A stretch of DNA of 64,000 bases from Pararhizobium sp. IMCC21322 (GTDB taxonomy: Bacteria > Pseudomonadota > Alphaproteobacteria > Rhizobiales > GCA-2746425): contig NZ_CP132335.1 of NCBI RefSeq assembly GCF_030758295.1, forward strand, positions 2,456,412-2,520,411, read 5' to 3'. Shown here piece after piece: positions 1 through 64,000 of the stretch (positions are counted from its first letter, which is position 1; the number at the start of each line of letters is the position of its first letter). The position numbers were made by a program, and so were the translations under genes. Below the pieces are notes generated by a model. That model did not search any database, was not told where the DNA came from, and saw nothing but the letters and a program-made list of their open reading frames with translations.

Positions 1-3000
1 GCTTCACTGCTCTGTGTATCAAGAGCTGCCAGCACGCTGTGGCTGCTTTCACTCAAGCGGTTTGCCGCCTGATCAGACTGATCTGTCATCTTGGAGATGA
101 AGTCGCTGGTAGCACCTGTCATGATTTCCGCAATCTCACGACCGCGTTCATTGAAGGCATCCAGCAGTCCACGGCTGGTATCATCAAGACGTTCAGCAAC
201 TATACGGTTACCTTCGTCGAACTGCAGACCTGCCATTTCAGCATGTGTCTTGAGCGTTGAAACCAGTTCCTCATTGCTGTCGAGCATGCGTGAGCGAGCT
301 TCCTCAGCAAGATGAGCAATGGCACGACCGCTGTCGTCCAGACGATTGACCGCTTCTTCACTCTGAGTGGCGAGGGCGGTAATCAGCTTGTCGTTGTTTT
401 CCATCATGCGTGCATTGGCTTCTTCGGCCAGCAACCCAACTGCGCGGTTGGTCTGGTCAAGCTTGTCAGCAGATGCATCAGTCTGGGTCGCAAGTGCGCC
501 GATAAGTTGCTCACTGCTGTCCAACATACGTGAGCGGGCTTCTTCAGCCAATTGAGCAACAACACGACCGCTCTCGTTGAGGCGTTCTGTAGCTTCTTCG
601 CTTTGTGAAGACAGGGTTGCCGCCAGTTCCAGATTGGCTTCTGCAATCCGCACACGGGCTTCTTCAGCCAATTGAATGGCAACGCGACCACTTTCGTCGA
701 GGCGACCGGCAACATCATCACCTTGCGCTGCGAGAGCGGCGACAAGTTCCTGATTGGCTTCCGTAATACGGGCGCGAGCCGCATCGCTCTGCTCGACTGC
801 TTCACGGCTGGTTTCACTCAGACGCTCGACGGCCTGATCGCTCAGGGCCTGAAGTGTAGATACAAAGTCGGTGTTCACGCCAACAAGACGCTCTGTGGCC
901 TGTTCGCTAAGCTGCAGAATGGATGTACCGCTCTCAGACAGTTTTTGAACAACTGCAGCACCCTGGTCTTCAATATTGGCCAGAAGTTCCTGATTGCCAT
1001 CCAAAAGCCGCGCGCGGGCGTTCTCACTGGATGCGGCAATCGCTGCAGCAATGTCTTCACCCTGCTGGGAGAAGGTATCAACAATGGTTGAACCGGCAGT
1101 GCGGAGCTGTGTTGACAGATCAAGACCTTTCTCGTGCAATGCAGAGATCAGTGATCCGCCGCTATTGTCGAGAATTTCAGTCAGCTCTGCAGTGCGGGCA
1201 CCCAAAGTTTCGTTCAACTGCAGTGTGGAGCCGGTGAGGTTCTCAGTTGCAATGGCAACGCGGCTGACGAGCTTCTCATCAAGTTCTTCGGTCAGGCTGG
1301 AAATACCGGTTGAGGCACGCTCCAGATTGCTAAGCAGGCTCTCACTGGCATTCGTAATTGTTGAGCGGAACATGTTGTTCGCCTGTTCAACATTGACCAC
1401 GAAATTGGAGTTTGCTTTTTCGCCCTGTTCGTAGAGTTCCGTTCCAATGGCTTCCATGCTGGCGGAGAGGGACTGTTGCAGAACACTTGCGCGCTCTTCC
1501 AGGTTTTCGGCAACTTCGAACACTTTCGTGCCCAGAGCCATGTTGATTTCCTGAATCCGCTCGGACACGACTTCCGACATCTCGCGGGTTTTATTGGAAA
1601 GTGCTTCGTTGACTTCCTGGAAACGGCCTTCAAGCGTCATTGTGATATCGTTCTGACCTTCACCGAAGGCGCGGGCAATCTCACGTGTGCGCTCAATCAG
1701 AGCTTCATTCATCTCGGCGGTGCGAATATCAAGCGCTTCGCTGACCATGCCAGCGCGTTGCTCAAGGGTTTCGGAAAGTGCATCGGCTTTGCTGCCAATG
1801 GTGCTGGCCGCACTGTCGAGGCGCACACCAACACTGTCTTCAAAGGTATTGAGGCGGCCAGCGAGCACGTCTTCCATCACGCCAGTGCGCTCAGCAAGCG
1901 TATCGCCGACTTTCTCGGTGGCAGCACTGACAGATGTGGTGAAGTTGTTCAGGTGATCCGCCATTGTAGACTGCATGGCTTCACTATGTCTGGAGATCGA
2001 ACCATCAAGATCTGCAATGCGGGATGTAAAGAGCTGTTCGATTTCGCTGGAACGGCTTCCGAGCGCACTGGTCAGCGCAGCTCCGTTTTCGTTGATTGTT
2101 ATATCCAAAGCTTTCAGACGTCCATCAAGAGCGTCACTCAGCTCTTTGCCCTTGTCATTCAGGGTGATGTTGATCTGATCGTTCAGGTTGAGGACTTCGC
2201 TCATCAGATGCTTGCCGCGTGTGGAAATTGCTTTGGCAACTTCCGTACCAACGGTTGCAATCTGTGTTGCCAGCTGGGTTCCGTTAACGTTGAGCGCTTC
2301 GCGCACCGTCTTGGCACCAAGATCAAGCGTGTTTTTGAATTCCGCTGTTTTTCCATCCAGCGCGGTTGCAACCTGCTCGCTGGTTGTGGCGAGGCGGTTG
2401 GTGACTTCATCACCATGCCCGTCAATCGCCTTGGCCAGACGTGTGGTTGCGGTTTCAAGACGATCCGCAAGATGCGTTCCACGCGCAAAAATCTGGTCAC
2501 CGGCAGTTTTGCCAGTGGCATCAATTCGCTCGGCGATCTTGCTGCCCTGATCGGAGAACTGGGTGACAACATTTTCGACAGCCAGATCCAGCGATCCGCT
2601 GACTTCCTGCGAGCGCTCCATAAGGGTAGCTGTCAGATTATCTTTGGATTTCAATATGGTATCGGAAACCTGCAATCCTGTTTCCTGAAGTGAAGCAGTC
2701 ACTTCCTGACCGGTATTGGACAAGTTCTGCACCAGTTCCTGACCGCGCACGGACAGTGTGGAAATCATTGTCTCGCCAGCCGTTCCCAGGGCCATTGTAA
2801 TCTGCTCACCCTTTTGACCAAGTGACGAGATCACGCGCTGACCAGACTCAGACACGCGATCCGCGATCGCATCACTGGTTTTGGCAAGTTCTTCAGAAAG
2901 CGTCTCACGCGCACCGCCAATAGCAGTCCGCAGGCGCTCGGAGTTGTGAACAATCGCTTCTCTCTGGGAAACCAGTTCGTCCACCACGGACCGAATTCGG

Positions 3001-3761
3001 CTTTCATTCGTGGAGTAGGCGCGCTCAAGCGCAGCCACTTCGGTGTGAACCATGACTTCAAGTTCACTGGCACGAGCCAGAGCGCGTTCAATGCCATCGC
3101 CCATAGCGGCAACTTCGCGGCGGATGGCCTGGCCAACACTGAGAACTGAATCTTTGGCAATATCTTCTGGCTCAGACAGGCGCAGGGCCACTTCCGTCAT
3201 GCCATTTGCAACAATACGCATTTCCTGTGAGCGCCAGATCATAAGCGCGAACACCCAGAAAAAGATAACGGGCAAAATCAAGCTGACAAAATAAGCAAAC
3301 AAATGCGGAGCTTCACCAAGGCCGGCAAGACCATTCAAGTTGGCAAGATCATCACCAAAGGCAGCGCTACCAACAATACCACCGAACAGCAGCCAAAGCG
3401 CGGAGGCTGCGAGGGCACCCCAGAATGGCATAAGTGAAGGTCGGCGGTTGATGCTGTAAAGCATGTTGCCAACGGACTGCCGATCATCATTGGCAGGACG
3501 TTGGGCACGATTGCGGGAGGCAGAGCGCTCACGACGCGGGGCGGTGTCGTTTGCAGCTGTTCCAGAAGCGCGACCAGGTTTGTTGCGTTCCACTTCGGCA
3601 GCAGTTTTTTCTTCTTCACGCCGTGATCGGCGTGACCTGCCGCGACGGGATGGTCCTTCACCCTTTGCGTCCTCGGCACCAAAATCTATTTTGAGAGCCT
3701 CTTCCACTGCTGATACAGCGGGATCATTTGCCCCTTTTGACTTCGGAGAGTTCTTAGCCAT
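1..3761 (-). CDS. rgsE: Giant coiled-coil polar growth protein, GPR/RgsE-like (C-terminus outside window)
   Basis: At least 1253 codons are open on the minus strand, and the reading frame leaves the window at base 1. The N-terminus is basic and disordered (about residues 1-100), followed by two membrane segments near residues 112-131 and 153-176. The rest is a long alanine-, glutamate- and serine-rich helical region of the apolipoprotein/kinesin-like type. This layout matches the growth pole ring protein GPR of Agrobacterium and RgsE of Sinorhizobium, very large inner-membrane proteins needed for unipolar growth in Hyphomicrobiales. The family match is from memory, not a search. The start is the ATG at 3759-3761, with a GAGG-type ribosome site just upstream. 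A 40-residue repeat array occupies the end nearest the window edge. The long plus-strand open frames here are antisense shadows. Confidence 0.85.
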   Translation of the reverse strand, partial: MAKNSPKSKGANDPAVSAVEEALKIDFGAEDAKGEGPSRRGRSRRSRREEEKTAAEVERNKPGRASGTAANDTAPRRERSASRNRAQRPANDDRQSVGNMLYSINRRPSLMPFWGALAASALWLLFGGIVGSAAFGDDLANLNGLAGLGEAPHLFAYFVSLILPVIFFWVFALMIWRSQEMRIVANGMTEVALRLSEPEDIAKDSVLSVGQAIRREVAAMGDGIERALARASELEVMVHTEVAALERAYSTNESRIRSVVDELVSQREAIVHNSERLRTAIGGARETLSEELAKTSDAIADRVSESGQRVISSLGQKGEQITMALGTAGETMISTLSVRGQELVQNLSNTGQEVTASLQETGLQVSDTILKSKDNLTATLMERSQEVSGSLDLAVENVVTQFSDQGSKIAERIDATGKTAGDQIFARGTHLADRLETATTRLAKAIDGHGDEVTNRLATTSEQVATALDGKTAEFKNTLDLGAKTVREALNVNGTQLATQIATVGTEVAKAISTRGKHLMSEVLNLNDQINITLNDKGKELSDALDGRLKALDITINENGAALTSALGSRSSEIEQLFTSRIADLDGSISRHSEAMQSTMADHLNNFTTSVSAATEKVGDTLAERTGVMEDVLAGRLNTFEDSVGVRLDSAASTIGSKADALSETLEQRAGMVSEALDIRTAEMNEALIERTREIARAFGEGQNDITMTLEGRFQEVNEALSNKTREMSEVVSERIQEINMALGTKVFEVAENLEERASVLQQSLSASMEAIGTELYEQGEKANSNFVVNVEQANNMFRSTITNASESLLSNLERASTGISSLTEELDEKLVSRVAIATENLTGSTLQLNETLGARTAELTEILDNSGGSLISALHEKGLDLSTQLRTAGSTIVDTFSQQGEDIAAAIAASSENARARLLDGNQELLANIEDQGAAVVQKLSESGTSILQLSEQATERLVGVNTDFVSTLQALSDQAVERLSETSREAVEQSDAARARITEANQELVAALAAQGDDVAGRLDESGRVAIQLAEEARVRIAEANLELAATLSSQSEEATERLNESGRVVAQLAEEARSRMLDSSEQLIGALATQTDASADKLDQTNRAVGLLAEEANARMMENNDKLITALATQSEEAVNRLDDSGRAIAHLAEEARSRMLDSNEELVSTLKTHAEMAGLQFDEGNRIVAERLDDTSRGLLDAFNERGREIAEIMTGATSDFISKMTDQSDQAANRLSESSHSVLAALDTQSSE
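178..1017 (-). repeat. Seven tandem 40-residue (120-bp) repeats inside the GPR-like gene
   Basis: Translating the minus strand gives seven consecutive units of exactly 40 residues, beginning near 1017, 897, 777, 657, 537, 417 and 297. Each unit starts with a form of ARxRxxxxN, has a middle ELxxxLxxQ part, a RLDESGR-like part, and ends in LAEEA or LSEQA. The best-preserved units share the LAEEAR junction at DNA level, 120 bases apart. Units on either side are degenerate. The exact spacing suggests duplication of a helical module rather than random coiled coil. Confidence 0.8.
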
Positions 3762-4068
3762 CGTCTTGCCTCGCATTCGTACTCAAAACATTTTCGCCAG
3801 CGGCGCATTTTCAGACATTCATCAGGGCTGTACAAACTTTTGGCCTGTACAAATGCCCGGTATCAGCGTGTCCTATCCGAAACCCTGCTAATGAAGCCAG
3901 ACAACAAATCTGGAACACAGGCAGGAAATCGTTCTTTGCCCCGCGGAAGAAATGCAAAAAACCGATATGCTGGTCGTTTTGCCTCAGGTCTCAAACGACA
4001 CCCTTGCAAAAGCAAAACCAGCAACACCGCACTCTTCGGATTCAAAACCTATTAGTTTGGCACCAATA

Positions 4069-4098
4069 GGGCAGTCCCTCAAAAATTTCGGACTGCCC
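4069..4098. promoter_or_regulatory. Perfect 9-bp inverted repeat, function unknown
   Basis: GGGCAGTCC at 4069-4077 pairs with GGACTGCCC at 4090-4098 around a 12-base loop. There is no T-run on either side, so it is not a standard terminator. It could be an operator or the stem of a leader or small RNA. Confidence 0.4.
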
Positions 4099-4138
4099 GT
4101 CCTGGGCCAGACGAACGGGGCGCGAGAAGCCGGGTTGG

Positions 4139-4153
4139 TTAAATTTTGTTTAA
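4139..4153. promoter_or_regulatory. CtrA-like binding motif (TTAA-N7-TTAA)
   Basis: TTAA at 4139-4142 and TTAA at 4150-4153 are separated by exactly seven bases, the half-site spacing of the alphaproteobacterial cell-cycle regulator CtrA. A further TTAAC follows at 4157-4161. The site lies about 380 bases upstream of the GPR-like start and 460 upstream of the ferredoxin start. The stretch is AT-rich, so a chance match is quite possible. Confidence 0.3.
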
Positions 4154-4347
4154 ATTTTAACAATCCAGTGCTTCAGAGAATCCATGTCTTCTTGCCGCAC
4201 CTGTACCGTATCGCTTTGAAATGGCAAGACAACAAAAAAAATAAGCAATTAGCGGCCTTTGTTAACGCCAAGACTCATTCGCGGCCCATTGATTTTCAGC
4301 AAAATTGAAATAAATCAGCAAACAACCGGCAGAATTCGGTGTTTTTT

Positions 4348-4387
4348 GACTCTGGCAGGACTCTGAGGCCCACAGACTTAGACTCTG
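4348..4387. promoter_or_regulatory. Three phased GACTCTG direct repeats containing GANTC sites
   Basis: GACTCTG occurs at 4348-4354, 4359-4365 and 4381-4387, spaced 11 and 22 bases, so all three lie on the same face of the helix. Each contains GACTC, a GANTC site of the type methylated by CcrM in alphaproteobacteria. The cluster is about 230 bases upstream of the ferredoxin start. Confidence 0.35.
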
Positions 4388-4616
4388 AACGCAAATTGTG
4401 GAAAATGGTATTATGGTTAACAAACGCTCTGAGGATTCCTGATTTGTTCCCAAATCCCAAGGTGACCCTGCGGTTTTGGGCTTTGTGACGGCGCAAGCGG
4501 CTTTATGCCCGTGGTCCCTTGAAAGCACCGTGATACAGCACTAAACATCACATAACCAATGAACTCCGGACGACCCTCCAAACCTTACAAATTCCTGCAA
4601 ACGAGATCGAATCAAT

Positions 4617-4937
4617 ATGGCAAAAATCACATTCACTACGCACGACAATCAGACATTCAATGTGGAAGGCGAAGATGGTGCCACGGTTATGGAAACCGCC
4701 ATCAAGAACGCTGTCCCTGGCATTGAAGCGGAGTGTGGCGGTGCCTGTGCCTGCGCAACGTGTCATGTCTACGTTGCGGATACCTGGATGGAGAAGGTCG
4801 GCAGTCCAGAAGCCATGGAAGAAGACATGCTGGATTTTGCCTATGATGTACGCCCGACCAGCCGCCTTTCCTGCCAGATCAGAATTTCAGATGATCTTGA
4901 CGGTCTTGCTGTCACCGTTCCCGAACGCCAGGGGTGA
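4617..4937 (+). CDS. 2Fe-2S ferredoxin, adrenodoxin type
   Basis: This 106-residue soluble electron carrier has the adrenodoxin-type ligand pattern: C40, C46, C49 (C-x5-C-x2-C within [10 protein letters not shown]) and C86 (SCQI). The length and the acidic patch [20 protein letters not shown] are typical of the vertebrate/FdxB-like class, which serves P450s or iron-sulfur cluster assembly. The ATG is preceded by an A-rich, weakly purine-rich stretch. A ferredoxin-NADP reductase gene begins 80 bases downstream on the same strand, so the two may form an electron chain NADPH - FNR - ferredoxin. The final acceptor is not visible in the window. Confidence 0.93.
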
Positions 4938-5005
4938 TAAAGCAGCAAAAATGATGCATGTTGAGTGGCGAAGCTTTTGAAATCGAACGATATTCACATA
5001 AATAG

Positions 5006-6049
<1,044 letters not shown>

Positions 6050-6082
6050 AAATACTATATTTTTATTTGATTTTTATGAAAA

Positions 6083-7351
6083 TTATTCTGCAGGTGTAAA
6101 TTTCTTTGCTCGCCCGGATAGTTTGGTTTCGTGGCCCGCACGCGGTATATCCGGGATAAATCTACACAAAATTAGTGAGACGAAAGCCATGGCCGCGCCA
6201 GCCAGAAAAACCGTTGCCGGTGAGACCAGCCAGATCAATCCGAATGAAGCTGGAATCCCGATGGCTGCGATGTGATTTATGGTAAAAGCGACACCAGCTG
6301 AGGGTGCGATTTCCGAAGGGTCTGCAATCTTCTGAAAATAGGTCTTGATGGCAATCGCAAACGCAAAAAACGCGTGGTCGATGACATACAACACCGCAGC
6401 CAGATTGGCGGACGTTACAAAGGCATAAGTAACAAAAACACCGATCAGCCCAACATACTCAAATGTCAGGGCCCGTCTTTCGCCGACAATGCCGATGAGT
6501 TTGCCGACATATCCTGCAAAAGCCATATTTATCAGGCAGTTAACAAGAAATAGACCCGCCACTGCGTGAACTTCATATCCGAATTTTTCGACCATCATGA
6601 AGCTGGCGAATACGGTAAAAATCTGCCGCCTTGCGCCACTCATGAATGTTAAAGCGTAATACAGCCAATAGCGTTTTCTCAGGATTATCTTCTTCTGTTG
6701 TGCAGTTTTTTGAGGAAATGTCGGGAACAGGCGCCACGCCACAATGGTGATAATCAGCGTGATAGCGCCTGCAATCAGAAATGCAGTCTCAAAAGACAGA
6801 GCAAACAACTGCCAACTGGCCAGAATGATCGTGTAGGCCGCCAACTGGGCCCCAGCGCCGATTGCCACCAGACGGCCCATTAAATGCGGTGCCTTCGATA
6901 TGGGGAGCCACTGCAGGGCAAGCGACTGGTTCATTGTCTCGTAATAGTGAAACCCAACCGACATCACAAAAGTGGTTATGTAAAGCCCCAGAACCGTTGG
7001 AAAATAGCCGGTTGCAGCCACGCCAAGCCCAAGCAGCAGCAACGAAAAAATCGCAAATGACTGTTCCCTTATATAAAACACCACATAGATCGCCAGAAAA
7101 GCCAGAAAGCCCGGAATTTCCCGGATCGATTCCTGAAAACCGATTTCCCGACCTGTCATGCCAACGCCGTCTACCGCAAAGTTCTTGATCAGAACCCACC
7201 AGCTTGAAAAGGACAGCCACATCGCAGCCGACATGAGCGCCAGCAAAACAAAAGGACTGCGCAGCCCTGTAAAGGATGCGTAAAAATTGCCATCATCGGC
7301 AGCATGATCTGCTGGTGGAGGGGGAAAGTGGGGATCGAATGGCAGTGTCAT
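6083..7351 (-). CDS. MFS transporter
   Basis: This 422-residue protein has about 12 hydrophobic segments and a proline-rich cytoplasmic N-terminus. The layout is that of a major facilitator permease, with a charged central loop around residues 215-230 (KTAQQKKIILRKR). The substrate cannot be read from the sequence. It is divergent from the AraC-type regulator at 7523, with a 171-base gap that could hold a shared control region. It ends 34 bases from the end of the ferredoxin reductase gene (tail to tail). The C-terminal tail is lysine-rich and probably cytoplasmic. Confidence 0.8.
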   Translation of the reverse strand: MTLPFDPHFPPPPADHAADDGNFYASFTGLRSPFVLLALMSAAMWLSFSSWWVLIKNFAVDGVGMTGREIGFQESIREIPGFLAFLAIYVVFYIREQSFAIFSLLLLGLGVAATGYFPTVLGLYITTFVMSVGFHYYETMNQSLALQWLPISKAPHLMGRLVAIGAGAQLAAYTIILASWQLFALSFETAFLIAGAITLIITIVAWRLFPTFPQKTAQQKKIILRKRYWLYYALTFMSGARRQIFTVFASFMMVEKFGYEVHAVAGLFLVNCLINMAFAGYVGKLIGIVGERRALTFEYVGLIGVFVTYAFVTSANLAAVLYVIDHAFFAFAIAIKTYFQKIADPSEIAPSAGVAFTINHIAAIGIPASFGLIWLVSPATVFLAGAAMAFVSLILCRFIPDIPRAGHETKLSGRAKKFTPAE

Positions 7352-7522
7352 AAATGGTTTTGGCTCCGTGTATGAACTGGCGCGTTAGGAGGTTGAGATT
7401 CATCTGACACGCGGTAGTTGCGCCCAAAGCATTTCTGCTCACGTTTCTGCCTATAACGCGTTGCCGATTTGGTGGGTTAGCGCTATTTTGACAAAAAATA
7501 TCTCTAACACGTCAGGCCGATC

Positions 7523-8329
7523 ATGCTGCATCCAGACATTCTTGCGCGCGCGGATCACGATTTGCCCCGTGCGGCAATCGGGTACGCTTGTGCATGGGAA
7601 AAGGGTACGACAAACGAACCGCATAGCCATTGGCGTGGGCAGCTTATCTATGCGATCTCGGGGTCGTTGAAGGTTATATCAACTGCCGGAACCTGGATAG
7701 TTCCACCGGAACGGGCCGTCTGGATGCCGTCTCATACCGAGCATTCGGTCATGTCCGTAACAGACGCGCATGCGCGCTTTCTCTACCTGGATCCCAAGAC
7801 TTTCAAGGGTTTGCCAAGCATAGTCACCGTGGTTCAAATGACAGCTCTCATGCGCGAATGTTTGTTGTCATTCCTGACGCTGCCTCGCCTTTATGACGAA
7901 GCGGGGAGCGCGTCTCATCTTGTTGCTATCATGGTGGACGAGTTGAGAGTGGTCCCCGTCATGCCTCTGCATTTGCCGCAACCAGCAAGCCCGAAACTCA
8001 AGCGAGCCGCAGATCTGGTTCTCTCTTCCATTTCCACACCACCCAGGCTGGCCTCGCTTGCAGCCGATGCTGGTTTAAGCGTCAGAAGTTTTGAACGCCA
8101 TTTTCAGCGAGAAACCGGGCTCACCTGGCGCAAATGGGTGACGCAGGCGCGTTTGATGGAAGCCATCTCTCAATTGTCCAACGGTGCCAGGGTAGGGGAT
8201 GTTGCCTTTGCATTGGGCTATGAGGGGCCCAGCGCATTTGTCGCCATGTTCAAAAAGGCCACAGGGCATACACCTGGCAAGTATTTTGCCCCGGTTCAGC
8301 CAAGGCAGTATCAGGATCGGGGCGTGTAA
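7523..8329 (+). CDS. AraC-family transcriptional regulator with N-terminal cupin domain
   Basis: This protein has 268 residues. The first part is a cupin-like sensor (PHSHWRGQLIYAISGSL near residues 33-51, then PPERAVWMPSHTEHSV). The last 100 residues are an AraC DNA-binding domain with two helix-turn-helix motifs (LASLAADAGLSVRSFERHF and VGDVAFALGYEGPSAFVAMF). The arrangement is like NimR/YeaM of Escherichia coli, which controls a neighbouring MFS exporter. Here MFS genes lie on both sides: one divergent (6083-7351), one convergent (8311-9564). The divergent one is the more likely target. The last 19 bases overlap the end of the convergent gene. Confidence 0.9.
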   Translation: MLHPDILARADHDLPRAAIGYACAWEKGTTNEPHSHWRGQLIYAISGSLKVISTAGTWIVPPERAVWMPSHTEHSVMSVTDAHARFLYLDPKTFKGLPSIVTVVQMTALMRECLLSFLTLPRLYDEAGSASHLVAIMVDELRVVPVMPLHLPQPASPKLKRAADLVLSSISTPPRLASLAADAGLSVRSFERHFQRETGLTWRKWVTQARLMEAISQLSNGARVGDVAFALGYEGPSAFVAMFKKATGHTPGKYFAPVQPRQYQDRGV

Positions 8330-9564
8330 TCCTCGTTCGTTCTCGGGTCCATTGCAGCAGTTTCCGGCGTGTTCATACGCACCGTTGAACTGGAAACAAA
8401 ATTGCCTTTTTTCTCTTCCTCCACGGCTGCACGTTTCCTCATGCGCCAGGCTGCGAAGCCTGCCATAATTAGATGTGCAAGCAGGGTGGGTGCAAACAGA
8501 AAGTCGGGACCAAGAAGGGCCATCATGCCACCGCCAATCAGAGGGCCCAGGATACTTCCGGCACCAAAAACCAACAGCAATCCCGAGCTGATTTTCAAAA
8601 ATGAATTCTTGTCAGCATGATCATTGGCATGGGCAACAATCACCGGATACATGGCAAAAATCATAGCGCCAAAAATGGCAGCTGTAATCAGGATAACCGT
8701 TACATCTCGCGGCTGCATGATTAAAAAGAAGAGGTCGGCCAAGCCAGCGACCGTGGCAAGTCCGATCAGAACAGCACGTCTGTCTGTGCGGTCTGAAAGC
8801 CAACCGACAGGAAGTTGAAAGAGGGCACCTGTAAGAATTGTGAGGCTCACCATAAGCGCAATCGATGTAACGTCGAGACCGATTTGTTGGCCGTAAACAG
8901 CTGCCAAAGTACCAAAAGAACTATTCGAAAGGCCCACAAGGAAAACCGCGACCACTGCTATTGGCGAGTTCAGCCAAAGACTTTTAATGTCGAGTTTTGG
9001 CCGTACCAGTGGTTGTGGAGCCACTGTGGTCGACAGGGCTGTGGGAAACAACGAGCACGCATAAAAAATGGCGGCCAGAACAAAGAAGAAATATCCGCTA
9101 GAGTCTCCAATAATCAGCAACAACTGGCCGGTCGTGGTCGCCGCCAGATTGACCATGGTGTAAGTTGCAAAAACCCTTCCGCGGAATGACGGGTCTGTGC
9201 GTTCGCTGATCCAGCTTTCCACAATCATCGCGCCGCCAGCAAAGCTGAAACCTGCCAAGGCTCTTAGGGGAATCCAAGCGCCAGGATGAATGATCAGCAA
9301 TGATAACAGAACAGACATAACAGCAACGCCTGCCATCACGCTGAATGATCGCACATGGCCCACACGTGTCACGATACCCGGAACCAGAATACAGCCAAGG
9401 ACGTAACCAACTGCCCAACCGGTGCCGAGCATACCCAGTGAGAATGCAGAGAACCCTTCTGCCGAGCCACGAAGCGGCAGAATTAAGCCATTGATACCGC
9501 CGGCCGCCATCAAAAAAGCGCTGCCAAGGATCAATGCTGAAATGGGGATTATCTGTTTAAACAT
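8311..9564 (-). CDS. MFS transporter, YcaD-like
   Basis: The protein has about 417 residues from the chosen start (MFKQIIPISALILG). An upstream in-frame ATG at 9603 would add 13 residues that do not look like the family's N-terminus. There are 12 hydrophobic segments, a typical MFS loop motif GWLSDRTDRRAVLIG near the middle, and an early motif GTGWAVGYVLGC. The closest family by eye is the YcaD group, uncharacterised permeases common in alphaproteobacteria. The hydrophilic C-terminal tail is unusually long (about 45 residues after the last membrane segment). It is tail-to-tail with the AraC gene, so co-regulation is possible but not shown. Confidence 0.85.
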   Translation of the reverse strand: MFKQIIPISALILGSAFLMAAGGINGLILPLRGSAEGFSAFSLGMLGTGWAVGYVLGCILVPGIVTRVGHVRSFSVMAGVAVMSVLLSLLIIHPGAWIPLRALAGFSFAGGAMIVESWISERTDPSFRGRVFATYTMVNLAATTTGQLLLIIGDSSGYFFFVLAAIFYACSLFPTALSTTVAPQPLVRPKLDIKSLWLNSPIAVVAVFLVGLSNSSFGTLAAVYGQQIGLDVTSIALMVSLTILTGALFQLPVGWLSDRTDRRAVLIGLATVAGLADLFFLIMQPRDVTVILITAAIFGAMIFAMYPVIVAHANDHADKNSFLKISSGLLLVFGAGSILGPLIGGGMMALLGPDFLFAPTLLAHLIMAGFAAWRMRKRAAVEEEKKGNFVSSSTVRMNTPETAAMDPRTNEDYTPRS

Positions 9565-9650
9565 AATGCGCTGTAGCACATGATTTGCGACCATTTCCAG
9601 CATTCAATGCAGGGTGCCACAGAGTGAGTATATCCAATCGCTGGGGTTCG

Positions 9651-10754
9651 CTAGAGCGCACAGGCAATCACCTTGCGCATCAGATTGGGAAGCGCTTCTT
9701 CGTTGAGCGTATCCAAATCGCTCCACCAACCCAAATCAGGTGGCGATGTCAAAGCCGTGCTGCTTCCAGCCTGTGAGTTTTGTGCAGCGCTGTAGACAGA
9801 AAGTTCCAGATGAAAATGTGTAAAAGTATGTCGAATTTGCCCGGCATTTTTCCAGTCTGCTGTGCATGGTGCTGCAATTACCGAGGTTTCTCCATCCTGA
9901 CGGGATGACCAGTTCGTTGTCGGAACCTCGGTCATATCAGCCAGAAGTCCGTTTGGCCCACGCTTTTGTAGCCAGATTTGCTCATCATCGCGGACCAGGA
10001 CAAAGGCGGCGCCCTTGCGTGTCGGTTTTTTGGTTTTTGGCAATTTCACTGGAAAGCGTTCCTGGGTTCCAACTGAAAAGGCCAGACAATTCTCATGTAA
10101 CGGGCACAGGCTGCAGGCGGGCCGTTTGGGAGAACACAGAGTTGCACCCAAATCCATCGAGGCTTGTGCCAGATCGCCGGGACGCTCCGTCGGAATTATT
10201 GGCTGTAATGCGCTGCGCACCAGTTCTTTTGCCTGGGGAAGGGGCTGTTCAATGGCCAATAAGCGTGTGACCACGCGTTCCACATTGCCATCCACGACAG
10301 CAACCGGGTCCCGAAACGCAATCGCAGCGACCGCTGCCGCGGTATAGGGGCCAATTCCAGGCAGCTTTTGCAATTCAGAGGCTGTTTCCGGAAATTGTCC
10401 AGAGAATTCGCTCATAACTGTGCGGGCGCATTTCAACAGATTGCGGGCTCGCGAATAGTAGCCAAGCCCGGCCCACGCCACCATAACGGCCTCGTCTTCA
10501 GCAGATGCAAGATCGGCAACACTTGGCCAAAGGCTCAAAAACTTTTCGTAATAGGGTTTAACCGCGGTTACAGTTGTTTGCTGCAACATGATTTCCGATA
10601 GCCAGACCCGATATGGATCTGCTGACAATTGCTGCCCTTTAACAGGGCGTATGCGCCACGGCAGGTCCCTTGCATGGCGATCATACCACGCCAACAGCAG
10701 TGGGGCCGTTGATCTGGATAGTGTTTGGGTCAAGACGAAAATCCACATGAACAT
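9651..10754 (-). CDS. mutY: A/G-specific adenine DNA glycosylase
   Basis: MutY removes adenine mispaired with 8-oxoguanine. The 367-residue protein shows the catalytic glutamate E54 in SEIMLQQT, the helix-hairpin-helix LPGIGPYTAAAV (131-142), and the catalytic aspartate D155 in VVDGNVERV. The 4Fe-4S cluster cysteines are C207, C214, C217 and C223 (C-x6-C-x2-C-x5-C). The C-terminal third is the NUDIX-like domain that recognises 8-oxoG (FTHFHLEL). Length is normal. ATGs at 10754 and 10748 are both possible starts. It is divergent from the DUF721 gene, with only some 36 bases between the starts. Confidence 0.96.
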   Translation of the reverse strand: MFMWIFVLTQTLSRSTAPLLLAWYDRHARDLPWRIRPVKGQQLSADPYRVWLSEIMLQQTTVTAVKPYYEKFLSLWPSVADLASAEDEAVMVAWAGLGYYSRARNLLKCARTVMSEFSGQFPETASELQKLPGIGPYTAAAVAAIAFRDPVAVVDGNVERVVTRLLAIEQPLPQAKELVRSALQPIIPTERPGDLAQASMDLGATLCSPKRPACSLCPLHENCLAFSVGTQERFPVKLPKTKKPTRKGAAFVLVRDDEQIWLQKRGPNGLLADMTEVPTTNWSSRQDGETSVIAAPCTADWKNAGQIRHTFTHFHLELSVYSAAQNSQAGSSTALTSPPDLGWWSDLDTLNEEALPNLMRKVIACAL

Positions 10755-10790
10755 ATTGCAGTTGTCGCAGATATCGTTGATCCTGTGCCC

Positions 10791-11318
10791 ATGGTCAATG
10801 ACACCGGAAAATCTGCGAAAAGAAAGCCGCGAAAGGGCGTGCGTCCGCTCGCCGATCTGATCGGCGCAACGCTTGATCCGATATGTGCCCGGCGTGGTTT
10901 TGGCTCTGCGTCGCTGCTGTCATGGTGGCCGGATATTGTTGGGCCGGACTATGAAGAAGCCACATTTCCTGAATCCATTCACTGGCCGAAACGTCACGAT
11001 CAGCGCGGGGCCGATGCGACAACGGCAACTCTGACAGTCCGGGTGCTGCCTTCACAGGCTCTGTTTTTTCAGCACGAGGTTCCTCAGATCCTTGAACGCA
11101 TCAATCAGTTCCTTGGATATCAGGCTATTGGCCGTGTTCGGATCGTTCAGGGCAAAATCAACCGGCCGGATAACAAACAACAGCCTCCACCCCGGCCGCT
11201 AACCGATACCGAAAGCGCTGAGTTGGATGCACGTTTGACGGATATTTCGGAATCAGATCTGCAATTGTCACTGAAACGCCTTGGTGCAGCAATTCTGGGA
11301 GACCAAAAGGGCAAATAG
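10791..11318 (+). CDS. DUF721 (DciA-like) protein
   Basis: From the ATG at 10791 the protein has 175 residues. It begins with a basic stretch (KSAKRKPRKGVRPLADLIGATLDP) and has the DUF721 core (SLLSWWPDIVGPDYEEATFPESI, then a strand-rich LTVRVLPSQALFFQHEVPQILERINQFLG). DUF721 includes DciA, the ancestral loader of the replicative helicase DnaB. Whether this short alphaproteobacterial form does that job is inference. A TTG at 10725 would extend the frame into the mutY start, so it was not chosen. Gene order mutY-DUF721-dsbA-smc is common in the order. Confidence 0.8.
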   Translation: MVNDTGKSAKRKPRKGVRPLADLIGATLDPICARRGFGSASLLSWWPDIVGPDYEEATFPESIHWPKRHDQRGADATTATLTVRVLPSQALFFQHEVPQILERINQFLGYQAIGRVRIVQGKINRPDNKQQPPPRPLTDTESAELDARLTDISESDLQLSLKRLGAAILGDQKGK

Positions 11319-11456
11319 TTTGCCGCGCGGACTGTGGCCGGCAGACATTGTTTTCATAACGAAAATTTCATTTGCCTTTCTTTTGCCCCTTGTGCCACCA
11401 CACGATGATAGCAAGGCAGTGCTTGCCAATAATTTTCGTTCGAAGGAGACGCCCCA

Positions 11457-12101
11457 ATGATTTCCCGCAGACTTATGTTGAAACACAGTGCCGGTCTGTT
11501 GGCCGCTGGCGGTTTGACCCCGGTCCTTGGCAGCTCTGCCTTCGCTCAGTCATCTTCAGTAGATGTGGAAGAGCTGATGGTTGCCGGACCCATGGGCGAA
11601 AAGACCCTGGGTGAAGCCAACGCACCCGTGACTGTCATTGAATATGCCAGCATGACATGCGGCCATTGTGCCAATTTCCACAACAACACCTACAAGCCAT
11701 TCAAAGAGAAGTATGTGGACAACGGGCAGGTCCTGTTTATCTTCCGCGAATTCCCGCTTGATCCGGTTGCCATGGCCGTCGCCATGTTGGCGCGCTGTGC
11801 GCCAGAGGGCACTTATTTTGAGGTTGTGGATGCATTCTTCGAACGCCAGCGGGAATGGGCCGGTGCCGAGAATGTGGTCGCAGAATTGCAAAAAATGGCG
11901 CTTCAGCTAGGTTTTACACAGGAGACCTTCAAGGAATGCTTGACTAATCAAGAGGTTCTTGACGGTGTAAATTGGGTAAGAAAACGGGCTGCTGAAGAGT
12001 TTCAGGTTGCATCAACACCAACCTTCTTCATCAACGGCTCCCGCCAGACAGGGTCTTTGACGATTGAACAAATGGACGCAGTCATCGAGCCATTGCTCTA
12101 A
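11457..12101 (+). CDS. DsbA-family thiol-disulfide oxidoreductase, periplasmic
   Basis: This protein has 214 residues. The N-terminus is an export signal with a Tat-like SRRLMLK sequence, a hydrophobic stretch, and a likely cleavage after AFA (residue 30). The thioredoxin fold has the active site C68-G-H-C71 (MTCGHCANFH) and the cis-proline loop STPTFFING near residue 187. It probably forms or isomerises disulfides in the periplasm. The protein resembles the BdbD/DsbA thioredoxin_4 group. An AAGGAGACG ribosome site precedes the ATG. The 138-base gap upstream probably carries its own promoter. Confidence 0.92.
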   Translation: MISRRLMLKHSAGLLAAGGLTPVLGSSAFAQSSSVDVEELMVAGPMGEKTLGEANAPVTVIEYASMTCGHCANFHNNTYKPFKEKYVDNGQVLFIFREFPLDPVAMAVAMLARCAPEGTYFEVVDAFFERQREWAGAENVVAELQKMALQLGFTQETFKECLTNQEVLDGVNWVRKRAAEEFQVASTPTFFINGSRQTGSLTIEQMDAVIEPLL

Positions 12102-12230
12102 AGCCTGCTCATATTTGCTGCGCGCGGGGCAGGGCCTCGCGCGAGCGAACTCTGCGTGGCCTGTCTGTAAGAAGTCCGCCTACAGGATATTTTTGAACAT
12201 CTTTACTCCCGCGATTGTGGGGGCCGTGAT

Positions 12231-15200
12231 ATGATGTTCAACAAGCTCAGAATTCTGGGCTTTAAATCCTTCGTTGATCCAATTGAATTTTTCATCAAGG
12301 ATGGCCAGACCGGCATTGTCGGGCCAAACGGCTGTGGCAAATCCAATTTGGTTGAAGCCTTGCGCTGGGTCATGGGCGAAAGCTCATATAAAAACATGCG
12401 TGCGTCCGGAATGGACGATGTCATTTTCTCCGGCTCGCTCAATCGTCCATCCCGTAATACCGCTGAAGTGACGTTGTTCGTCGATAATGCCGACCGCACG
12501 GCGCCGGCAGCCTTCAATGATGCGGACATTCTGGAAGTCACGCGCCGCATCGAGCGCGAGGCAGGGTCTGCCTACAAAATAAACGGCAAGGATGTGCGCG
12601 CACGTGATGTGCAATTGCTGTTTGCTGACGCGTCCACCGGTTCACGTTCGCCGGCACTGGTTCGGCAAGGGCAGATTGGGGAGTTGATCAGCGCCAAGCC
12701 GACAGCCCGCCGCGCCATTCTGGAAGAGGCGGCTGGCATTTCCGGACTTTATTCGCGCCGTCACGAAGCGGAGCTGCGCCTTAGGGCCGCTGAAACCAAT
12801 CTCGACCGACTTGAAGATGTTCTGACACAAATCCAGACCCAATTGGATGGGCTGAAGCGACAATCCCGGCAGGCCAGCCGTTACAAAAACATCTCCGGCG
12901 AAATTCGCAAGGCAGAGGCAACTCTGTTTTATTTGCAATGGCTAGAGGCCAAAAAAACCCTCGAAACAACCGGTGAGGCGCTTAAAACAGTCACTCTGGA
13001 TATGGGCAGCCGAACACAGGCGCAGGCTGCCGCAGCCAGGAACGAAGCGGTTTTACGCGATCAAATGCCAAAATTGCTGGAGGCTGAGGCTAAAGCAGGT
13101 GCTGCTTTGCAAACCATGAATGTGGCGCGCAATGCTTTGGAGGCGGAAGAAGCACGGTCAAAAAACCGTCAGACCGAACTTGCCGCCCGAATTGATCAAT
13201 TGCGCCATGATCTTGGTCGCGAACAGCAGCTCACAAAAGACAATGACGATAATCTGGCCAAACTTGCCGAGGAAGAAACGGCACTTCAGGCCGCAACGGA
13301 CCAGCAGTCCAGCCAGGTCAAAACGCTGAAAACCGATCTGGAAACCAGAGAGACGGTGCTTCAGGCCCTGGAGCAGGAACTCGCCGAACTTAATCGGTTA
13401 CAGGCAGCCAATCTGGCCGAGCGCAACCAGTTGCAGCGTGTTGTGTCGGAGGGCGAGCGGTCTGTCTCGCAGCACAAGGCGCAGAAGCACTCGGTTGCCA
13501 AGGAACTGGAACAGATTGAAGCTCAATTGGGGTCAGACACGGTTCTGGCAGATTTGCAGAAGCGCGTTGCTGACAGGCTGCAAGATGTTGGAGACATGGA
13601 GGCGGCTCTGGAAGAGGCGGAAGCTGTTTTGCGTAATCTGCGTCAGCAGGATGCTGAGGCACGCAAGCCGTTGCGACAGGCCGAACAGGATTTACGGGCT
13701 CTGCAGACTGAAGCAAAAACCCTTGCCCGCGTTCTGCAGGTTGACGAAACCGATTTGTGGCCGCCGCTGGTTGACGCGCTTACGGTCGAACCCGGCCTGG
13801 AAACGGCCCTTGGCGCTGCGCTTGGTGACGATATTGATGTGCCGATAGATGCCAATGCGCCAACGCATTGGCGGGCACTTGATGGCGGTGGTGATGTCAT
13901 GCCCGATGCTGACTTGCCGGACGGGGCGATTTCGCTTTTGCAATTCATCAAGGCGCCCAAGCTGTTGCACCGCAGGCTTAGTCAAATAGGTCTGGTCAGC
14001 AAAGACACGGGACCGAACCTGCAAAAGCAGCTGAAACCCGGCCAAAGGCTCGTTTCCCGAGAAGGTGATCTGTGGCGCTGGGACGGGTTCGTCATGGCCA
14101 GCGAAGCCCCATCCGCTGCAGCACTGCGGCTTGAGAACAAGAACCGCCTTGCAGAACTGGAAGCCGGCGCAGAAGACGCAGAACGCACTGTCGCGAGCTT
14201 GAACACGACCTGGCAGGACATTGTCGCGCAATTGCGCCACGCAGAAGAGACGGAACAGTCTTTGCGTCAGAAGCTAAGGCAAGTGCGGCAGGGACAATCA
14301 CAGGCGCAGGAAGATCTGATTAAGGCAGAGCAACAGCGCGGCCGCATTTCCAATCGCAAGGCGGCGTTGGAAGAAGCCCAAAAACGCCTTGAAGCAACCA
14401 TTCTGGAAGCTCAAACACAATTGGATGAAGCAAGTCAGCTATTACAGGCATTGCCCACCCAGACGACCCAGGATGAACCGATTGGGGATTTGCGTGTGAA
14501 AATCGCCGAAGCGCGCAGTATTGCAGCCGAGGCGCGCGCAGCTCTACAGGGGCAGGAACGCGAGGCGGCTTTGCGAGGCCAACGATTAGCGGCAATTGCA
14601 AATGAGCGCACCAATTGGCAGCGCCGGTTGTCCGATGCCCAAAAGCAGATTGCGAGCCTGCAGGAACGGCTGGATGAGCACATTCGCGAAAAGACCACGC
14701 TGGATGAGGCACCGGACACATTTTTGCACCGCCGCCAATCACTCCTGACCCAAATTGAAAAAGCAGAGACGACAAGGGCGCAAACCGCAGATGCGCGCGC
14801 TGTAGGCGAGAATGAGCTGCGCGAAGCTGATCGGCTGGCCAAGGAAGCCCTGGCTGCATTGAGCCAGGCCCGGGAAGCGCAGGTGCGCGCAGAAGAACGC
14901 AGTGAATCCGCAAAGCAGCGTCTTGCCGACATCGAGACGCGCATTGACGATGTCATCGAGTGCAAACCCTCACAACTGAGAGAGAAAACCGGCCTTGCGG
15001 TCGATGCCGTTCTTCCGGACGCTGATTCGATTGATAAACGGCTGGACCGCCTGAAAACGGAACGGGAGCGCCTTGGCGGCGTAAATTTGCGCGCAGAGGA
15101 GGAAGCAACCGAGGTTGGAACCCAATTAGAGGGGCTGACTGCAGAACGGGACGATCTGATAGAAGCTATTCGCCGCTTGCGCCTGGGGATTCAGAGCCTC

Positions 15201-15698
15201 AACAGGGAAGGGCGCGAACGCCTGCTGGCCGCATTTGAAGTTGTGAACGGTCACTTCCAGCATTTGTTCTCACACCTGTTTGGCGGCGGGCAGGCCGAGT
15301 TAAAGCTGACCGAATCCGACGATCCGCTGCAGGCCGGTCTGGAAATCATTGCGCGTCCGCCGGGTAAGAAGCCTCAGACCATGACACTGTTGTCTGGTGG
15401 GGAGCAGGCGCTGACAGCAATGGCGCTGATATTCGCCGTGTTTTTGACCAACCCGGCACCGATATGCGTACTGGACGAGGTGGATGCACCGTTGGATGAC
15501 GCGAACGTTGATCGCTTTTGTTCGCTTGTTGATGAAATGAATCGGCAGACAAACACGCGATTCGTTATTGTCACCCATAATCCCATCACAATGGCGCGCA
15601 TGGACCGTCTATTTGGCGTTACAATGGCCGAACGTGGGGTATCACAGCTGGTTTCAGTGGATTTGCAGACTGCAGAAGAGTACCTTGAAGCCAGCTAA
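12231..15698 (+). CDS. smc: Chromosome partition protein SMC
   Basis: This 1155-residue condensin ATPase is full length. The head's Walker A motif is GPNGCGKSN (31-39). Long coiled-coil arms (roughly 170-500 and 650-990) flank a hinge near 515-640 (LETALGAALGDDIDVPI). The C-terminal head has the ABC signature LSGGEQALTAMAL near 1054 and Walker B VLDEVDAPLDD near 1080. SMC dimers with ScpA/ScpB compact and help separate the chromosome. scpA and scpB are not in the window. The start is the first of two adjacent ATGs; GTGGGGG upstream may serve as ribosome site. It follows dsbA by 129 bases. Confidence 0.97.
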   Translation: MMFNKLRILGFKSFVDPIEFFIKDGQTGIVGPNGCGKSNLVEALRWVMGESSYKNMRASGMDDVIFSGSLNRPSRNTAEVTLFVDNADRTAPAAFNDADILEVTRRIEREAGSAYKINGKDVRARDVQLLFADASTGSRSPALVRQGQIGELISAKPTARRAILEEAAGISGLYSRRHEAELRLRAAETNLDRLEDVLTQIQTQLDGLKRQSRQASRYKNISGEIRKAEATLFYLQWLEAKKTLETTGEALKTVTLDMGSRTQAQAAAARNEAVLRDQMPKLLEAEAKAGAALQTMNVARNALEAEEARSKNRQTELAARIDQLRHDLGREQQLTKDNDDNLAKLAEEETALQAATDQQSSQVKTLKTDLETRETVLQALEQELAELNRLQAANLAERNQLQRVVSEGERSVSQHKAQKHSVAKELEQIEAQLGSDTVLADLQKRVADRLQDVGDMEAALEEAEAVLRNLRQQDAEARKPLRQAEQDLRALQTEAKTLARVLQVDETDLWPPLVDALTVEPGLETALGAALGDDIDVPIDANAPTHWRALDGGGDVMPDADLPDGAISLLQFIKAPKLLHRRLSQIGLVSKDTGPNLQKQLKPGQRLVSREGDLWRWDGFVMASEAPSAAALRLENKNRLAELEAGAEDAERTVASLNTTWQDIVAQLRHAEETEQSLRQKLRQVRQGQSQAQEDLIKAEQQRGRISNRKAALEEAQKRLEATILEAQTQLDEASQLLQALPTQTTQDEPIGDLRVKIAEARSIAAEARAALQGQEREAALRGQRLAAIANERTNWQRRLSDAQKQIASLQERLDEHIREKTTLDEAPDTFLHRRQSLLTQIEKAETTRAQTADARAVGENELREADRLAKEALAALSQAREAQVRAEERSESAKQRLADIETRIDDVIECKPSQLREKTGLAVDAVLPDADSIDKRLDRLKTERERLGGVNLRAEEEATEVGTQLEGLTAERDDLIEAIRRLRLGIQSLNREGRERLLAAFEVVNGHFQHLFSHLFGGGQAELKLTESDDPLQAGLEIIARPPGKKPQTMTLLSGGEQALTAMALIFAVFLTNPAPICVLDEVDAPLDDANVDRFCSLVDEMNRQTNTRFVIVTHNPITMARMDRLFGVTMAERGVSQLVSVDLQTAEEYLEAS

Positions 15699-15711
15699 TG
15701 AGCCAAAAAAA

Positions 15712-15759
15712 GCGACGATATCGCACGCTTGCTCGCTATTGCAGCAAACTAATCGTCGC
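15712..15759 (+). terminator. Weak inverted repeat after smc
   Basis: GCGACGAT at 15712-15719 pairs with ATCGTCGC at 15752-15759. The loop is 32 bases and there is no strong T-run, so termination here is uncertain. Confidence 0.25.
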
Positions 15760-15823
15760 ATCTGTTGGTAATAAACCTTAAAAATGCATATTTTTCAAAA
15801 ACTTAAGGTGCGGTCGCCAATGC

Positions 15824-15852
15824 TTGACACTGACAGGAGGCACAACTATGTT
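15824..15852 (+). promoter_or_regulatory. Sigma70-type promoter of the F0 ATP synthase operon
   Basis: TTGACA at 15824-15829 is a perfect -35 box. TATGTT at 15847-15852 is a good -10 box, with the ideal 17-base spacer. It lies 36 bases before the atpI start, with no other gene between. Confidence 0.7.
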
Positions 15853-15887
15853 GCGCTCGAATTTGGCAGAAAATCTGCGAGAACGGT

Positions 15888-16253
15888 ATGAGTGCGCAAA
15901 ATCGCCCTGAAGACCCGGGTGAGCAAACAAATACTGACCTCGATGCCCGGTTGGATCAGTTGAAATCACGGCTCGATCGTGAGGACAGCAGAAAAAGCCA
16001 GAAGGTTGAGCAGTCCAGGTCCGGTAATTCGGAATTGGGGCAAGGCCTGAAGCTAGGTGCAGAATTTGTATCTGGTATTCTGGTGGGGGCGGGGCTTGGA
16101 TATGTGATTGATGGCTGGTTGGGCAGTTCGCCCTTTGGTCTCATCATATTTCTGCTACTTGGCTTTGCTGCCGGGGTGATGAACGTTCTGCGTTCCATCG
16201 GTGCGGTAGAGAAGCCATTTGAAAAACCGCGGGACGGCTCGAAGAAGGGTTGA
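15888..16253 (+). CDS. atpI: ATP synthase protein I
   Basis: This 121-residue small membrane protein precedes atpB, as in other Hyphomicrobiales. The first 55 residues are charged and probably cytoplasmic (LDARLDQLKSRLDRED). Two membrane segments follow (about 56-75 and 80-102) with the AtpI motif GAGLGYVIDGWLGSSPFG. AtpI assists assembly of the c-ring and is not part of the finished enzyme. It is the first gene of the atpI-B-E-F'-F operon, directly behind a clear promoter. Confidence 0.92.
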   Translation: MSAQNRPEDPGEQTNTDLDARLDQLKSRLDREDSRKSQKVEQSRSGNSELGQGLKLGAEFVSGILVGAGLGYVIDGWLGSSPFGLIIFLLLGFAAGVMNVLRSIGAVEKPFEKPRDGSKKG

Positions 16254-16292
16254 TCTGTGGCTAAAGAGTTAGAAAATTAAAGGCTGAGATCT

Positions 16293-17045
16293 GTGGCAAG
16301 CGATCCTATTCATCAGTTTCAAATCTCCAAACTTGCACCTTTGGGTGAAGTGGGTGGGGTGGAATTTGCCCTGACAAACTCCGCGGTCTTCATGATCGCC
16401 ACAGTCGCTGCCATCGCAGCATTTCTGATGCTTGGCTCCAGCAGCCGATCATTGGTACCAGGACGTTGGCAGTCCATGACAGAAATGAGCTACGAATTTG
16501 TAGCCAAGACCTTACGAGATGCCGCTGGCTCGGAGGGGATGCGTTTCTTCCCACTGGTGTTTTCTCTGTTTGTATTTGTTCTGTTTGCCAATCTGTTCGG
16601 GATGTTCCCGTACTTCTTCACCGTCACAAGCCACATCATCGTAACATTTGCGCTGGCAATGCTGGTGATTCTGACAGTCATTGGCTATGGCTTCATGCGC
16701 CATGGGTTCGGATTTCTTAAACTGTTTGTTCCAAGCGGCATTCCTGCCATCCTGATGCCGTTGGTTGTTGCGATTGAGATCATTTCATTCCTCTCGCGTC
16801 CGATCAGCCTGTCGGTGCGTCTGTTTGCAAATATGCTGGCAGGTCACATCACCCTCAAGGTGTTTGCGGGCTTTGTAACAAGTCTCTCAGCGATGGGAGC
16901 CATCGGAGTTGTTGGTTCAATTCTTCCGCTCATTATGACCGTCGCACTGACCGGTCTGGAATTTCTCGTGGCCTTCCTTCAGGCCTATGTCTTCACTGTT
17001 TTGACCTGCATGTACCTCAATGATGCGGTTCATCCTGGTCACTAA
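16293..17045 (+). CDS. atpB: F0F1 ATP synthase subunit a
   Basis: This 250-residue membrane protein forms the proton half-channels against the c-ring. The essential arginine is R176 in [12 protein letters not shown]. The N-terminus [16 protein letters not shown] is typical of the alphaproteobacterial subunit. It uses a GTG start, preceded by AAGGCTGAG. Five to six membrane segments are visible. It is 39 bases behind atpI and 65 bases before atpE. Confidence 0.97.
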
Positions 17046-17110
17046 TCTTCAACCCAATTCCGGTCATTTTAGACAACGACCGGCTAAACTAACGCTTAAG
17101 GAGCATTGAA

Positions 17111-17335
17111 ATGGAACTTGCAGCAGCACAAGCAATCGGCGCTGGTATCGCATGCCTTGGAATGGGCGGCGCAGCTATCGGTCTTGGCCAGATTTTTGGT
17201 AGTTACCTGTCTGGCGCACTTCGCAACCCTTCCGCAGCAGATGGCCAGTTCGGTCGTTTGATCTTCGGTTTTGCCGTGACAGAAGCCCTCGGTATTTTCT
17301 CTCTTCTGATCGCTCTTCTGCTGCTCTTCGCGTAA
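17111..17335 (+). CDS. atpE: F0F1 ATP synthase subunit c
   Basis: This 74-residue hairpin of two membrane helices joined by the polar loop R38-N39-P40 is the proteolipid of the c-ring. The proton-carrying carboxylate is E58 (FAVTEALG). The loop reads RNP instead of the commoner RQP, as in many alphaproteobacteria. A strong AAGGAGCA ribosome site sits before the ATG, fitting the high copy number of this subunit. Confidence 0.98.
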
Positions 17336-17397
17336 GCAAAGACTTCAATGCGGCGGGTTCGCCCGCCGTATCCAGAGCTTTTTAGGAGTAGAAGACC

Positions 17398-17931
17398 GTG
17401 GCCACCACAACACCAGAAAATGGTGCGGAAGCGGCAGGATCGTTTCCCCCGTTTGATCCATCGACATTTGGGTCGCAGCTGTTATGGCTGGCGATCACGT
17501 TTGGTGTGCTCTACTGGCTGATGTCAAAAGTCGCTTTGCCGCGTCTTAGCGACATCCTTGAAGTGCGCCGTGATAGGATCATGAGCGATCTTGATGAAGC
17601 GCAACGGCTCAAAGACGAGTCAGAGGAAGCAATTGCTTCTTATGAACAGTCTTTGGCTGAAGCACGCAAGAAGGCCCATGACATTGCACTTGTTGCGCGC
17701 GACAAGGCGCAAGCCGAAGTGGATGCCGAGCAGGCCAAGGTTGATGCCGATCTTGGTGTGAAAATGGCTGAAGCTGAAGCCAGCATCGATGAGACACGGA
17801 AGCAGGCCATGGCTGAAGTTTCGTCAATTGCGACAGAAACAACAACTGAACTGGTCTCTGTACTGATCGGAACGAAGCCCACAAAAGCGGCTCTTGAAAA
17901 GGCCGTTTCTGCGGCTGAAAAAGCTGCGTAG
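17398..17931 (+). CDS. atpF': F0F1 ATP synthase subunit b'
   Basis: This 177-residue protein has one N-terminal membrane anchor (about 28-50, LLWLAITFGVLYWLM) followed by a long charged coiled coil. It is one half of the b/b' heterodimer that forms the peripheral stalk in alphaproteobacteria and phototrophs. The start is a GTG behind TAGGAGTAG. It is separated by 8 bases from atpF and is clearly a diverged paralogue of it (shared RRDRIxxDLxEAxRLKxE-type segment). Confidence 0.95.
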   Translation: MATTTPENGAEAAGSFPPFDPSTFGSQLLWLAITFGVLYWLMSKVALPRLSDILEVRRDRIMSDLDEAQRLKDESEEAIASYEQSLAEARKKAHDIALVARDKAQAEVDAEQAKVDADLGVKMAEAEASIDETRKQAMAEVSSIATETTTELVSVLIGTKPTKAALEKAVSAAEKAA

Positions 17932-17939
17932 GAACCGAC

Positions 17940-18425
17940 ATGACGTTTGATGCAACCTTTTGGGCTCTTATCGGTCTGATCCTGTTTCTGGCCTTGATGA
18001 TCTATATCAAGATACCGGGCAAAATCGCTGAAGGGCTGGACAAGCGCAGTGATGATATCCGCACTGAGCTTGAAGAAGCGCGGCGCTTGCGCGAAGAGGC
18101 ACAGGCTTTGCTGGCTGAGTATCAGCGCAAGCAACGCGAAGCCGAGCGCGAGGCGGAAGATATTATCAGCCAGGCGCAGCGTGAAGCCAAAGCGATGGCA
18201 ACAGAGGCAAAAGCTAAGCTGGAAGCCTATGTCACCCGACGCCAGAAGCAGGCGGAGGACAAGATCGCTCAGGCCGAAGCCCAGGCAGTTCAGGATGTGC
18301 GCACACGTTCGGTTGATGTTGCCATTCAAGCGGCCGAGATCATTATCGCAGATAAGGTCAGCGGCAAACTGGCTGACGAGTTGATTGGCAAGAGCATTAA
18401 GGATGTAGCTGCCAAGCTGAACTGA
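17940..18425 (+). CDS. atpF: F0F1 ATP synthase subunit b
   Basis: This 161-residue protein has a membrane anchor at about 5-24 (FWALIGLILFLALMIYIKIPG) and a coiled-coil stalk (RSDDIRTELEEARRLREEAQ). It pairs with subunit b' to hold the F1 head. It is the last gene of the F0 operon and is followed by a strong terminator. The F1 genes are not in the window, as usual for this order, where F0 and F1 operons are separate. Confidence 0.96.
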   Translation: MTFDATFWALIGLILFLALMIYIKIPGKIAEGLDKRSDDIRTELEEARRLREEAQALLAEYQRKQREAEREAEDIISQAQREAKAMATEAKAKLEAYVTRRQKQAEDKIAQAEAQAVQDVRTRSVDVAIQAAEIIIADKVSGKLADELIGKSIKDVAAKLN

Positions 18426-18450
18426 TCTGACTGCTATATGAATTTTTGAA

Positions 18451-18476
18451 AGGCCGGGTTCACCCGGCCTTTTTTA
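18451..18476 (+). terminator. Rho-independent terminator of the atp operon
   Basis: AGGCCGGG pairs with CCCGGCCT around a four-base loop, followed by TTTTTTATT. It lies 26 bases after the atpF stop and 16 bases before the end of the convergent rnhB, so it may also stop transcription from the other side. Confidence 0.9.
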
Positions 18477-18491
18477 TTGCCTGTTTACCGC

Positions 18492-19295
18492 TCACAAATC
18501 CCGTAGAGGCCTGAAACTGGTTCGATGATGCCGCGTGCCGCCCTTGGCTGTTATGGCTGCCCTGTGTTGCTCAGTGCCGTAGCCCATATGGGTTTCAAGA
18601 CCATATCCGGGTGCATCGCGCCCACAATTCTGCATCATCCGGTCGCGCATCACCTTTGCGATAATTGAAGCTGCCGCAATGGATTGGGACAGGCCGTCGC
18701 CCTTGATCACAGCGCCGCCGGGGCAGGGAAGACCATCGGGCACATCGCGCCCGTCGATGAGAACACCGTCCGGCTGTCTTGGCAGTGCCTTGACAGCCTG
18801 CACCATGGCCCAAAGGGTGGCCGCTCGAATATTGATGTCATCAATGCGTTGGGGCGTTGCAGAGGCAATGGCAATATCGTGTGAGGTAATCAGGCTCTCA
18901 AACAAAACCTCGCGTTGGTTTGCTGACAGTTTTTTGGAATCATTGAGAGCATCGGGAATATGTGCCGGGTTCAGAATGACGGCGGCAGTAACAACAGGAC
19001 CAGCCAGAGGTCCACGCCCGGCTTCATCGACCCCTGCAATGGAAAACAGCTTCGGTGCGGCTTCCAGATCCTCCTTGGGTAAATCCTTGAAAAGCGGAAG
19101 ACTGAAAGCCGCACCGTTGCGCTTAAACGACAGCAACTGACAGCAGGCGATGCTCTCGATAGCCATATCGGGCTTTGCAGAGATCAGCCGGCCCGCTGGG
19201 GCTCTGTAGGGAGAATCGAAAAGACGCATCATCATGCGTGCAACTGTGTTGAAAAATCCCGACTGCCGCAAGATGAAGAAGCTGATATGTGCCAA
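18492..19295 (-). CDS. rnhB: Ribonuclease HII
   Basis: The enzyme removes RNA from RNA-DNA hybrids. The core motif is AGVDEAGRGPLAGP (D90 and E91 from the first possible start), with the later acidic residue in VLIDGRD (D181) and the family element HMGYGTEQHRAAI near the end. Family members are usually 200-230 residues, while this frame allows 267. The longest start is a TTG at 19295 with AGGA six bases upstream. An ATG at 19166 would give 224 residues but has no visible ribosome site. The true N-terminus is therefore uncertain. It ends the probable minus-strand operon udg-moaB-radical SAM-rnhB. Confidence 0.92.
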   Translation of the reverse strand: MAHISFFILRQSGFFNTVARMMMRLFDSPYRAPAGRLISAKPDMAIESIACCQLLSFKRNGAAFSLPLFKDLPKEDLEAAPKLFSIAGVDEAGRGPLAGPVVTAAVILNPAHIPDALNDSKKLSANQREVLFESLITSHDIAIASATPQRIDDINIRAATLWAMVQAVKALPRQPDGVLIDGRDVPDGLPCPGGAVIKGDGLSQSIAAASIIAKVMRDRMMQNCGRDAPGYGLETHMGYGTEQHRAAITAKGGTRHHRTSFRPLRDL

Positions 19296-19369
19296 TTGTA
19301 TCCTGGGTTATCCCGAGTAAAGCCAGACCTTGTTGAACGCCGGGCCTTATTGAAAGCCAGGTCTTATTG

Positions 19370-20494
19370 TCAGCAGGCAATATCAAACAACGACATCTGA
19401 TCATCGACTTTTGAGGGCGGCGTAAACAAGTCGGTGCGCAGTTCAACGCGCTTTGTGCCTATTTTCATCCGCTGGCAGGCCTTTTCAAACCGCCGGCCAA
19501 TCATCCACGCATAGGGACCACTGCCACGCATGCGCCGCCCCCATGTCGCATCGTAGTCTTTACCGTCCCGCATGGATTTCACCAGCGACATCACATGGCG
19601 GTACCGATCAGGATAGTGGGCCAATAGCCATTCACGGAAAATGTCACGCACTTCCAATGGCAGGCGCAGCATTACATAGCCCGCCTGATCAATGCCGACG
19701 GCCTTACCAGCTTCCAATATGCGTTCAATCTCGCTGTCATTCAGACCGGGAATAATGGGCGCGACCATCATGGTCGTTGGAATACCTGCATCATGCAGTG
19801 CCTGAAGAGCCTCCAGACGCTTGCCGGGGCTGGCAGCTCTTGGTTCCATGGCCCGCGACAGCTTCTTGTCCATTGTCGTCACTGACAAGGCCACTTTCAC
19901 CAGACCCTTTTCAGCCATCCGGGACAGAATATCGATGTCACGGGTGACCATGGTGGATTTGGTGACGATCCCGACCGGATGATTGGTCCGTTCCAACACT
20001 TCCAGAATGGACCGGGTTATGCGCCAGGTCTTTTCAATCGGCTGATAAGGATCGGTATTTGTGCCAATTGCGATCACTTTCGGCACATATTTTGGATCAG
20101 CCAGTTCCTTTTCCAGCAAAACAGCCGCATCCGGTTTGGCAAACAAACGTGACTCAAAATCCTGTCCCGGAGACAGGCCCATATAAGCATGGCTAGGTCT
20201 TGCAAAGCAGTAGGAACAGCCATGCTCACAACCACGATAGGGGTTGATGGAGCGATCAAACGAAATGTCGGGTGACTGATTGCGCGTGATGATGCGCTTT
20301 GGATGCTCAACCTGAACATGGGTTTTCAGTTTTTCCGACTGCTCGTCCAGATCCCAGCCATCATCAATGGCTTCACGTTGAACGGTTTCAAACCGGCCGC
20401 TGACATTTGTCAGTGCACCACGACCTTTTTGCGGATCAAACTGCACACCAATGCGGGCCGTATCCATACCAATGATTTGTGTTCTGTTCTCCAT
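19370..20494 (-). CDS. PA0069-family radical SAM protein (SplB-related)
   Basis: About 374 residues follow the ATG at 20494; a TTG 18 bases earlier is possible. The radical SAM cluster is CEHGCSYC (C-x3-C-x2-C), preceded by INPYRG and followed by FARPSHAYMGLSPG, the signature of the PA0069/COG1533 group related to spore photoproduct lyase. The substrate in non-sporulating bacteria is unknown. It lies between moaB and rnhB on one strand, with 62 and 74 base gaps. No further cysteine cluster was noted. Confidence 0.88.
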   Translation of the reverse strand: MENRTQIIGMDTARIGVQFDPQKGRGALTNVSGRFETVQREAIDDGWDLDEQSEKLKTHVQVEHPKRIITRNQSPDISFDRSINPYRGCEHGCSYCFARPSHAYMGLSPGQDFESRLFAKPDAAVLLEKELADPKYVPKVIAIGTNTDPYQPIEKTWRITRSILEVLERTNHPVGIVTKSTMVTRDIDILSRMAEKGLVKVALSVTTMDKKLSRAMEPRAASPGKRLEALQALHDAGIPTTMMVAPIIPGLNDSEIERILEAGKAVGIDQAGYVMLRLPLEVRDIFREWLLAHYPDRYRHVMSLVKSMRDGKDYDATWGRRMRGSGPYAWMIGRRFEKACQRMKIGTKRVELRTDLFTPPSKVDDQMSLFDIAC

Positions 20495-20574
20495 ATCCTC
20501 AAGATAATGCAAAAACAGAACAAAACAAGAACAAAATTTGGGTGCAAGCCAATTGGTGGAAAAACGATGTAAAA

Positions 20575-21132
20575 TCAGGTGCTTTGAAGCTTGCTGCGTT
20601 TCAAATGTTCGTCCAGCCGTGGCAGGATTTCGACAAAATTGCAGGGCTGATGCCGGTAATCGAGCTGAAAAATCAGAATCCCGTCCCAGGCATCCTTGCA
20701 GGCACCTGATGAGCCGGGCAGGGCAAAAATATAGGTGCTGTTGGCAACGCCGGCTGTCGCGCGGGACTGTATGGTGGACGTGCCGATTTTTTCAAAACTC
20801 ACACGATGAAAAACATGGGAAAATCCATCCATATGTTTTTCAAACAAGGGCGTAAGAGCTTCCGGGGTGACATCACGGCCAGTAAAGCCAGTGCCGCCAG
20901 TGGTTATGATGACGTCAATATCGCGATCCGCGATCCATTTGGACGCCTGTTTCTGGATTTGTCCGATGTCATCCTTGCAGATCGCTCTGTCAGCTAGTGT
21001 GTGTCCGGCCGCCTGTAGCCGCTCAACCAGTACGGTGCCGGAGCGGTCTTCAGAAAGTGAGCGCGTATCTGACATGGTCAGCACGGCGATTTTGAGAGGA
21101 ATGAACTCTTTCGATAAATCGAGTCGGGACAT
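20575..21132 (-). CDS. moaB: Molybdenum cofactor biosynthesis protein B
   Basis: This 185-residue MogA/MoaB-fold protein has the signature TTGGTGFTGRDVTPEA (78-92) and the downstream ALPGSSGACKDAWDGIL segment that binds molybdopterin. MoaB-type proteins adenylate molybdopterin before metal insertion. The start ATG has AGGAAC upstream. It overlaps no neighbour but sits only 13 bases behind the uracil-DNA glycosylase gene, so the two are probably co-transcribed. Confidence 0.92.
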   Translation of the reverse strand: MSRLDLSKEFIPLKIAVLTMSDTRSLSEDRSGTVLVERLQAAGHTLADRAICKDDIGQIQKQASKWIADRDIDVIITTGGTGFTGRDVTPEALTPLFEKHMDGFSHVFHRVSFEKIGTSTIQSRATAGVANSTYIFALPGSSGACKDAWDGILIFQLDYRHQPCNFVEILPRLDEHLKRSKLQST

Positions 21133-21145
21133 AATGGTTCCTGAT

Positions 21146-21982
21146 TTATGCGCTGTCAGACGGCAGAATGCCTTTTTGGATGGCAGCTTTCCTGAGATTC
21201 AGAAAATCCCGCCATACCAAACGTTTTTGGGCCGGCTGACGCAGCAAATAGGCCGGGTGCAGCGTCGGTAACACCGGAATTTCAGCTTTGGAGTAGCTGC
21301 GCCATTTGCCACGCAGCTTTAAAATGCCGTCTGTGGTTTCCAGCAGGTTCTTCGCAGAAGATGCGCCGAGAAACACCAGCAGATCCGGGTTCATCAGCTC
21401 AATCTGGCGCGTGATGAATGGCTTGCATAATTCCATTTCAGCATTGGTCGGCGTACGATTGCCCGGCGGTCGCCATGGCAGGACATTGCCAATATAGACA
21501 TTGGTTCGATCAAGCCCGACAGCGGCCAGTATTTTATCCAGAAGTTGTCCAGAGCGACCGACAAACGGTTTGCCTTGCAAATCCTCATCGCGTCCGGGCG
21601 CCTCGCCAACAAGCATGATACGAGCATCCCGATTGCCATCTTCAAATACGGTATTGGTTGCGGTCTTTTTCAGGCCGCAGCCCTCATATTCGCTCAGAAG
21701 CGTCATCAATTCATCAAGAGATGCAGCCGAAGCTGCGCGCGTTCGTGCTTCCTGAACATTTACGTCATGCGATTTGGTTTCAGCGGCAGGCGGCGTGGAA
21801 GCAGGGGATGGTGTCGCAGCAGCAGATTGCTGCGCTGGGTCTGGCTGCACCACGGCAGCAACAGAGTAAGCTTTTGGTTTGGGGGCCACTAGACGATTGT
21901 GCGGCGCTTCATCCAGCGCCATATCCACACCGGCATCGGCGTAGAATTGCAGAACCTCTTTCAGCGTTTCAGTGTGTTGCAT
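21146..21982 (-). CDS. Uracil-DNA glycosylase, family 4/5-like, with incomplete Fe-S ligand set
   Basis: From the ATG at 21982 the protein has 278 residues; a TTG 51 bases upstream is unlikely. The first 85 residues are proline- and alanine-rich and probably disordered. The catalytic domain shows GEAPGRDED (127-135), [22 protein letters not shown] (169-179) and HPAYLLR (242-248), typical of the SPO1-related uracil-DNA glycosylases. Classical family-4 enzymes hold a 4Fe-4S cluster with four cysteines. Here only C102 (EGCGLK) and C186 (ELCKPF) are seen, and the position before RPPGNRTP is W170. The gene is divergent from the ETF-QO gene. Confidence 0.88.
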
Positions 21983-22189
21983 CTGCCCGTTTCTTAAAAA
22001 AAGCCGGAAAACCAAGACCAGTCTATACACCAACCGAAAACCCGTGTCCTGCGCCTGGCAACAGATGTCACTGGAAATTAGCGTGGATTCTGGGTAGATG
22101 GTGCCCTAACTGGACTCAATTGAGATTTGACCCTGGAACGACACTTATTTGAAAATGCTGGAAAAACGGCATTTTGAAAGGCGACAAGC

Positions 22190-23869
22190 ATGACTGAGAA
22201 CTCTGAGGCAATGGCGGAACCGCGCGAAAGCATGGAATTTGATGTCGTGATTGTCGGTGCTGGCCCGGCAGGCCTGTCGGCAGCCATCCGTCTGCGACAA
22301 TTGGCGCTGGAAGCCGGTAAGGATGAATTTTCAGTGGTGGTGCTGGAAAAAGGTGCTGAAGTTGGTGCCCACATTCTCTCTGGCGCCGTGATAGACCCGA
22401 TTGGTCTGGACGCTTTGCTGCCAGAATGGCGGAATGAGGAAACTCCTTTAAAGACGCCCGTCACAGAAGATCGTTTCATGTTCATGGGACCGTCAGGGTG
22501 CATTCGCCTGCCCAACTTCCTGATGCCGCCACTGATGAACAATCATGGCAATTTTGTCGCCTCGCTCGGTAATGTCACGCGCTGGCTTGGCGAGAAAGCC
22601 GAAGCGCTTGGCGTGGAGATTTACCCGGGGTTTGCCGCTTCTGAAATTCTTTATGATGAAAATGGCGCAATGCGGGGCGTCGCCACTGGCGATATGGGGA
22701 TTGGCAAGGATGGCACGCCAAAACCATCTCACGAGCGCGGTATGGAATTGATTGGCAAATATGTCTTGATCGCAGAAGGCGTGCGCGGGTCTCTTGCAAA
22801 GCAATTGATTGCAAAGTTTGAATTGGACAAGGGCAAGGAACCGCAGAAATTTGGCCTTGGTCTTAAGGAATTGTGGGAAGTCAAACCGGAAAATCACAAG
22901 CCCGGTCTGGTGCAGCATTCCTTCGGTTGGCCGCTTAACAACAGCACAGGCGGAGGTTCATTCCTGTACCATTTGGAAGACAATCAGGTGGCAGTCGGCT
23001 TCGTTGTCCATCTGAACTACAAAAACCCCTACCTGTCGCCCTTCGAAGAGTTCCAGCGGTTCAAGACCCATCTGGCCATTGCGCCCATTTTTGAGGGTGC
23101 CAAACGGGTGTCCTATGGCGCACGCGCTATCACGGAAGGTGGTTGGCAAAGCGTACCGAAATTGTGCTTCCCCGGCGGCGCGCTTATTGGATGCTCGGCT
23201 GGTTTCGTAAATGTGGCCCGCATCAAAGGCTCTCACAATGCGGTTCTGTCTGGTAAAATGGCAGCAGAGCATGCTTTTGAGGCCATTGCAGCAGGCCGCA
23301 GTCAGGATGAACTCACAGGCTATGAAGAAGCCTGGCGCGGTTCAGATATTGGCAAAGACTTGAAACGGGTCCGCAATGTCAAACCGCTCTGGTCTCGTTT
23401 TGGCACCATGCTGGGCATAGCCATGGGCGGCCTTGATATGTGGACCAATACACTGGGATTTTCTTTTTTCGGCACGCGCAGCCATGGAAAGCCAGATCAT
23501 GCCACCTTGGAGCCCGCGTCAAAGCACAAAAAAATTGTGTACCCAAAACCGGATGGTGTGATCAGCTTTGACCGGCTGTCATCTGTGTTTTTGTCGAACA
23601 CCAATCATGAGGAAGATCAGCCAAGCCATTTGAAGGTCAAAGACTTGCCCCTGCAGAAAACCAGCGAGCATGATGTTTATGCCGGGCCGTCAAGCCGTTA
23701 TTGTCCGGCGGGCGTTTATGAATGGGTGGAAGAGGGCAGTGAACCAAGCTTTGTGATCAATGCCCAAAACTGCGTTCATTGCAAAACCTGCGATATAAAA
23801 GATCCAAACCAGAACATTAACTGGACAGTACCAGAGGGTGGAGGCGGCCCTGTTTATCCAAATATGTAG
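22190..23869 (+). CDS. Electron transfer flavoprotein-ubiquinone oxidoreductase
   Basis: This 559-residue enzyme passes electrons from ETF (fatty-acid and amino-acid oxidation) to ubiquinone at the inner membrane. The N-terminal FAD motif is VIVGAGPAGLSAAIRL. The mid region has the conserved GAHILSGAVIDP and GGSFLYHLEDNQVAVGFVVHL. The C-terminal 4Fe-4S domain has ligands C505, C528, C531 and C534 (NCVHCKTCDIKDPNQNINW). Length is normal. It is a single-gene unit, divergent from the uracil-DNA glycosylase gene. No etfAB genes are in the window. Confidence 0.97.
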   Translation: MTENSEAMAEPRESMEFDVVIVGAGPAGLSAAIRLRQLALEAGKDEFSVVVLEKGAEVGAHILSGAVIDPIGLDALLPEWRNEETPLKTPVTEDRFMFMGPSGCIRLPNFLMPPLMNNHGNFVASLGNVTRWLGEKAEALGVEIYPGFAASEILYDENGAMRGVATGDMGIGKDGTPKPSHERGMELIGKYVLIAEGVRGSLAKQLIAKFELDKGKEPQKFGLGLKELWEVKPENHKPGLVQHSFGWPLNNSTGGGSFLYHLEDNQVAVGFVVHLNYKNPYLSPFEEFQRFKTHLAIAPIFEGAKRVSYGARAITEGGWQSVPKLCFPGGALIGCSAGFVNVARIKGSHNAVLSGKMAAEHAFEAIAAGRSQDELTGYEEAWRGSDIGKDLKRVRNVKPLWSRFGTMLGIAMGGLDMWTNTLGFSFFGTRSHGKPDHATLEPASKHKKIVYPKPDGVISFDRLSSVFLSNTNHEEDQPSHLKVKDLPLQKTSEHDVYAGPSSRYCPAGVYEWVEEGSEPSFVINAQNCVHCKTCDIKDPNQNINWTVPEGGGGPVYPNM

Positions 23870-24033
23870 CCCAAGTCTTTGTCATTGCAGGGATATACTG
23901 GTTGGTCTGGATTGGTCCAAAACCGCTATGTTGACTTGATGCCGTCTCTAAACATAGATTTCGCCATGATTACAATGAACAAAACTGATGCATTCATCGT
24001 GCGCGTGCATTGGCACGTCGCCTTCACACGCCC

Positions 24034-25089
24034 ATGAACTCTTTGAACTCTGATCTGGAAAATTGGGGCTGGAACAGCTTTTTTGCAGAACAGTTGGCAG
24101 AAATCCCCGAGGGCATTCCGGTCAGAGTTGTTGAAGTTCATCGCAGCGGTATTCGCATTGTCGGCCCTTCAATTGACGAGCAGATTCCGCGTTTCAGCAC
24201 CACTCAGGATGACGAAGAAAGTGTTGCCACAGTAGGAGATTGGCTGCTTCTGGAGGAGGCAACGCACCGCCCCATAAAGCTGCTGACGAGACGCAGCCTG
24301 TTTCATCGCCGTGCGCCGGGTAAGGCCCGAAAGCTGCAATTGATTGCGGCCAATATCGACACTCTGTTCATTGTCACCTCCTGCAATCAGGATTTCAACA
24401 TAGCCCGCCTGGAACGCTATCTGGCGCTGGCAGGTGAAGCCGACGTGCTGCCTGTCATTGTCCTGACAAAAGCTGATCAGACCTCATCACCTGAGAAATA
24501 TCTGCTCGCTGCCGCCAATCTTGGCGACAATCTGCAGATTGAAATTGTAGATGCACGCAGCGCCGAAAGTGTTGCACGCCTGGCCAAATGGTGTGGCCGT
24601 GGGCAAACCGTTGCCCTGGTTGGGTCCTCCGGTGTTGGAAAATCCACCCTCGTAAACGCTCTATGCGGGAATGATCGCGCTGCAACAGGTGCCGTGCGTG
24701 AAGGGGATGACAAGGGCCGACACACGACATCCGGCCGAACATTTTATCAATTGCCAAGCGGTGGATGGTTGCTTGATACGCCGGGCATACGAGAATTGCA
24801 ACTGGCTGAGGTGAAAGAGGGGCTGGAGCAGGTCTTTTCAGACGTTCTGGAACTGGCAGCCCAGTGCCGCTTCAACGACTGCAAGCATGACACCGAGCCA
24901 GGCTGCCGGGTGCAGGCCGCGTTAAAAGACGGAACATTGACGCCAGATCGGCTGAACAACTGGCGGAAACTGGCTGCAGAAGAAGTCCAAAATACCGAAA
25001 GCCTGTCAGAGCGTCACACCAAAAACCGCGCCTTCACCAAAATGGAAAAGCGGGCCGTGAAGCACAAGAAAGACCACGAAGAGATCTAG
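24034..25089 (+). CDS. rsgA: Ribosome small subunit-dependent GTPase A
   Basis: RsgA (YjeQ) checks late 30S subunit assembly. The protein has about 351 residues from the ATG at 24034; a TTG at 24010 would add eight. An N-terminal OB-like domain precedes a circularly permuted GTPase with G4 LTKAD (144-148) ahead of G1 GSSGVGKST (197-205) and G3 DTPG (248-251). The C-terminal zinc finger is C278, C283, H285, C291. The basic tail (KMEKRAVKHKKDHEE) suits rRNA contact. It is tail-to-tail with the DUF1223 gene. Confidence 0.95.
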   Translation: MNSLNSDLENWGWNSFFAEQLAEIPEGIPVRVVEVHRSGIRIVGPSIDEQIPRFSTTQDDEESVATVGDWLLLEEATHRPIKLLTRRSLFHRRAPGKARKLQLIAANIDTLFIVTSCNQDFNIARLERYLALAGEADVLPVIVLTKADQTSSPEKYLLAAANLGDNLQIEIVDARSAESVARLAKWCGRGQTVALVGSSGVGKSTLVNALCGNDRAATGAVREGDDKGRHTTSGRTFYQLPSGGWLLDTPGIRELQLAEVKEGLEQVFSDVLELAAQCRFNDCKHDTEPGCRVQAALKDGTLTPDRLNNWRKLAAEEVQNTESLSERHTKNRAFTKMEKRAVKHKKDHEEI

Positions 25090-25099
25090 GGTCAGCACC

Positions 25100-25885
25100 C
25101 TAGCTGGACAACCCATTCAAGGTCGCCGCACCCAGGATTGCGCCAGGATTTCCGTCGATTGTTGTTTGCACGATGACGGCGCAATTATCATAACCGCTTT
25201 TTGAAAGCTCGCTCAGTGGCAAAACCATCTCGGTTTTGGTGCCTTTCCACATGCCAATCGGGCGCATGTCACGTACCACATTGTGATAGGTCACCTTCTG
25301 TCCGCGGTTTTCACCCCGGTTGATGCTTACGGTGTGTTCGTCATCATAGAACACCAGCCAGATTGTTGTGTTCTTACCAGCTTTACCAGGCCCATCAACG
25401 CTGATGGTCAGTGCCTCACTCGATTTTACCAGTGTGACATCCAGAGGCAGTGACGAGGATGCATCGGAACTTTCTTCTTGCAACTTAGCTATGGAATTGT
25501 CGATGCGGGCACGTCGGCTGCCAACCACATGAACCTGTCCGTTTACCACGGCTTGCGGTGTATAGACATTGCGATCGTCGCGGCCTTTGGCATAGGCGCG
25601 TTGACGCTCGGAATGTTCCGGTTTGCCAAGTGTATCGCGCCAGCCCAGATAATCCCAGTAATCAACGGGCAGGGTCAAAGCCAGAACCTCGCCTTCTGCG
25701 ACAAGATCACCAACGACCTTGTCTGCAGGAGGGCAGGATGAGCAGCCCTGGCTGGTAAACAGCTCCACAACAGCTTTCGGTTTGCCGCCAATCTCTGCAT
25801 GCGCAGATTGGGTTGTCAGCGGCAAAGCCATCATCAGGCTGGCACTGAAGGCAAATGATAGCAAAAGTGTTGTGCGTGCGACCAT
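25100..25885 (-). CDS. DUF1223 secreted thioredoxin-like protein
   Basis: This 261-residue protein has a signal peptide cut probably after AHA (residue 30). The family core ELFTSQGCSSCPPADK carries a C48-S-S-C51 pair in a thioredoxin-like fold, followed by LPVDYWDYLGWRDTLGKPEHSERQRAYA. DUF1223 proteins are widespread in proteobacteria, and their role is not established; a periplasmic redox function is plausible. It ends 10 bases from rsgA and has a 234-base upstream gap before recQ's end. Confidence 0.9.
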   Translation of the reverse strand: MVARTTLLLSFAFSASLMMALPLTTQSAHAEIGGKPKAVVELFTSQGCSSCPPADKVVGDLVAEGEVLALTLPVDYWDYLGWRDTLGKPEHSERQRAYAKGRDDRNVYTPQAVVNGQVHVVGSRRARIDNSIAKLQEESSDASSSLPLDVTLVKSSEALTISVDGPGKAGKNTTIWLVFYDDEHTVSINRGENRGQKVTYHNVVRDMRPIGMWKGTKTEMVLPLSELSKSGYDNCAVIVQTTIDGNPGAILGAATLNGLSS

Positions 25886-26119
25886 GTTGTTGGTTCCTTA
25901 TTCTTCTCACCTACTCATGTAGCGCCTTACCTCATAACGCTCCAGTCACATCTCAGTGAGGCGATCTGCACCAAAGGTGTTGTGGTGTGTAATAACAGCA
26001 ACTGCCGCAGCGTAATGTGAGTCGACTAAAATCTGATAAGATTTTGAATTAAAACACAAAAATGCTCTTAAGCTGAATCATTCGTTCAAGGAATTGAATC
26101 AGTTTCGTAGCCTTTTGTA

Positions 26120-27907
26120 CTAATGGTCTGAAATGACTCGCAAAAACTCGCCGCCATAGCGTTCAAGCTTTTTCGCGCCCACACCGTTTATCTCAACCAT
26201 ATCCGACAGAGTGCCCGGGCGGTGCTGTGCCATTTCGATCAATGTGCGGTCCGGGAAAATGACATAAGCGGGCACATTTTGCTGCCGTGCAAGATCAGTC
26301 CGGCAAACCTTGAGTGCCTTCAGCAGTTCCTGATCTGCAACATTGCTCAGTTCAATAGGGGCTGATCTGGCACTTGTACGTTTGCGCTCTGCCTGCTTAT
26401 CGGGAAAGCGCAGTTTCAGCGCCTCTTCACCGCGCAACACAGGACGTGCTTTTTCGCACACCTGCCATGAGCCTTGGGCGATGGACACATTGGCATAGCC
26501 TGCAGCATACAGTTGGCGAAAGAGACTGCGCCATTGAGATTTGTCAAACTCGGTTCCAACACCAAATGTGGGAAGCTGGTCATGTTTTTGCGATTTGATG
26601 CGGTCAGTTTCCTCGCCCACAAGAACACTGACCAAATGCTCTAACCCGTATATCTGCCCGGTGCGCAACATGGCAGACAGCGCCTTTTGGGAAGCCTGTG
26701 TGGCATCAAACATCTGCCGGGGGTTTTTGCAAAGATCGCAATGCCCGCAAGGGTCAGCTGCTTCATCGAAATAGCCAAGCAGCGTCTGCCGTCGGCATAA
26801 CGCAGCTTCTGCCAAAGTGAGAAGCGCATTGAGGCGTTGATGATCGGCCCGCTTACGCACATCTGGCGCATCACCTTCATCAATCTGCCGTCGGCGCAGC
26901 TTGATGTCGTCAACGCCATAAAGACACAACGTATCGGCTGGCAGACCATCACGTCCGGCCCTGCCGATTTCCTGATAATAGCTTTCCATGGTTTTCGGTA
27001 AATCCGCATGAACGACGAAGCGCACATCCGGTTTGTCAACGCCCATGCCAAACGCAATGGTTGCTGTCATGACTACAGCATCTTCCTGAGAAAACCGCCT
27101 CTGATTGGTATGCCGCCGTTCTGCCTCCAGACCTGCATGATAGGGCAAAGCATTTACACCCTTGCTGCGCAGATGCTCTGCCAGATCCTCGGTTTTGCGC
27201 CGTGATGAGCAATAGACGATGCCAGCCTGATCAGGCCTTGCTGCAACAAACTCGGTGATCTGGCGCTTCGGATTGTTTTTGGGCTCGAAGGCAAGAAACA
27301 GATTGGGTCGGTCAAAACCGCGCAGAAACTGCCTTGGCTCTGACGAGAACAGTTTTGAAATGATCTCGCTGCGGGTCTCTTCATCGGCAGTTGCGGTGAA
27401 GGCCGCAATCTGAACACCACCCAGAGCCTCGCGCAGTCTGCCGATTTCCAGATAATCCGGGCGAAAATCATGCCCCCACTGGCTGACACAATGGGCTTCA
27501 TCGACAGCAAGCAAGTTGATTTTCAGGCGGTTCAGCAGTCCCGGAGATGTGGCAATCCGCTCAGGCGCCATATAAAGCAGCTTCAGCGATCCATCATCAA
27601 GCGCTGTAAAAACGCGCTCATTCTCTTCGGCATCATTGTTGGACGTAAGAGCCCCGGCTTCAACGCCGTTTTGCCGCAACTGAGCGACCTGGTCATTCAT
27701 CAAGGCAACCAGCGGCGAAACCACCAGCGTAACTCCATCACCGCACAGAGCAGGCAATTGATAACAAAGAGATTTTCCGCCACCGGTAGGCATAATTGCC
27801 AACACATCGTCACCGCCCAGCACACTGGCAACAATTTCTTCCTGGCCAGGACGGAAATCATCATGTCCGAACACGGTTTTGAGCAGATCGCGGGCTTGCT
27901 GCATCAC
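26120..27907 (-). CDS. recQ: ATP-dependent DNA helicase RecQ
   Basis: This 595-residue helicase works in recombination and fork repair. It has Walker A TGGGKS (41-46), the DEAH box D136-EAH with the aromatic loop CVSQWGHDFRP, and helicase motif VI EIGRAGRDG. The RQC zinc region (LCRRQTLLGYFDEAADPCGHCDLC) and a C-terminal HRDC domain (TLIEMAQHRPGTLSDMVEINGVG) complete the family layout. Length is normal. It is the only gene of its unit. Confidence 0.96.
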   Translation of the reverse strand: MMQQARDLLKTVFGHDDFRPGQEEIVASVLGGDDVLAIMPTGGGKSLCYQLPALCGDGVTLVVSPLVALMNDQVAQLRQNGVEAGALTSNNDAEENERVFTALDDGSLKLLYMAPERIATSPGLLNRLKINLLAVDEAHCVSQWGHDFRPDYLEIGRLREALGGVQIAAFTATADEETRSEIISKLFSSEPRQFLRGFDRPNLFLAFEPKNNPKRQITEFVAARPDQAGIVYCSSRRKTEDLAEHLRSKGVNALPYHAGLEAERRHTNQRRFSQEDAVVMTATIAFGMGVDKPDVRFVVHADLPKTMESYYQEIGRAGRDGLPADTLCLYGVDDIKLRRRQIDEGDAPDVRKRADHQRLNALLTLAEAALCRRQTLLGYFDEAADPCGHCDLCKNPRQMFDATQASQKALSAMLRTGQIYGLEHLVSVLVGEETDRIKSQKHDQLPTFGVGTEFDKSQWRSLFRQLYAAGYANVSIAQGSWQVCEKARPVLRGEEALKLRFPDKQAERKRTSARSAPIELSNVADQELLKALKVCRTDLARQQNVPAYVIFPDRTLIEMAQHRPGTLSDMVEINGVGAKKLERYGGEFLRVISDH

Positions 27908-28280
27908 GATGCGTTTTGCCCATGTTGGATTGTCTGACCCAAGCCGCCGCCGTCTGCGAATGGCAAGGCCTGTTTTCTCGAAATTTCGATCTGGATAATC
28001 CGGTGGTTCAACGTCAACAAGATGGGCTCTTTAGCTCGGGAATCGCTTTGGTTGGCTCCCCATTGGCTACCATGAACAGCAACTTGTCGGCGTGAAAATT
28101 ATTCGCAGAAACGGGATCAAACCATTCCCGCACGCATCATTTGATCCACGGCCCATAACGATTTTTGTTTTGGCGCTTCTCAACTGTCGCAATTTCCGAC
28201 AATGGGTGTCGGGCTGGCGATGAGCACGGGAACATATTTTGCTATCCTTTTCAGCATGAACACCAATCTGAGATTGCTGT
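27908..28280. other. Intergenic stretch upstream of the formate dehydrogenase remnant
   Basis: These 373 bases lie between the recQ start and the remnant. No intact gene, RNA or clear inverted repeat was seen. In related bacteria a LysR-type regulator often lies divergent from formate dehydrogenase genes, so this may be its erased site, but no recognisable LysR fragment was found. Confidence 0.4.
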
Positions 28281-28955
28281 ATGTCGGTTACGTTGATTGA
28301 AAATACGCCTGAGGCCGATACGCAAACCCGCATCCATCCCGGCTCGGGGCGTCGCAAAGCCCATGCCTACAACAAGGGCGGTCAGTTGGACCCTGTTGCC
28401 TTTGAGCAGGTCAAAGACCTGCTTCAGGGCGCTCCGCAACGCGATATGCTGATCGAGTACCTCCATACCATTCAGGATGAATTTAACTGTCTCCATGCCC
28501 GACATTTGCGCGCTCTGTCGTAATGGATGGACCTGTCCAGGTCAGAGATTTATGAGATCGCAACTTTCTATGCCCATTTCACGGTGCTGGAAGATGATGA
28601 GGCACCGCTGCCGGACATCACACTGCGTGTCTGCGACAGTCTGACATGTGCGTTGCATGGCGCCGAAGATTTGCTGGAACCGGAAGCGATGGTCAGTATG
28701 AACGGCACCGATATTCGCCGCATGAACCTCAGCGCAGGCGATATGGTTTGCGTGACGACCCGTCGCGGCAGCATCACCCTGAAACTGCGGGAAGACTGGG
28801 AGTTGCCGCAAGGGCTGATCTTCATCCCATTTTGCTACGCAGAAGCGCCAGCCAACGCATTGACCAATCCGCAACTTGACCCATTTGGTAAAATTCCGGA
28901 GTTCAAATTCTGTGCAGTCAGGGTAGAAGCGCTGGTTCAGGAGGCCGCAGAATAG
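28281..28955 (+). pseudogene. Formate dehydrogenase remnant: gamma-subunit start fused to alpha-subunit end, with internal stop
   Basis: One reading frame runs from the ATG at 28281 to the TAG at 28955, broken by a single TAA at 28521-28523. Before and after that stop the product resembles the FdsG/NuoE-like gamma subunit of NAD-dependent formate dehydrogenase (RDMLIEYLHTIQDEF, HLRALS, then LSRSEIYEIATFYAHF and RVCDSLTCALHGAEDLL). From about 28680 it changes to the C-terminal molybdopterin-dinucleotide domain of the alpha subunit (GDMVCVTTRRGSITLKLR, IFIPFCYAEAPANALTNP, DPFGKIPEFKFCAVRVE). The rest of gamma, all of beta and most of alpha are missing. The likely history is one large in-frame deletion plus a nonsense mutation. 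A nei-type gene follows 32 bases later. Confidence 0.85.
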
Positions 28956-28987
28956 GCTTTCGCAGCAATACATAATATAGGAAAGCC

Positions 28988-29770
28988 ATGCCTGAAGGAC
29001 ATACGATTCACCGCGCCGCCCGCGATCAGCAGCCATTGTTTGCGGGCAGAGAACTGGCCGTTTCATCGCCACAAGGCCGGTTTTTGGAAGGTGCCGAGCA
29101 TCTTGACGGGCAGGTTTGCCAGAACGTGGAAGCGCTTGGAAAACATCTTCTATACGGCTTTGAAAGCGGTGATACGCTTCACATCCATCTGGGTCTTTAT
29201 GGCAAAATCCGGAAGCAGGCACAGCCCATGGCAGAGCCAAAGGGTGCGGTTCGGGTTCGTCTGGAAGCTGCTGAATATGGTGTCGATATCAACGGCCCGA
29301 ATACCTGCAAGATACTTGATCCGGAAGGCAGGGCGGCCTTGTTCAGCCGTATTGGCCCGGATGTGCTGCGCTCTGATGCTGACCCGGATCGTGCTTATGC
29401 CCGCATCGTCAAAAGCCGTTCTCCAATTGGCGTTCTGATCATGAATCAGGAAATCATGGCTGGTATTGGCAATATTTACCGCACGGAAATCCTGTGGCGA
29501 CAGGGCATTCATCCGGACTTGCCAGGTACTGCGCTCACACGGGATGCGTTCAATGCAATCTGGTCAGACAGTTGCGCATTGCTTGAAATCGGTGTGCAGA
29601 AGAACGCCATAATCACGGTTGATGGTGGCACGCGCTCAGGCAAACGCTATGGCGAAAAGGTCAATATTTTCAATCTGGAGACCTGTCCGAAATGCGAGGG
29701 TCCGGTACGCAAATTCGAAATGGCAACGCGCCGCGCCTTCGTCTGCGATACCTGCCAGAAACTGAGCTAG
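28988..29770 (+). CDS. Fpg/Nei-family DNA glycosylase (endonuclease VIII-like)
   Basis: This 260-residue base-excision repair enzyme for oxidised bases begins MPEGHTIHRAA: P2 is the catalytic nucleophile and E3 the proton donor. K52 (GKHLLY) and the HLGLYGK segment are further family landmarks. The N-terminal form resembles the actinobacterial Nei2 group more than the Fpg sequence MPELPEVE. The C-terminal zinc finger is C233, C236, C253, C256. AGGAAAG precedes the ATG. Its last four bases overlap the end of the convergent AEC carrier gene. Confidence 0.92.
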   Translation: MPEGHTIHRAARDQQPLFAGRELAVSSPQGRFLEGAEHLDGQVCQNVEALGKHLLYGFESGDTLHIHLGLYGKIRKQAQPMAEPKGAVRVRLEAAEYGVDINGPNTCKILDPEGRAALFSRIGPDVLRSDADPDRAYARIVKSRSPIGVLIMNQEIMAGIGNIYRTEILWRQGIHPDLPGTALTRDAFNAIWSDSCALLEIGVQKNAIITVDGGTRSGKRYGEKVNIFNLETCPKCEGPVRKFEMATRRAFVCDTCQKLS

Positions 29771-30699
29771 GTCAACAGGAAAAGCAGCAGTGTAATGGTA
29801 AACACGGCAGCGACTGTCGATAGCAAGATGGCCGCAGAACTGCGTCGGGCCATCACACCATAGTGCTCTGCCATAACATAGACATTCTGCGCCACCGGCA
29901 TGGCCGCAATGATGGTTCCCATGGTCACGATACTTGCTGGCAGGCCAAGCAAATAGAGCGTGAGGGCCATGACGAGCGGGTGGACTACCAATTTCAGAAA
30001 AGTCATACTGATAACTGGCGTCAAATTCTCCCCGACGCTGCGCTGTGACAGCGACATGCCCAGTGCAAACAGGGCCGCTGGGGCTGCAGCACCGCCCAGA
30101 AAATTGCTGAAGGTGCCAGCGGCTCCTGGCAGTCCTATGCCGCTGGCAGACAGTGCCACCCCAACCATGATTGCCACTGCGAACGGATTGCGGATGGCGC
30201 CGATCAGGGCGCGCTTCACGGCAGCACCGTGCGTTCCTCCGCCCGCAGATTCAATTATCATGATCGAGAGCGGTATCATCACCATCAGATCAATAATCAG
30301 GGCCGCTGCAGACAAGCGCACACCTTCCGGCCCGAAAGTGGCACCGACAATCGGGATGGCCAGAAAGCCAATATTTGCGATTGAGGATCCCTGACCAAAC
30401 AACGCCATTTCCTGACGGGTTGCCTTAAAGAAGCTCCTGGCAAACAACATGCCTAATACAAACAGGATCAAGGCGGCGGCCAGCCAACCGCCAAGAAAGC
30501 GCCAGTCCAAAATGGCGGCAATATCCTGTCGCGCCAAAGCTCCGATAACGAGGGCGGGCATAGCAAAATAGAAAACAAACACATTGATCGAGCCCGCGCT
30601 TTTCGGGTCGATCATATTCGTTCGCCCGGCAGCGTAGCCGAGGGCAACAACGGCAAAAAACGGTAGCGTGAGTTCCAGAATATTGAGGAAGTTAATCAT
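29767..30699 (-). CDS. AEC-family transporter (auxin efflux carrier type)
   Basis: This 310-residue protein has about ten membrane segments in the AEC two-repeat layout (LPFFAVVALGYAAGRTNMID at the start, DPKSAGSINVFVFYFAMPALVIGALA next). AEC carriers in bacteria move small organic acids such as malonate or malate. Its start overlaps the stop of the ABM-domain gene by four bases (ATGA), and that gene lies 15 bases behind the TRAP large permease, so it is probably the last gene of the TRAP transcript. Confidence 0.88.
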   Translation of the reverse strand: MINFLNILELTLPFFAVVALGYAAGRTNMIDPKSAGSINVFVFYFAMPALVIGALARQDIAAILDWRFLGGWLAAALILFVLGMLFARSFFKATRQEMALFGQGSSIANIGFLAIPIVGATFGPEGVRLSAAALIIDLMVMIPLSIMIIESAGGGTHGAAVKRALIGAIRNPFAVAIMVGVALSASGIGLPGAAGTFSNFLGGAAAPAALFALGMSLSQRSVGENLTPVISMTFLKLVVHPLVMALTLYLLGLPASIVTMGTIIAAMPVAQNVYVMAEHYGVMARRSSAAILLSTVAAVFTITLLLFLLT

Positions 30700-30992
30700 G
30701 TTTCCGGGGCAACACGATGATACAGTCTGATGGTTTTCTCATCCACCATTGCTTCTGTTTCAGCCGCAAATTTCAGGAAGTGATCCGAGGAAAGATGAGC
30801 ATCAAAATCTGACGGAGCACGATAGACTTCATAGAGGAAGTAGCATGTCGGATCATCTGGATCCGCCGCCACATCGAACTGAAGACAATTGGGCTCGTTG
30901 GCCAGAGAATTACGCGCCTGCACGACCAGACGCTGAGCAAAAGCCGACGCCTGATCCGGCTTTGCTTTCCATAGTACTGTCACGACAAACAT
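30696..30992 (-). CDS. ABM-domain protein (antibiotic biosynthesis monooxygenase / LsrG fold)
   Basis: This 98-residue single-domain protein has the dimeric alpha-beta barrel pattern MFVVTVLWKAKPDQ at the start, NEPNCLQFDVAADPDDPTCYFLYEVYR in the middle and SSDHFLKF near the end. The family includes small quinol monooxygenases and LsrG, which isomerises a phosphorylated keto compound in AI-2 breakdown. Its place between TRAP permease and AEC carrier genes ties it to the same substrate. The reaction cannot be told from sequence; an isomerase or a detoxifying oxygenase role is inference. Confidence 0.85.
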   Translation of the reverse strand: MFVVTVLWKAKPDQASAFAQRLVVQARNSLANEPNCLQFDVAADPDDPTCYFLYEVYRAPSDFDAHLSSDHFLKFAAETEAMVDEKTIRLYHRVAPET

Positions 30993-31007
30993 CGGGCATG
31001 ACCTTCA

Positions 31008-32471
31008 TTAATCGAGGAGGAGCCTTGGCAGCCAAAGGGCCAGCTCGGGAAACAGCATGACCAAAGACAGACCGGTCAATTGCAGTATCACAAAGGGAAT
31101 AATCCCCGCATAAATATGCTGAATCTTGATCTCTGGAGGCGCAACCGCTTTCAGATAGAACAAGGCAAAGCCGAATGGCGGTGTCAGGAACGATGTCTGC
31201 AGATTGATCGCCATGAGGATGGCAAACCAGTAAACGGTATCGATTGCAGCCACGTGGTCGCCAAAGTCGAGATTTGCAATAATGGGTGCAAAAACCGGCA
31301 GCACAATAAGGGTGATTTCAATCCAGTCGAAAAAGAAGCCCAATATGAACACCAGCACCATCAGTGCAAACAGGATGCCCCAAGATCCCAGTCCCCAACT
31401 GTCAAAAATATGGATGACAACTTCCTCGCCGCCAATCTGACGGAAGACATAGGAAAACAGGGTCGCACCAATGAAAATACCAAAGATCATTGCATTGGTC
31501 AGAGCTGAGCGCATGACCACATCTTTGAAGATGCGCCAGAACCGACCCAAAAGGCCTTCGCCTTCCTTGAAATTGTCGTCTTCCAGCTTTGCTTGTCCTT
31601 CAAACTCCATATCCGGAATTTTGAGCGCTGGCAGCAGGATCAGGTTGAAAATGGCCAGAAGTATTGCGCCGAAGGCACCGACAGAGGCGGCCTCAGTCGG
31701 AGTGGCAAAGCCGCCAAGAATGGAACCCAGAACCATGATGATCAGAATAACAGGCGGGACAAATGACCGGATGATCATACCGATATATCCGGTCATGGTT
31801 TCAGGGCCGATATTGCCCTGTGGCTTTGGCGCCAGGGTCGGATTAATGGAGCAGCGGATAACGATGTAAATCAGATAGAAGCAGGCCAGCATGAAGCCAG
31901 GGATGATCGCAGCGACAAACAGATTGCCCACAGATTTACTGAGCAGATCGGCCATGATCACAAGCATAATGGAGGGCGGAATCAGAATGCCGAGCGTACC
32001 GGATGCCGCTACTGTTCCAGATGCAAGCGCAGGTGAGTAGTTTCGCTCCATCATGACCGGCAGGGCCAGAAGTGACATCATGATAACCGATGCACCGATA
32101 ATGCCCGTCGTCGCCGCCAGAATGGTGCCCATAATCACCACAGATAGCGCAAGACCGCCCGGCACACGGCGCAAAATGACTTGCAGGCAATTCAAGAGAT
32201 CGCGCGCAATGCCGGATTTTTCCAGCATGGTCCCCATAAATATGAACATGGGAATGGCGGTCAGGATTAAATTCGTCGAGATACTGCCATAAACCCGGGC
32301 AGGGATGGCGTTGAATTGTGGCCAGTCAAACAGCCATGGATCAACTTGTATTGCGATGAAGGCAAAGCTCAGGCCAACACCGCCCAAAACAAAGGCAACG
32401 GGAAAGCCCGAAAACAGGAAAACCGCAAGGGCTGCAAACATCAGCAGCGGAAGTGCTTCAGCAAGGGTCAT
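31008..32471 (-). CDS. dctM: TRAP transporter large permease subunit (DctM-like)
   Basis: This 487-residue membrane protein with roughly 12-14 hydrophobic segments is the ion-coupled channel of a tripartite ATP-independent periplasmic transporter. Recognisable parts are FSGFPVAFVLGGVGLSFA near the start, GASVIMMSLLALPVMMERNYSPALASGTVAASGTLG, and the ending FLTPPFGFALFYLKAVAP. It is longer than the usual 425-440 residues because of a charged insertion near 270-310 (EFEGQAKLEDDNFKEGEG), a trait of the larger TRAP subgroup. Start and stop codons of dctM and dctQ overlap by one base. Confidence 0.94.
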   Translation of the reverse strand: MTLAEALPLLMFAALAVFLFSGFPVAFVLGGVGLSFAFIAIQVDPWLFDWPQFNAIPARVYGSISTNLILTAIPMFIFMGTMLEKSGIARDLLNCLQVILRRVPGGLALSVVIMGTILAATTGIIGASVIMMSLLALPVMMERNYSPALASGTVAASGTLGILIPPSIMLVIMADLLSKSVGNLFVAAIIPGFMLACFYLIYIVIRCSINPTLAPKPQGNIGPETMTGYIGMIIRSFVPPVILIIMVLGSILGGFATPTEAASVGAFGAILLAIFNLILLPALKIPDMEFEGQAKLEDDNFKEGEGLLGRFWRIFKDVVMRSALTNAMIFGIFIGATLFSYVFRQIGGEEVVIHIFDSWGLGSWGILFALMVLVFILGFFFDWIEITLIVLPVFAPIIANLDFGDHVAAIDTVYWFAILMAINLQTSFLTPPFGFALFYLKAVAPPEIKIQHIYAGIIPFVILQLTGLSLVMLFPELALWLPRLLLD

Positions 32472-33040
32472 CAGTGACCGCCTCCCAACACGCGCGCTTC
32501 GTTTTCAGTACTCAAATTGCCAAGCAGGCCGTCGATCGCTTTCAGAAATTGCGAAACCCCTGCGAACAGCAAAAGACCGAACATCATTACCAGTGTCGAT
32601 TTAAGGAGCCAGATATTGGTAAGCCCGACTGTGGAGGGCGATACCTCGCCATCTACAAAGGATTTTACAGCATAGGTGTAGCAGTAAATCGTTCCGATAT
32701 AGGCAAAGGGAATGAGGAAGATAAGTAGTCCGAAAATCTCCATGGCATATTGGACTTTCCGAGGCATGATATCCCTCAAAAGGTCAATCCGAACATGGAC
32801 CTGCTTCGTCAGCCCGTAACCCATCACCAGCGCAAACAGAATGCCATGTGCCCAGTATTCTGATTCCTGAACCATTGTGGAATTCAGTCCGGCAAATTTG
32901 GGAATGCTGAAATAGCGGGTCAACACGTCGTACATGGTAATTGCGATCAGAGCGACCATTGCAACAGCGCCGATGCGCGCTGCCCATGCCAACACCCAGT
33001 CCAAGGTATTGTAGATGGGGGAAAGGGCTGTTTTGTTCAT
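32471..33040 (-). CDS. dctQ: TRAP transporter small permease subunit (DctQ-like)
   Basis: This 189-residue protein with four membrane segments (about 12-38, 60-80, 97-120, 145-165) shows the family segment VRIDLLRDIMPRKVQYAMEI. DctQ joins DctM in the membrane. It lies between dctP and dctM in the common P-Q-M order on the minus strand. The gap to dctP holds a stem-loop that may lower expression of the two permease genes relative to the binding protein. Confidence 0.93.
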   Translation of the reverse strand: MNKTALSPIYNTLDWVLAWAARIGAVAMVALIAITMYDVLTRYFSIPKFAGLNSTMVQESEYWAHGILFALVMGYGLTKQVHVRIDLLRDIMPRKVQYAMEIFGLLIFLIPFAYIGTIYCYTYAVKSFVDGEVSPSTVGLTNIWLLKSTLVMMFGLLLFAGVSQFLKAIDGLLGNLSTENEARVLGGGH

Positions 33041-33133
33041 ATGAATTGCCGATCAGAAGAATGGGCTGCAATATTGGAGTGTTGGCTGAAAATAGACGCT
33101 CGAATTAAGTCGAAACCCTAAAGAAGCAAAGAA

Positions 33134-33155
33134 ACCGCGCCATTTCTGGCGCGGT
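33134..33155 (-). terminator. Stem-loop between dctP and dctQ
   Basis: ACCGCGCCA (33134-33142) pairs perfectly with TGGCGCGGT (33147-33155) around four bases. Read on the minus strand it is followed by TTCTTT. Such partial terminators after the binding-protein gene are common in transport operons and keep the periplasmic protein in excess. Confidence 0.65.
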
Positions 33156-33178
33156 CTTTTATACGTTTTGCGCGGACC

Positions 33179-34225
33179 TTATTTCAGATACGCGTTTTCT
33201 TTCCAGACATTGTATCCAGTCTGAAATTCTTGCAAAGCAGCCCATGCTTCAGCGAAAATTTCAGATTCAGCTTTCAGCTCTTCCACAACAATGCCCCAGT
33301 TTTCTTCGTAAACTGCCAATTGTTCGGCATTCCAGTTACGAATGTTGACGCCTTTTTCATCACGCAGACGCGTAAGAGCAGCACCGTTAATGGCTTCACC
33401 TTCAGTCAGCATGTTGGTGTAGGTCGCACGACAGGCTGTCCGGATTGTCAGACGCTGATTATCGGTCATGCCATTCCAGGTATCAAGATTGATCAACAGA
33501 TCCTGCAATGTGGACTGCTGATGCCAGCCAGGGAAGTAGTTGAATTTTGCAAGCTGATAGAAACCGGCAGCTTCATCCACAACAGGCATGGAATACTCAG
33601 TCGCATCAATTGTACCGCGCTCAAGAGCTGGGTAGATTTCGCCACCTGGCAGCAACTGGGTGTCTACGCCAAGCTTCTGCATGACCCGTGCACCAAGACC
33701 AAAGAAGCGCATTTTCATGCCCTTCATATCATCAAGAGACTTGATTTCCTGACGGAACCAGCCGGATGTTTCTGGTGGTGAAACACCACAGATTTCAGAA
33801 TGCACATTGAATGTGTTGTAAAGTTTTTCATTCATCAGTTCCTGGCCGCCGCCATAGAACATCCATGCGCCATATTCGCCGGCACCTGGTCCAAATGGGA
33901 TGGCTGAGAACATGGCAAATGCGATGTCCTTGGAGGTGTGATAGCCTGGGTTTGACCAAGCTGCATCAGCAGTACCATTGCCAACAGCGTCCAGAACTTC
34001 AAACGCGGGCACAAGGGCACCTGGCTCAAAGAAACGCATTTCAATGTCGCCACCGGAAATGGCCGTTACCGTTTTCGTGAGCTCTACACCAGCAGAACCA
34101 ATCAAAGGTTGTGAAGATGGATAGGACGAAGCGACTTTCATACGTACTTTTTCCGCCATGGCGGGTGCAGCCATCAGGCCGATTGCACTGACAGTCGCCA
34201 ATGCGATTTTCGTGAACTTTTTCAT
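33179..34225 (-). CDS. dctP: TRAP transporter substrate-binding protein (DctP-like)
   Basis: This 348-residue periplasmic protein has a signal peptide ending in PAMA (cut after residue 24). The body is of the DctP family: RMKVASSYPSSQPLIGSAGVEL at the start, then PFGPGAGEYGAWMFYGGG and KGMKMRFFGLGARVMQKLG, which resembles the branch that binds 2-oxo and hydroxy acids. The ligand is not deducible, but the divergent acid-sugar genes suggest a tetronate or similar acid. AGGAGG lies upstream of the ATG. Confidence 0.94.
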   Translation of the reverse strand: MKKFTKIALATVSAIGLMAAPAMAEKVRMKVASSYPSSQPLIGSAGVELTKTVTAISGGDIEMRFFEPGALVPAFEVLDAVGNGTADAAWSNPGYHTSKDIAFAMFSAIPFGPGAGEYGAWMFYGGGQELMNEKLYNTFNVHSEICGVSPPETSGWFRQEIKSLDDMKGMKMRFFGLGARVMQKLGVDTQLLPGGEIYPALERGTIDATEYSMPVVDEAAGFYQLAKFNYFPGWHQQSTLQDLLINLDTWNGMTDNQRLTIRTACRATYTNMLTEGEAINGAALTRLRDEKGVNIRNWNAEQLAVYEENWGIVVEELKAESEIFAEAWAALQEFQTGYNVWKENAYLK

Positions 34226-34605
34226 ATAGTCCTCCCAGACTTTTGTGGTGGTCGATTAACACCGCGTCTTAAGCGACGCTGATATGTGTTGAGTTTTGAT
34301 ACCAGAGTTTTCAATTATCTGCTGAGTTATTCATATTACGCAATAGATGTGACGTCTATTCGTACAATGTATAAGCCGAATTTCTCCTCCGACATTCGAT
34401 GGGTGCTGCGTTGATTTTACGATTTCGACCTGCTTGCATCAACGCATTAATTAATGTATGCATTAAATTACAGCAACGTCAATACCCGAGTGCAAGTGAA
34501 CCAAATTGCCGTTAGATTGTGATGCGAGACGTCATTACGTAAGTATCCATGACAGTTTTACCGGCTCTGGAATGCACACGTGGATCAAACATATGGGAGA
34601 GTGAA
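34226..34605. promoter_or_regulatory. Divergent control region between TRAP genes and the acid-sugar operon
   Basis: This 380-base gap lies between two divergent operons that probably share a substrate. It contains a cluster of palindromes at 34445-34466 that is the best candidate for the GntR operator. The ATG at 34549 lies inside this gap and would lengthen the dehydrogenase by 19 residues, but it has no ribosome site. No other gene was seen. Confidence 0.55.
34445..34466. promoter_or_regulatory. Overlapping palindromes, candidate GntR operator
   Basis: CATTAATTAATG at 34445-34456 is a perfect 12-base palindrome. It overlaps a second inverted repeat, TTAATG (34451-34456) and CATTAA (34461-34466) around TATG. 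FadR/VanR-type GntR regulators bind such short AT-rich palindromes, and a gene of that type lies in the downstream operon. Binding is inferred, not shown. Confidence 0.5.
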
Positions 34606-35742
34606 TTGGGTCAAAAGCCGAAGGTCTATGCAATCACGGTTTTCGATGGTGACGGGATTGGTCCTGAGATCATGGCACCAACGCTGAAGTTGCTGCAACG
34701 TGTCGCGAGTCTTTTCGGTTCATTCTCCTTTGACTTTAAGCACGTGCCGGCAGGGGCAGGACATTTCCGGGATACGGGCGAAGCGTTGCCCAAAGCCTCT
34801 ATAGATGCAGCGCGCGCTGCTGATGCAGTCTTGTTGTCCGCAATGGGGCTGCCATCTATCCGAAAGCCCGACGGTACCGAGATTACACCGCAGATTGATT
34901 TGCGTTTTGAGTTGGAGCTTTACGCTGGTGTCAGACCCGTCCGGGTTTATCCCGGGCAATCCACGCCCCTTGCTGATCCACGCGCGGAACAGATTGACTT
35001 TGTTCTCATTCGCGAATCCACCGAAGGTCTGTTCGCCCACATGCATGAGGGGCAGATTCACGGCGATCAGGAGGCGACAGAAACACTGCGTATTACCCGT
35101 CCGGTGTGTGAAAAGCTGTTTGATTTTGCCTTTCGGTTGGCACAGCAGCGAGCAATCAAATTTGATCGCACAGCACGTGTGACATGTGTCGACAAAGCCA
35201 ATGTGTTCCGTGCCTTCTGGTTCTTCCGCTCGATTTTCATGGAACGTGCAAAGGCATTCCCCGAAATCGAGGCTGATACGGCCTATGTCGATGCTCTGGC
35301 CATGTGGATGGTTCAAAAGCCTTGGGAATTTGATGTTCTGGTCACCGAAAATATGTTTGGTGACATTTTGTCCGATCTGGGTGCCGGAATCATGGGCACA
35401 CTCGGACTGGCGCCTTCTGCTGATATTGGAGATGACGCCGCTGTTTTCCAACCGTGTCACGGCAGCGCGCCAGATATTGCAGGCAAGGGCATAGCAAATC
35501 CACTGGCAATGATCCTGTCAGCAGCGATGATGCTGGAATGGTTGGCCGTTGAGCATGAGGATCAGGATTTGGCGAAGGCGGCGCGCATAATAGACGAAGC
35601 TGTTGGTGAAAATGTTGTGGCACAGCGTCATCTGACCGGTGATCTGGGCGGTGCAGCCAACACGATCGAATGTGCGGCGTCCGTGATCGCGAACATCGAA
35701 AAACGGGCAGCATCAAACGGTGTTTCCGATAAGGTGGCTTGA
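34606..35742 (+). CDS. Isocitrate/isopropylmalate dehydrogenase-family enzyme
   Basis: This protein has 378 residues from the TTG at 34606, which has a strong GGGAGAG site; an ATG at 34549 is the longer alternative without one. Family marks are FDGDGIGPE near residue 14-21, FVLIRESTEG, the catalytic lysine-region VDKANVFR, and the metal-binding aspartates in ENMFGDILSDLGAG. The family oxidises hydroxyls beta to a carboxylate (isocitrate, isopropylmalate, tartrate, D-malate; PdxA is a distant relative). First in the acid-sugar operon, it could oxidise C3 of a tetronate. That substrate is inference. Confidence 0.85.
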   Translation: MGQKPKVYAITVFDGDGIGPEIMAPTLKLLQRVASLFGSFSFDFKHVPAGAGHFRDTGEALPKASIDAARAADAVLLSAMGLPSIRKPDGTEITPQIDLRFELELYAGVRPVRVYPGQSTPLADPRAEQIDFVLIRESTEGLFAHMHEGQIHGDQEATETLRITRPVCEKLFDFAFRLAQQRAIKFDRTARVTCVDKANVFRAFWFFRSIFMERAKAFPEIEADTAYVDALAMWMVQKPWEFDVLVTENMFGDILSDLGAGIMGTLGLAPSADIGDDAAVFQPCHGSAPDIAGKGIANPLAMILSAAMMLEWLAVEHEDQDLAKAARIIDEAVGENVVAQRHLTGDLGGAANTIECAASVIANIEKRAASNGVSDKVA

Positions 35743-35745
35743 CCC

Positions 35746-36795
35746 ATGGCAATGCCTGCTTTGCGTGTCGGGATGGTGGGATATGGCTATTTTGCGGAAT
35801 TCCACCTGAATGCCTGGGAGCGATTGACTGGAGCGTCTTTGCAGGCACTGGCAGATCCCAGCGCTGAACGAAGATCTGCAGCGTTGAAGGTCGCGCCGCA
35901 GATTGACGTATTTGAGAGCGTAGAGGACATGCTCTCGTCCGGTGAATTCGATATTCTGGATATTGCCACGCCGTCGGCCACGCATCTCGATTTGATCCGC
36001 CCTATGCTGGGGCGTGTGCGAGCCGTGATTTGCCAAAAACCGTTTTGCGAAAATCTGGCTGAAGCTCAGGAACTTGCATCCTTGAGTGACAGCAGCTCGA
36101 CACTGTTGGTGGTTCATGAAAATTTTCGGTTTCAACCTTGGTACCGGGAGATCAGCAACATCCTCGCAGATGGACGGTTGGGCCGCGTCGTCCAGGCCCA
36201 ATTCAGATTGAGGCCAGGCGATGGCGCGGCCGACGACGCCTACCTGGATCGTCAGCCCTATTTCAGAGACATGAAGCAATTTCTAATCCGTGAAACAGGC
36301 GTTCACTGGATTGATGTCTTTCGCTTTCTGTTTGGAGAGCCGGTTGCTGTGAGCGCAGATCTGTTTCGGACAAATCCCGTCATTGCCGGCGAAGACAGCG
36401 GCACCTTCACATTCCAGATGGCGGATGGTGCACGCATTGGTTTCGATGGCAACAGAACGCTGGACCATGTGGCACAGAACAGACGGCTGACGATGGGTGA
36501 ATTTCTGATTGAGGGAAGCCAGGCCAGTTTGCGGCTCTCTGGCGACGGCGCGATCGAGTTGCGCAATTTTGGTGAAAATCATTGGCAAACTCACGCATAT
36601 TCTTTTGAGGACAGGGACTTTGGCGGCGATTGTGTCTACCATCTGCAACATCATGTCGTGGCGCATTTGCGAGCGGGAAAAACACTTGAAAACACCGCCA
36701 CAAACTACCTGAAAAACCTTGAAATCCAGACCTTGGTTTACCGGGCTTCAGATGAAGGCGTAAGATTGTCGCTGGATGAGGGAGACATCAGTTAG
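35746..36795 (+). CDS. Gfo/Idh/MocA-family oxidoreductase
   Basis: This 349-residue NAD(P)-dependent dehydrogenase has the Rossmann motif GYGYFA (residues 12-17) and a KPF variant of the usual EKP motif (ICQKPFCENLAEA, near 97). The conserved histidine region RETGVHWIDVFRFLFGEP lies near 181-198. Substrates in the family are sugars, inositols and related polyols or their acids. It starts three bases after the dehydrogenase stop and its own stop overlaps the GntR start by one base, so it is tightly coupled in the operon. Confidence 0.9.
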   Translation: MAMPALRVGMVGYGYFAEFHLNAWERLTGASLQALADPSAERRSAALKVAPQIDVFESVEDMLSSGEFDILDIATPSATHLDLIRPMLGRVRAVICQKPFCENLAEAQELASLSDSSSTLLVVHENFRFQPWYREISNILADGRLGRVVQAQFRLRPGDGAADDAYLDRQPYFRDMKQFLIRETGVHWIDVFRFLFGEPVAVSADLFRTNPVIAGEDSGTFTFQMADGARIGFDGNRTLDHVAQNRRLTMGEFLIEGSQASLRLSGDGAIELRNFGENHWQTHAYSFEDRDFGGDCVYHLQHHVVAHLRAGKTLENTATNYLKNLEIQTLVYRASDEGVRLSLDEGDIS

Positions 36796-37472
36796 TGGCA
36801 GGCTCTGCACGAAAAACCGACACACGCACGCAACAGGCCTATCAAACGCTGAAAGGCCTGATTATGGATAATGCGCTCAAACCCTCGGCGTCTTATCTGG
36901 AAACGGAACTTGCCGAGATGTTGGGGATGAGCCGCACACCGGTGCGCGAGGCGACGCTTCAGCTCGAAAGCGAAGGGTTTTTGAGCATCAGGCCGAGGCA
37001 CGGCATAACGATCCTGCCAATTTCGATAGAAGACATGCAGGACATTTACGATCTTTTGACCGAACTGGAGCCATATGCCGCCGAAAAGGTTGCGCGTGAT
37101 GGGCTTAGCGAACACGGTCATAGTCTTTTGATGTCTCACGTAAGCGCTATGGATGCGGCGCTGCAGGCAAATGATCTGATTGCCTGGGCCTATGCAGATG
37201 AGGCTTTTCACATGGATTTGGTGCGTCTTGCAGGAAATGCTCGCTTGTCAAAAGTGGTCGCGACGTTCTGGGATCAGGTTCACCGCGCCCGTATGGCCAC
37301 TTTGACACTGCGGCCAAAGCCTATGCGGTCCAACGAAGATCACAGACGATTGGTGAGTTTTGTACAGTCGGGGGACTGGCAGGCCGCGCGGAACCTCCAC
37401 CGCGACCATCGGAAAAATGCAAAGACCATGCTGGTTGATCTGATCACACATCACAATTTGAATCACCTCTAG
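36795..37472 (+). CDS. GntR-family transcriptional regulator (FCD domain)
   Basis: This 225-residue protein starts with GTG overlapping the previous stop (TAGTG). The N-terminal winged helix includes LAEMLGMSRTPVREATLQLESEGFLSIRPRHGI (about 42-74). The C-terminal FCD domain (ILPISIEDMQDIYDLLTELEPYAAEK, and HMDLVRLAGN later) binds small carboxylic acids, often with a metal. It is the obvious local regulator of the acid-sugar operon and perhaps the divergent TRAP genes, presumably a repressor released by the substrate. Confidence 0.92.
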   Translation: MAGSARKTDTRTQQAYQTLKGLIMDNALKPSASYLETELAEMLGMSRTPVREATLQLESEGFLSIRPRHGITILPISIEDMQDIYDLLTELEPYAAEKVARDGLSEHGHSLLMSHVSAMDAALQANDLIAWAYADEAFHMDLVRLAGNARLSKVVATFWDQVHRARMATLTLRPKPMRSNEDHRRLVSFVQSGDWQAARNLHRDHRKNAKTMLVDLITHHNLNHL

Positions 37473-37481
37473 GAGTTTAAT

Positions 37482-38285
37482 GTGAGTGATATTTGGGACG
37501 TTTTTGCGCTGAAATATGCTGAACGCAACACAAGAACGCGCGCAGATTCCTTTCTGGCAGACCCCCATCACGATCTGCCGCACGCTATGGATTATTTTGT
37601 ATGGGTGCTGCGTCAGGGATCAAAGACCATCGTGGTGGATACCGGGTACGATACAGAGGAGGGGCAGGCCAGAAACCGTAAAATCCAGATCAATCCGGCA
37701 GATAAGCTGCGGCAGTTTGGTGTTGATCCCGATACGGTTGACACGGTCATCATCACCCACCTGCATTATGACCATGCTGGCTGCCTGACGGCTTTTCCCA
37801 AAGCCAAGCTTCACGTTCAAGCCATTGAAATGGCTTATGCGACGGGGCCTTGCATGTGCCACGATCATTTGCGCGCGCCTTTCACAGGAGAGCATGTCTG
37901 CGACATGGTGCGGGCATTGTTTGCGGGCCGGGTCCAGTTTTCATCGGGCAGCGCAAGCATAGCAGACGGCGTTGAAACTCATCTCATTGGTGGGCACAGC
38001 AGGGGGCTGCAATGCGTGCGTGTCAAAACCGCGCGTGGCTGGGTTGTTCTGGCCTCTGATGCAAGCCACTATTTCGAGAATTACCGTCGTGAGAAACCCT
38101 TTCCCATTGTTGTAAATGTTGAAGACATGCTGACTGGCTTTCGCACACTTAAAAAGCTTGCCGAAAGTGACGACCACATCATTCCCGGTCATGATCCGAT
38201 TGTTCGATCCATCTACGAGCCTGTCTTCTCCGGTGATGACAGCATTGTTGCCCTGCATGTACCGCCCAAAGGCAAAGTATTATGA
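37482..38285 (+). CDS. Metallo-beta-lactamase-fold hydrolase, N-acyl-homoserine-lactonase-like
   Basis: This 267-residue protein uses a GTG start behind CTAGGAG. The zinc motif is H93-x-H95-x-D97-H98 (THLHYDHAG), with further ligands likely at H172 (IGGHSRG), D193 (ASDASH) and a late PGHDP. The sequence belongs to the AttM/AiiA-like branch, which opens lactones including 4-pyridoxolactone. In this operon the simplest role is opening a sugar-acid lactone to feed the pathway; quorum quenching is less likely given the context. The last four bases overlap the kinase start. Confidence 0.88.
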   Translation: MSDIWDVFALKYAERNTRTRADSFLADPHHDLPHAMDYFVWVLRQGSKTIVVDTGYDTEEGQARNRKIQINPADKLRQFGVDPDTVDTVIITHLHYDHAGCLTAFPKAKLHVQAIEMAYATGPCMCHDHLRAPFTGEHVCDMVRALFAGRVQFSSGSASIADGVETHLIGGHSRGLQCVRVKTARGWVVLASDASHYFENYRREKPFPIVVNVEDMLTGFRTLKKLAESDDHIIPGHDPIVRSIYEPVFSGDDSIVALHVPPKGKVL

Positions 38286-39553
38286 GCCAAAAGAAAGTGA
38301 TACTGGGCGCTGTCGCCGACGATTTTACAGGTGCAACGGATCTTGCAGCTCTGATGGCGCGCGCCGGCCTGTCGGTATCGCTACGCATTGGTATTCCAGA
38401 ACCGGGAACAGTTTCTGATGCGGATTGTGAGGTTGTGGCCCTTAAAATCAGAACTGAACCGGTTGATGAGGCTGTTGCCGAGGCGTTGAAGGCTTTGGTC
38501 TGGCTTCAGGAGATAGGCGCAGGGACATTCTTCTGGAAATACTGCTCGACGTTCGATTCCACGGCAAAAGGCAATATCGGTCCGGTCGCGGAGGCTATCA
38601 TGCGGCAATTGGGCTGTAATCAGACCGTGTATTGTCCGTCGTTCCCGGAAAACGGGCGCACGGTGTTTCAGGGGCATATGTTTGTTGGCGAAGAATTGTT
38701 GAGCGACAGTCCCATGCGCGCTCACCCCCTGACCCCAATGACAGATTCCAATCTGCTGCGTCTGTTGAATCCGCAAGTAACCAAGCCTGTTGGTCTGGTG
38801 AACCGCAAAACGATATCTGGCGGCGTTAAAGCAGTTCAGTCCAGACTGGCGGAGCTTGATGCTGAAGGCATCTCACATATTGTTCTGGATGCGATCAATG
38901 ATGAGGACCTTTCAATTCTGGGACCAGCCATAGCGCCCATGAAGTTCATCACAGGCGGAAGTGCGATTGCGCTGCCGCTGGTTCGGGCACTTTCAGGCAT
39001 TGGCAATGATGACCGCGCTGCTCTGGAAACCCCAAACACGACAAACGCACCATTGGTCCTAAGCGGCAGTTGCTCTGCAATGACACAGAAACAAGTGGCG
39101 CGATTTGCCAGCGGCCATCCTTCTCTCAAATTGGAGCCGCTGGAACTGGCGCTCGGAGGTTGCGCGTTGGAGAAGGCAAAAAACTGGTTGGAGTCTCAAC
39201 CGGTCAACGCACCAAAACTGATATATGCGACGGCTGATCCGGATGCGGTGAAACAGGCTCAATCTACTTTGGGCCGGGACCGGGCCGGGCAGGTGGTAGA
39301 AGATGCGCTGGCAGAACTCGCCCAATTTGCCTTGCAGATCGGCCATCGTCGTTTTGTGGTGGCGGGAGGCGAAAGCTCTGGTGCAGTCACAAAAGCCCTG
39401 GCCGTTGAGCAATTGAAAATAGGTCAGGAAATAGCGCCGGGCGTGCCCTGGACCTATACCAGAAGCGGCGCTTTCGATATTGCACTTGCCTTGAAATCGG
39501 GAAACTTTGGTGACGAAAATTTCTTTCAACACGCACTGGAATGTCTGCAATGA
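38282..39553 (+). CDS. otnK: Four-carbon acid sugar kinase family protein (OtnK-like)
   Basis: This 423-residue kinase of the former DUF1537 family has the N-terminal motif VADDFTGATD (11-20) for the acid substrate and a C-terminal nucleotide-binding segment VAGGESSGAV near 360-369. Characterised members phosphorylate O4 of 3-oxo-tetronates (OtnK) or tetronates (DtnK). The neighbouring OtnC-like gene, overlapping by four bases, favours OtnK: its product would be 3-oxo-tetronate 4-phosphate. The start overlaps the previous gene (ATGA). Confidence 0.88.
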   Translation: MSQKKVILGAVADDFTGATDLAALMARAGLSVSLRIGIPEPGTVSDADCEVVALKIRTEPVDEAVAEALKALVWLQEIGAGTFFWKYCSTFDSTAKGNIGPVAEAIMRQLGCNQTVYCPSFPENGRTVFQGHMFVGEELLSDSPMRAHPLTPMTDSNLLRLLNPQVTKPVGLVNRKTISGGVKAVQSRLAELDAEGISHIVLDAINDEDLSILGPAIAPMKFITGGSAIALPLVRALSGIGNDDRAALETPNTTNAPLVLSGSCSAMTQKQVARFASGHPSLKLEPLELALGGCALEKAKNWLESQPVNAPKLIYATADPDAVKQAQSTLGRDRAGQVVEDALAELAQFALQIGHRRFVVAGGESSGAVTKALAVEQLKIGQEIAPGVPWTYTRSGAFDIALALKSGNFGDENFFQHALECLQ

Positions 39554-40191
39554 GCAGTGAAACAAAACAACGGGACGAAATGGTGCTGCTGGCACGGTCC
39601 CTTTTTGAGCGCGGCTTAACCCCCGGTTCGAGCGGAAACCTGTCCTGTCGTCTGGAAGATGGCGGGTTTCTGATGACGCCAACAAACTCCAGCTTTGGGT
39701 TTCTTGAGCCAGAGACTTTGTCGAAGCTGGATGATGATGGACATCATGTGGCAGGCGACAAACCCACCAAGGAAGATTTTCTGCATCTGGCCATGTATCA
39801 CGGGCGGCCCGAGACCAAAGCCGTCACCCACCTTCATTCCACTTACTGCGTCTGTTTGTCCTGCATGAAGGATACCGACGATACCAACATGCTGCCGCCA
39901 GCAACCCCTTATGTTCATATGCGCGTTGGTCCGATCGCTGCCGCTCCTTACAAAAGGCCGGGAGACCGATCCCTCGGACCGGAAATTCAGAAGCTTGCCA
40001 AAAATCATTCCGGAATTATCATCCGCAACCACGGACCTGTTGTGGCTGCCAAATCCATACGAGACAGCGTTTTCGCCATGGAGGAGTTGGAAGAAGCAGC
40101 CCGCATTTTTCTGCTGACACGTGGCATCGATCTCAATTTGCTGACAGATAGTGATCTGGCAGAACTGGATGCCATGAAACTCGGTCGGTAG
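39550..40191 (+). CDS. otnC: Class II aldolase-family decarboxylase (OtnC-like)
   Basis: From the ATG at 39550, which overlaps the kinase stop (ATGA), the protein has 213 residues. Metal ligands are H94 and H96 (THLHSTY) and H161 (IRNHGPVV), with the phosphate loop GLTPGSSGNLSCR and TPTNSSFG near the N-terminus. In the described tetronate pathways OtnC decarboxylates 3-oxo-tetronate 4-phosphate to dihydroxyacetone phosphate and CO2. It is the last gene of the operon. Other class II aldolases of similar length (fuculose phosphate aldolase) are possible, but the kinase neighbour supports OtnC. Confidence 0.87.
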   Translation: MSSETKQRDEMVLLARSLFERGLTPGSSGNLSCRLEDGGFLMTPTNSSFGFLEPETLSKLDDDGHHVAGDKPTKEDFLHLAMYHGRPETKAVTHLHSTYCVCLSCMKDTDDTNMLPPATPYVHMRVGPIAAAPYKRPGDRSLGPEIQKLAKNHSGIIIRNHGPVVAAKSIRDSVFAMEELEEAARIFLLTRGIDLNLLTDSDLAELDAMKLGR

Positions 40192-40363
40192 CAGGCCAGG
40201 AATTGCAGAGATGAGTGGGCATATCTGACCGAAAGGACCTTCATGCTGGCTGGAGAGTTTTGAAACGCGCAAAGCCGTAAGTTTTGGCCATTTCCCAAGT
40301 TTCAGCGGGGATCATTTGCACAATTTGTTCAATCAATGGCTGCAGGCCCAGGACGCTTGAGGG

Positions 40364-40837
40364 TCACACCCCACGGTCTTTAACCGCTTCCATAGCCACA
40401 TGCGTGCTGGTATGCGCCACATGCGGTAGACTGGAGATGGTTTCGCCCAGAACGCGGCGATATTCGGAGATATGTTTGGTTCTGACTTTCAGAAGATAGT
40501 CAAAGCTGCCCGCAATCATATGGCACTCTTCAATTTCACCCACCCTGTGGGCAGCCAGATTGAACGCCTGCAACGCGGGCTCGCGTGTGTCCTTCAACTT
40601 GACCTCAACAAAGGCGATGTGGGCACGATCCAGTTTCTGCGCATTCAGGACAGCACGATAGCCAAGAATATAACCTTCTGATTCCAAACGCTTTAGCCGC
40701 ACCTGACAGGGAGATTTTGACAGGCCGATTGTCTCTGCTAATTGGGTAACAGTTATCCGGCCATTGCGGGCCAGAACCCGGAGAATCTTTTCATCAAAAC
40801 TATCAAGATCGTTTGCGTAAAATTCTGTTTCATCCAC
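40364..40837 (-). CDS. putR: Lrp/AsnC-family regulator of putA
   Basis: This 157-residue protein has an N-terminal helix-turn-helix (TVTQLAETIGLSKSPCQVRLKRLESEG, about 29-55) and a C-terminal ligand-binding domain (HMIAGSFDYLLKVRTKHISEYRRVL). It is divergent from putA with a 180-base gap, exactly as PutR of Agrobacterium and Rhodobacter, which activates putA when proline is present. The match is by family and position. It probably also controls its own promoter. Confidence 0.9.
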   Translation of the reverse strand: MDETEFYANDLDSFDEKILRVLARNGRITVTQLAETIGLSKSPCQVRLKRLESEGYILGYRAVLNAQKLDRAHIAFVEVKLKDTREPALQAFNLAAHRVGEIEECHMIAGSFDYLLKVRTKHISEYRRVLGETISSLPHVAHTSTHVAMEAVKDRGV

Positions 40838-41017
40838 GGGGAAATAACCTGAAAAATATGGTCTTATCAGGCGATTATACGCCGTAAACCGTATTTGCGG
40901 GAGAAAAAACGAATTTGATGCTTATAATATGTGTCCAGCAGACAAAGTGACTGAACACTTTCTAAAACCAACATCAATGCCGGGCTTAATTTCGAGCGCA
41001 ACACAAGGGCTCATGAC
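40838..41017. promoter_or_regulatory. putR-putA divergent promoter region
   Basis: This 180-base gap contains TATAAT at 40923-40928, about 90 bases before putA, with no good -35 box at standard distance. A weak -35 fits a promoter needing an activator such as PutR. No perfect palindrome was identified. Confidence 0.45.
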
Positions 41018-44000
41018 ATGAACACGCTGAATGAAGTTTCTGCCGATCTTTCTCAATTAAGAGAAAAAATTCGCGACCATGTGTTGTCAGACGAGGCGGC
41101 CGCTCTGCGTCAATTGATTGAGCTTGCAGAACAAACGCCCGATATGGCGGCCTCGGTCAAAGAGGAAGCTTCAAAGCTGGTGAAGGACGTTCGCAAGGTC
41201 CGGAACCCTGGCTTGATGGAATCTTTTCTGTCCGAGTACGGCCTGTCGACAAAGGAAGGCGTTGCACTTATGTGCCTGGCCGAAGCCTTGTTGCGTGTGC
41301 CCGACAGCGACACGATTGATGCGCTGATTGAAGATAAAATCTCGCCATCCAATTGGGGTGCACATCTGGGTCAGTCCAACTCCTCTTTGGTAAACGCATC
41401 CACTTGGGCGTTGATGCTGACCGGCACTGTTCTGCGCGAGGACGCAGGAATTGCCGGAACTTTGCGCTCGTTGCTCAAGCGGGTCGGCGAGCCGGTGATC
41501 CGCACTGCGGTGGCACAGGCGATGCGTGAATTGGGTCAGCAATTCGTTCTGGGTCGTAACATTGACGAAGCTATGCTACGCGCCGCCAAACAGGAAGAGC
41601 GCGGCTTCACCTACTCGTATGACATGCTGGGGGAGGCGGCCCGCACTCAGGCGGATGCCAGGCGCTATCATCTGTCATATTCAGATGCGATCAGCACCAT
41701 CTCCAGTCGCTGCGAAAGCGATGACATTCGTGAAAATCCGGGCATTTCCGTAAAGCTGTCCGCTCTGCATCCAAGATATGAGGCAACTCAGAAAGATCGG
41801 ATTGTGCCAGAACTGGTCAATCGAACCCTGGCTCTGGCGAGTCTCGCAAAATCAGCCAATATGGGTTTCAATATCGATGCAGAAGAGCAGGACCGGCTTG
41901 ATCTGTCTCTGGATGTGATTGAAAGTATTCTGTCGAACCCCGCGCTGGCGGACTGGGATGGATTTGGCGTTGTGGTTCAGGCCTATGGACCACGGGCTGC
42001 CTTTGTCATCGACTGGTTGCACGCATTGGCCGTTAAATTGGACCGACGCATCATGGTTCGCCTCGTCAAGGGGGCCTATTGGGACACTGAAATCAAACGG
42101 GCGCAGGTTCTCGGGCTGGATGGGTTTCCTGTTTTCACGCGCAAAGCCTCCACCGATGTCAGTTACATTGCCTGTGCGCGAAAGCTGCTGCGCTGCGCGG
42201 ACCGCATCTACCCGCAATTTGCCACCCACAATGCGCACACCATTGCCGCTGTGCAGGCTATGGCCGCTGATGAAGGCAATCCGGCGTTTGAGTTCCAGCG
42301 GCTGCACGGCATGGGGGAGGTTTTGCATAATGCGGTAATGGCAGGCCATCAGTCGCGCTGTCGCATCTATGCACCTGTTGGTGCGCATGAGGATTTGCTG
42401 GCCTATCTGGTTCGGCGGCTTCTGGAGAACGGGGCGAACAGCTCCTTCGTTAATCAGATTGTGGACAAGCAAGTGCCGGTGGAAACCATTGTTGCAGATC
42501 CCTTTGTGGCGGTGTCCAACTATCTGAAGGATGCGCCAAACCCGAAAATTGCCCATCCGAGCAAAATGTTTGGTGATGTGCGCGGAAATGCCAAAGGCTG
42601 GGACATTACTGATTGCCGCGATCAGGCATTCGTGACGCAGGCCATGGCGACCGCCTTGCCGAAAGAGAATACAAATCCGATGCTGGCCGTGGTTGAGAAA
42701 CACCAAACGCCGACCGTTGCTTCAAGATTCAATCCTGCAAGACCAAACCAAATCATCGGCCACGCAGCTGATACAGCATTGGGTTCGGTGAATGATGCAA
42801 TAGCGGCGGCAGTGGAGGGCGCTGTCATTTGGTCGGCAACACCGGCTTCAGAACGGGCGAATTGCTTGCGCAATGCCGCTGAACTTTATGAGGCCGATGC
42901 AGAGCGGTTCTTTGCGCTGGCGTGTCAGGAGGCAGGCAAGACTGCAGCTGATGCAATTGCAGAGCTGCGCGAAGCCGTTGATTTTCTGAGGTATTATGCC
43001 GCTGAAATGGAGCGGATGGTTATGAACGGCCCGGTTGAGGGCAGGGGTGTGTTTGTCTGCATCTCCCCATGGAACTTTCCATTGGCCATTTTCAGCGGCC
43101 AGATTTCAGCCGCGTTGGCCGCTGGCAATACCGTGCTCGCCAAGCCTGCAGAACAAACCCCTTTGATTGCAGCTCATGCGGTTTCCCTGTTGCACAAGGC
43201 AGGTATTCCAAAAGCTGCCCTTCAATTGCTTCCCGGGGCAGGCGCAGAAATTGGTCAGGCGCTGGTGTCTGATCCGCGTATCAGTGGCGTATGCTTCACC
43301 GGATCCACTCCGACAGCCATGCGCATCAACCGCGAGATGGCCAAACATGCCGCGCCCGATGCACCACTCATTGCCGAGACGGGGGGCATCAACGCCATGA
43401 TTGTGGATAGTTCCGCCCTGCCGGAACAGGCCGTGCGAGACATTATTGCCTCAGCTTTTCAAAGTGCAGGTCAGCGCTGCTCTGCCTTGCGTGTCTTGTA
43501 TGTGCAGGAGGACATCGCGCCAAAACTGTTGAAAATGCTGCAAGGTGCCATGGATGCGCTGGTGATCGGTGATCCGGCAGATTTGCAAACCGATATTGGT
43601 CCCGTAATTGATCAGCCTGCGAAAGCGAAGATAGACAATCACATTCGCAAAGCCGCGCAGGAAGGCCGCCTCCTGAAACAACTGGAAGCGCCACAAGAAG
43701 GCACATTTGTCGGGCCGGCACTGATTTCCATCAGCGGAATTGAGGATTTGGACGAAGAGATTTTCGGCCCTGTTTTGCACGTGGCCACTTTCAGGACCAG
43801 TCAATTGGCAACTGTCATAAAAGCCATAAACAGCAAGGGCTTTGGCCTGACCTTCGGATTGCACACCCGAATTGATGACCGCGTTCAGACCATTATCGAC
43901 AGCATTAAATGTGGAAACATCTATATCAACCGCAATCAGATTGGCGCTGTGGTCGCATCCCAGCCTTTCGGCGGCGAGGGCCTGTCGGGCACGGGGCCAA

Positions 44001-44566
44001 AAGCCGGGGGGCCGCACTATCTGAAACGATTTACAAAGTCGCCAAATATCGAAGTTCAGTGGCCCAAAAATGCACTGCCGATTTCGCATGCCACTGTGCA
44101 GGCGGCTCTGGATACATATCAGCCATCCTCAAATCAGCTTGGCCCAAAACTGATGGAAGTCAATGACATGCCCGGCCCAACCGGCGAGTCCAACCGATTA
44201 AGCGTATTTTCCAAAGGTGTCATCCTGTGCCTCGGCCCAACTGCGGACGCAGCCATGGCTCAAATATACAAAGCTGCCAGTCTTGGCTGTGCAACGCTTG
44301 CCATAGCGCCTGGTCTGTCACGGGAGAGGACGCTGAATGGCATGTTAGCACCGGAGGCTTTGAAAACCCTGTCAGGCTTTGACGGTGTCGCATGCTGGGG
44401 AGATACAGAATTCCAACGCACTGTGCGCTTGGCACTGGCCGACCGTGACGGACCGATACTGCCTTTGATCAGCAGCGATGATTTCTCGCCCTGCCTTCTG
44501 GAGCGGCATGTTTGCATCGATACGACAGCTGCCGGCGGCAACACATCATTGCTCGCCACAGCCTGA
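41018..44566 (+). CDS. putA: Bifunctional proline dehydrogenase / pyrroline-5-carboxylate dehydrogenase
   Basis: This 1182-residue enzyme turns proline into glutamate in two linked steps. The proline dehydrogenase barrel includes RLVKGAYWDTEIKRAQ (about 347-362). The aldehyde dehydrogenase domain has PWNFPLAIF, ETGGINAMIV and the nucleophile C821 (SAGQRCSALR). The end of the protein is the conserved C-terminal motif DTTAAGGNTSLLATA, which seals the substrate tunnel in longer PutA types. There is no ribbon-helix-helix DNA-binding domain, so control must come from the neighbouring PutR. Length and domains are complete. Confidence 0.97.
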   Translation: MNTLNEVSADLSQLREKIRDHVLSDEAAALRQLIELAEQTPDMAASVKEEASKLVKDVRKVRNPGLMESFLSEYGLSTKEGVALMCLAEALLRVPDSDTIDALIEDKISPSNWGAHLGQSNSSLVNASTWALMLTGTVLREDAGIAGTLRSLLKRVGEPVIRTAVAQAMRELGQQFVLGRNIDEAMLRAAKQEERGFTYSYDMLGEAARTQADARRYHLSYSDAISTISSRCESDDIRENPGISVKLSALHPRYEATQKDRIVPELVNRTLALASLAKSANMGFNIDAEEQDRLDLSLDVIESILSNPALADWDGFGVVVQAYGPRAAFVIDWLHALAVKLDRRIMVRLVKGAYWDTEIKRAQVLGLDGFPVFTRKASTDVSYIACARKLLRCADRIYPQFATHNAHTIAAVQAMAADEGNPAFEFQRLHGMGEVLHNAVMAGHQSRCRIYAPVGAHEDLLAYLVRRLLENGANSSFVNQIVDKQVPVETIVADPFVAVSNYLKDAPNPKIAHPSKMFGDVRGNAKGWDITDCRDQAFVTQAMATALPKENTNPMLAVVEKHQTPTVASRFNPARPNQIIGHAADTALGSVNDAIAAAVEGAVIWSATPASERANCLRNAAELYEADAERFFALACQEAGKTAADAIAELREAVDFLRYYAAEMERMVMNGPVEGRGVFVCISPWNFPLAIFSGQISAALAAGNTVLAKPAEQTPLIAAHAVSLLHKAGIPKAALQLLPGAGAEIGQALVSDPRISGVCFTGSTPTAMRINREMAKHAAPDAPLIAETGGINAMIVDSSALPEQAVRDIIASAFQSAGQRCSALRVLYVQEDIAPKLLKMLQGAMDALVIGDPADLQTDIGPVIDQPAKAKIDNHIRKAAQEGRLLKQLEAPQEGTFVGPALISISGIEDLDEEIFGPVLHVATFRTSQLATVIKAINSKGFGLTFGLHTRIDDRVQTIIDSIKCGNIYINRNQIGAVVASQPFGGEGLSGTGPKAGGPHYLKRFTKSPNIEVQWPKNALPISHATVQAALDTYQPSSNQLGPKLMEVNDMPGPTGESNRLSVFSKGVILCLGPTADAAMAQIYKAASLGCATLAIAPGLSRERTLNGMLAPEALKTLSGFDGVACWGDTEFQRTVRLALADRDGPILPLISSDDFSPCLLERHVCIDTTAAGGNTSLLATA

Positions 44567-44599
44567 GGAAGAACGCCGGCTTGTCGTCATAGGTGAGAC

Positions 44600-46447
44600 C
44601 TAAAACGGTAACCCTTTTTCCAGAACCCGGATCAAAGGCTGCAACTGCGCCTCATATTTGCGCCACTTTTCCACTGAACTCTTATAGATCGGTTGCCTGA
44701 CCTGGGTCACGCTGGCGGTTCGAATTGCACGGTCAGCCTCGTGGAAATTCAGGCAGTTCGGATCCCAGTCCAGTCCACAGAAATCCAAAACCGTCCGGGT
44801 CTGTTTCTCCAGATCAGCCACCATGTCCTCATAGCGGTTCTCCAGAATCTGGCCCGGAAAAATGCTATCCCAATGGGCCATCAGTTCGCGAAACTTATTG
44901 TGATACTGCCCAAGTTCCACCAGGTCATAGGCATAAGGGTGACCATCATTGCCGAAAATCTGCTTGAAAATCGCAAACGCATTGTCAATCGGGTTGCGAT
45001 TGCTGTGAATGATTTTCGCATTTGGCAATGCCAGCTTGATAAAGCCAACCCGCAAAAAATTATGCGGCATTTTATCGGTGATAAACGGGCTGTCCGTTTC
45101 GATCTCACGCACTTTTTCAAGATAGGCGGCACCGATACCCCGGAAGGTCTCATTGGTGACCTTGCCAGCTTTCAGCTTGTTCTCAAATATGCGCATATTC
45201 TTGAATTCTTCGCGCACCAGTTGCGGCATGAATGCTAATTCACCTGCACCAAACACATCCCGATGCGAATGAAAAACCTGTTCCAGCAAGGTTGTGCCGG
45301 AGCGCGGCATGCCAACAATGAAAATCGGAGTTTTGTCCTGATGCCCAGCACCCTTGAATTCAGCCAGCAACGCAGGTGTGAAGAGTTGCCTGTGCAGATC
45401 AAATTCACGAAAATCATCAGCCTGATTGTAGAAATATTTCTTGCGTCTAAGCCGGTTGCCTTCTTTGTAGTAAAAGAAGGATTTTTCATATTCCTTGATC
45501 GCCTCAAATGCTTTGGCCAGCGCCATGGCCAAATTCATTTTTGGGTCTTCATGTCCCTCTTTTTCCACCTCGCCCTGCAGAACCTTCGAATAGTCGACAT
45601 CTGGTATCGTCTTGTAAAGACGTTCCATATTCTTCATGTCGTCGTCGTAGGTTTCAAATTTCTTGGTCCGCGCAATCGCATTGTAAGAGTTTATGTTGTC
45701 TGGCTCGTGATCAAGAATTTTGCGATGAATTGCTTCTGCTTCCTCAAGTCTCCCGAAAATTGTCAGAAGGCCGGCCTTTTGGTTCAGTAGACGCCCGGCA
45801 GTTGGGCGCACCTTGAGCGCCTCATCAAGTGACGAAATTGCTTCATCAATTTGGCCCATTTCACCATACGCGCTGGCTAATTCGGTGTAGGCGTCGAGAA
45901 AGTCAGGTGTTATAGATACAGCTTTTTTCAGGACTGGGATCGCTTCTTTATATTCACCCATTGCATTGTAACCCTTGCCGAGATTTACCATAGCCGGCAC
46001 AAACTCAGGATCGGCATCCAGCGAGGCTTTGAAACAATCAACCGCTTCCTTGTTGCGCTTCAATTCCAACAGCGCCAGACCACGATTGTTGTGAAATGTC
46101 GGCCGAGTAGGTTCTGCTTTCGCAGCTTTTTCAAACCAACGTTCTGCCAGATCATGCTTTCCGGCTTCAACATCGATGATCCCAAGTGAGTTATTGGCAT
46201 CTGGAAAGGAACTGTCGAGTTGCAAAATGGCATGATATGCCAACTTGGCCTGTTCCGGTTGTCCAACTGCATAAATCTTATGTGCTGCCTCCAGCATCGC
46301 CATTAATTGCTGTGGATCACCTTTGGTTCGGTAGACACCGTTTCGCTTGTTCCTGCGTACTGGCATGGTAGCGGAAGGAGCTGCCTGTGTAGCCTGTGCC
46401 TGTTTCGCAAGGCGTCGTTTTTCAGCGCGATTCATGTGTCGTACCAA
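44600..46447 (-). CDS. TPR-repeat sulfotransferase
   Basis: This 615-residue protein has an N-terminal basic stretch (MNRAEKRRLAKQAQATQ) and at least six TPR repeats (about 45-280, such as AERWFEKAAKAEPTRPTFHNNRGLALLELKRN). The C-terminal domain is a sulfotransferase with the PAPS 5'-phosphosulfate loop IFIVGMPRSGTTLLEQ (near 373-388) and the 3'-phosphate motif IIHSNRNPIDNAFAIF (near 482-497). The TPR part suggests a protein or oligosaccharide acceptor. The PAPS it needs can be made by cysDNC eight kilobases away. It is on the same strand as, and downstream of, the UDP-glucose dehydrogenase gene. Confidence 0.92.
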   Translation of the reverse strand: MVRHMNRAEKRRLAKQAQATQAAPSATMPVRRNKRNGVYRTKGDPQQLMAMLEAAHKIYAVGQPEQAKLAYHAILQLDSSFPDANNSLGIIDVEAGKHDLAERWFEKAAKAEPTRPTFHNNRGLALLELKRNKEAVDCFKASLDADPEFVPAMVNLGKGYNAMGEYKEAIPVLKKAVSITPDFLDAYTELASAYGEMGQIDEAISSLDEALKVRPTAGRLLNQKAGLLTIFGRLEEAEAIHRKILDHEPDNINSYNAIARTKKFETYDDDMKNMERLYKTIPDVDYSKVLQGEVEKEGHEDPKMNLAMALAKAFEAIKEYEKSFFYYKEGNRLRRKKYFYNQADDFREFDLHRQLFTPALLAEFKGAGHQDKTPIFIVGMPRSGTTLLEQVFHSHRDVFGAGELAFMPQLVREEFKNMRIFENKLKAGKVTNETFRGIGAAYLEKVREIETDSPFITDKMPHNFLRVGFIKLALPNAKIIHSNRNPIDNAFAIFKQIFGNDGHPYAYDLVELGQYHNKFRELMAHWDSIFPGQILENRYEDMVADLEKQTRTVLDFCGLDWDPNCLNFHEADRAIRTASVTQVRQPIYKSSVEKWRKYEAQLQPLIRVLEKGLPF

Positions 46448-46480
46448 TTCAATTGGAATTGCAATCTTTGGGGTGTTTTA

Positions 46481-47788
46481 TCATTTTGTGCGGGACCGTC
46501 CAACAGAAACATAAGTCAAACCGGCATCTTCAACGGCATCGACCGGATAGATGTTTCGCAGATCAATCACAACGTCGCCGCGCATCAGCTTTTTCACAGT
46601 TTGCATATCAAGTGCACGATAGACGTTCCACTCTGTCATGATCACTGCCACGTCTACATCGGTGATGGCATCTTCTGCACTGTCGCAAAATTGCGTATTT
46701 GGCAAAAAGGACTTTGCTTCCCCCATAGCTTGCGGATCGTGGGCTTTTACATCCACGCCTGCCGCTTCCAGAACGGGAATAACCGCAAGACTGGGCGCTT
46801 CGCGCATGTCATCTGTATTAGGCTTGAACGCCAGCCCAAGAATACCAACAGTTTTTCCTCTCGGTGTGTCACCAAGTTCGGCCAGAATTTTCTGAGCCAT
46901 TGCTTTTTTGCGCGCCTCATTAACGCTTACCACGGATTCAATCAGATTCTGCGCTGCCCCATATTTGCGCCCCGTAGCAGCAAAGGCTCTTGTGTCCTTG
47001 GGGAAGCACGATCCCCCGAAGCCTGGCCCCGCATGCAGGAATTTGCCGCCAATTCTGTTATCCAGCCCGATTGCCTTGGCAACTTCCTGAACATTGCCAC
47101 CGGTTTGCTCACACAGATCCGCGACTTCATTAATGAAGGTGATTTTCATCGCAAGAAATGCGTTGGCTGCATATTTGATCAGTTCCGCATTTTCAGGCGT
47201 TGTCACCACAATCGGAGCGTCTCTTAAATAGAGCGGGCGATATATTTGCTGCAATACACTTTCAGCGCGTTTGTCTCTTACGCCAACGACGACACGATCC
47301 GGGCGCATGAAATCCTCAATCGCCGACCCCTCTCTTAAAAACTCGGGATTGGAGGCGAGGGAAAATGGCACGCCGGGCCGCTCAGCTTCAATGATCCTCT
47401 GCACCTCCGCATTTGTGCCGACCACCACCGTTGATTTCAGGACAATCACAGTCTCCGGTTTGATGGAACGAGCAATCTGTTTGGCTGCTGCATGAACATA
47501 TTGCAGATCCGCCTCACCATCCCCCCGCCGCGATGGTGTACCAACAGCAACAAACACCACATCAGCCTGTGCAACAGCTGAGTCAAAATCGGTCGTAAAC
47601 GTCAGACGCTGCCGATTCTGTTCCATGAGGCGATCAAGGCCCGGCTCATAAATCGGCAAAACGCCACTATTCAATGCGTCAATCTTGTCGGCATCCAGAT
47701 CAACGCAGGTAACTTCGAAACCAAATTCGGAAAAACAGATGCCTGACACAAGGCCAACATAGCCGGTGCCGATGATAGTGACTTGCAT
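46481..47788 (-). CDS. ugd: UDP-glucose 6-dehydrogenase
   Basis: From the ATG at 47788 (MQVTIIGTGYVGLVSG) the protein has 435 residues, the family norm. The longer open frame to 47941 adds 51 residues before the NAD motif and is rejected. AGGAG lies upstream of the chosen start. The catalytic cysteine is C261 in GPGFGGSCFPKDTRAF. The enzyme makes UDP-glucuronate for acidic surface polysaccharides. It sits 33 bases upstream of the TPR-sulfotransferase on the same strand, so the two could be transcribed together. Confidence 0.96.
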   Translation of the reverse strand: MQVTIIGTGYVGLVSGICFSEFGFEVTCVDLDADKIDALNSGVLPIYEPGLDRLMEQNRQRLTFTTDFDSAVAQADVVFVAVGTPSRRGDGEADLQYVHAAAKQIARSIKPETVIVLKSTVVVGTNAEVQRIIEAERPGVPFSLASNPEFLREGSAIEDFMRPDRVVVGVRDKRAESVLQQIYRPLYLRDAPIVVTTPENAELIKYAANAFLAMKITFINEVADLCEQTGGNVQEVAKAIGLDNRIGGKFLHAGPGFGGSCFPKDTRAFAATGRKYGAAQNLIESVVSVNEARKKAMAQKILAELGDTPRGKTVGILGLAFKPNTDDMREAPSLAVIPVLEAAGVDVKAHDPQAMGEAKSFLPNTQFCDSAEDAITDVDVAVIMTEWNVYRALDMQTVKKLMRGDVVIDLRNIYPVDAVEDAGLTYVSVGRSRTK

Positions 47789-48447
47789 GGAAACTCCTAT
47801 AAAGAGGCAATCTTGCTGCTGAGGGTCTTCGCTTCTCTTATTGCGGCATTGCGATGAAGTCACGGCAAAATAAGGTGGAGCTGTCTCGAGCGGAAGGACC
47901 AGGGCTAAAGACATGCAAATGGCGTCCAGGACTTGGATCAACTGGCCGCGAGCCCCAATGGCCGTCGTCCTCGGATTTATTCCGCGGACCCATAGCGCCG
48001 ACTACAGTCATAAACGCCGACGTGATTCTACCGGGCACTGATGGAGTTTCAATTGGATGCCTGACCACAGAATCAATGTCGGATTTGAGTTTCGAGGCCA
48101 AAATCTACCGAGAATCCGCCATTCACCCACTACGCTCATGCTCGCACATTATAAAGACTCTGGTGACACATCCGAACAGAAGCTTAAGATACCCGTCAAA
48201 TATGTGTTCAGAATGCAACACTCACACCCCAAGACGCTCTACACAGGCTTCGATGCCCATTTTACCGTTGATGAAACCGGCGCGATCCGTAATTGTCCAA
48301 TTGCGTTAGGGGCGATTCATCCGGCGGCATGGCCTTCCAGAAGAAATCGCCTCAGCATTGGGGGGTTTGATCCCGGTTCATTAAACCAAGTTTGGTGAAC
48401 CACATGACATCAGGCCCGATAATTGAAATGACTTTGGAGGTCATATT
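47789..48447. other. 659-base region upstream of the porin, no recognised gene
   Basis: The region lies between divergent ugd and porin genes. An open frame at 48057-48398 (113 residues, with a FDAHFTVDETGAIRNC segment) and another at 47854-48309 overlap in different frames; neither is recognised and neither has a good ribosome site. A TTTGGAGG ribosome site for the porin is at the right end (around 48434-48441). The rest may be a long porin leader or the debris of older genes. Confidence 0.5.
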
Positions 48448-49728
48448 ATGAAAAAGAGCATTTTGCTCGGCTCTGCCGCCGCTCTCGTCGCCGTAACAGG
48501 CGCACAGGCTGCCGATTTGCCAATCGTAGAACCAGTTGATTACGTTCGTGTATGCGATGCATTCGGCGCTGGTTTCCATTACATCCCAGGCACAGAAACA
48601 TGCCTGAAATTCTCTGGCCGTGTACGGACAGAAATCGGTATTCGTGATGACGATGACGATGACACAGTTGACACATCCTTCCTGAATTCAAATTTCGAGC
48701 TGGTCGTCAACGCGTCTTCCATGACTGAAGTCGGCATGCTGGTTGGTCAGTTCGCTATCTCCGGTTCTAACGAAGGCGATGTTGCTCTTGGCGATGCCTG
48801 GATCACAATCGGTGAGAACATCCTGGTCGGTCGCGAAACATCCCGTTACGATTTCGGTGGTGGTTACGGCATTTATGACGGTCTCTATGTTGATGAAGGC
48901 ATCAACCAGTTCACCTTCATCATGCCTTTCGGCAATGGCCTGTCCATGACACTGGGTCTCGAAGACGGTCGTGATCGTCGTGCGAATATCGCTCAGTACA
49001 ATGGCGCGTCATCTGCTATTACCGTGACATCCAGCTTCTCGGTTGTTGTTCCAGCTACAGTTAGCACCAATTACACGATCGCTTCTGGTGCAAATCTTGG
49101 CCAGGATGCAACTTATGCTGGAATGGAAATTCCTGAGATTGTAGCCAGCCTTCGCATTTCACAGGGCTGGGGTTCCGCTCAGATCTCTGGTGCTTTGCAT
49201 CAGATTCGCTCAATCACCACATATGCGGCATCCGCACCTTACACTACCCTGTCAACTGGTGGTGCAGGCATCGCTATTGGTGCTCTTGACGAAGATTACG
49301 GTTGGGCTGTTCAGGCTGGCGTTGAGTTGAACGTCGGTTCCATGACCAAAGTTAAAGTTGTCGGTGCTTATGCTGATGGTGCAATGCACTACATCGGTGG
49401 ATCCGATTACTATGAAGCTGCTGTCGACGCGACAACTGGCAACATCACTGACACCATGAGTGGTTGGTACGCGTTGGCCAGCTTGAACCATGCGTTCTCC
49501 AGCGCTCTGAATGTTTCTGTCCTTGGTGCTTACCATGACTTCGACGACCAGGCTAAACTCTGGCAGGTCAGTGCCAACATCGAATATGAAGTTGTTGAAA
49601 ACCTCATCGTAAGCTTGGCTGGTCAGTACACAGACACAGAAGTCGAAGCAAATACAATGCTCGGTGTCGACGATGATTCAGATACAGACAGCTGGGAAGC
49701 TAAACTGCGTATTCAGCGCAACTTCTAA
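48448..49728 (+). CDS. Outer-membrane porin, rhizobial Omp2 type
   Basis: This 426-residue precursor has a signal peptide cut after AQA (residue 21). The mature start ADLPIVEPVDYVRVCDAFGAGFHYIPGTETCLKFSGRVR, with its two cysteines, is the hallmark of Hyphomicrobiales porins (Brucella Omp2 group). Alternating strands and the C-terminal RIQRNF with final phenylalanine indicate a beta-barrel. A run of six aspartates (around residues 67-72) lies in an early loop. Codon use is strongly biased, as for an abundant protein. A strong ribosome site and terminator frame it. A truncated relative lies at 53680. Confidence 0.95.
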   Translation: MKKSILLGSAAALVAVTGAQAADLPIVEPVDYVRVCDAFGAGFHYIPGTETCLKFSGRVRTEIGIRDDDDDDTVDTSFLNSNFELVVNASSMTEVGMLVGQFAISGSNEGDVALGDAWITIGENILVGRETSRYDFGGGYGIYDGLYVDEGINQFTFIMPFGNGLSMTLGLEDGRDRRANIAQYNGASSAITVTSSFSVVVPATVSTNYTIASGANLGQDATYAGMEIPEIVASLRISQGWGSAQISGALHQIRSITTYAASAPYTTLSTGGAGIAIGALDEDYGWAVQAGVELNVGSMTKVKVVGAYADGAMHYIGGSDYYEAAVDATTGNITDTMSGWYALASLNHAFSSALNVSVLGAYHDFDDQAKLWQVSANIEYEVVENLIVSLAGQYTDTEVEANTMLGVDDDSDTDSWEAKLRIQRNF

Positions 49729-49766
49729 GCTAATCATGATCTGACGTAAGTCAGTTCTGAGAATTG

Positions 49767-49798
49767 AGGCCCGGCGGGAAACTGCCGGGCCTTTTTTG
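49767..49798 (+). terminator. Rho-independent terminator of the porin gene
   Basis: AGGCCCGGC (49767-49775) pairs with GCCGGGCCT (49784-49792) around eight bases, followed by a T-run. It lies 39 bases after the porin stop. Confidence 0.92.
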
Positions 49799-50023
49799 TA
49801 GCATTGGCAGCCAAACACCATGAGCGCCACAAGATCCTGATACACCCACAGTCAATTGGCTCAGTGACGAAGTAGGTTCCTGTATCGTATTGGTTGTGCC
49901 GTAACCGAACATTGCTGCAGCAGCCATAATGGACAGAATCTACCATTCTGTTTTATCCAATCCCAATTCTGATATGACCATCCCTGCGGCAAACTGATGT
50001 CCGCTGTTGACCGCGGAAATAAG

Positions 50024-52024
50024 ATGACTGATCCTGCTGAACTGTTTTACCAGGCCATTGTGTATATTGAGAAAAAAGAGTTCGAAAAAGCTCTGTCCAG
50101 TTTGGAAGCCTGCCTGAAGCTGGCGCCTGACAGAGCCTCTGTGCGATACAATCTGGCATCTGTATTGTGTCAATTGGGCGAATTCTCCCGGGCCAGGCAG
50201 TTGGCCGATGATCTGTTGCGAGAGGAACCGCAAAATCCGGATTATTTGAATCTGTTGGCCTCCGCTATCTTTCCAATGGGCGAAAACGCTCGTGCCATTT
50301 CAATTTATGAGAGCTTGAGGGAAAACGGCGACGGTTCCGCAGAAACAAACCTCAACCTTCTAAATGCTCTTGTTTCAACCGGAGAATTGGTAAAAGCCGA
50401 GTCGTTGATATCTGAACTCAAGGCAAATAATGTCCCGGAGAAGGCTTATCGAACCACGCTTTCAATTCTTCGGTTCAAGCAAAATCGGTTCGATGAAGCA
50501 TTGTCGCTTCTCGATAAAATTCTGACAATAAACCCGTCAGATACCGAGGCATTGTTTCAAAGGGGCAGATTAAGGTCTCTCCGTCATAACATTGATGGGG
50601 CAGTGAAAGACTTTCATGCGCTTGATGCATGTGGGGAGCGGAGCGCCCGCGTCAGAACATACTCGTTTTTAGCCCAGCAGCAGGCGGCAGCTTGGGGTCG
50701 ATTTGATGAAGATGTTGGCTTTTTGGCCGGGTTCAACGAAAACGACGAACCCAATTGCCCGAATCCGTTCATTTGCCTGCTGCTTCCCAGAACACTTGAT
50801 TATGAATTCAGGGCCTCGGTGATTGCGGCCAGAACAATTAACGAGTCTGGCCAGGAAGAGCCGCATTCGGTTTTTGCTGTGCCGCGCCATTGCAATAACG
50901 AAAAAATCCATGTTGGCTACATGTCGGCCAATTACAGGCGCCATCCTTCGGCCCATAATATCACCAAGCTGATAGAGCAACACGACCGTTCGCGTTTCAA
51001 AATTATCGGCTTTGATCTTTTCGGCGAAAACAATTCGGCTGAGCGCACACGGCTGAAAAACGCATTTGATGAATTCATTGACCTCAGTGAAAAATCAGAT
51101 GCGGAGGCGGGACAGATCATCCGCCATCTGGGCGTGGACATTCTGATTGATCAGATGGGGCACACAGCCAGAAGCCGCGGCAGGATGTTCGCTCAAAAAA
51201 ACGCACCGGTTCAAGTCAGTTATCTGGGATTTCCCGGAACTTCCGGAATAAATTCAATAGATTACGTCATTGGCGACAACACGGTCATCAAAGCGGATGA
51301 AGAACGATTCTACACTGAAGCGGTGTGCTACATGCCAGACACCTATTGGCCTGCCGAAGGTGGGGTGGCAGTTGGAGCACAGACCATAAGCCGCAAGCAA
51401 TATGGAATTCCGGAAACGGCGATGGTTTATTGCTGTTTCAATACTTTCCAGAAGATCACGCCGATTGTCTTCAACCGCTGGATGAAAATACTGTCAAACG
51501 TTTCCGGCAGTGTACTGGTGCTGCTTGATGGGCCGGAAATCGCGAAGAACAATCTCAAGCTGGAAGCAGAAAAGCGGGGCGTGTCGGGCAGCAGATTGAT
51601 TTTCATACCAAAAGTCAGTCCGGAACAGCACCTTGCACGTCAATCCATCTGCGATCTGTTTCTGGACACATCTCCCTACAATGCACACACCATTGGCAGA
51701 GATGCGCTTCTGGGCGGCCTTCCCATGATCACATGCATTGGCAACACCTTTTCGGATCGCGTTGCGGCCAGTCTGTTGCGCGCAAGCGGGCTGGAGGAAT
51801 TGATCACAACGAACGGTGATGCATTTGTGGAATTGGGCAGTCAACTCGGAAGGGACCCGGCGAAACTGCAGCACATCAAGGAAAAGCTGCATCAAAATAG
51901 TCAGGTCCATCCCTTGTTCGATACGCCCTTATTCGCCCGATACTTTGAACGCGCTTTCAAAGAGATGAATCGACGCAGTCTGTCCGGTGAGCCACACACT
52001 AGTTTTTCTGTGTCAGAGTTTTAG
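50024..52024 (+). CDS. TPR-containing O-GlcNAc-transferase-like glycosyltransferase (GT41)
   Basis: About 666 residues follow the ATG at 50024 (MTDPAELFYQ), which has GCGGAAATAAG upstream; an ATG at 49997 is possible. The first 230 residues are TPR repeats (KALSSLEACLKLAPDRASVRYNLASVL and following). The C-terminal half is the SPINDLY/OGT catalytic region with HVGYMSANYRRHPSAHN, DILIDQMGHTARSRGRMFA, APVQVSYLGFPGTSG, and a nucleotide-binding LDTSPYNAHTIGRDALLGGLPMI. Such bacterial enzymes glycosylate proteins or surface components. The acceptor is unknown. It lies between an intact porin and a broken one. It is a single-gene unit. Confidence 0.92.
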   Translation: MTDPAELFYQAIVYIEKKEFEKALSSLEACLKLAPDRASVRYNLASVLCQLGEFSRARQLADDLLREEPQNPDYLNLLASAIFPMGENARAISIYESLRENGDGSAETNLNLLNALVSTGELVKAESLISELKANNVPEKAYRTTLSILRFKQNRFDEALSLLDKILTINPSDTEALFQRGRLRSLRHNIDGAVKDFHALDACGERSARVRTYSFLAQQQAAAWGRFDEDVGFLAGFNENDEPNCPNPFICLLLPRTLDYEFRASVIAARTINESGQEEPHSVFAVPRHCNNEKIHVGYMSANYRRHPSAHNITKLIEQHDRSRFKIIGFDLFGENNSAERTRLKNAFDEFIDLSEKSDAEAGQIIRHLGVDILIDQMGHTARSRGRMFAQKNAPVQVSYLGFPGTSGINSIDYVIGDNTVIKADEERFYTEAVCYMPDTYWPAEGGVAVGAQTISRKQYGIPETAMVYCCFNTFQKITPIVFNRWMKILSNVSGSVLVLLDGPEIAKNNLKLEAEKRGVSGSRLIFIPKVSPEQHLARQSICDLFLDTSPYNAHTIGRDALLGGLPMITCIGNTFSDRVAASLLRASGLEELITTNGDAFVELGSQLGRDPAKLQHIKEKLHQNSQVHPLFDTPLFARYFERAFKEMNRRSLSGEPHTSFSVSEF

Positions 52025-52266
52025 GGTCCTCTGAAGCTCCACAACATCTACAACATCATTACATGGGAGATGCTGGATGAGCCCCGGGTAGGGATCAGAA
52101 GCCGTGCAAGCGCAGGCCGCGAAATTTCTAAATAGATGTCAGAGCTTCTGCCTGCGATATCATCATTTTTGATGAGAATTGGCAGTTAAACCGCAGATAA
52201 AACGCAACTTTAGCTAGGCAAAGATTCCGTTAAGCCCTCCGGCAGACCGTCTTAGTTGTCTGCAGA

Positions 52267-53280
52267 TTAACGCTTCAGAAGTTCAGCAATTTGCGCCTGT
52301 CTTACACCCGCTTGTTTTCTTACACGTTTAGTAAAAGTATTATATTTTCTTTCGTTTGGGAGTTTGTCAAAGCATCGGTAAGAAAGATCGCCAATAATTT
52401 CTGCATATTTAATCCAGGTATCAAAGCAAATAACATCGCGGAGAGTGACTTCATAATTGCTAAAATCGAATATCTCAACAGCGGAATTCGGTGGGATAAA
52501 TTCCGTTTGACTTTCCGCGTCGGACCATTCTTTCGGCTGATTAAAATTCCTATGAGATCCATCTTCAGAGTATTTAAACTCAGGATATTTCAATCCATAT
52601 TCAGAGCACCCATGACTAATTCCGCAAATAACATTTGTTATCTCAAGTTTTTTTATAACGGATTTCATTTCATTTAGGCAAATAACGGCTTCTTCTTCAG
52701 ATTGGCAAAAAATATAGCCTTTGTATGGATTGGGAACTTTTTCACGTATCTCAATCATACATTTCCGAAAATTATCACGTGGCAGAGAAACTTGTTTCAT
52801 CGCGAAGTATATCATCATACAAGACACGACATCCGCGGGAATTATTTGTACTTTATAACAGCTAAAGCAAGTGCTTTTTATTGAATCTGTTTTAAAAAAA
52901 GATTCAATGTATTCTTTGCAGTTGGTATTTTTATCATTTATCTGATTCGTTTTTCCTTCAAATATCTGGGGAACGGGTATTTCTGGATTAACGTCAAATT
53001 TACTTAAAATGAATCGACATTCGTTGACCAATTTTATGAGACGGGTCGGTGTCAAGCTTTCATAGTTGATGTCTATTTCAAGGAAATGCGTATTGAGCTC
53101 TTGTTGACACTTTGAGTAAAGGCCATCCCCAGTTGTGTGCGGAGATTGGCAATCCAGAAATTTGAGTAAATTGACAACTGGTTGCAGTTCGTTTGGCCGT
53201 AAAACAATTCTGTCTTCAAGGCGCGAAATAATTTCCGCCAATTCAGAGTCGTTTTTAGATGTTGGGTTTTTCTGTAGCAA
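52267..53280 (-). CDS. Unrecognised AT-rich protein of 337 residues
   Basis: I do not recognise this protein. It is lysine-, isoleucine- and asparagine-rich, and its DNA is visibly more AT-rich than its neighbours, which suggests recent acquisition. It has no signal peptide or membrane segment. Features are several cysteines in the middle (KSTCFSCYKVQIIPADVVSCMM, then KCMIEIREK, YIFCQSEEEAVICLNE, VICGISHGCSEYG), a conserved-looking FDFSNYEVTLRDVICFDTW stretch and a basic C-terminus (TKRVRKQAGVRQAQIAELLKR). A weak start context leaves the N-terminus uncertain. It sits between the GT41 gene and a truncated porin and points leftwards. Confidence 0.7.
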   Translation of the reverse strand: MLQKNPTSKNDSELAEIISRLEDRIVLRPNELQPVVNLLKFLDCQSPHTTGDGLYSKCQQELNTHFLEIDINYESLTPTRLIKLVNECRFILSKFDVNPEIPVPQIFEGKTNQINDKNTNCKEYIESFFKTDSIKSTCFSCYKVQIIPADVVSCMMIYFAMKQVSLPRDNFRKCMIEIREKVPNPYKGYIFCQSEEEAVICLNEMKSVIKKLEITNVICGISHGCSEYGLKYPEFKYSEDGSHRNFNQPKEWSDAESQTEFIPPNSAVEIFDFSNYEVTLRDVICFDTWIKYAEIIGDLSYRCFDKLPNERKYNTFTKRVRKQAGVRQAQIAELLKR

Positions 53281-53679
53281 TGTTCTTGCGGCCTTTTATC
53301 CGGATCGAAGCCCAAATCTTAAAATCATACTCAGGTTTTGTATAGGTAATGCTGAATCTTCCGCATGTCTTCAGTAGTCATCATTACATCAGTTTCAGCA
53401 CACCCTATATCGTCCGTAAATGGCGCCTCCGTATAAAATGAACCTTTCTTCGAAGTGGTTCCAATTTGCACAGCTTAGTTTCAAGCACAATAGCCGTCTT
53501 GTTGGAAAAACAAGCCACGGTCTACAAAAGTTTCCAAATTGTTAACCATACCCGTTTACCGCTTGTTCATATCCGGAAAGGCTTGATGCCCTTGGCGTTG
53601 GTAGGACCCAATCCCACCAATCTTTTCTGCTAGGAGAGCCTGAAATCCGGGGGAGAATGATACACACAAGGGTGGATAG
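53281..53679. other. Non-coding junction before the porin fragment
   Basis: These 400 bases have no recognisable gene. They hold the probable promoter of the AT-rich gene and the break point where the second porin lost its 5' end. No transposase fragment, terminal repeat or integrase site was seen. Confidence 0.5.
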
Positions 53680-54432
53680 CGATCTCAATACGATTTTAGT
53701 GGTGGTTACGGCATGTATGACGGCTATTACGCCGACGAAGCGCTGAACCAGTTCACCTTTTTTGCGCCCTTCGGTGATGACATACGCCTTAGCCTGGGTG
53801 TTGAGGACGGACGCAATCGAGAAGCAAATATCGCTCAGACAAGCGCAGGCACAGGCTTTTCCAAAAATGTACCCTACGCCGGCATGAAAATACCGGATGT
53901 CGTTGCCAGCCTTCGCATTTCCCAGGCTTGGGGAAGCGCCCAGATATCCGGCGCAGTCCATCAGATCAGGGCAAATGCCGATGCAGGTGTTTTTGAAGAT
54001 TTTGGTTTTGCAGCGCAGGCGGGAGCCGAGTTCAGGCCCAATCGGCAAACGCGGTTCAAGTTTGTTGCAGCCTACGCCGATGGTGCCATGCATTATGTCG
54101 GCGGCAATGATTTTTACGAAGCGCAACTCAGAGATACATCCACACAGATCGATGAAACACTCAATGGATGGTATGTTCTTGCCGGGTTGAACCAGAGACT
54201 GACAAAAACCGTATCTTTGGAAACCACAGCTTCGTTCCACGACTTTGTCGACCAGGCGGAAGTCTGGCAGTTGGGCGCGACATTATTCTATCAGCCTACG
54301 CGGGAACTTCGTATTCGCTTTGGCGCGATGTATGAAGGGTTTGACTATGACGACACTATTCTGGGCCGCGAACTGAATGATGGCGACGACGATAATTGGG
54401 AAGTCAAAATGCGCGTTCAGCGGAACTTTTGA
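53680..54432 (+). pseudogene. 5'-truncated porin
   Basis: The frame from 53680 to the stop at 54432 matches the C-terminal two thirds of the intact porin at 48448, starting at its YDFGGGYGIYDG segment (here YDFSGGYGMYDG). Shared blocks include DEALNQFTFFAPFGD, LRISQAWGSAQISGAVHQIR, AYADGAMHYVGGNDFYEA and the ending RVQRNF. An in-frame TAG lies at 53677-53679, and the signal peptide and roughly the first 135 residues are absent. An internal ATG at 53713 cannot give an exported barrel. The remaining frame has no damage, so the loss may be fairly recent or the fragment may serve as a recombination donor. Confidence 0.85.
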
Positions 54433-54495
54433 GCGTTGAAGCCCGCTTCGCACTGAACGAACACATGCTTCAGCATTTATGACTTGTGGTTGGTA

Positions 54496-54530
54496 GTTGA
54501 GACAGAACTGATGTTTCAGATAGTCTCAAC
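54496..54530. promoter_or_regulatory. Inverted repeat upstream of cysD
   Basis: GTTGAGAC (54496-54503) and GTCTCAAC (54523-54530) are perfect arms around 19 bases that themselves contain CTGA/TCAG. No T-run follows. It lies 114 bases before cysD and could be an operator for sulfate-assimilation control, or a remnant of porin termination. Confidence 0.4.
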
Positions 54531-54643
54531 ACACACATTTTCCCGCCTCAATTTCCCCAAATTATGCCGACAATAGAAATACATATCTGGCAAACCCTCT
54601 CCACACTTGCTATTTCAGCGTTAAACCTAAAAAGCGTGGTCAA

Positions 54644-55549
54644 ATGTCCCAGCAACTGTCTCATCTCAAACGCCTCGAAGCCGAGGCTATTCACATTTTT
54701 CGCGAGGTCGCTGCCTCGTTCGAAAAACCGGTAATGCTCTATTCAATCGGCAAGGATTCCTCCGTCCTGCTGCATCTCGCCATAAAAGCGTTTTATCCGG
54801 CCAAACCACCATTTCCATTCCTGCATGTGGATACCACCTGGAAATTCCAGGAAATGATCCAGTTTCGCGATGACACCGCAAAACGCCTCGGCATTGATCT
54901 GATTGTGCATATCAATCAGGAGGGGGTGGCCCAAGGCATCAACCCGTTTGACCATGGCTCTAATACGCACACCCATATTATGAAGACGGCCTCTCTGCGT
55001 CAGGCGCTGGATAAATACGGCTTTGATGCCGCTTTTGGCGGTGCGCGCAGGGATGAAGAGAAAAGTCGCGCCAAGGAGCGCATTTTTTCCTTCCGTGATG
55101 CACAGCATGGTTGGGACCCGAAAAATCAACGCCCGGAAATGTGGAAGATTTTCAACACACGGGTTGCCAAGGGCGAGTCCATTCGCGTCTTTCCCATATC
55201 AAACTGGACCGAGTTGGATATCTGGCAGTATATTTTGCTGGAAGATATTCCCATCGTGCCGCTCTACTTTGCCAAAAAGCGCCCGGTGGTCGAACGTGAC
55301 GGCATGCTGATCATGAAAGATGATGATCGCATGAAGCTGAACCCGGGGGAGGCGACCAGTGACCAGATGGTGCGCTTCCGCACACTTGGCTGTTATCCGC
55401 TGACTGCCGCCATTGAATCAAACGCAGATACGTTGGAAGCCATTGTCAGCGAAATGCTGGTCGCCCGCACATCCGAGCGACAGGGCCGATTGATCGACCG
55501 GGATGAAGCAGGCTCGATGGAGAAGAAGAAGCGCGAGGGGTATTTCTGA
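54644..55549 (+). CDS. cysD: Sulfate adenylyltransferase subunit 2
   Basis: This 301-residue protein of the PAPS-reductase/PP-loop family has the loop [16 protein letters not shown] (31-46) and the conserved [17 protein letters not shown]. With the CysN GTPase it makes APS from sulfate and ATP. It ends RREG-like (KKKREGYF), the normal C-terminus. Its stop overlaps the cysNC start by one base (TGATG), indicating translational coupling. It is the first gene of cysD-cysNC-cysQ. Confidence 0.97.
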
Positions 55550-57441
55550 TGAACACTCTTGATTCACCTGCAGCGCTGAAATCCTTTCTGGCTGAACAGG
55601 AACAGAAAACCCTCTTGCGGTTTCTCACCTGCGGCTCCGTCGATGATGGAAAATCCACTCTGATTGGCCGTTTGCTCTTCGATACCAAGCTTATCTATGA
55701 GGACCAGCTGGCGGCGCTTGAAAACGAAAGTCGCAAATGGGGCACAGTCGGTGAGGATATTGATCTCGCGCTTTTGGTTGATGGGCTGGAAGCCGAGCGC
55801 GAGCAGGGCATCACAATTGATGTCGCCTATCGGTTCTTCTCCACATCACGCCGCAAATTCATCGTCGCCGATACCCCCGGCCATGAACAATATACGAGAA
55901 ATATGGCGACTGGAGCTTCAACCGCGGATCTGGCTGTGGTCCTGGTCGATGCGCGCAAAGGGCTTTTGACACAAACACGTCGACACACTTTCATTGCGTC
56001 ACTGCTGGGCATTCGGCACATCATTGTCGCCATCAACAAAATCGATCTGGTCAATTATGACCGCTCGATTTTTGAAAAAATTGACGCGGATTTCAGAGCC
56101 ATGTCGGCAGATATGGGCTTTGCCAGCATTACGCCCATCCCTCTGTCCGCGCGTTTTGGTGACAATGTCACGGCACCGTCTCCGAATATGGAGTGGTATA
56201 ATGGCCCAACGCTGCTCGGGCATCTTGAGACCGTGGAATTTGAAGATGAGCGCCTGGACAGCCCGTTCCGGTTCCCGGTGCAATATGTGTTGCGTCCCGA
56301 TTTGAATTTTCGTGGTTTTGCAGGAACGCTGGCGGCCGGCACTGTGAAGCCGGGTGATCCGGTTGTGGTTGCCAAATCCGGTAAGCCCAGCACCGTCAAG
56401 CGCATCGTCACAATGGATGGTGATCTTGATAAGGCCGTTGAAGGGCAGGCAGTTACGCTTGTGCTGGAAGATGAAATTGAGGTGTCTCGCGGCAATATGC
56501 TGGTTGCGCCAGAGGATCGGCCAGAGGTCGCTGATCAGTTTGCAGCTAATATCGTCTGGTTTTCAGAAGAGGCGATGCTGCCCGGACGACAATTCATTCT
56601 GCGCACCGAAACAGATCGCGCCACGGTTTCAATAAACGATCTGCGCCACCGTATTGATGTGAACAGCTTTGCCCATGAGGCGGCCAAAAGCCTGGAATTG
56701 AACGAAGTTGGCTATTGTCATCTGTCGGCCCAATCCCCCATTGCATTTGACCCATATTCTGCCAACCGCGCGACTGGCGCATTCATTCTGATTGACCGCC
56801 TGACCAACGCAACAGTCGGGGCAGGCATGATCGTACACGCACTGCGCAGGGCATCCAACGTCCACTGGCAAGCCATAGATGTGGACAAGAAAACCCGAGC
56901 TGACCAAAAGGGACAGAAAGCTGCCGTTCTCTGGTTCACCGGCCTGTCAGGCTCTGGCAAATCCACCATTGCCAACCTTCTTGAAAAGAAGCTTCTGGCT
57001 GAAGGGCGGCACAGCAGCATTCTGGACGGGGACAATGTGCGTCACGGTCTCAACCGCGATCTCGGCTTTACCGATGAAGACAGGGTGGAAAACATTCGCC
57101 GCGTTGGCGAGGTTTCCAAACTTATGGTCGAGGCCGGCCTCATCACACTGGTGTCTTTCATTTCGCCATTCCGCGCTGAACGCCAACTGGTGCGCGATAT
57201 GCTGGACGAAGGTGAGTTCGTTGAGATTTTTGTCGACACTCCGTTTGAGGATTGTGCAAAGCGCGATCCCAAGGGGCTTTATGCAAAAGCCTTGAGGGGG
57301 GAAATCAAGAATTTCACCGGCGTTGATTCGCCGTATGAGGCACCGACGGAACCGGACATTCATTTGCAGACATCGGGCACGTCCCCGGAGGAATTGCTGG
57401 ATGTTCTGGAAGACGCATTGCGGGCAAAAGGGATTTTGTGA
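55549..57441 (+). CDS. cysNC: Bifunctional sulfate adenylyltransferase subunit 1 / adenylylsulfate kinase
   Basis: This 630-residue fusion has an N-terminal elongation-factor-like GTPase (G1 GSVDDGKST, 29-37; [25 protein letters not shown]) that drives APS synthesis with CysD. The C-terminal APS kinase domain starts near 445, with Walker [10 protein letters not shown] (465-473), [15 protein letters not shown] and [18 protein letters not shown]. The product is PAPS, the sulfate donor for sulfotransferases and, in some bacteria, for reduction. The same fusion is known as NodQ in rhizobia. No cysH is in the window. It overlaps the cysQ start by one base. Confidence 0.97.
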
Positions 57442-58295
57442 TGGACAATTCGCAGTCTGAAAAACTGTCGGAAGCAGTTCTGGCACCCATGGTCGCACAT
57501 TTTGAAGAACTGGCAATCAAAGCTGGCTCTGTGATCATGCCGTTTTACGAAAATGGCTGCGAGACAATGATCAAGGATGATGAATCCCCGGTCACAGCCG
57601 CAGATCACGCAGCTGAAGCGATTATTCTTGCCGGATTGCGTGCGACCTATCCTGATATTCCTGTCGTTGCGGAAGAAGAAATCTGCGCAGGCCACATGCC
57701 GGAAGCGTTGGGACGGCGTTTCTTTTTGGTAGATCCCCTGGACGGCACCAGAGAATTCATCAATCAGCGCTCGGACTTCACTGTCAACATCGCTCTTATT
57801 GAAGATGGCTGCCCGATTGCTGGTACGGTCTATGCACCGGTGCGTGGCGAACTGTTCTCAGGATTTGGTAACACTGCAAGCTATCTTGAAATAGCGCAGG
57901 AAGGTCCTGGCGAACGCGTTGCACTGCAAGTGAGCGGCAAGACCAAAGCCGAAGTGGCCGTTGCCAGCAGATCCCACAGAACGCCGGAAACCGATGCGTT
58001 TCTGGAAACCCACAATATTACCGAATGTGTGTCAGTTGGTTCGTCCCTTAAATTCTGCCTGCTGGCCAAGGGAGACGCCGATATCTACCCTAGATTTGGC
58101 CGCACCATGGAATGGGACACTGCCGCAGGAGATGCGGTATTGCGCGCGGCAGGCGGCCTGACAACCTGTTCAGACGGGTCTGTCTTTACCTATGGCAAAC
58201 AGAATCAGACCCATGATGCCCCTTTCGCAAACCCCTTCTTTATCTCATGGGCAACCCAAATTATTCCAGATTTGGAATCGGAAGGTTCCAGTTAG
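57441..58295 (+). CDS. cysQ: 3'(2'),5'-bisphosphate nucleotidase
   Basis: CysQ breaks down PAP, the by-product of PAPS use, and so relieves inhibition of sulfotransferases. The 284-residue protein of the inositol monophosphatase family has the metal motifs VVAEEE (near 76-81) and DPLDGTREFI (near 98-107), and the later EWDTAAGDAVLRAAGG. The ATG at 57441 overlaps the cysNC stop (TGATG); a GTG three bases earlier is possible. It ends the operon. Confidence 0.96.
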   Translation: MDNSQSEKLSEAVLAPMVAHFEELAIKAGSVIMPFYENGCETMIKDDESPVTAADHAAEAIILAGLRATYPDIPVVAEEEICAGHMPEALGRRFFLVDPLDGTREFINQRSDFTVNIALIEDGCPIAGTVYAPVRGELFSGFGNTASYLEIAQEGPGERVALQVSGKTKAEVAVASRSHRTPETDAFLETHNITECVSVGSSLKFCLLAKGDADIYPRFGRTMEWDTAAGDAVLRAAGGLTTCSDGSVFTYGKQNQTHDAPFANPFFISWATQIIPDLESEGSS

Positions 58296-58476
58296 GGCAC
58301 GCCGTCAGACAAGAGCTTATGTCATAAGGGCTGCGGATCCCTGTGAATCTGGCATTCATCACGAAAATCAAGGGTCCGCACCTTAGATTGCAAGCGAATT
58401 TCATTTGAGTTTTAGTTTTCGAATTCAGATGCTATGCTAACTGCGGACTTTCAACAGTTGAAGGGATTGAGCAGCT

Positions 58477-58581
58477 ATGGGATTTACATTCGGAACCTGG
58501 ATTCTGGCACTGATCTTGCTAGCGATCGGATACTGCGTTGGCTGGACCACGCGTCCCCAAAAAGCTGACGGTAAGGAGTAG
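58477..58581 (+). CDS. Small single-pass membrane protein, 34 residues
   Basis: The ATG at 58477 opens a frame of 34 residues that ends at the TAG at 58579-58581, five bases before the next gene. It has one hydrophobic helix (TWILALILLAIGYCVGW) followed by a short basic and polar tail. GGGATTGAG lies upstream as a weak ribosome site. The position and topology resemble the start of the following protein, so the two may interact at the membrane. It is not a recognised family. Confidence 0.6.
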   Translation: MGFTFGTWILALILLAIGYCVGWTTRPQKADGKE

Positions 58582-58586
58582 CGGCC

Positions 58587-59210
58587 ATGTTCTCCATTCC
58601 TGCATTATTACTCTACATTCTGTTTTTCGTGGTCGGTTGGTTGTTTGCGCGTTGGCGTGGCGCACAGGAGCAATCCAGACGAGTGATGGCGCCTGCCGTC
58701 AGCACGCCACAGCCGCAAGCAAAAGCACCAGAGGTTGCAGCGAAACCGAAAGCGGTTTCGACAATCGAAAAAGAGCCAGCCAAGGCTCCCAAGGCAGTGC
58801 CAAAGGCAAAGGCAGAACCTGAGCCAAAGGATTCAGTTTCGGCTTCTGACAGTCAGCCGATCGTCAAAAAAGAAGTTCCCAAGGAAAAGAAAAAAGCCGC
58901 AAAGGCAGCTTCAAAGCCAATTGTTTCGTCGGACCCCGACAAGCCAGAGCGTCTGTCGGCTCCGCGTGATGGCGATGCGGACGATCTCAAGCGGGTAAAA
59001 GGCATCGGACCGGCGAACGAGAAAAAGCTGAATGCATTTGGTGTCTATCACTTTGACCAGATCGCCAATTGGAGCGCCGAGCAGGCCGAGTGGATTGGCA
59101 AGGAATTATCCTTTCCCGGACGGATTGAACGGGAAGAATGGATCGAACAGGCCAAGGTTCTGGCATCTGGCGGTGATACAGAGTTTTCCAAACGTTCTGA
59201 CAAGCGTTAA
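58587..59210 (+). CDS. Membrane-anchored protein with C-terminal H3TH (helix-hairpin-helix) domain
   Basis: This 207-residue protein has an N-terminal membrane helix (about 3-22, IPALLLYILFFVVGWLFARW), then a long lysine-, alanine- and proline-rich linker (about 30-120) that is probably disordered. The C-terminal domain, DDLKRVKGIGPANEKKLNAFGVYHFDQIANWSAEQAEWIG, has the GIGP hairpin of the COG3743 group, predicted DNA-binding H3TH domains sometimes attached to NuoE in alphaproteobacteria. No nuclease residues were seen. The role is unknown; a tether between membrane and nucleic acid is only a suggestion. Confidence 0.8.
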   Translation: MFSIPALLLYILFFVVGWLFARWRGAQEQSRRVMAPAVSTPQPQAKAPEVAAKPKAVSTIEKEPAKAPKAVPKAKAEPEPKDSVSASDSQPIVKKEVPKEKKKAAKAASKPIVSSDPDKPERLSAPRDGDADDLKRVKGIGPANEKKLNAFGVYHFDQIANWSAEQAEWIGKELSFPGRIEREEWIEQAKVLASGGDTEFSKRSDKR

Positions 59211-59243
59211 AGCGTTTACTGTCTTTGACAGCAGGGAAGGCGT

Positions 59244-60203
59244 CTAGCCGATGCCTTCCGCCTTGTTGCAATGCTCAAGAATTACATCCTGTGTGCTGCG
59301 GTCCCACAGCAATGGTGCATGCCCTTCGTCCTTGATGGTTTTGGCGACCATCTCCGGATGTACCTCTTTCATCTCCTCGACTGTAGACTTTGCCAGAATA
59401 TCTGACCGCTCACCGCGCAAAACCAAAGTTGGCACATGTTTCAAAGCGGCAAATTGCGGCCACACAGAGGGCAGGGGTTGACTGAGGTCGAGATAGTCAA
59501 AGCTTTTGAGTAGCTTCTTGTCATAGTCTGGTTGAGCACGCTTTTTGCCTTGCACATATAATTGACGCGCCAATTTCAACCAGCCGTCCGAATCAAGACC
59601 TGGAAATTGCTGATTGTGTACCGTTTGCATATAGGCGGCGGCATCCTCAATCGTATTCTGCGGTCGCATATTATCTGAATATGATTTGATCCGTGCCAAT
59701 CCGCCGGCTTCCACAACCGGGCCAATATCATTCAGGACAACAGACTTCATTATGCCGGGTCGTATCGCCGTAAGCGCGAATAAAATGAGCCCACCGCGCG
59801 AAGTTCCGATAAAATGGGCATGCTCAATGTTTAGTCGAGCAAGCGTTGTCAGAAGGTCGTTTGCCTCCTGAAGAATCGTATAGTTCCGCCAGTCCGGATC
59901 TGCGCCCGACAGGCCGCGCCCGCGATAGTCAACGCAAACCACTTTCCGCGCAGGATTGGCCACCTGGCTGAGATAGGTGGCGATATCGTGAAAGTCTTTT
60001 CCATTTCGGGTCAGACCGGGCAGACACACCACGGGAATGGTATGTTGATGCTCATCTCCATAAACCCTTGCATGAAGTTTGATGCCGTCCTGCGCGTGCA
60101 GGAAGACATCTCTGGCACCGGGGGGAGCCGCAGGAACGTCTGGAGTTGCGGCCTCATCAGCCCCATCTATGGTTTCGGCTGGGCTTTCGACCTCATCAGT
60201 CAT
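59244..60203 (-). CDS. Alpha/beta-fold hydrolase
   Basis: This 319-residue protein has an acidic, alanine- and proline-rich first 30 residues, then an alpha/beta hydrolase domain. The nucleophile elbow is GTSRGG with S135, and the oxyanion region is VVCLPGLTRNGKDFHD (58-73). The aspartate is probably in LRGERSDILAKST, and the histidine is in KDEGHAPLLWD near residue 300. The substrate is unknown. It starts four bases after the end of the lytic transglycosylase gene, so both are probably one transcript. Confidence 0.9.
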   Translation of the reverse strand: MTDEVESPAETIDGADEAATPDVPAAPPGARDVFLHAQDGIKLHARVYGDEHQHTIPVVCLPGLTRNGKDFHDIATYLSQVANPARKVVCVDYRGRGLSGADPDWRNYTILQEANDLLTTLARLNIEHAHFIGTSRGGLILFALTAIRPGIMKSVVLNDIGPVVEAGGLARIKSYSDNMRPQNTIEDAAAYMQTVHNQQFPGLDSDGWLKLARQLYVQGKKRAQPDYDKKLLKSFDYLDLSQPLPSVWPQFAALKHVPTLVLRGERSDILAKSTVEEMKEVHPEMVAKTIKDEGHAPLLWDRSTQDVILEHCNKAEGIG

Positions 60204-60207
60204 GCTT

Positions 60208-62319
60208 CTAGCCGCCCCGACGCAAATCTGTACTCATGGTCAGACCGCCTTCGCTAAGTCTCGCGCGATAGACCTGATTATTCTCCATGATCTTCTGCAC
60301 ATAGGAACGGGTCTCGGTAAATGGAATGCTCTCCACCCAGTCGACAATGCCATCGACGTTCATTTTGCGTGGATCACCATAGGTCTTGATCCATCGGCGG
60401 ACCCGACTTCCGCCAGCATTGTAGCCAGCAAACGTCATAATCATGGATCCGTTATATTCCGCCAGCAATTGCTCAAGATACGCCGCCCCAAGTGTTGCGT
60501 TATAGGTGGGGTCACTTGTCAGCCGGGCCTTGGAATATTTCAGCTTCAGTCCACGAGAAACTTCCTTGGCGGTCGCAGGCATCAGTTGCAGCAATCCGCG
60601 CGCACCCGCACCACTAACAGCATTCGGGTTGAAGCCACTTTCTTGTCGGGCGATAGAATAGACCAGCGCCTTGCCAACTGAGCGTGGCACACGGGTCTTA
60701 CCTGGAATGGCCGCCACCGGGAATGACAGCAGATGCAGGGGATGACCTTCAGCTTCTGCCAGTCGACCAATCTGCAGCGCAAGCCGGTGTTGTTTGGTTT
60801 TTTCAGCAAACTGCGCGAGCAGAACAATCTCTGCAGGATCTTTCAGAGTTTGCGATAAGGCCCGCGCAAACGTACCGGCAAGATCATCGCGTCCGATCTT
60901 CATCAGCCGGTCAATTGCCTGGACGGGAATGCGCGCTTCGTGCCGCTTCCGAATATCTCTGCTTACCTTGGGGTTACCCGCCAGTTGCAGGGAACGGCTT
61001 CCAATTTTTTCATTGGCAAGTTGGCCATAAAAAACCGTGGGATATCGTGCTGCACGCTGGAAATTCTGTTTCGCTTCGGCTCGGTTGCCCATGGCTTCAT
61101 CAGCACGGCCCATCCAGTAATAGGCTCTGGCAATGCTTCTGGGTTTGGTTGCAATGCGTGCAATATTTTCAAAATGCGGCTTCGCCAGTTTGGGTTTGTC
61201 CAAAAACCGAAGTGCAAACCAGCCGGCGTGGAATTCTGCATCGGCTATGGTTGCAGGTGAACCGCCACGATGGGCCGCTGCAATGTCATAGGCCTGCTGA
61301 TTGCGGCCAAGCTGCATCATTTCACGCGAGGCCAGTTTGCGTTCAACCCACCATTCATCAGGATTAACCAGAAGGAACGGATCAGTTGGCGCGGTCTGCA
61401 ATAGTGCAGCAGAATCACGCGGATTCTTGGTGCGTCGCAAATGTTGGACCTTGCCGAAAATGTAACTCGGTTCCTTACGCAACGACGCGGGAACCTGTTT
61501 CAGAGCAGATGCGGCTTTTGATCGACGAATGACGGCCTGGCGTGCCTTTGCAAGCTTAAGATAATCCTTGCTGACAAGACCTGCGATGCGCACGGCTTCA
61601 GACGTCCGTTCGCGATAGAGCAGCATTTCCGCACGCCACTTATGATCGCTTTTGCGCAAAACGGATTTGAATTTCGACTTGATTTCATTCTCATACGACC
61701 GCGACAGGCGGCTGGTCCGCCAAAGGTTGCCTATGAGCTTTGCAGCTTCATCTTTTCGTCCTGCAGCCAGAAGCGCTTCTGATTTTTGAATAATGCCACG
61801 AATTGAAACCGGGTCGGAATTTCCGTAGACTGAAAGCACCATGCTGCTTCCAATTTTCTGCCGGGCCAGCGCTTCTTCAGCACGCCGTTGCATTGTCGTT
61901 TGCAAGGGGAAGTCGGGATGTTGCGCCTGGAACTCGGAAATCATGCTGTACGGGATGAGCGGGTCACCCTTTCGTATCAGCCGCCAAGTCAGAATGGCTT
62001 TGTCCACGGGGTCTTTCATCGCGGCGCGGTAGGCAAGCGCGTCAAGAATCTTGTTGTTCTCAACAGCCACCAATGCCGTCTTCAAGCTTCCATTACGCGC
62101 CTTCACGTTGGGCATATCTGCCGCCATTTTCGGCAGGAAGGACATCAGCGTTTTGGGCCCTTCTGCGGGACGGGGCGTTGGAACCGGAACTTTGGCACCT
62201 TCAATGAGCCTGGCGATACCATCAGCTGGTGCATTTGCTTGCGCACCAATAGGCGTCAGCATGAATGCGCCCACAACCGCGATGACGGTCAGTGGGACGG
62301 TCAGGGGCTTGGTAAACAT
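60208..62319 (-). CDS. slt: Soluble lytic murein transglycosylase
   Basis: From the ATG at 62319 the protein has 703 residues with a signal peptide (MFTKPLTVPLTVIAVVGAFMLT, cut after AQANA). A start at 62370 would add 17 residues before the signal. The long middle is an alpha-helical superhelix (TPR-like, 100-540). The C-terminal catalytic SLT domain has the glutamate in SIARQESGFNPNAVSGAGARGLLQLMP and the later YNATLGAAYLEQLL and FAGYNAGGSRVRRW. It cleaves peptidoglycan in the periplasm. The gene upstream of dapA on the opposite strand is typical of the order. Confidence 0.93.
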   Translation of the reverse strand: MFTKPLTVPLTVIAVVGAFMLTPIGAQANAPADGIARLIEGAKVPVPTPRPAEGPKTLMSFLPKMAADMPNVKARNGSLKTALVAVENNKILDALAYRAAMKDPVDKAILTWRLIRKGDPLIPYSMISEFQAQHPDFPLQTTMQRRAEEALARQKIGSSMVLSVYGNSDPVSIRGIIQKSEALLAAGRKDEAAKLIGNLWRTSRLSRSYENEIKSKFKSVLRKSDHKWRAEMLLYRERTSEAVRIAGLVSKDYLKLAKARQAVIRRSKAASALKQVPASLRKEPSYIFGKVQHLRRTKNPRDSAALLQTAPTDPFLLVNPDEWWVERKLASREMMQLGRNQQAYDIAAAHRGGSPATIADAEFHAGWFALRFLDKPKLAKPHFENIARIATKPRSIARAYYWMGRADEAMGNRAEAKQNFQRAARYPTVFYGQLANEKIGSRSLQLAGNPKVSRDIRKRHEARIPVQAIDRLMKIGRDDLAGTFARALSQTLKDPAEIVLLAQFAEKTKQHRLALQIGRLAEAEGHPLHLLSFPVAAIPGKTRVPRSVGKALVYSIARQESGFNPNAVSGAGARGLLQLMPATAKEVSRGLKLKYSKARLTSDPTYNATLGAAYLEQLLAEYNGSMIMTFAGYNAGGSRVRRWIKTYGDPRKMNVDGIVDWVESIPFTETRSYVQKIMENNQVYRARLSEGGLTMSTDLRRGG

Positions 62320-62650
62320 GCGTTTGTAAGCCGGGTTCCCCGGTAGGTCAGAAGCCTCTTGGAAATGCATTGGCGACGGGCCTTTTTTTTGAGAAAGAAT
62401 CTGCAGATTTCATTTTAGGTGATAAATCGTTAACCGAGGCTTTGAAACCTGAGAATTAGGTCTTTTTTTTGAATTTTCCAGCAATTCGGTAACCAGATGT
62501 GTCGTCTTTGTGACGGTTTTTCACAGACCTGCCTTCTTTAACCGGTCCCGAACCTAATCGCTTGAAGAAATGCAGAGGCCCCTCTATGGTCCCGCTCACT
62601 TCGAAATCATGATAAACGGCCTTGTATAAAGGCAGATATTAACAACGGAA

Positions 62651-63535
62651 ATGACCATGTTTAAAGGCTCGCTTACCGCTCTCGTTACTCCCTTTCTGTC
62701 GGGTGGCGCATTGGACGAAAAGGGTCTGGAGCGTCTGGTGAACTGGCAAATTGATGAAGGCTCTCATGGTCTTGTTCCTGTCGGTACAACTGGCGAGTCG
62801 CCCACGCTCACGCATGAAGAGCACAAGCGCGTCGTCACCCAGTGCGTAGCGATAACCAATCGCAGGGTGCCGATTATTGCTGGAGCCGGCTCGAACAATA
62901 CGGTTGAGGCGATTGATTTTGCTCAGCACGCCCAACATGCCGGTGCGGACGCTGTGCTTGTGGTAACGCCCTATTATAACAAGCCCAGCCAGGAAGGCCT
63001 TTATCAGCATTTCAAGGCTGTCAATGACGCAATCGACATTCCGATCATCATTTATAACATCCCGCCGCGCAGCGTTGTGGACATGTCCGTGGAAACCATG
63101 CAGCGCCTGTTTGACGATTGCGCTAACATCGTCGGCGTCAAAGATGCCACTGCAAATGTTACCCGTGTCAGTGATCAACGCTTGGCGATGGGTGACAAAT
63201 TCCTTCAATTATCGGGCGAAGACGGGTCCGCAATCGGCTACATGGCCCATGGCGGACATGGCTGCATTTCTGTCGCCTCAAATGTTGCGCCTGCTTTGTG
63301 CGCCAAATTTCAGGAAGCCTGTCTTGCTGGAGAGTATGCGACGGCGCTTGAATTGCAGGACAAATTGTACCCGCTTCACAAGGCTCTTTTTGTCGATCCC
63401 AATCCGGCACCTAGCAAATACGCCTTGTCGCTCTTAAATATCTGTGGCGAGGAGTTGCGTCTGCCGATGGTGCCAGCGTCCGATTCAACCCGCGCAGAGG
63501 TTCGCTCAGCGATGGAACATGCTGGGCTGTTGTAA
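62651..63535 (+). CDS. dapA: 4-hydroxy-tetrahydrodipicolinate synthase
   Basis: This 294-residue TIM-barrel enzyme makes the first committed intermediate of lysine and diaminopimelate synthesis from pyruvate and aspartate semialdehyde. It has TTGES (46-50), Y135 in IIYNIPPR and the Schiff-base lysine K164 in [10 protein letters not shown]. The start may be the ATG at 62651 or at 62657. Length is normal. smpB follows after 24 bases, an order shared with Brucella and relatives. Confidence 0.96.
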
Positions 63536-63559
63536 CGCCAAATTGTAAGCGAGTTTATC

Positions 63560-64000
63560 GTGAGTGCCAAACAGGCTGAAAAGCCAAATCGACAAATCAT
63601 TGCCGACAATCGCCGTGCCCGGTTCGACTATGAAATTGGGGATGTGGTTGAAGCTGGCATTATGCTGGTCGGAACCGAGGTCAAGGCTTTGCGCAATGGT
63701 CGCGCAAACCTGCAGGAATCTTATGCCGGCCCTGACGGGGATGAGCTGTTTCTGTTCAACTTCCACATCCCGGAATACACTGAAGGCAATCGTAACAATC
63801 ACGAGCCAAGGCGCCCCCGAAAATTGCTGATGAGCAGACGGGAAATTGATCGGATGCTCAGTGGCATCCAGCGCGGTGGCATGACCATCGTACCTCTGAA
63901 GACCTATTTCAATGATCGTGGTCTGGTGAAGGTGGAACTGGCGCTGGCGAAGGGCAAGAAAAGTCACGACAAGCGCGAAACTGAAAAGCAGCGGGACTGG
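63560..64000 (+). CDS. smpB: SsrA-binding protein SmpB (C-terminus outside window)
   Basis: The GTG at 63560 opens 147 codons up to the window edge; the family has about 155-160. SmpB escorts tmRNA to stalled ribosomes. Clear family segments are [84 protein letters not shown] and the basic [14 protein letters not shown], part of the tail that enters the ribosome's mRNA channel. The minus-strand frame overlapping it is a shadow. Confidence 0.95.

Follow-up and report, generated by a model that had tools for sequence, protein, structure and literature searches.

An OtnK-OtnC gene cluster without OtnI and its possible 3-dehydrogenase route for sugar acids in Pararhizobium sp. IMCC21322

How might a bacterium supply the kinase OtnK and the decarboxylase OtnC with a 3-oxo acid when no gene for the isomerase OtnI accompanies them? 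This question is raised by a gene cluster in the window that we analyzed, a stretch of 64,000 nucleotides from Pararhizobium sp. IMCC21322 (contig NZ_CP132335.1, positions 2,456,412 to 2,520,411). The original report of the four-step pathway for L-threonate and D-erythronate is said to be that of Zhang et al. in 2016. As the available portions of two later papers describe it, this pathway consists of LtnD or DenD, OtnI, OtnK and OtnC, and is found in E. coli as ygbJKLM (PMC12540250, PMC10580937). The cluster resembles this pathway in that its kinase and decarboxylase exceed the curated cut-offs of their families and DHAP is the presumed product, but it differs in that the cluster lacks OtnI and the genome lacks an LtnD over the cut-off. 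In place of OtnI and LtnD, the cluster has an isopropylmalate dehydrogenase (IPMDH)-like enzyme, a Gfo/Idh/MocA oxidoreductase, an ABM-fold protein and a metallo-beta-lactamase (MBL)-fold hydrolase.

The cluster is composed of two divergent transcripts, and the genes listed in the earlier note all lie where it had placed them. The TRAP transcript, on the minus strand, codes for the substrate-binding protein DctP (33179-34225, PF03480), the small permease DctQ (32471-33040, assigned by position and by 95% and 84% identity to genes in the congener loci L041 and L042), the large permease DctM (31008-32471, PF06808, and TIGR00786 just over the cut-off), the LsrG-like ABM-fold protein, a candidate keto-enol isomerase (30696-30992, PF03992), and, as its last gene, a permease of the auxin efflux carrier (AEC) family (29767-30699, PF03547). 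The AEC permease gene, which was absent from the earlier gene list, overlaps the ABM gene by 4 bases and is also present in L041 and L042. The operon on the plus strand begins with the IPMDH-like dehydrogenase (34549-35742, PF00180), a member of what we call the Phe162 clade and a proposed sugar-acid 3-dehydrogenase. It continues with the Gfo/Idh/MocA oxidoreductase (35746-36795, PF01408 and PF22725), which meets no equivalog cut-off, a GntR-FCD transcription factor (36795-37472, PF00392 and PF07729), the MBL-fold hydrolase, a possible aldonolactonase (37482-38285, PF00753), the 3-oxo-tetronate 4-kinase OtnK (38282-39553) and the decarboxylase OtnC (39541-40191). The MBL and OtnK genes overlap by 4 bases, and the OtnK and OtnC genes by 13 bases.

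Between the two transcripts lies the near-palindrome TTAATGTATGCATTAA (34451-34466), a candidate GntR operator and the sole such site in the window when up to 3 mismatches are allowed. Its core, with at most one mismatch, was present upstream of the dehydrogenase gene in 17/35 places with a GntR gene nearby and in 2/33 without one, compared to 1.1% of random stretches. The GntR-FCD factor presumably regulates both transcripts. Against the N-acyl homoserine lactonase models for AiiA, AttM, AidB, AhlS and YtnP, the best score of the MBL-fold protein was 64 bits, where the cut-off is 360. When DctP was compared with the PDB by phmmer, the nearest structures were 2hzk, deposited as SmoM, and the ketoacid-binding 7ug8. 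However, other loci use a different type of DctP, TctABC or ABC transporters, so that the likeness of DctP does not fix the substrate, and we rejected it as a substrate clue.

OtnK scored 530 bits against NF043035 (NCBIfam curated cut-off 350) and OtnC 279 bits against NF043034 (cut-off 250), and the whole genome contains one OtnK and one OtnC over these cut-offs. The D-threonate kinase DtnK (129 bits, cut-off 450) and the 3-oxo-isoapionate kinase OiaK (model far under its cut-off) were rejected as identities for the kinase. Another pathway that dispenses with OtnI is the three-step 2-OtnK/2-OtnC bypass, in which, according to the part of PMC12540250 available, a decarboxylase of the F_bP_aldolase type acts after phosphorylation of the 2-oxo acid. 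In contrast, the OtnC of the present cluster is of the Aldolase_II type, with PF00596 as its only Pfam match, and its OtnK matches the 3-oxo-tetronate kinase model. We rejected this bypass, of the type reportedly described by Guo in 2024, on account of the decarboxylase fold.

The earlier note had reported no OtnI-like gene at the locus, and indeed none was present within 8.5 kb of OtnC. We compared OtnC loci with and without a Phe-type dehydrogenase. OtnI was present in 0/19 loci with the dehydrogenase versus 50/74 loci without it; that is, it was absent from 19/19 and from 24/74, respectively (Fisher 2.8e-8, kinship uncorrected). Neighbors were counted by tblastn, as a count based on open reading frames missed OtnC in 15/76 control loci, and the line for the dehydrogenase was set at 250 bits. 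L057, where no OtnC was found, was left out, and L291, which has the dehydrogenase in its left flank, was counted with the dehydrogenase loci and not with the controls. The only PF00180 relatives in control stretches bearing OtnI were those of L245 and L295, both from G025; both are Tyr-type and fell under the 250-bit line. In the OtnC tree the dehydrogenase-linked OtnCs did not form one clade, and there were 10 label changes, at least 8 of them forced by supported branches. By this tree, the pairing of dehydrogenase and OtnC has arisen or been exchanged repeatedly. The congeners G002 and G003 have the dehydrogenase-Gfo-GntR-MBL and TRAP-ABM cluster without OtnK and OtnC, and carry OtnK-OtnC-OtnI elsewhere. 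Thus the link of the dehydrogenase to OtnK and OtnC is frequent, not obligatory.

The start codon of the dehydrogenase gene is uncertain, and the part conserved among congeners starts near residue 22. The protein retains the substrate arginines, the lysine and the metal aspartates of its family (Arg119, Arg129, Arg155, Lys216, Asp248, Asp272 and Asp276), and in these residues and in its PF00180 domain it resembles the IPMDH, IDH, homoisocitrate and tartrate dehydrogenases. It differs from the beta-decarboxylating dehydrogenases in that Phe162 (codon 35032-35034) stands at the position of the catalytic Tyr, and in that it meets no equivalog cut-off: 16 NCBIfam models matched it, 0 of them at the cut-off (isopropylmalate, homoisocitrate, tartrate and isocitrate dehydrogenases), the closest being those for homoisocitrate, isopropylmalate and tartrate dehydrogenases. 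In the alignment and tree, the 61 rows with Phe formed one clade, throughout which the change is fixed and the remaining active-site residues are kept, whereas the 53 other rows have Tyr. Public records label this clade mostly as just "isocitrate/isopropylmalate dehydrogenase family". The neighbors of the 61 Phe-type genes included ABM (26/61), Gfo (26/61) and OtnC (17/61), versus 0/8 for the neighbors of closely related Tyr-type genes. A structure model of the dehydrogenase, built from 6 sequences with a mean pLDDT of 66 and an active-site loop below 50, was left out of the argument.

Known relatives of the enzyme use malate-like diacids, and we found no non-decarboxylating case; both points count against a 3-dehydrogenase. 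The Lys-Tyr pair is reportedly the acid-base machinery of the beta-decarboxylating dehydrogenase superfamily (Aktas and Cook, 2009). According to the portion of PMC12200840 available, IDH1 with the mutation Y139D retains catalysis of a hydride-transfer reaction. The Phe in place of Tyr suggests an oxidation without productive decarboxylation, which would yield the 3-oxo substrate of OtnK.

We therefore propose, at about even odds (probability roughly 0.5), that a four-carbon sugar acid, its lactone or its parent sugar is broken down by the cluster along a route independent of OtnI. We inferred what the Gfo, MBL and ABM proteins do, as well as the substrate, cofactor and 3-oxo product of this route, which would run as follows. 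The TRAP transporter would import the sugar acid. A lactone is probably opened by the MBL-fold protein, and the Gfo/Idh/MocA enzyme may oxidize a sugar or an epimer that enters the route. In the IPMDH-like enzyme, the arginine triad would grip the C1 carboxylate and the metal ion the C3 hydroxyl, and C3 would be oxidized, presumably with NAD+. Because the catalytic Tyr is replaced by Phe, the enzyme is expected to release the beta-keto acid and not to complete the usual decarboxylation and protonation. The resulting 3-oxo-tetronate would be converted by OtnK and then OtnC to DHAP, and the ABM protein probably aids keto-enol chemistry at C2/C3, acting on a tautomer or a C2 epimer. In this way, the dehydrogenase, a relative of an enzyme of leucine synthesis, probably does in one step what the known pathways do in two.

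The D-threonate pathway, which uses DtnK plus PdxA2, offers a comparison. In both, the hydroxyl beta to the carboxylate is oxidized, here by proposal, and the two dehydrogenases are distant members of one superfamily; however, the present cluster has OtnK and not DtnK, its dehydrogenase matches PF00180 only, and a separate decarboxylase is present. The earlier interpretation as a whole is partly supported. Its isomerase bypass is well supported, and the conserved arginines and the lost Tyr agree with its suggestion that the 3-oxo acid is formed directly by the dehydrogenase, an activity that is predicted.

The main rival assigns the missing isomerase step to the ABM protein, which the earlier note had named as an alternative isomerase and which has since gained support. 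According to this explanation, a 2-dehydrogenase (Gfo here, LtnD in L071) would form the 2-oxo acid, ABM would convert it to the 3-oxo acid, and the IPMDH-like enzyme would act otherwise, for example on another stereoisomer. An LsrG-like ABM gene was present at 17/19 dehydrogenase-OtnC loci and at 0/50 OtnI loci, so that it tracks the absence of OtnI nearly as well as the dehydrogenase does. A profile of 13 ABM homologues matched the LsrG structures 3qmq (4e-13) and 2gff (1.5e-12), while YgiN reached just 1e-3, and the protein shares with LsrG, the AI-2 phosphate isomerase, the ABM fold and conserved polar positions in the alignment (E, FDV, YE.Y and paired H). The fetched stretches of L248 contain ABM-OtnK-OtnC but no Phe-clade dehydrogenase. 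At L071, ABM occurs together with the dehydrogenase and a reading frame for LtnD, and OtnI is absent alongside them. However, ABM scored 33 bits against the LsrG equivalog NF007791 (cut-off 135), and its gene accompanies sugar-acid genes instead of lsr genes. Moreover, ABM was missing from the fetched stretch of two loci with dehydrogenase-OtnK-OtnC, L043 and L257, and no Gfo enzyme with tetronate 2-dehydrogenase activity was found. On balance, we consider this explanation unlikely.

A more doubtful explanation is that a malate-like diacid, which may be branched or resemble tartrate, undergoes decarboxylation by the dehydrogenase, that OtnK and OtnC handle another product, and that the Phe only tunes specificity. 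The retention of all malate-site arginines, lysine and aspartates, the identity of the nearest models, and the congener clusters without OtnK and OtnC are in its favor. In contrast, none of the equivalog cut-offs of those models was passed, Phe has replaced Tyr throughout the clade, and the enzyme is repeatedly paired with enzymes for 3-oxo acids.

An ordinary but scattered pathway, in which some 2-dehydrogenase and an isomerase act in trans, had also to be considered. The earlier note had pointed to a co-regulated otnI homologue elsewhere as evidence against its reading, and a candidate does exist: one gene of the complete genome passes the OtnI cut-off (G000:C1:2367218-2367982, about 127 kb from the cluster). 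OtnI and Hyi are homologous and catalyze similar ketol isomerizations, which counts for this explanation. The gene passes both models, with 374 bits for Hyi (cut-off 353) and 369 bits for OtnI (cut-off 325), so that the raw score favors Hyi and the margin favors OtnI. In the tree, however, it falls in a group with E. coli Hyi (99/96) that includes none of the 50 OtnIs adjacent to OtnC, and it sits amid apparent xylose genes. A close relative in a similar neighborhood occurs in G004, and 8/15 searched cluster-bearing genomes (G037, G144, G199, G200, G201, G202, G204 and G205) have an OtnI-clade gene elsewhere, meaning one that groups with the OtnC-adjacent OtnIs or E. coli OtnI. Yet G001 has a relative (312 bits) and no OtnC, the best LtnD score in the present genome was 183 bits against a cut-off of 350, and in G087 (100% complete) and G203, which contain the cluster, nothing matched OtnI/Hyi at E<=1e-20 or LtnD at E<=1e-60. 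We regard the scattered pathway as the least probable of these explanations.

We return to the proposed 3-dehydrogenase. With rather less assurance than for the cluster itself, we tentatively extend the proposal to the whole Phe clade, whose members may be non-decarboxylating beta-hydroxyacid (sugar-acid 3-) dehydrogenases that repeatedly displace the 2-dehydrogenase and OtnI before OtnK-OtnC, with an LsrG-type ABM partner. The clade includes loci without OtnK and OtnC, for example in Bradyrhizobium, and its substrate need therefore not be a tetronate throughout. Among the matches listed from the open-access literature, no paper connects a tetronate pathway with an enzyme of the IPMDH type, which is weak evidence of novelty.

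If the proposal is true, the dehydrogenase clade gains a testable activity, a second means of avoiding the OtnI step exists in natural sugar-acid catabolism, and a change of one residue has sufficed in nature to uncouple the well-studied mechanism of oxidative decarboxylation. L-threonate is a major degradation product of ascorbate in plants, as stated in the part of PMC12540250 available. It would be a likely substrate, and the cluster could thus mark the turnover of L-threonate.

On the plus strand of the window, six closely spaced genes encode an isopropylmalate dehydrogenase (IPMDH)-like PF00180 protein (34549-35742; hereafter the dehydrogenase), a Gfo/Idh/MocA oxidoreductase (Gfo), GntR, a metallo-beta-lactamase-fold protein (MBL), the 3-oxo-tetronate 4-kinase OtnK and the 3-oxo-tetronate 4-phosphate decarboxylase OtnC. 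The MBL and OtnK genes overlap by 4 bases, and the OtnK and OtnC genes by 13 bases. With curated cut-offs of 350 and 250 bits, OtnK scored 530 and OtnC, whose fold family is Aldolase_II, 279. The transcript diverging from this operon contains DctPQM, an LsrG-like ABM-fold protein (ABM; 30696-30992, minus strand) and an AEC permease. The gene content agrees with the earlier note, which had left out the AEC permease, and its statement that the cluster lacks the 2-oxo-tetronate isomerase OtnI also held, as none turned up in the 8.5 kb on either side of OtnC.

The same note had proposed a survey of genomes for this arrangement. An order-wide search covered 199 genomes, of which 27 had a dehydrogenase match at E<=1e-110, and 20 stretches were taken for study; further relatives came from genome contigs (the best 80 of 584) and from plasmids (22 records, 8 of them examined). 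Of the 199 genomes, 81 have OtnC over its cut-off: 21/27 with the dehydrogenase vs 60/172 others (Fisher 3.5e-5, uncorrected for genome size and kinship). The 172 include at least two genomes, G019 and G020, with a 54% relative that falls short of the E-value threshold. We then scanned OtnC neighbourhoods by tblastn, 8.5 kb on each side or less on short contigs, at 76 controls (L046, L047 and 74 from the order), at the window together with five dehydrogenase-bearing loci of the order, and at 12 further loci, one of which (L057) was dropped because OtnC was missing. The initial count gave OtnI in 0/18 loci with the dehydrogenase vs 50/75 without it. When control L291, whose dehydrogenase lies just beyond the scanned stretch, was reassigned, the count became 0/19 vs 50/74 (Fisher 2.8e-8); before this move, the order sample alone gave 0/7 vs 50/75 (p = 9e-4). 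The 19 loci are the window, L043, L052, L053, L054, L055, L056, L060, L063, L071, L073, L130, L133, L168, L170, L181, L182, L257 and L291. They do not form a single clade in the OtnC tree of 94 rows, which requires 10 label changes, at least 8 of them forced by supported branches, indicating that the dehydrogenase-OtnC pairing arose or was exchanged repeatedly. This setting of OtnK and OtnC, free of OtnI and joined to a distinctive clade of dehydrogenases, is real and recurrent; no description of it was found in a literature search of partial coverage.

Among the OtnI-less controls is L238, where a contig of 5 kb carries OtnK-OtnC-ABM, Gfo, MBL and GntR and the dehydrogenase could lie beyond the contig end. 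The OtnC loci in genomes G009, G016 and G091 also belong here; the dehydrogenase of these genomes is about 13-24 kb off. PF00180 relatives at E<=1e-5 occurred in 3/76 controls. That of L257, a locus without OtnI, has Phe at the catalytic-Tyr position (Phe-type). Those of L245 (8623-9534) and L295 (4682-5755), both in genome G025, are 35-40% identical, retain the catalytic Tyr and lie near OtnC and OtnI. Possession of Tyr or of Phe may distinguish different layouts of the pathway.

The dehydrogenase retains Arg119, Arg129, Arg155, Lys216, Asp248, Asp272 and Asp276, which correspond to IPMDH's arginine triad, lysine and metal aspartates, and has Phe162 at the catalytic-Tyr position. In a tree of 114 rows built with FastTree, all 61 rows with Phe, counting the window and after merging of identical rows, fall into a single clade (SH 95), and the remaining 53 (45 outgroup, 8 near) have Tyr. 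Aktas and Cook (2009) reportedly assigned a Lys-Tyr pair as the acid-base machinery of the superfamily. The roles of IPMDH-type active-site residues find partial support in PMC8468904 and PMC12200840, and QM/MM work is said to confirm that of the tyrosine (PMC6505628). IDH1 Y139D, according to PMC12200840, retains 2-oxoglutarate reduction, meaning that hydride transfer need not cease when the Tyr is lost. We infer that the Phe-type enzyme would oxidize its substrate with decarboxylation or protonation impaired. The proposal that it may form the 3-oxo acid directly is consistent with the retained arginines and the change of Tyr to Phe. We regard direct 3-oxidation as the best explanation, with a probability of about one half.

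The main rival is that ABM is an isomerase replacing OtnI, an alternative that the earlier note had also raised. ABM lies beside 17/19 OtnC-dehydrogenase loci vs 0/50 OtnI loci; it is 9.1 kb from OtnC in the window and was not found in the examined stretches of L043 and L257. Against a profile of 13 ABMs, the LsrG structures gave 4e-13 and 1.5e-12, and YgiN no better than 1e-3; the top match was 3f44, an unassigned "putative monooxygenase". These observations keep the rival alive, but it stays second to direct 3-oxidation, and we consider it rather unlikely. Near 61 Phe-type genes, window excluded (the contig of L050 and L166 enters twice, and several genes lie on short contigs), ABM occurred 26 times, Gfo 26, OtnC 17 and OtnI once, on a 5.9 kb contig (L066) showing no OtnK/OtnC; ABM, Gfo and OtnC were near 0/8 Tyr-type genes.

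Several loci differ in layout. At L248 (G088:C28:423500-440500), GntR, ABM, an HpcH/HpaI-like aldolase (by inspection), OtnK and OtnC are consecutive (4671-8700) near a TRAP transporter, no Phe-clade dehydrogenase was found in the stretches examined, and the locus is perhaps another OtnI-free route. The Rhizobiaceae version (L133, L060) comprises a sugar ABC transporter, SDR, GntR, the dehydrogenase, ABM, HAD type II, an aldehyde dehydrogenase, OtnK and OtnC, which suggests a sugar, not an acid, as the entering compound. L181 (G144:C1:1225500-1244500) has a single TctABC-OtnK-OtnC-ABM cluster with a Phe-type dehydrogenase on either side, the two being different.

Between the divergent operons of the window lies TTAATGTATGCATTAA (34451-34466), a candidate GntR operator that may link both transcripts. 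With up to 3 mismatches on both strands, the pattern matched the window only there; as many matches arose in 5/100 shuffles, so the site is weak on its own. The exact 11-mer core was found in 19/317 loci (about 10 distinct genomes without nested copies), all with the dehydrogenase, though the L071 copy is not immediately upstream of it. With up to 1 mismatch, the core occurred within 330 bases upstream of the conserved dehydrogenase start at 17/35 places with GntR nearby vs 2/33 lacking it; one contig and one locus enter these counts twice. Of random stretches, 1.1% contained it.

In the organism's own genome (G000; single contig, 5.25 Mb, 100% complete), OtnK and OtnC each exceed their cut-off once, inside the window, and no gene exceeds that for the 2-dehydrogenase LtnD (best 183 bits vs 350). 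The proposed search for otnI elsewhere yielded one gene over the OtnI cut-off (369 bits vs 325), about 127 kb from otnK; it also exceeded the cut-off for hydroxypyruvate isomerase, Hyi (374 vs 353). Thus, the raw score points to Hyi and the margin to OtnI. In a tree of 73 rows, it groups with E. coli Hyi (support 99/96) in a clade of 7 rows that includes 0/50 OtnC-adjacent OtnIs. Its neighbours, by sequence inspection, are an apparent MOFRL kinase, xylulokinase, xylose isomerase and a Gfo enzyme. In the congeners G002 and G003, the OtnI adjoining OtnC obtains a better score from the OtnI model than from the Hyi model (287 vs 249; 279 vs 249), in each case under both cut-offs.

The search for OtnI covered 18 genomes, and in 15 of these one of the 19 loci is present. 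OtnI matched at E<=1e-20 in 16 and exceeded the cut-off in five (G000, G004, G038, G205, G206); no match at E<=1e-20 occurred in G087 (100% complete) or G203 (Amylibacter marinus). LtnD exceeded its cut-off in 7 of 13 genomes searched and had no match at E<=1e-60 in the other six (G000, G087, G144, G200, G203, G207). Thus, G087 and G203 have OtnK-OtnC and the dehydrogenase without OtnI or LtnD at the thresholds used. By the tree, the 15 genomes comprise these two with no match at that threshold of the OtnI search, four with Hyi-clade genes only (G000, G004, G038, G206), G207 with a sole distant match of 135 bits, and eight (G037, G144, G199, G200, G201, G202, G204, G205) with a gene among the OtnC-adjacent OtnIs or E. 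coli OtnI. The last group counts against the OtnI-free reading; OtnI may be supplied in trans there.

The dehydrogenase also occurs apart from OtnK/OtnC. G002 and G003 carry the same cluster without them (L041, L042) and have OtnK-OtnC-OtnI at separate loci (L046, L047); in L041 (G003), a second MBL-fold gene (6146-6892) takes the place of the window's OtnK-OtnC, between the first MBL gene and apparently the same Lrp and PutA neighbours. Three plasmids, one of Marinovum and two rhizobial, encode the dehydrogenase and ABM with no OtnK-OtnC pair annotated nearby. At L175 (G091) and L178 (G016), a Phe-type dehydrogenase adjoins an OtnK relative that lacks a neighbouring OtnC; the OtnC gene is about 16-24 kb off on the same contig. 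Bradyrhizobium-type Phe-clade loci lie amid ABC-transporter genes and lack OtnK/OtnC. In a Bradyrhizobium-type subgroup of the clade (L062, L065, L069, L072, L176, L177, L180), DNTE replaces DGTE, and ABC-transporter and CaiB-like CoA-transferase genes are found nearby. From the clusters without OtnK/OtnC in the congeners, the plasmids and the Bradyrhizobium-type loci, we think that the product of the dehydrogenase may feed OtnK/OtnC in trans, or that the Phe clade may serve other acids.
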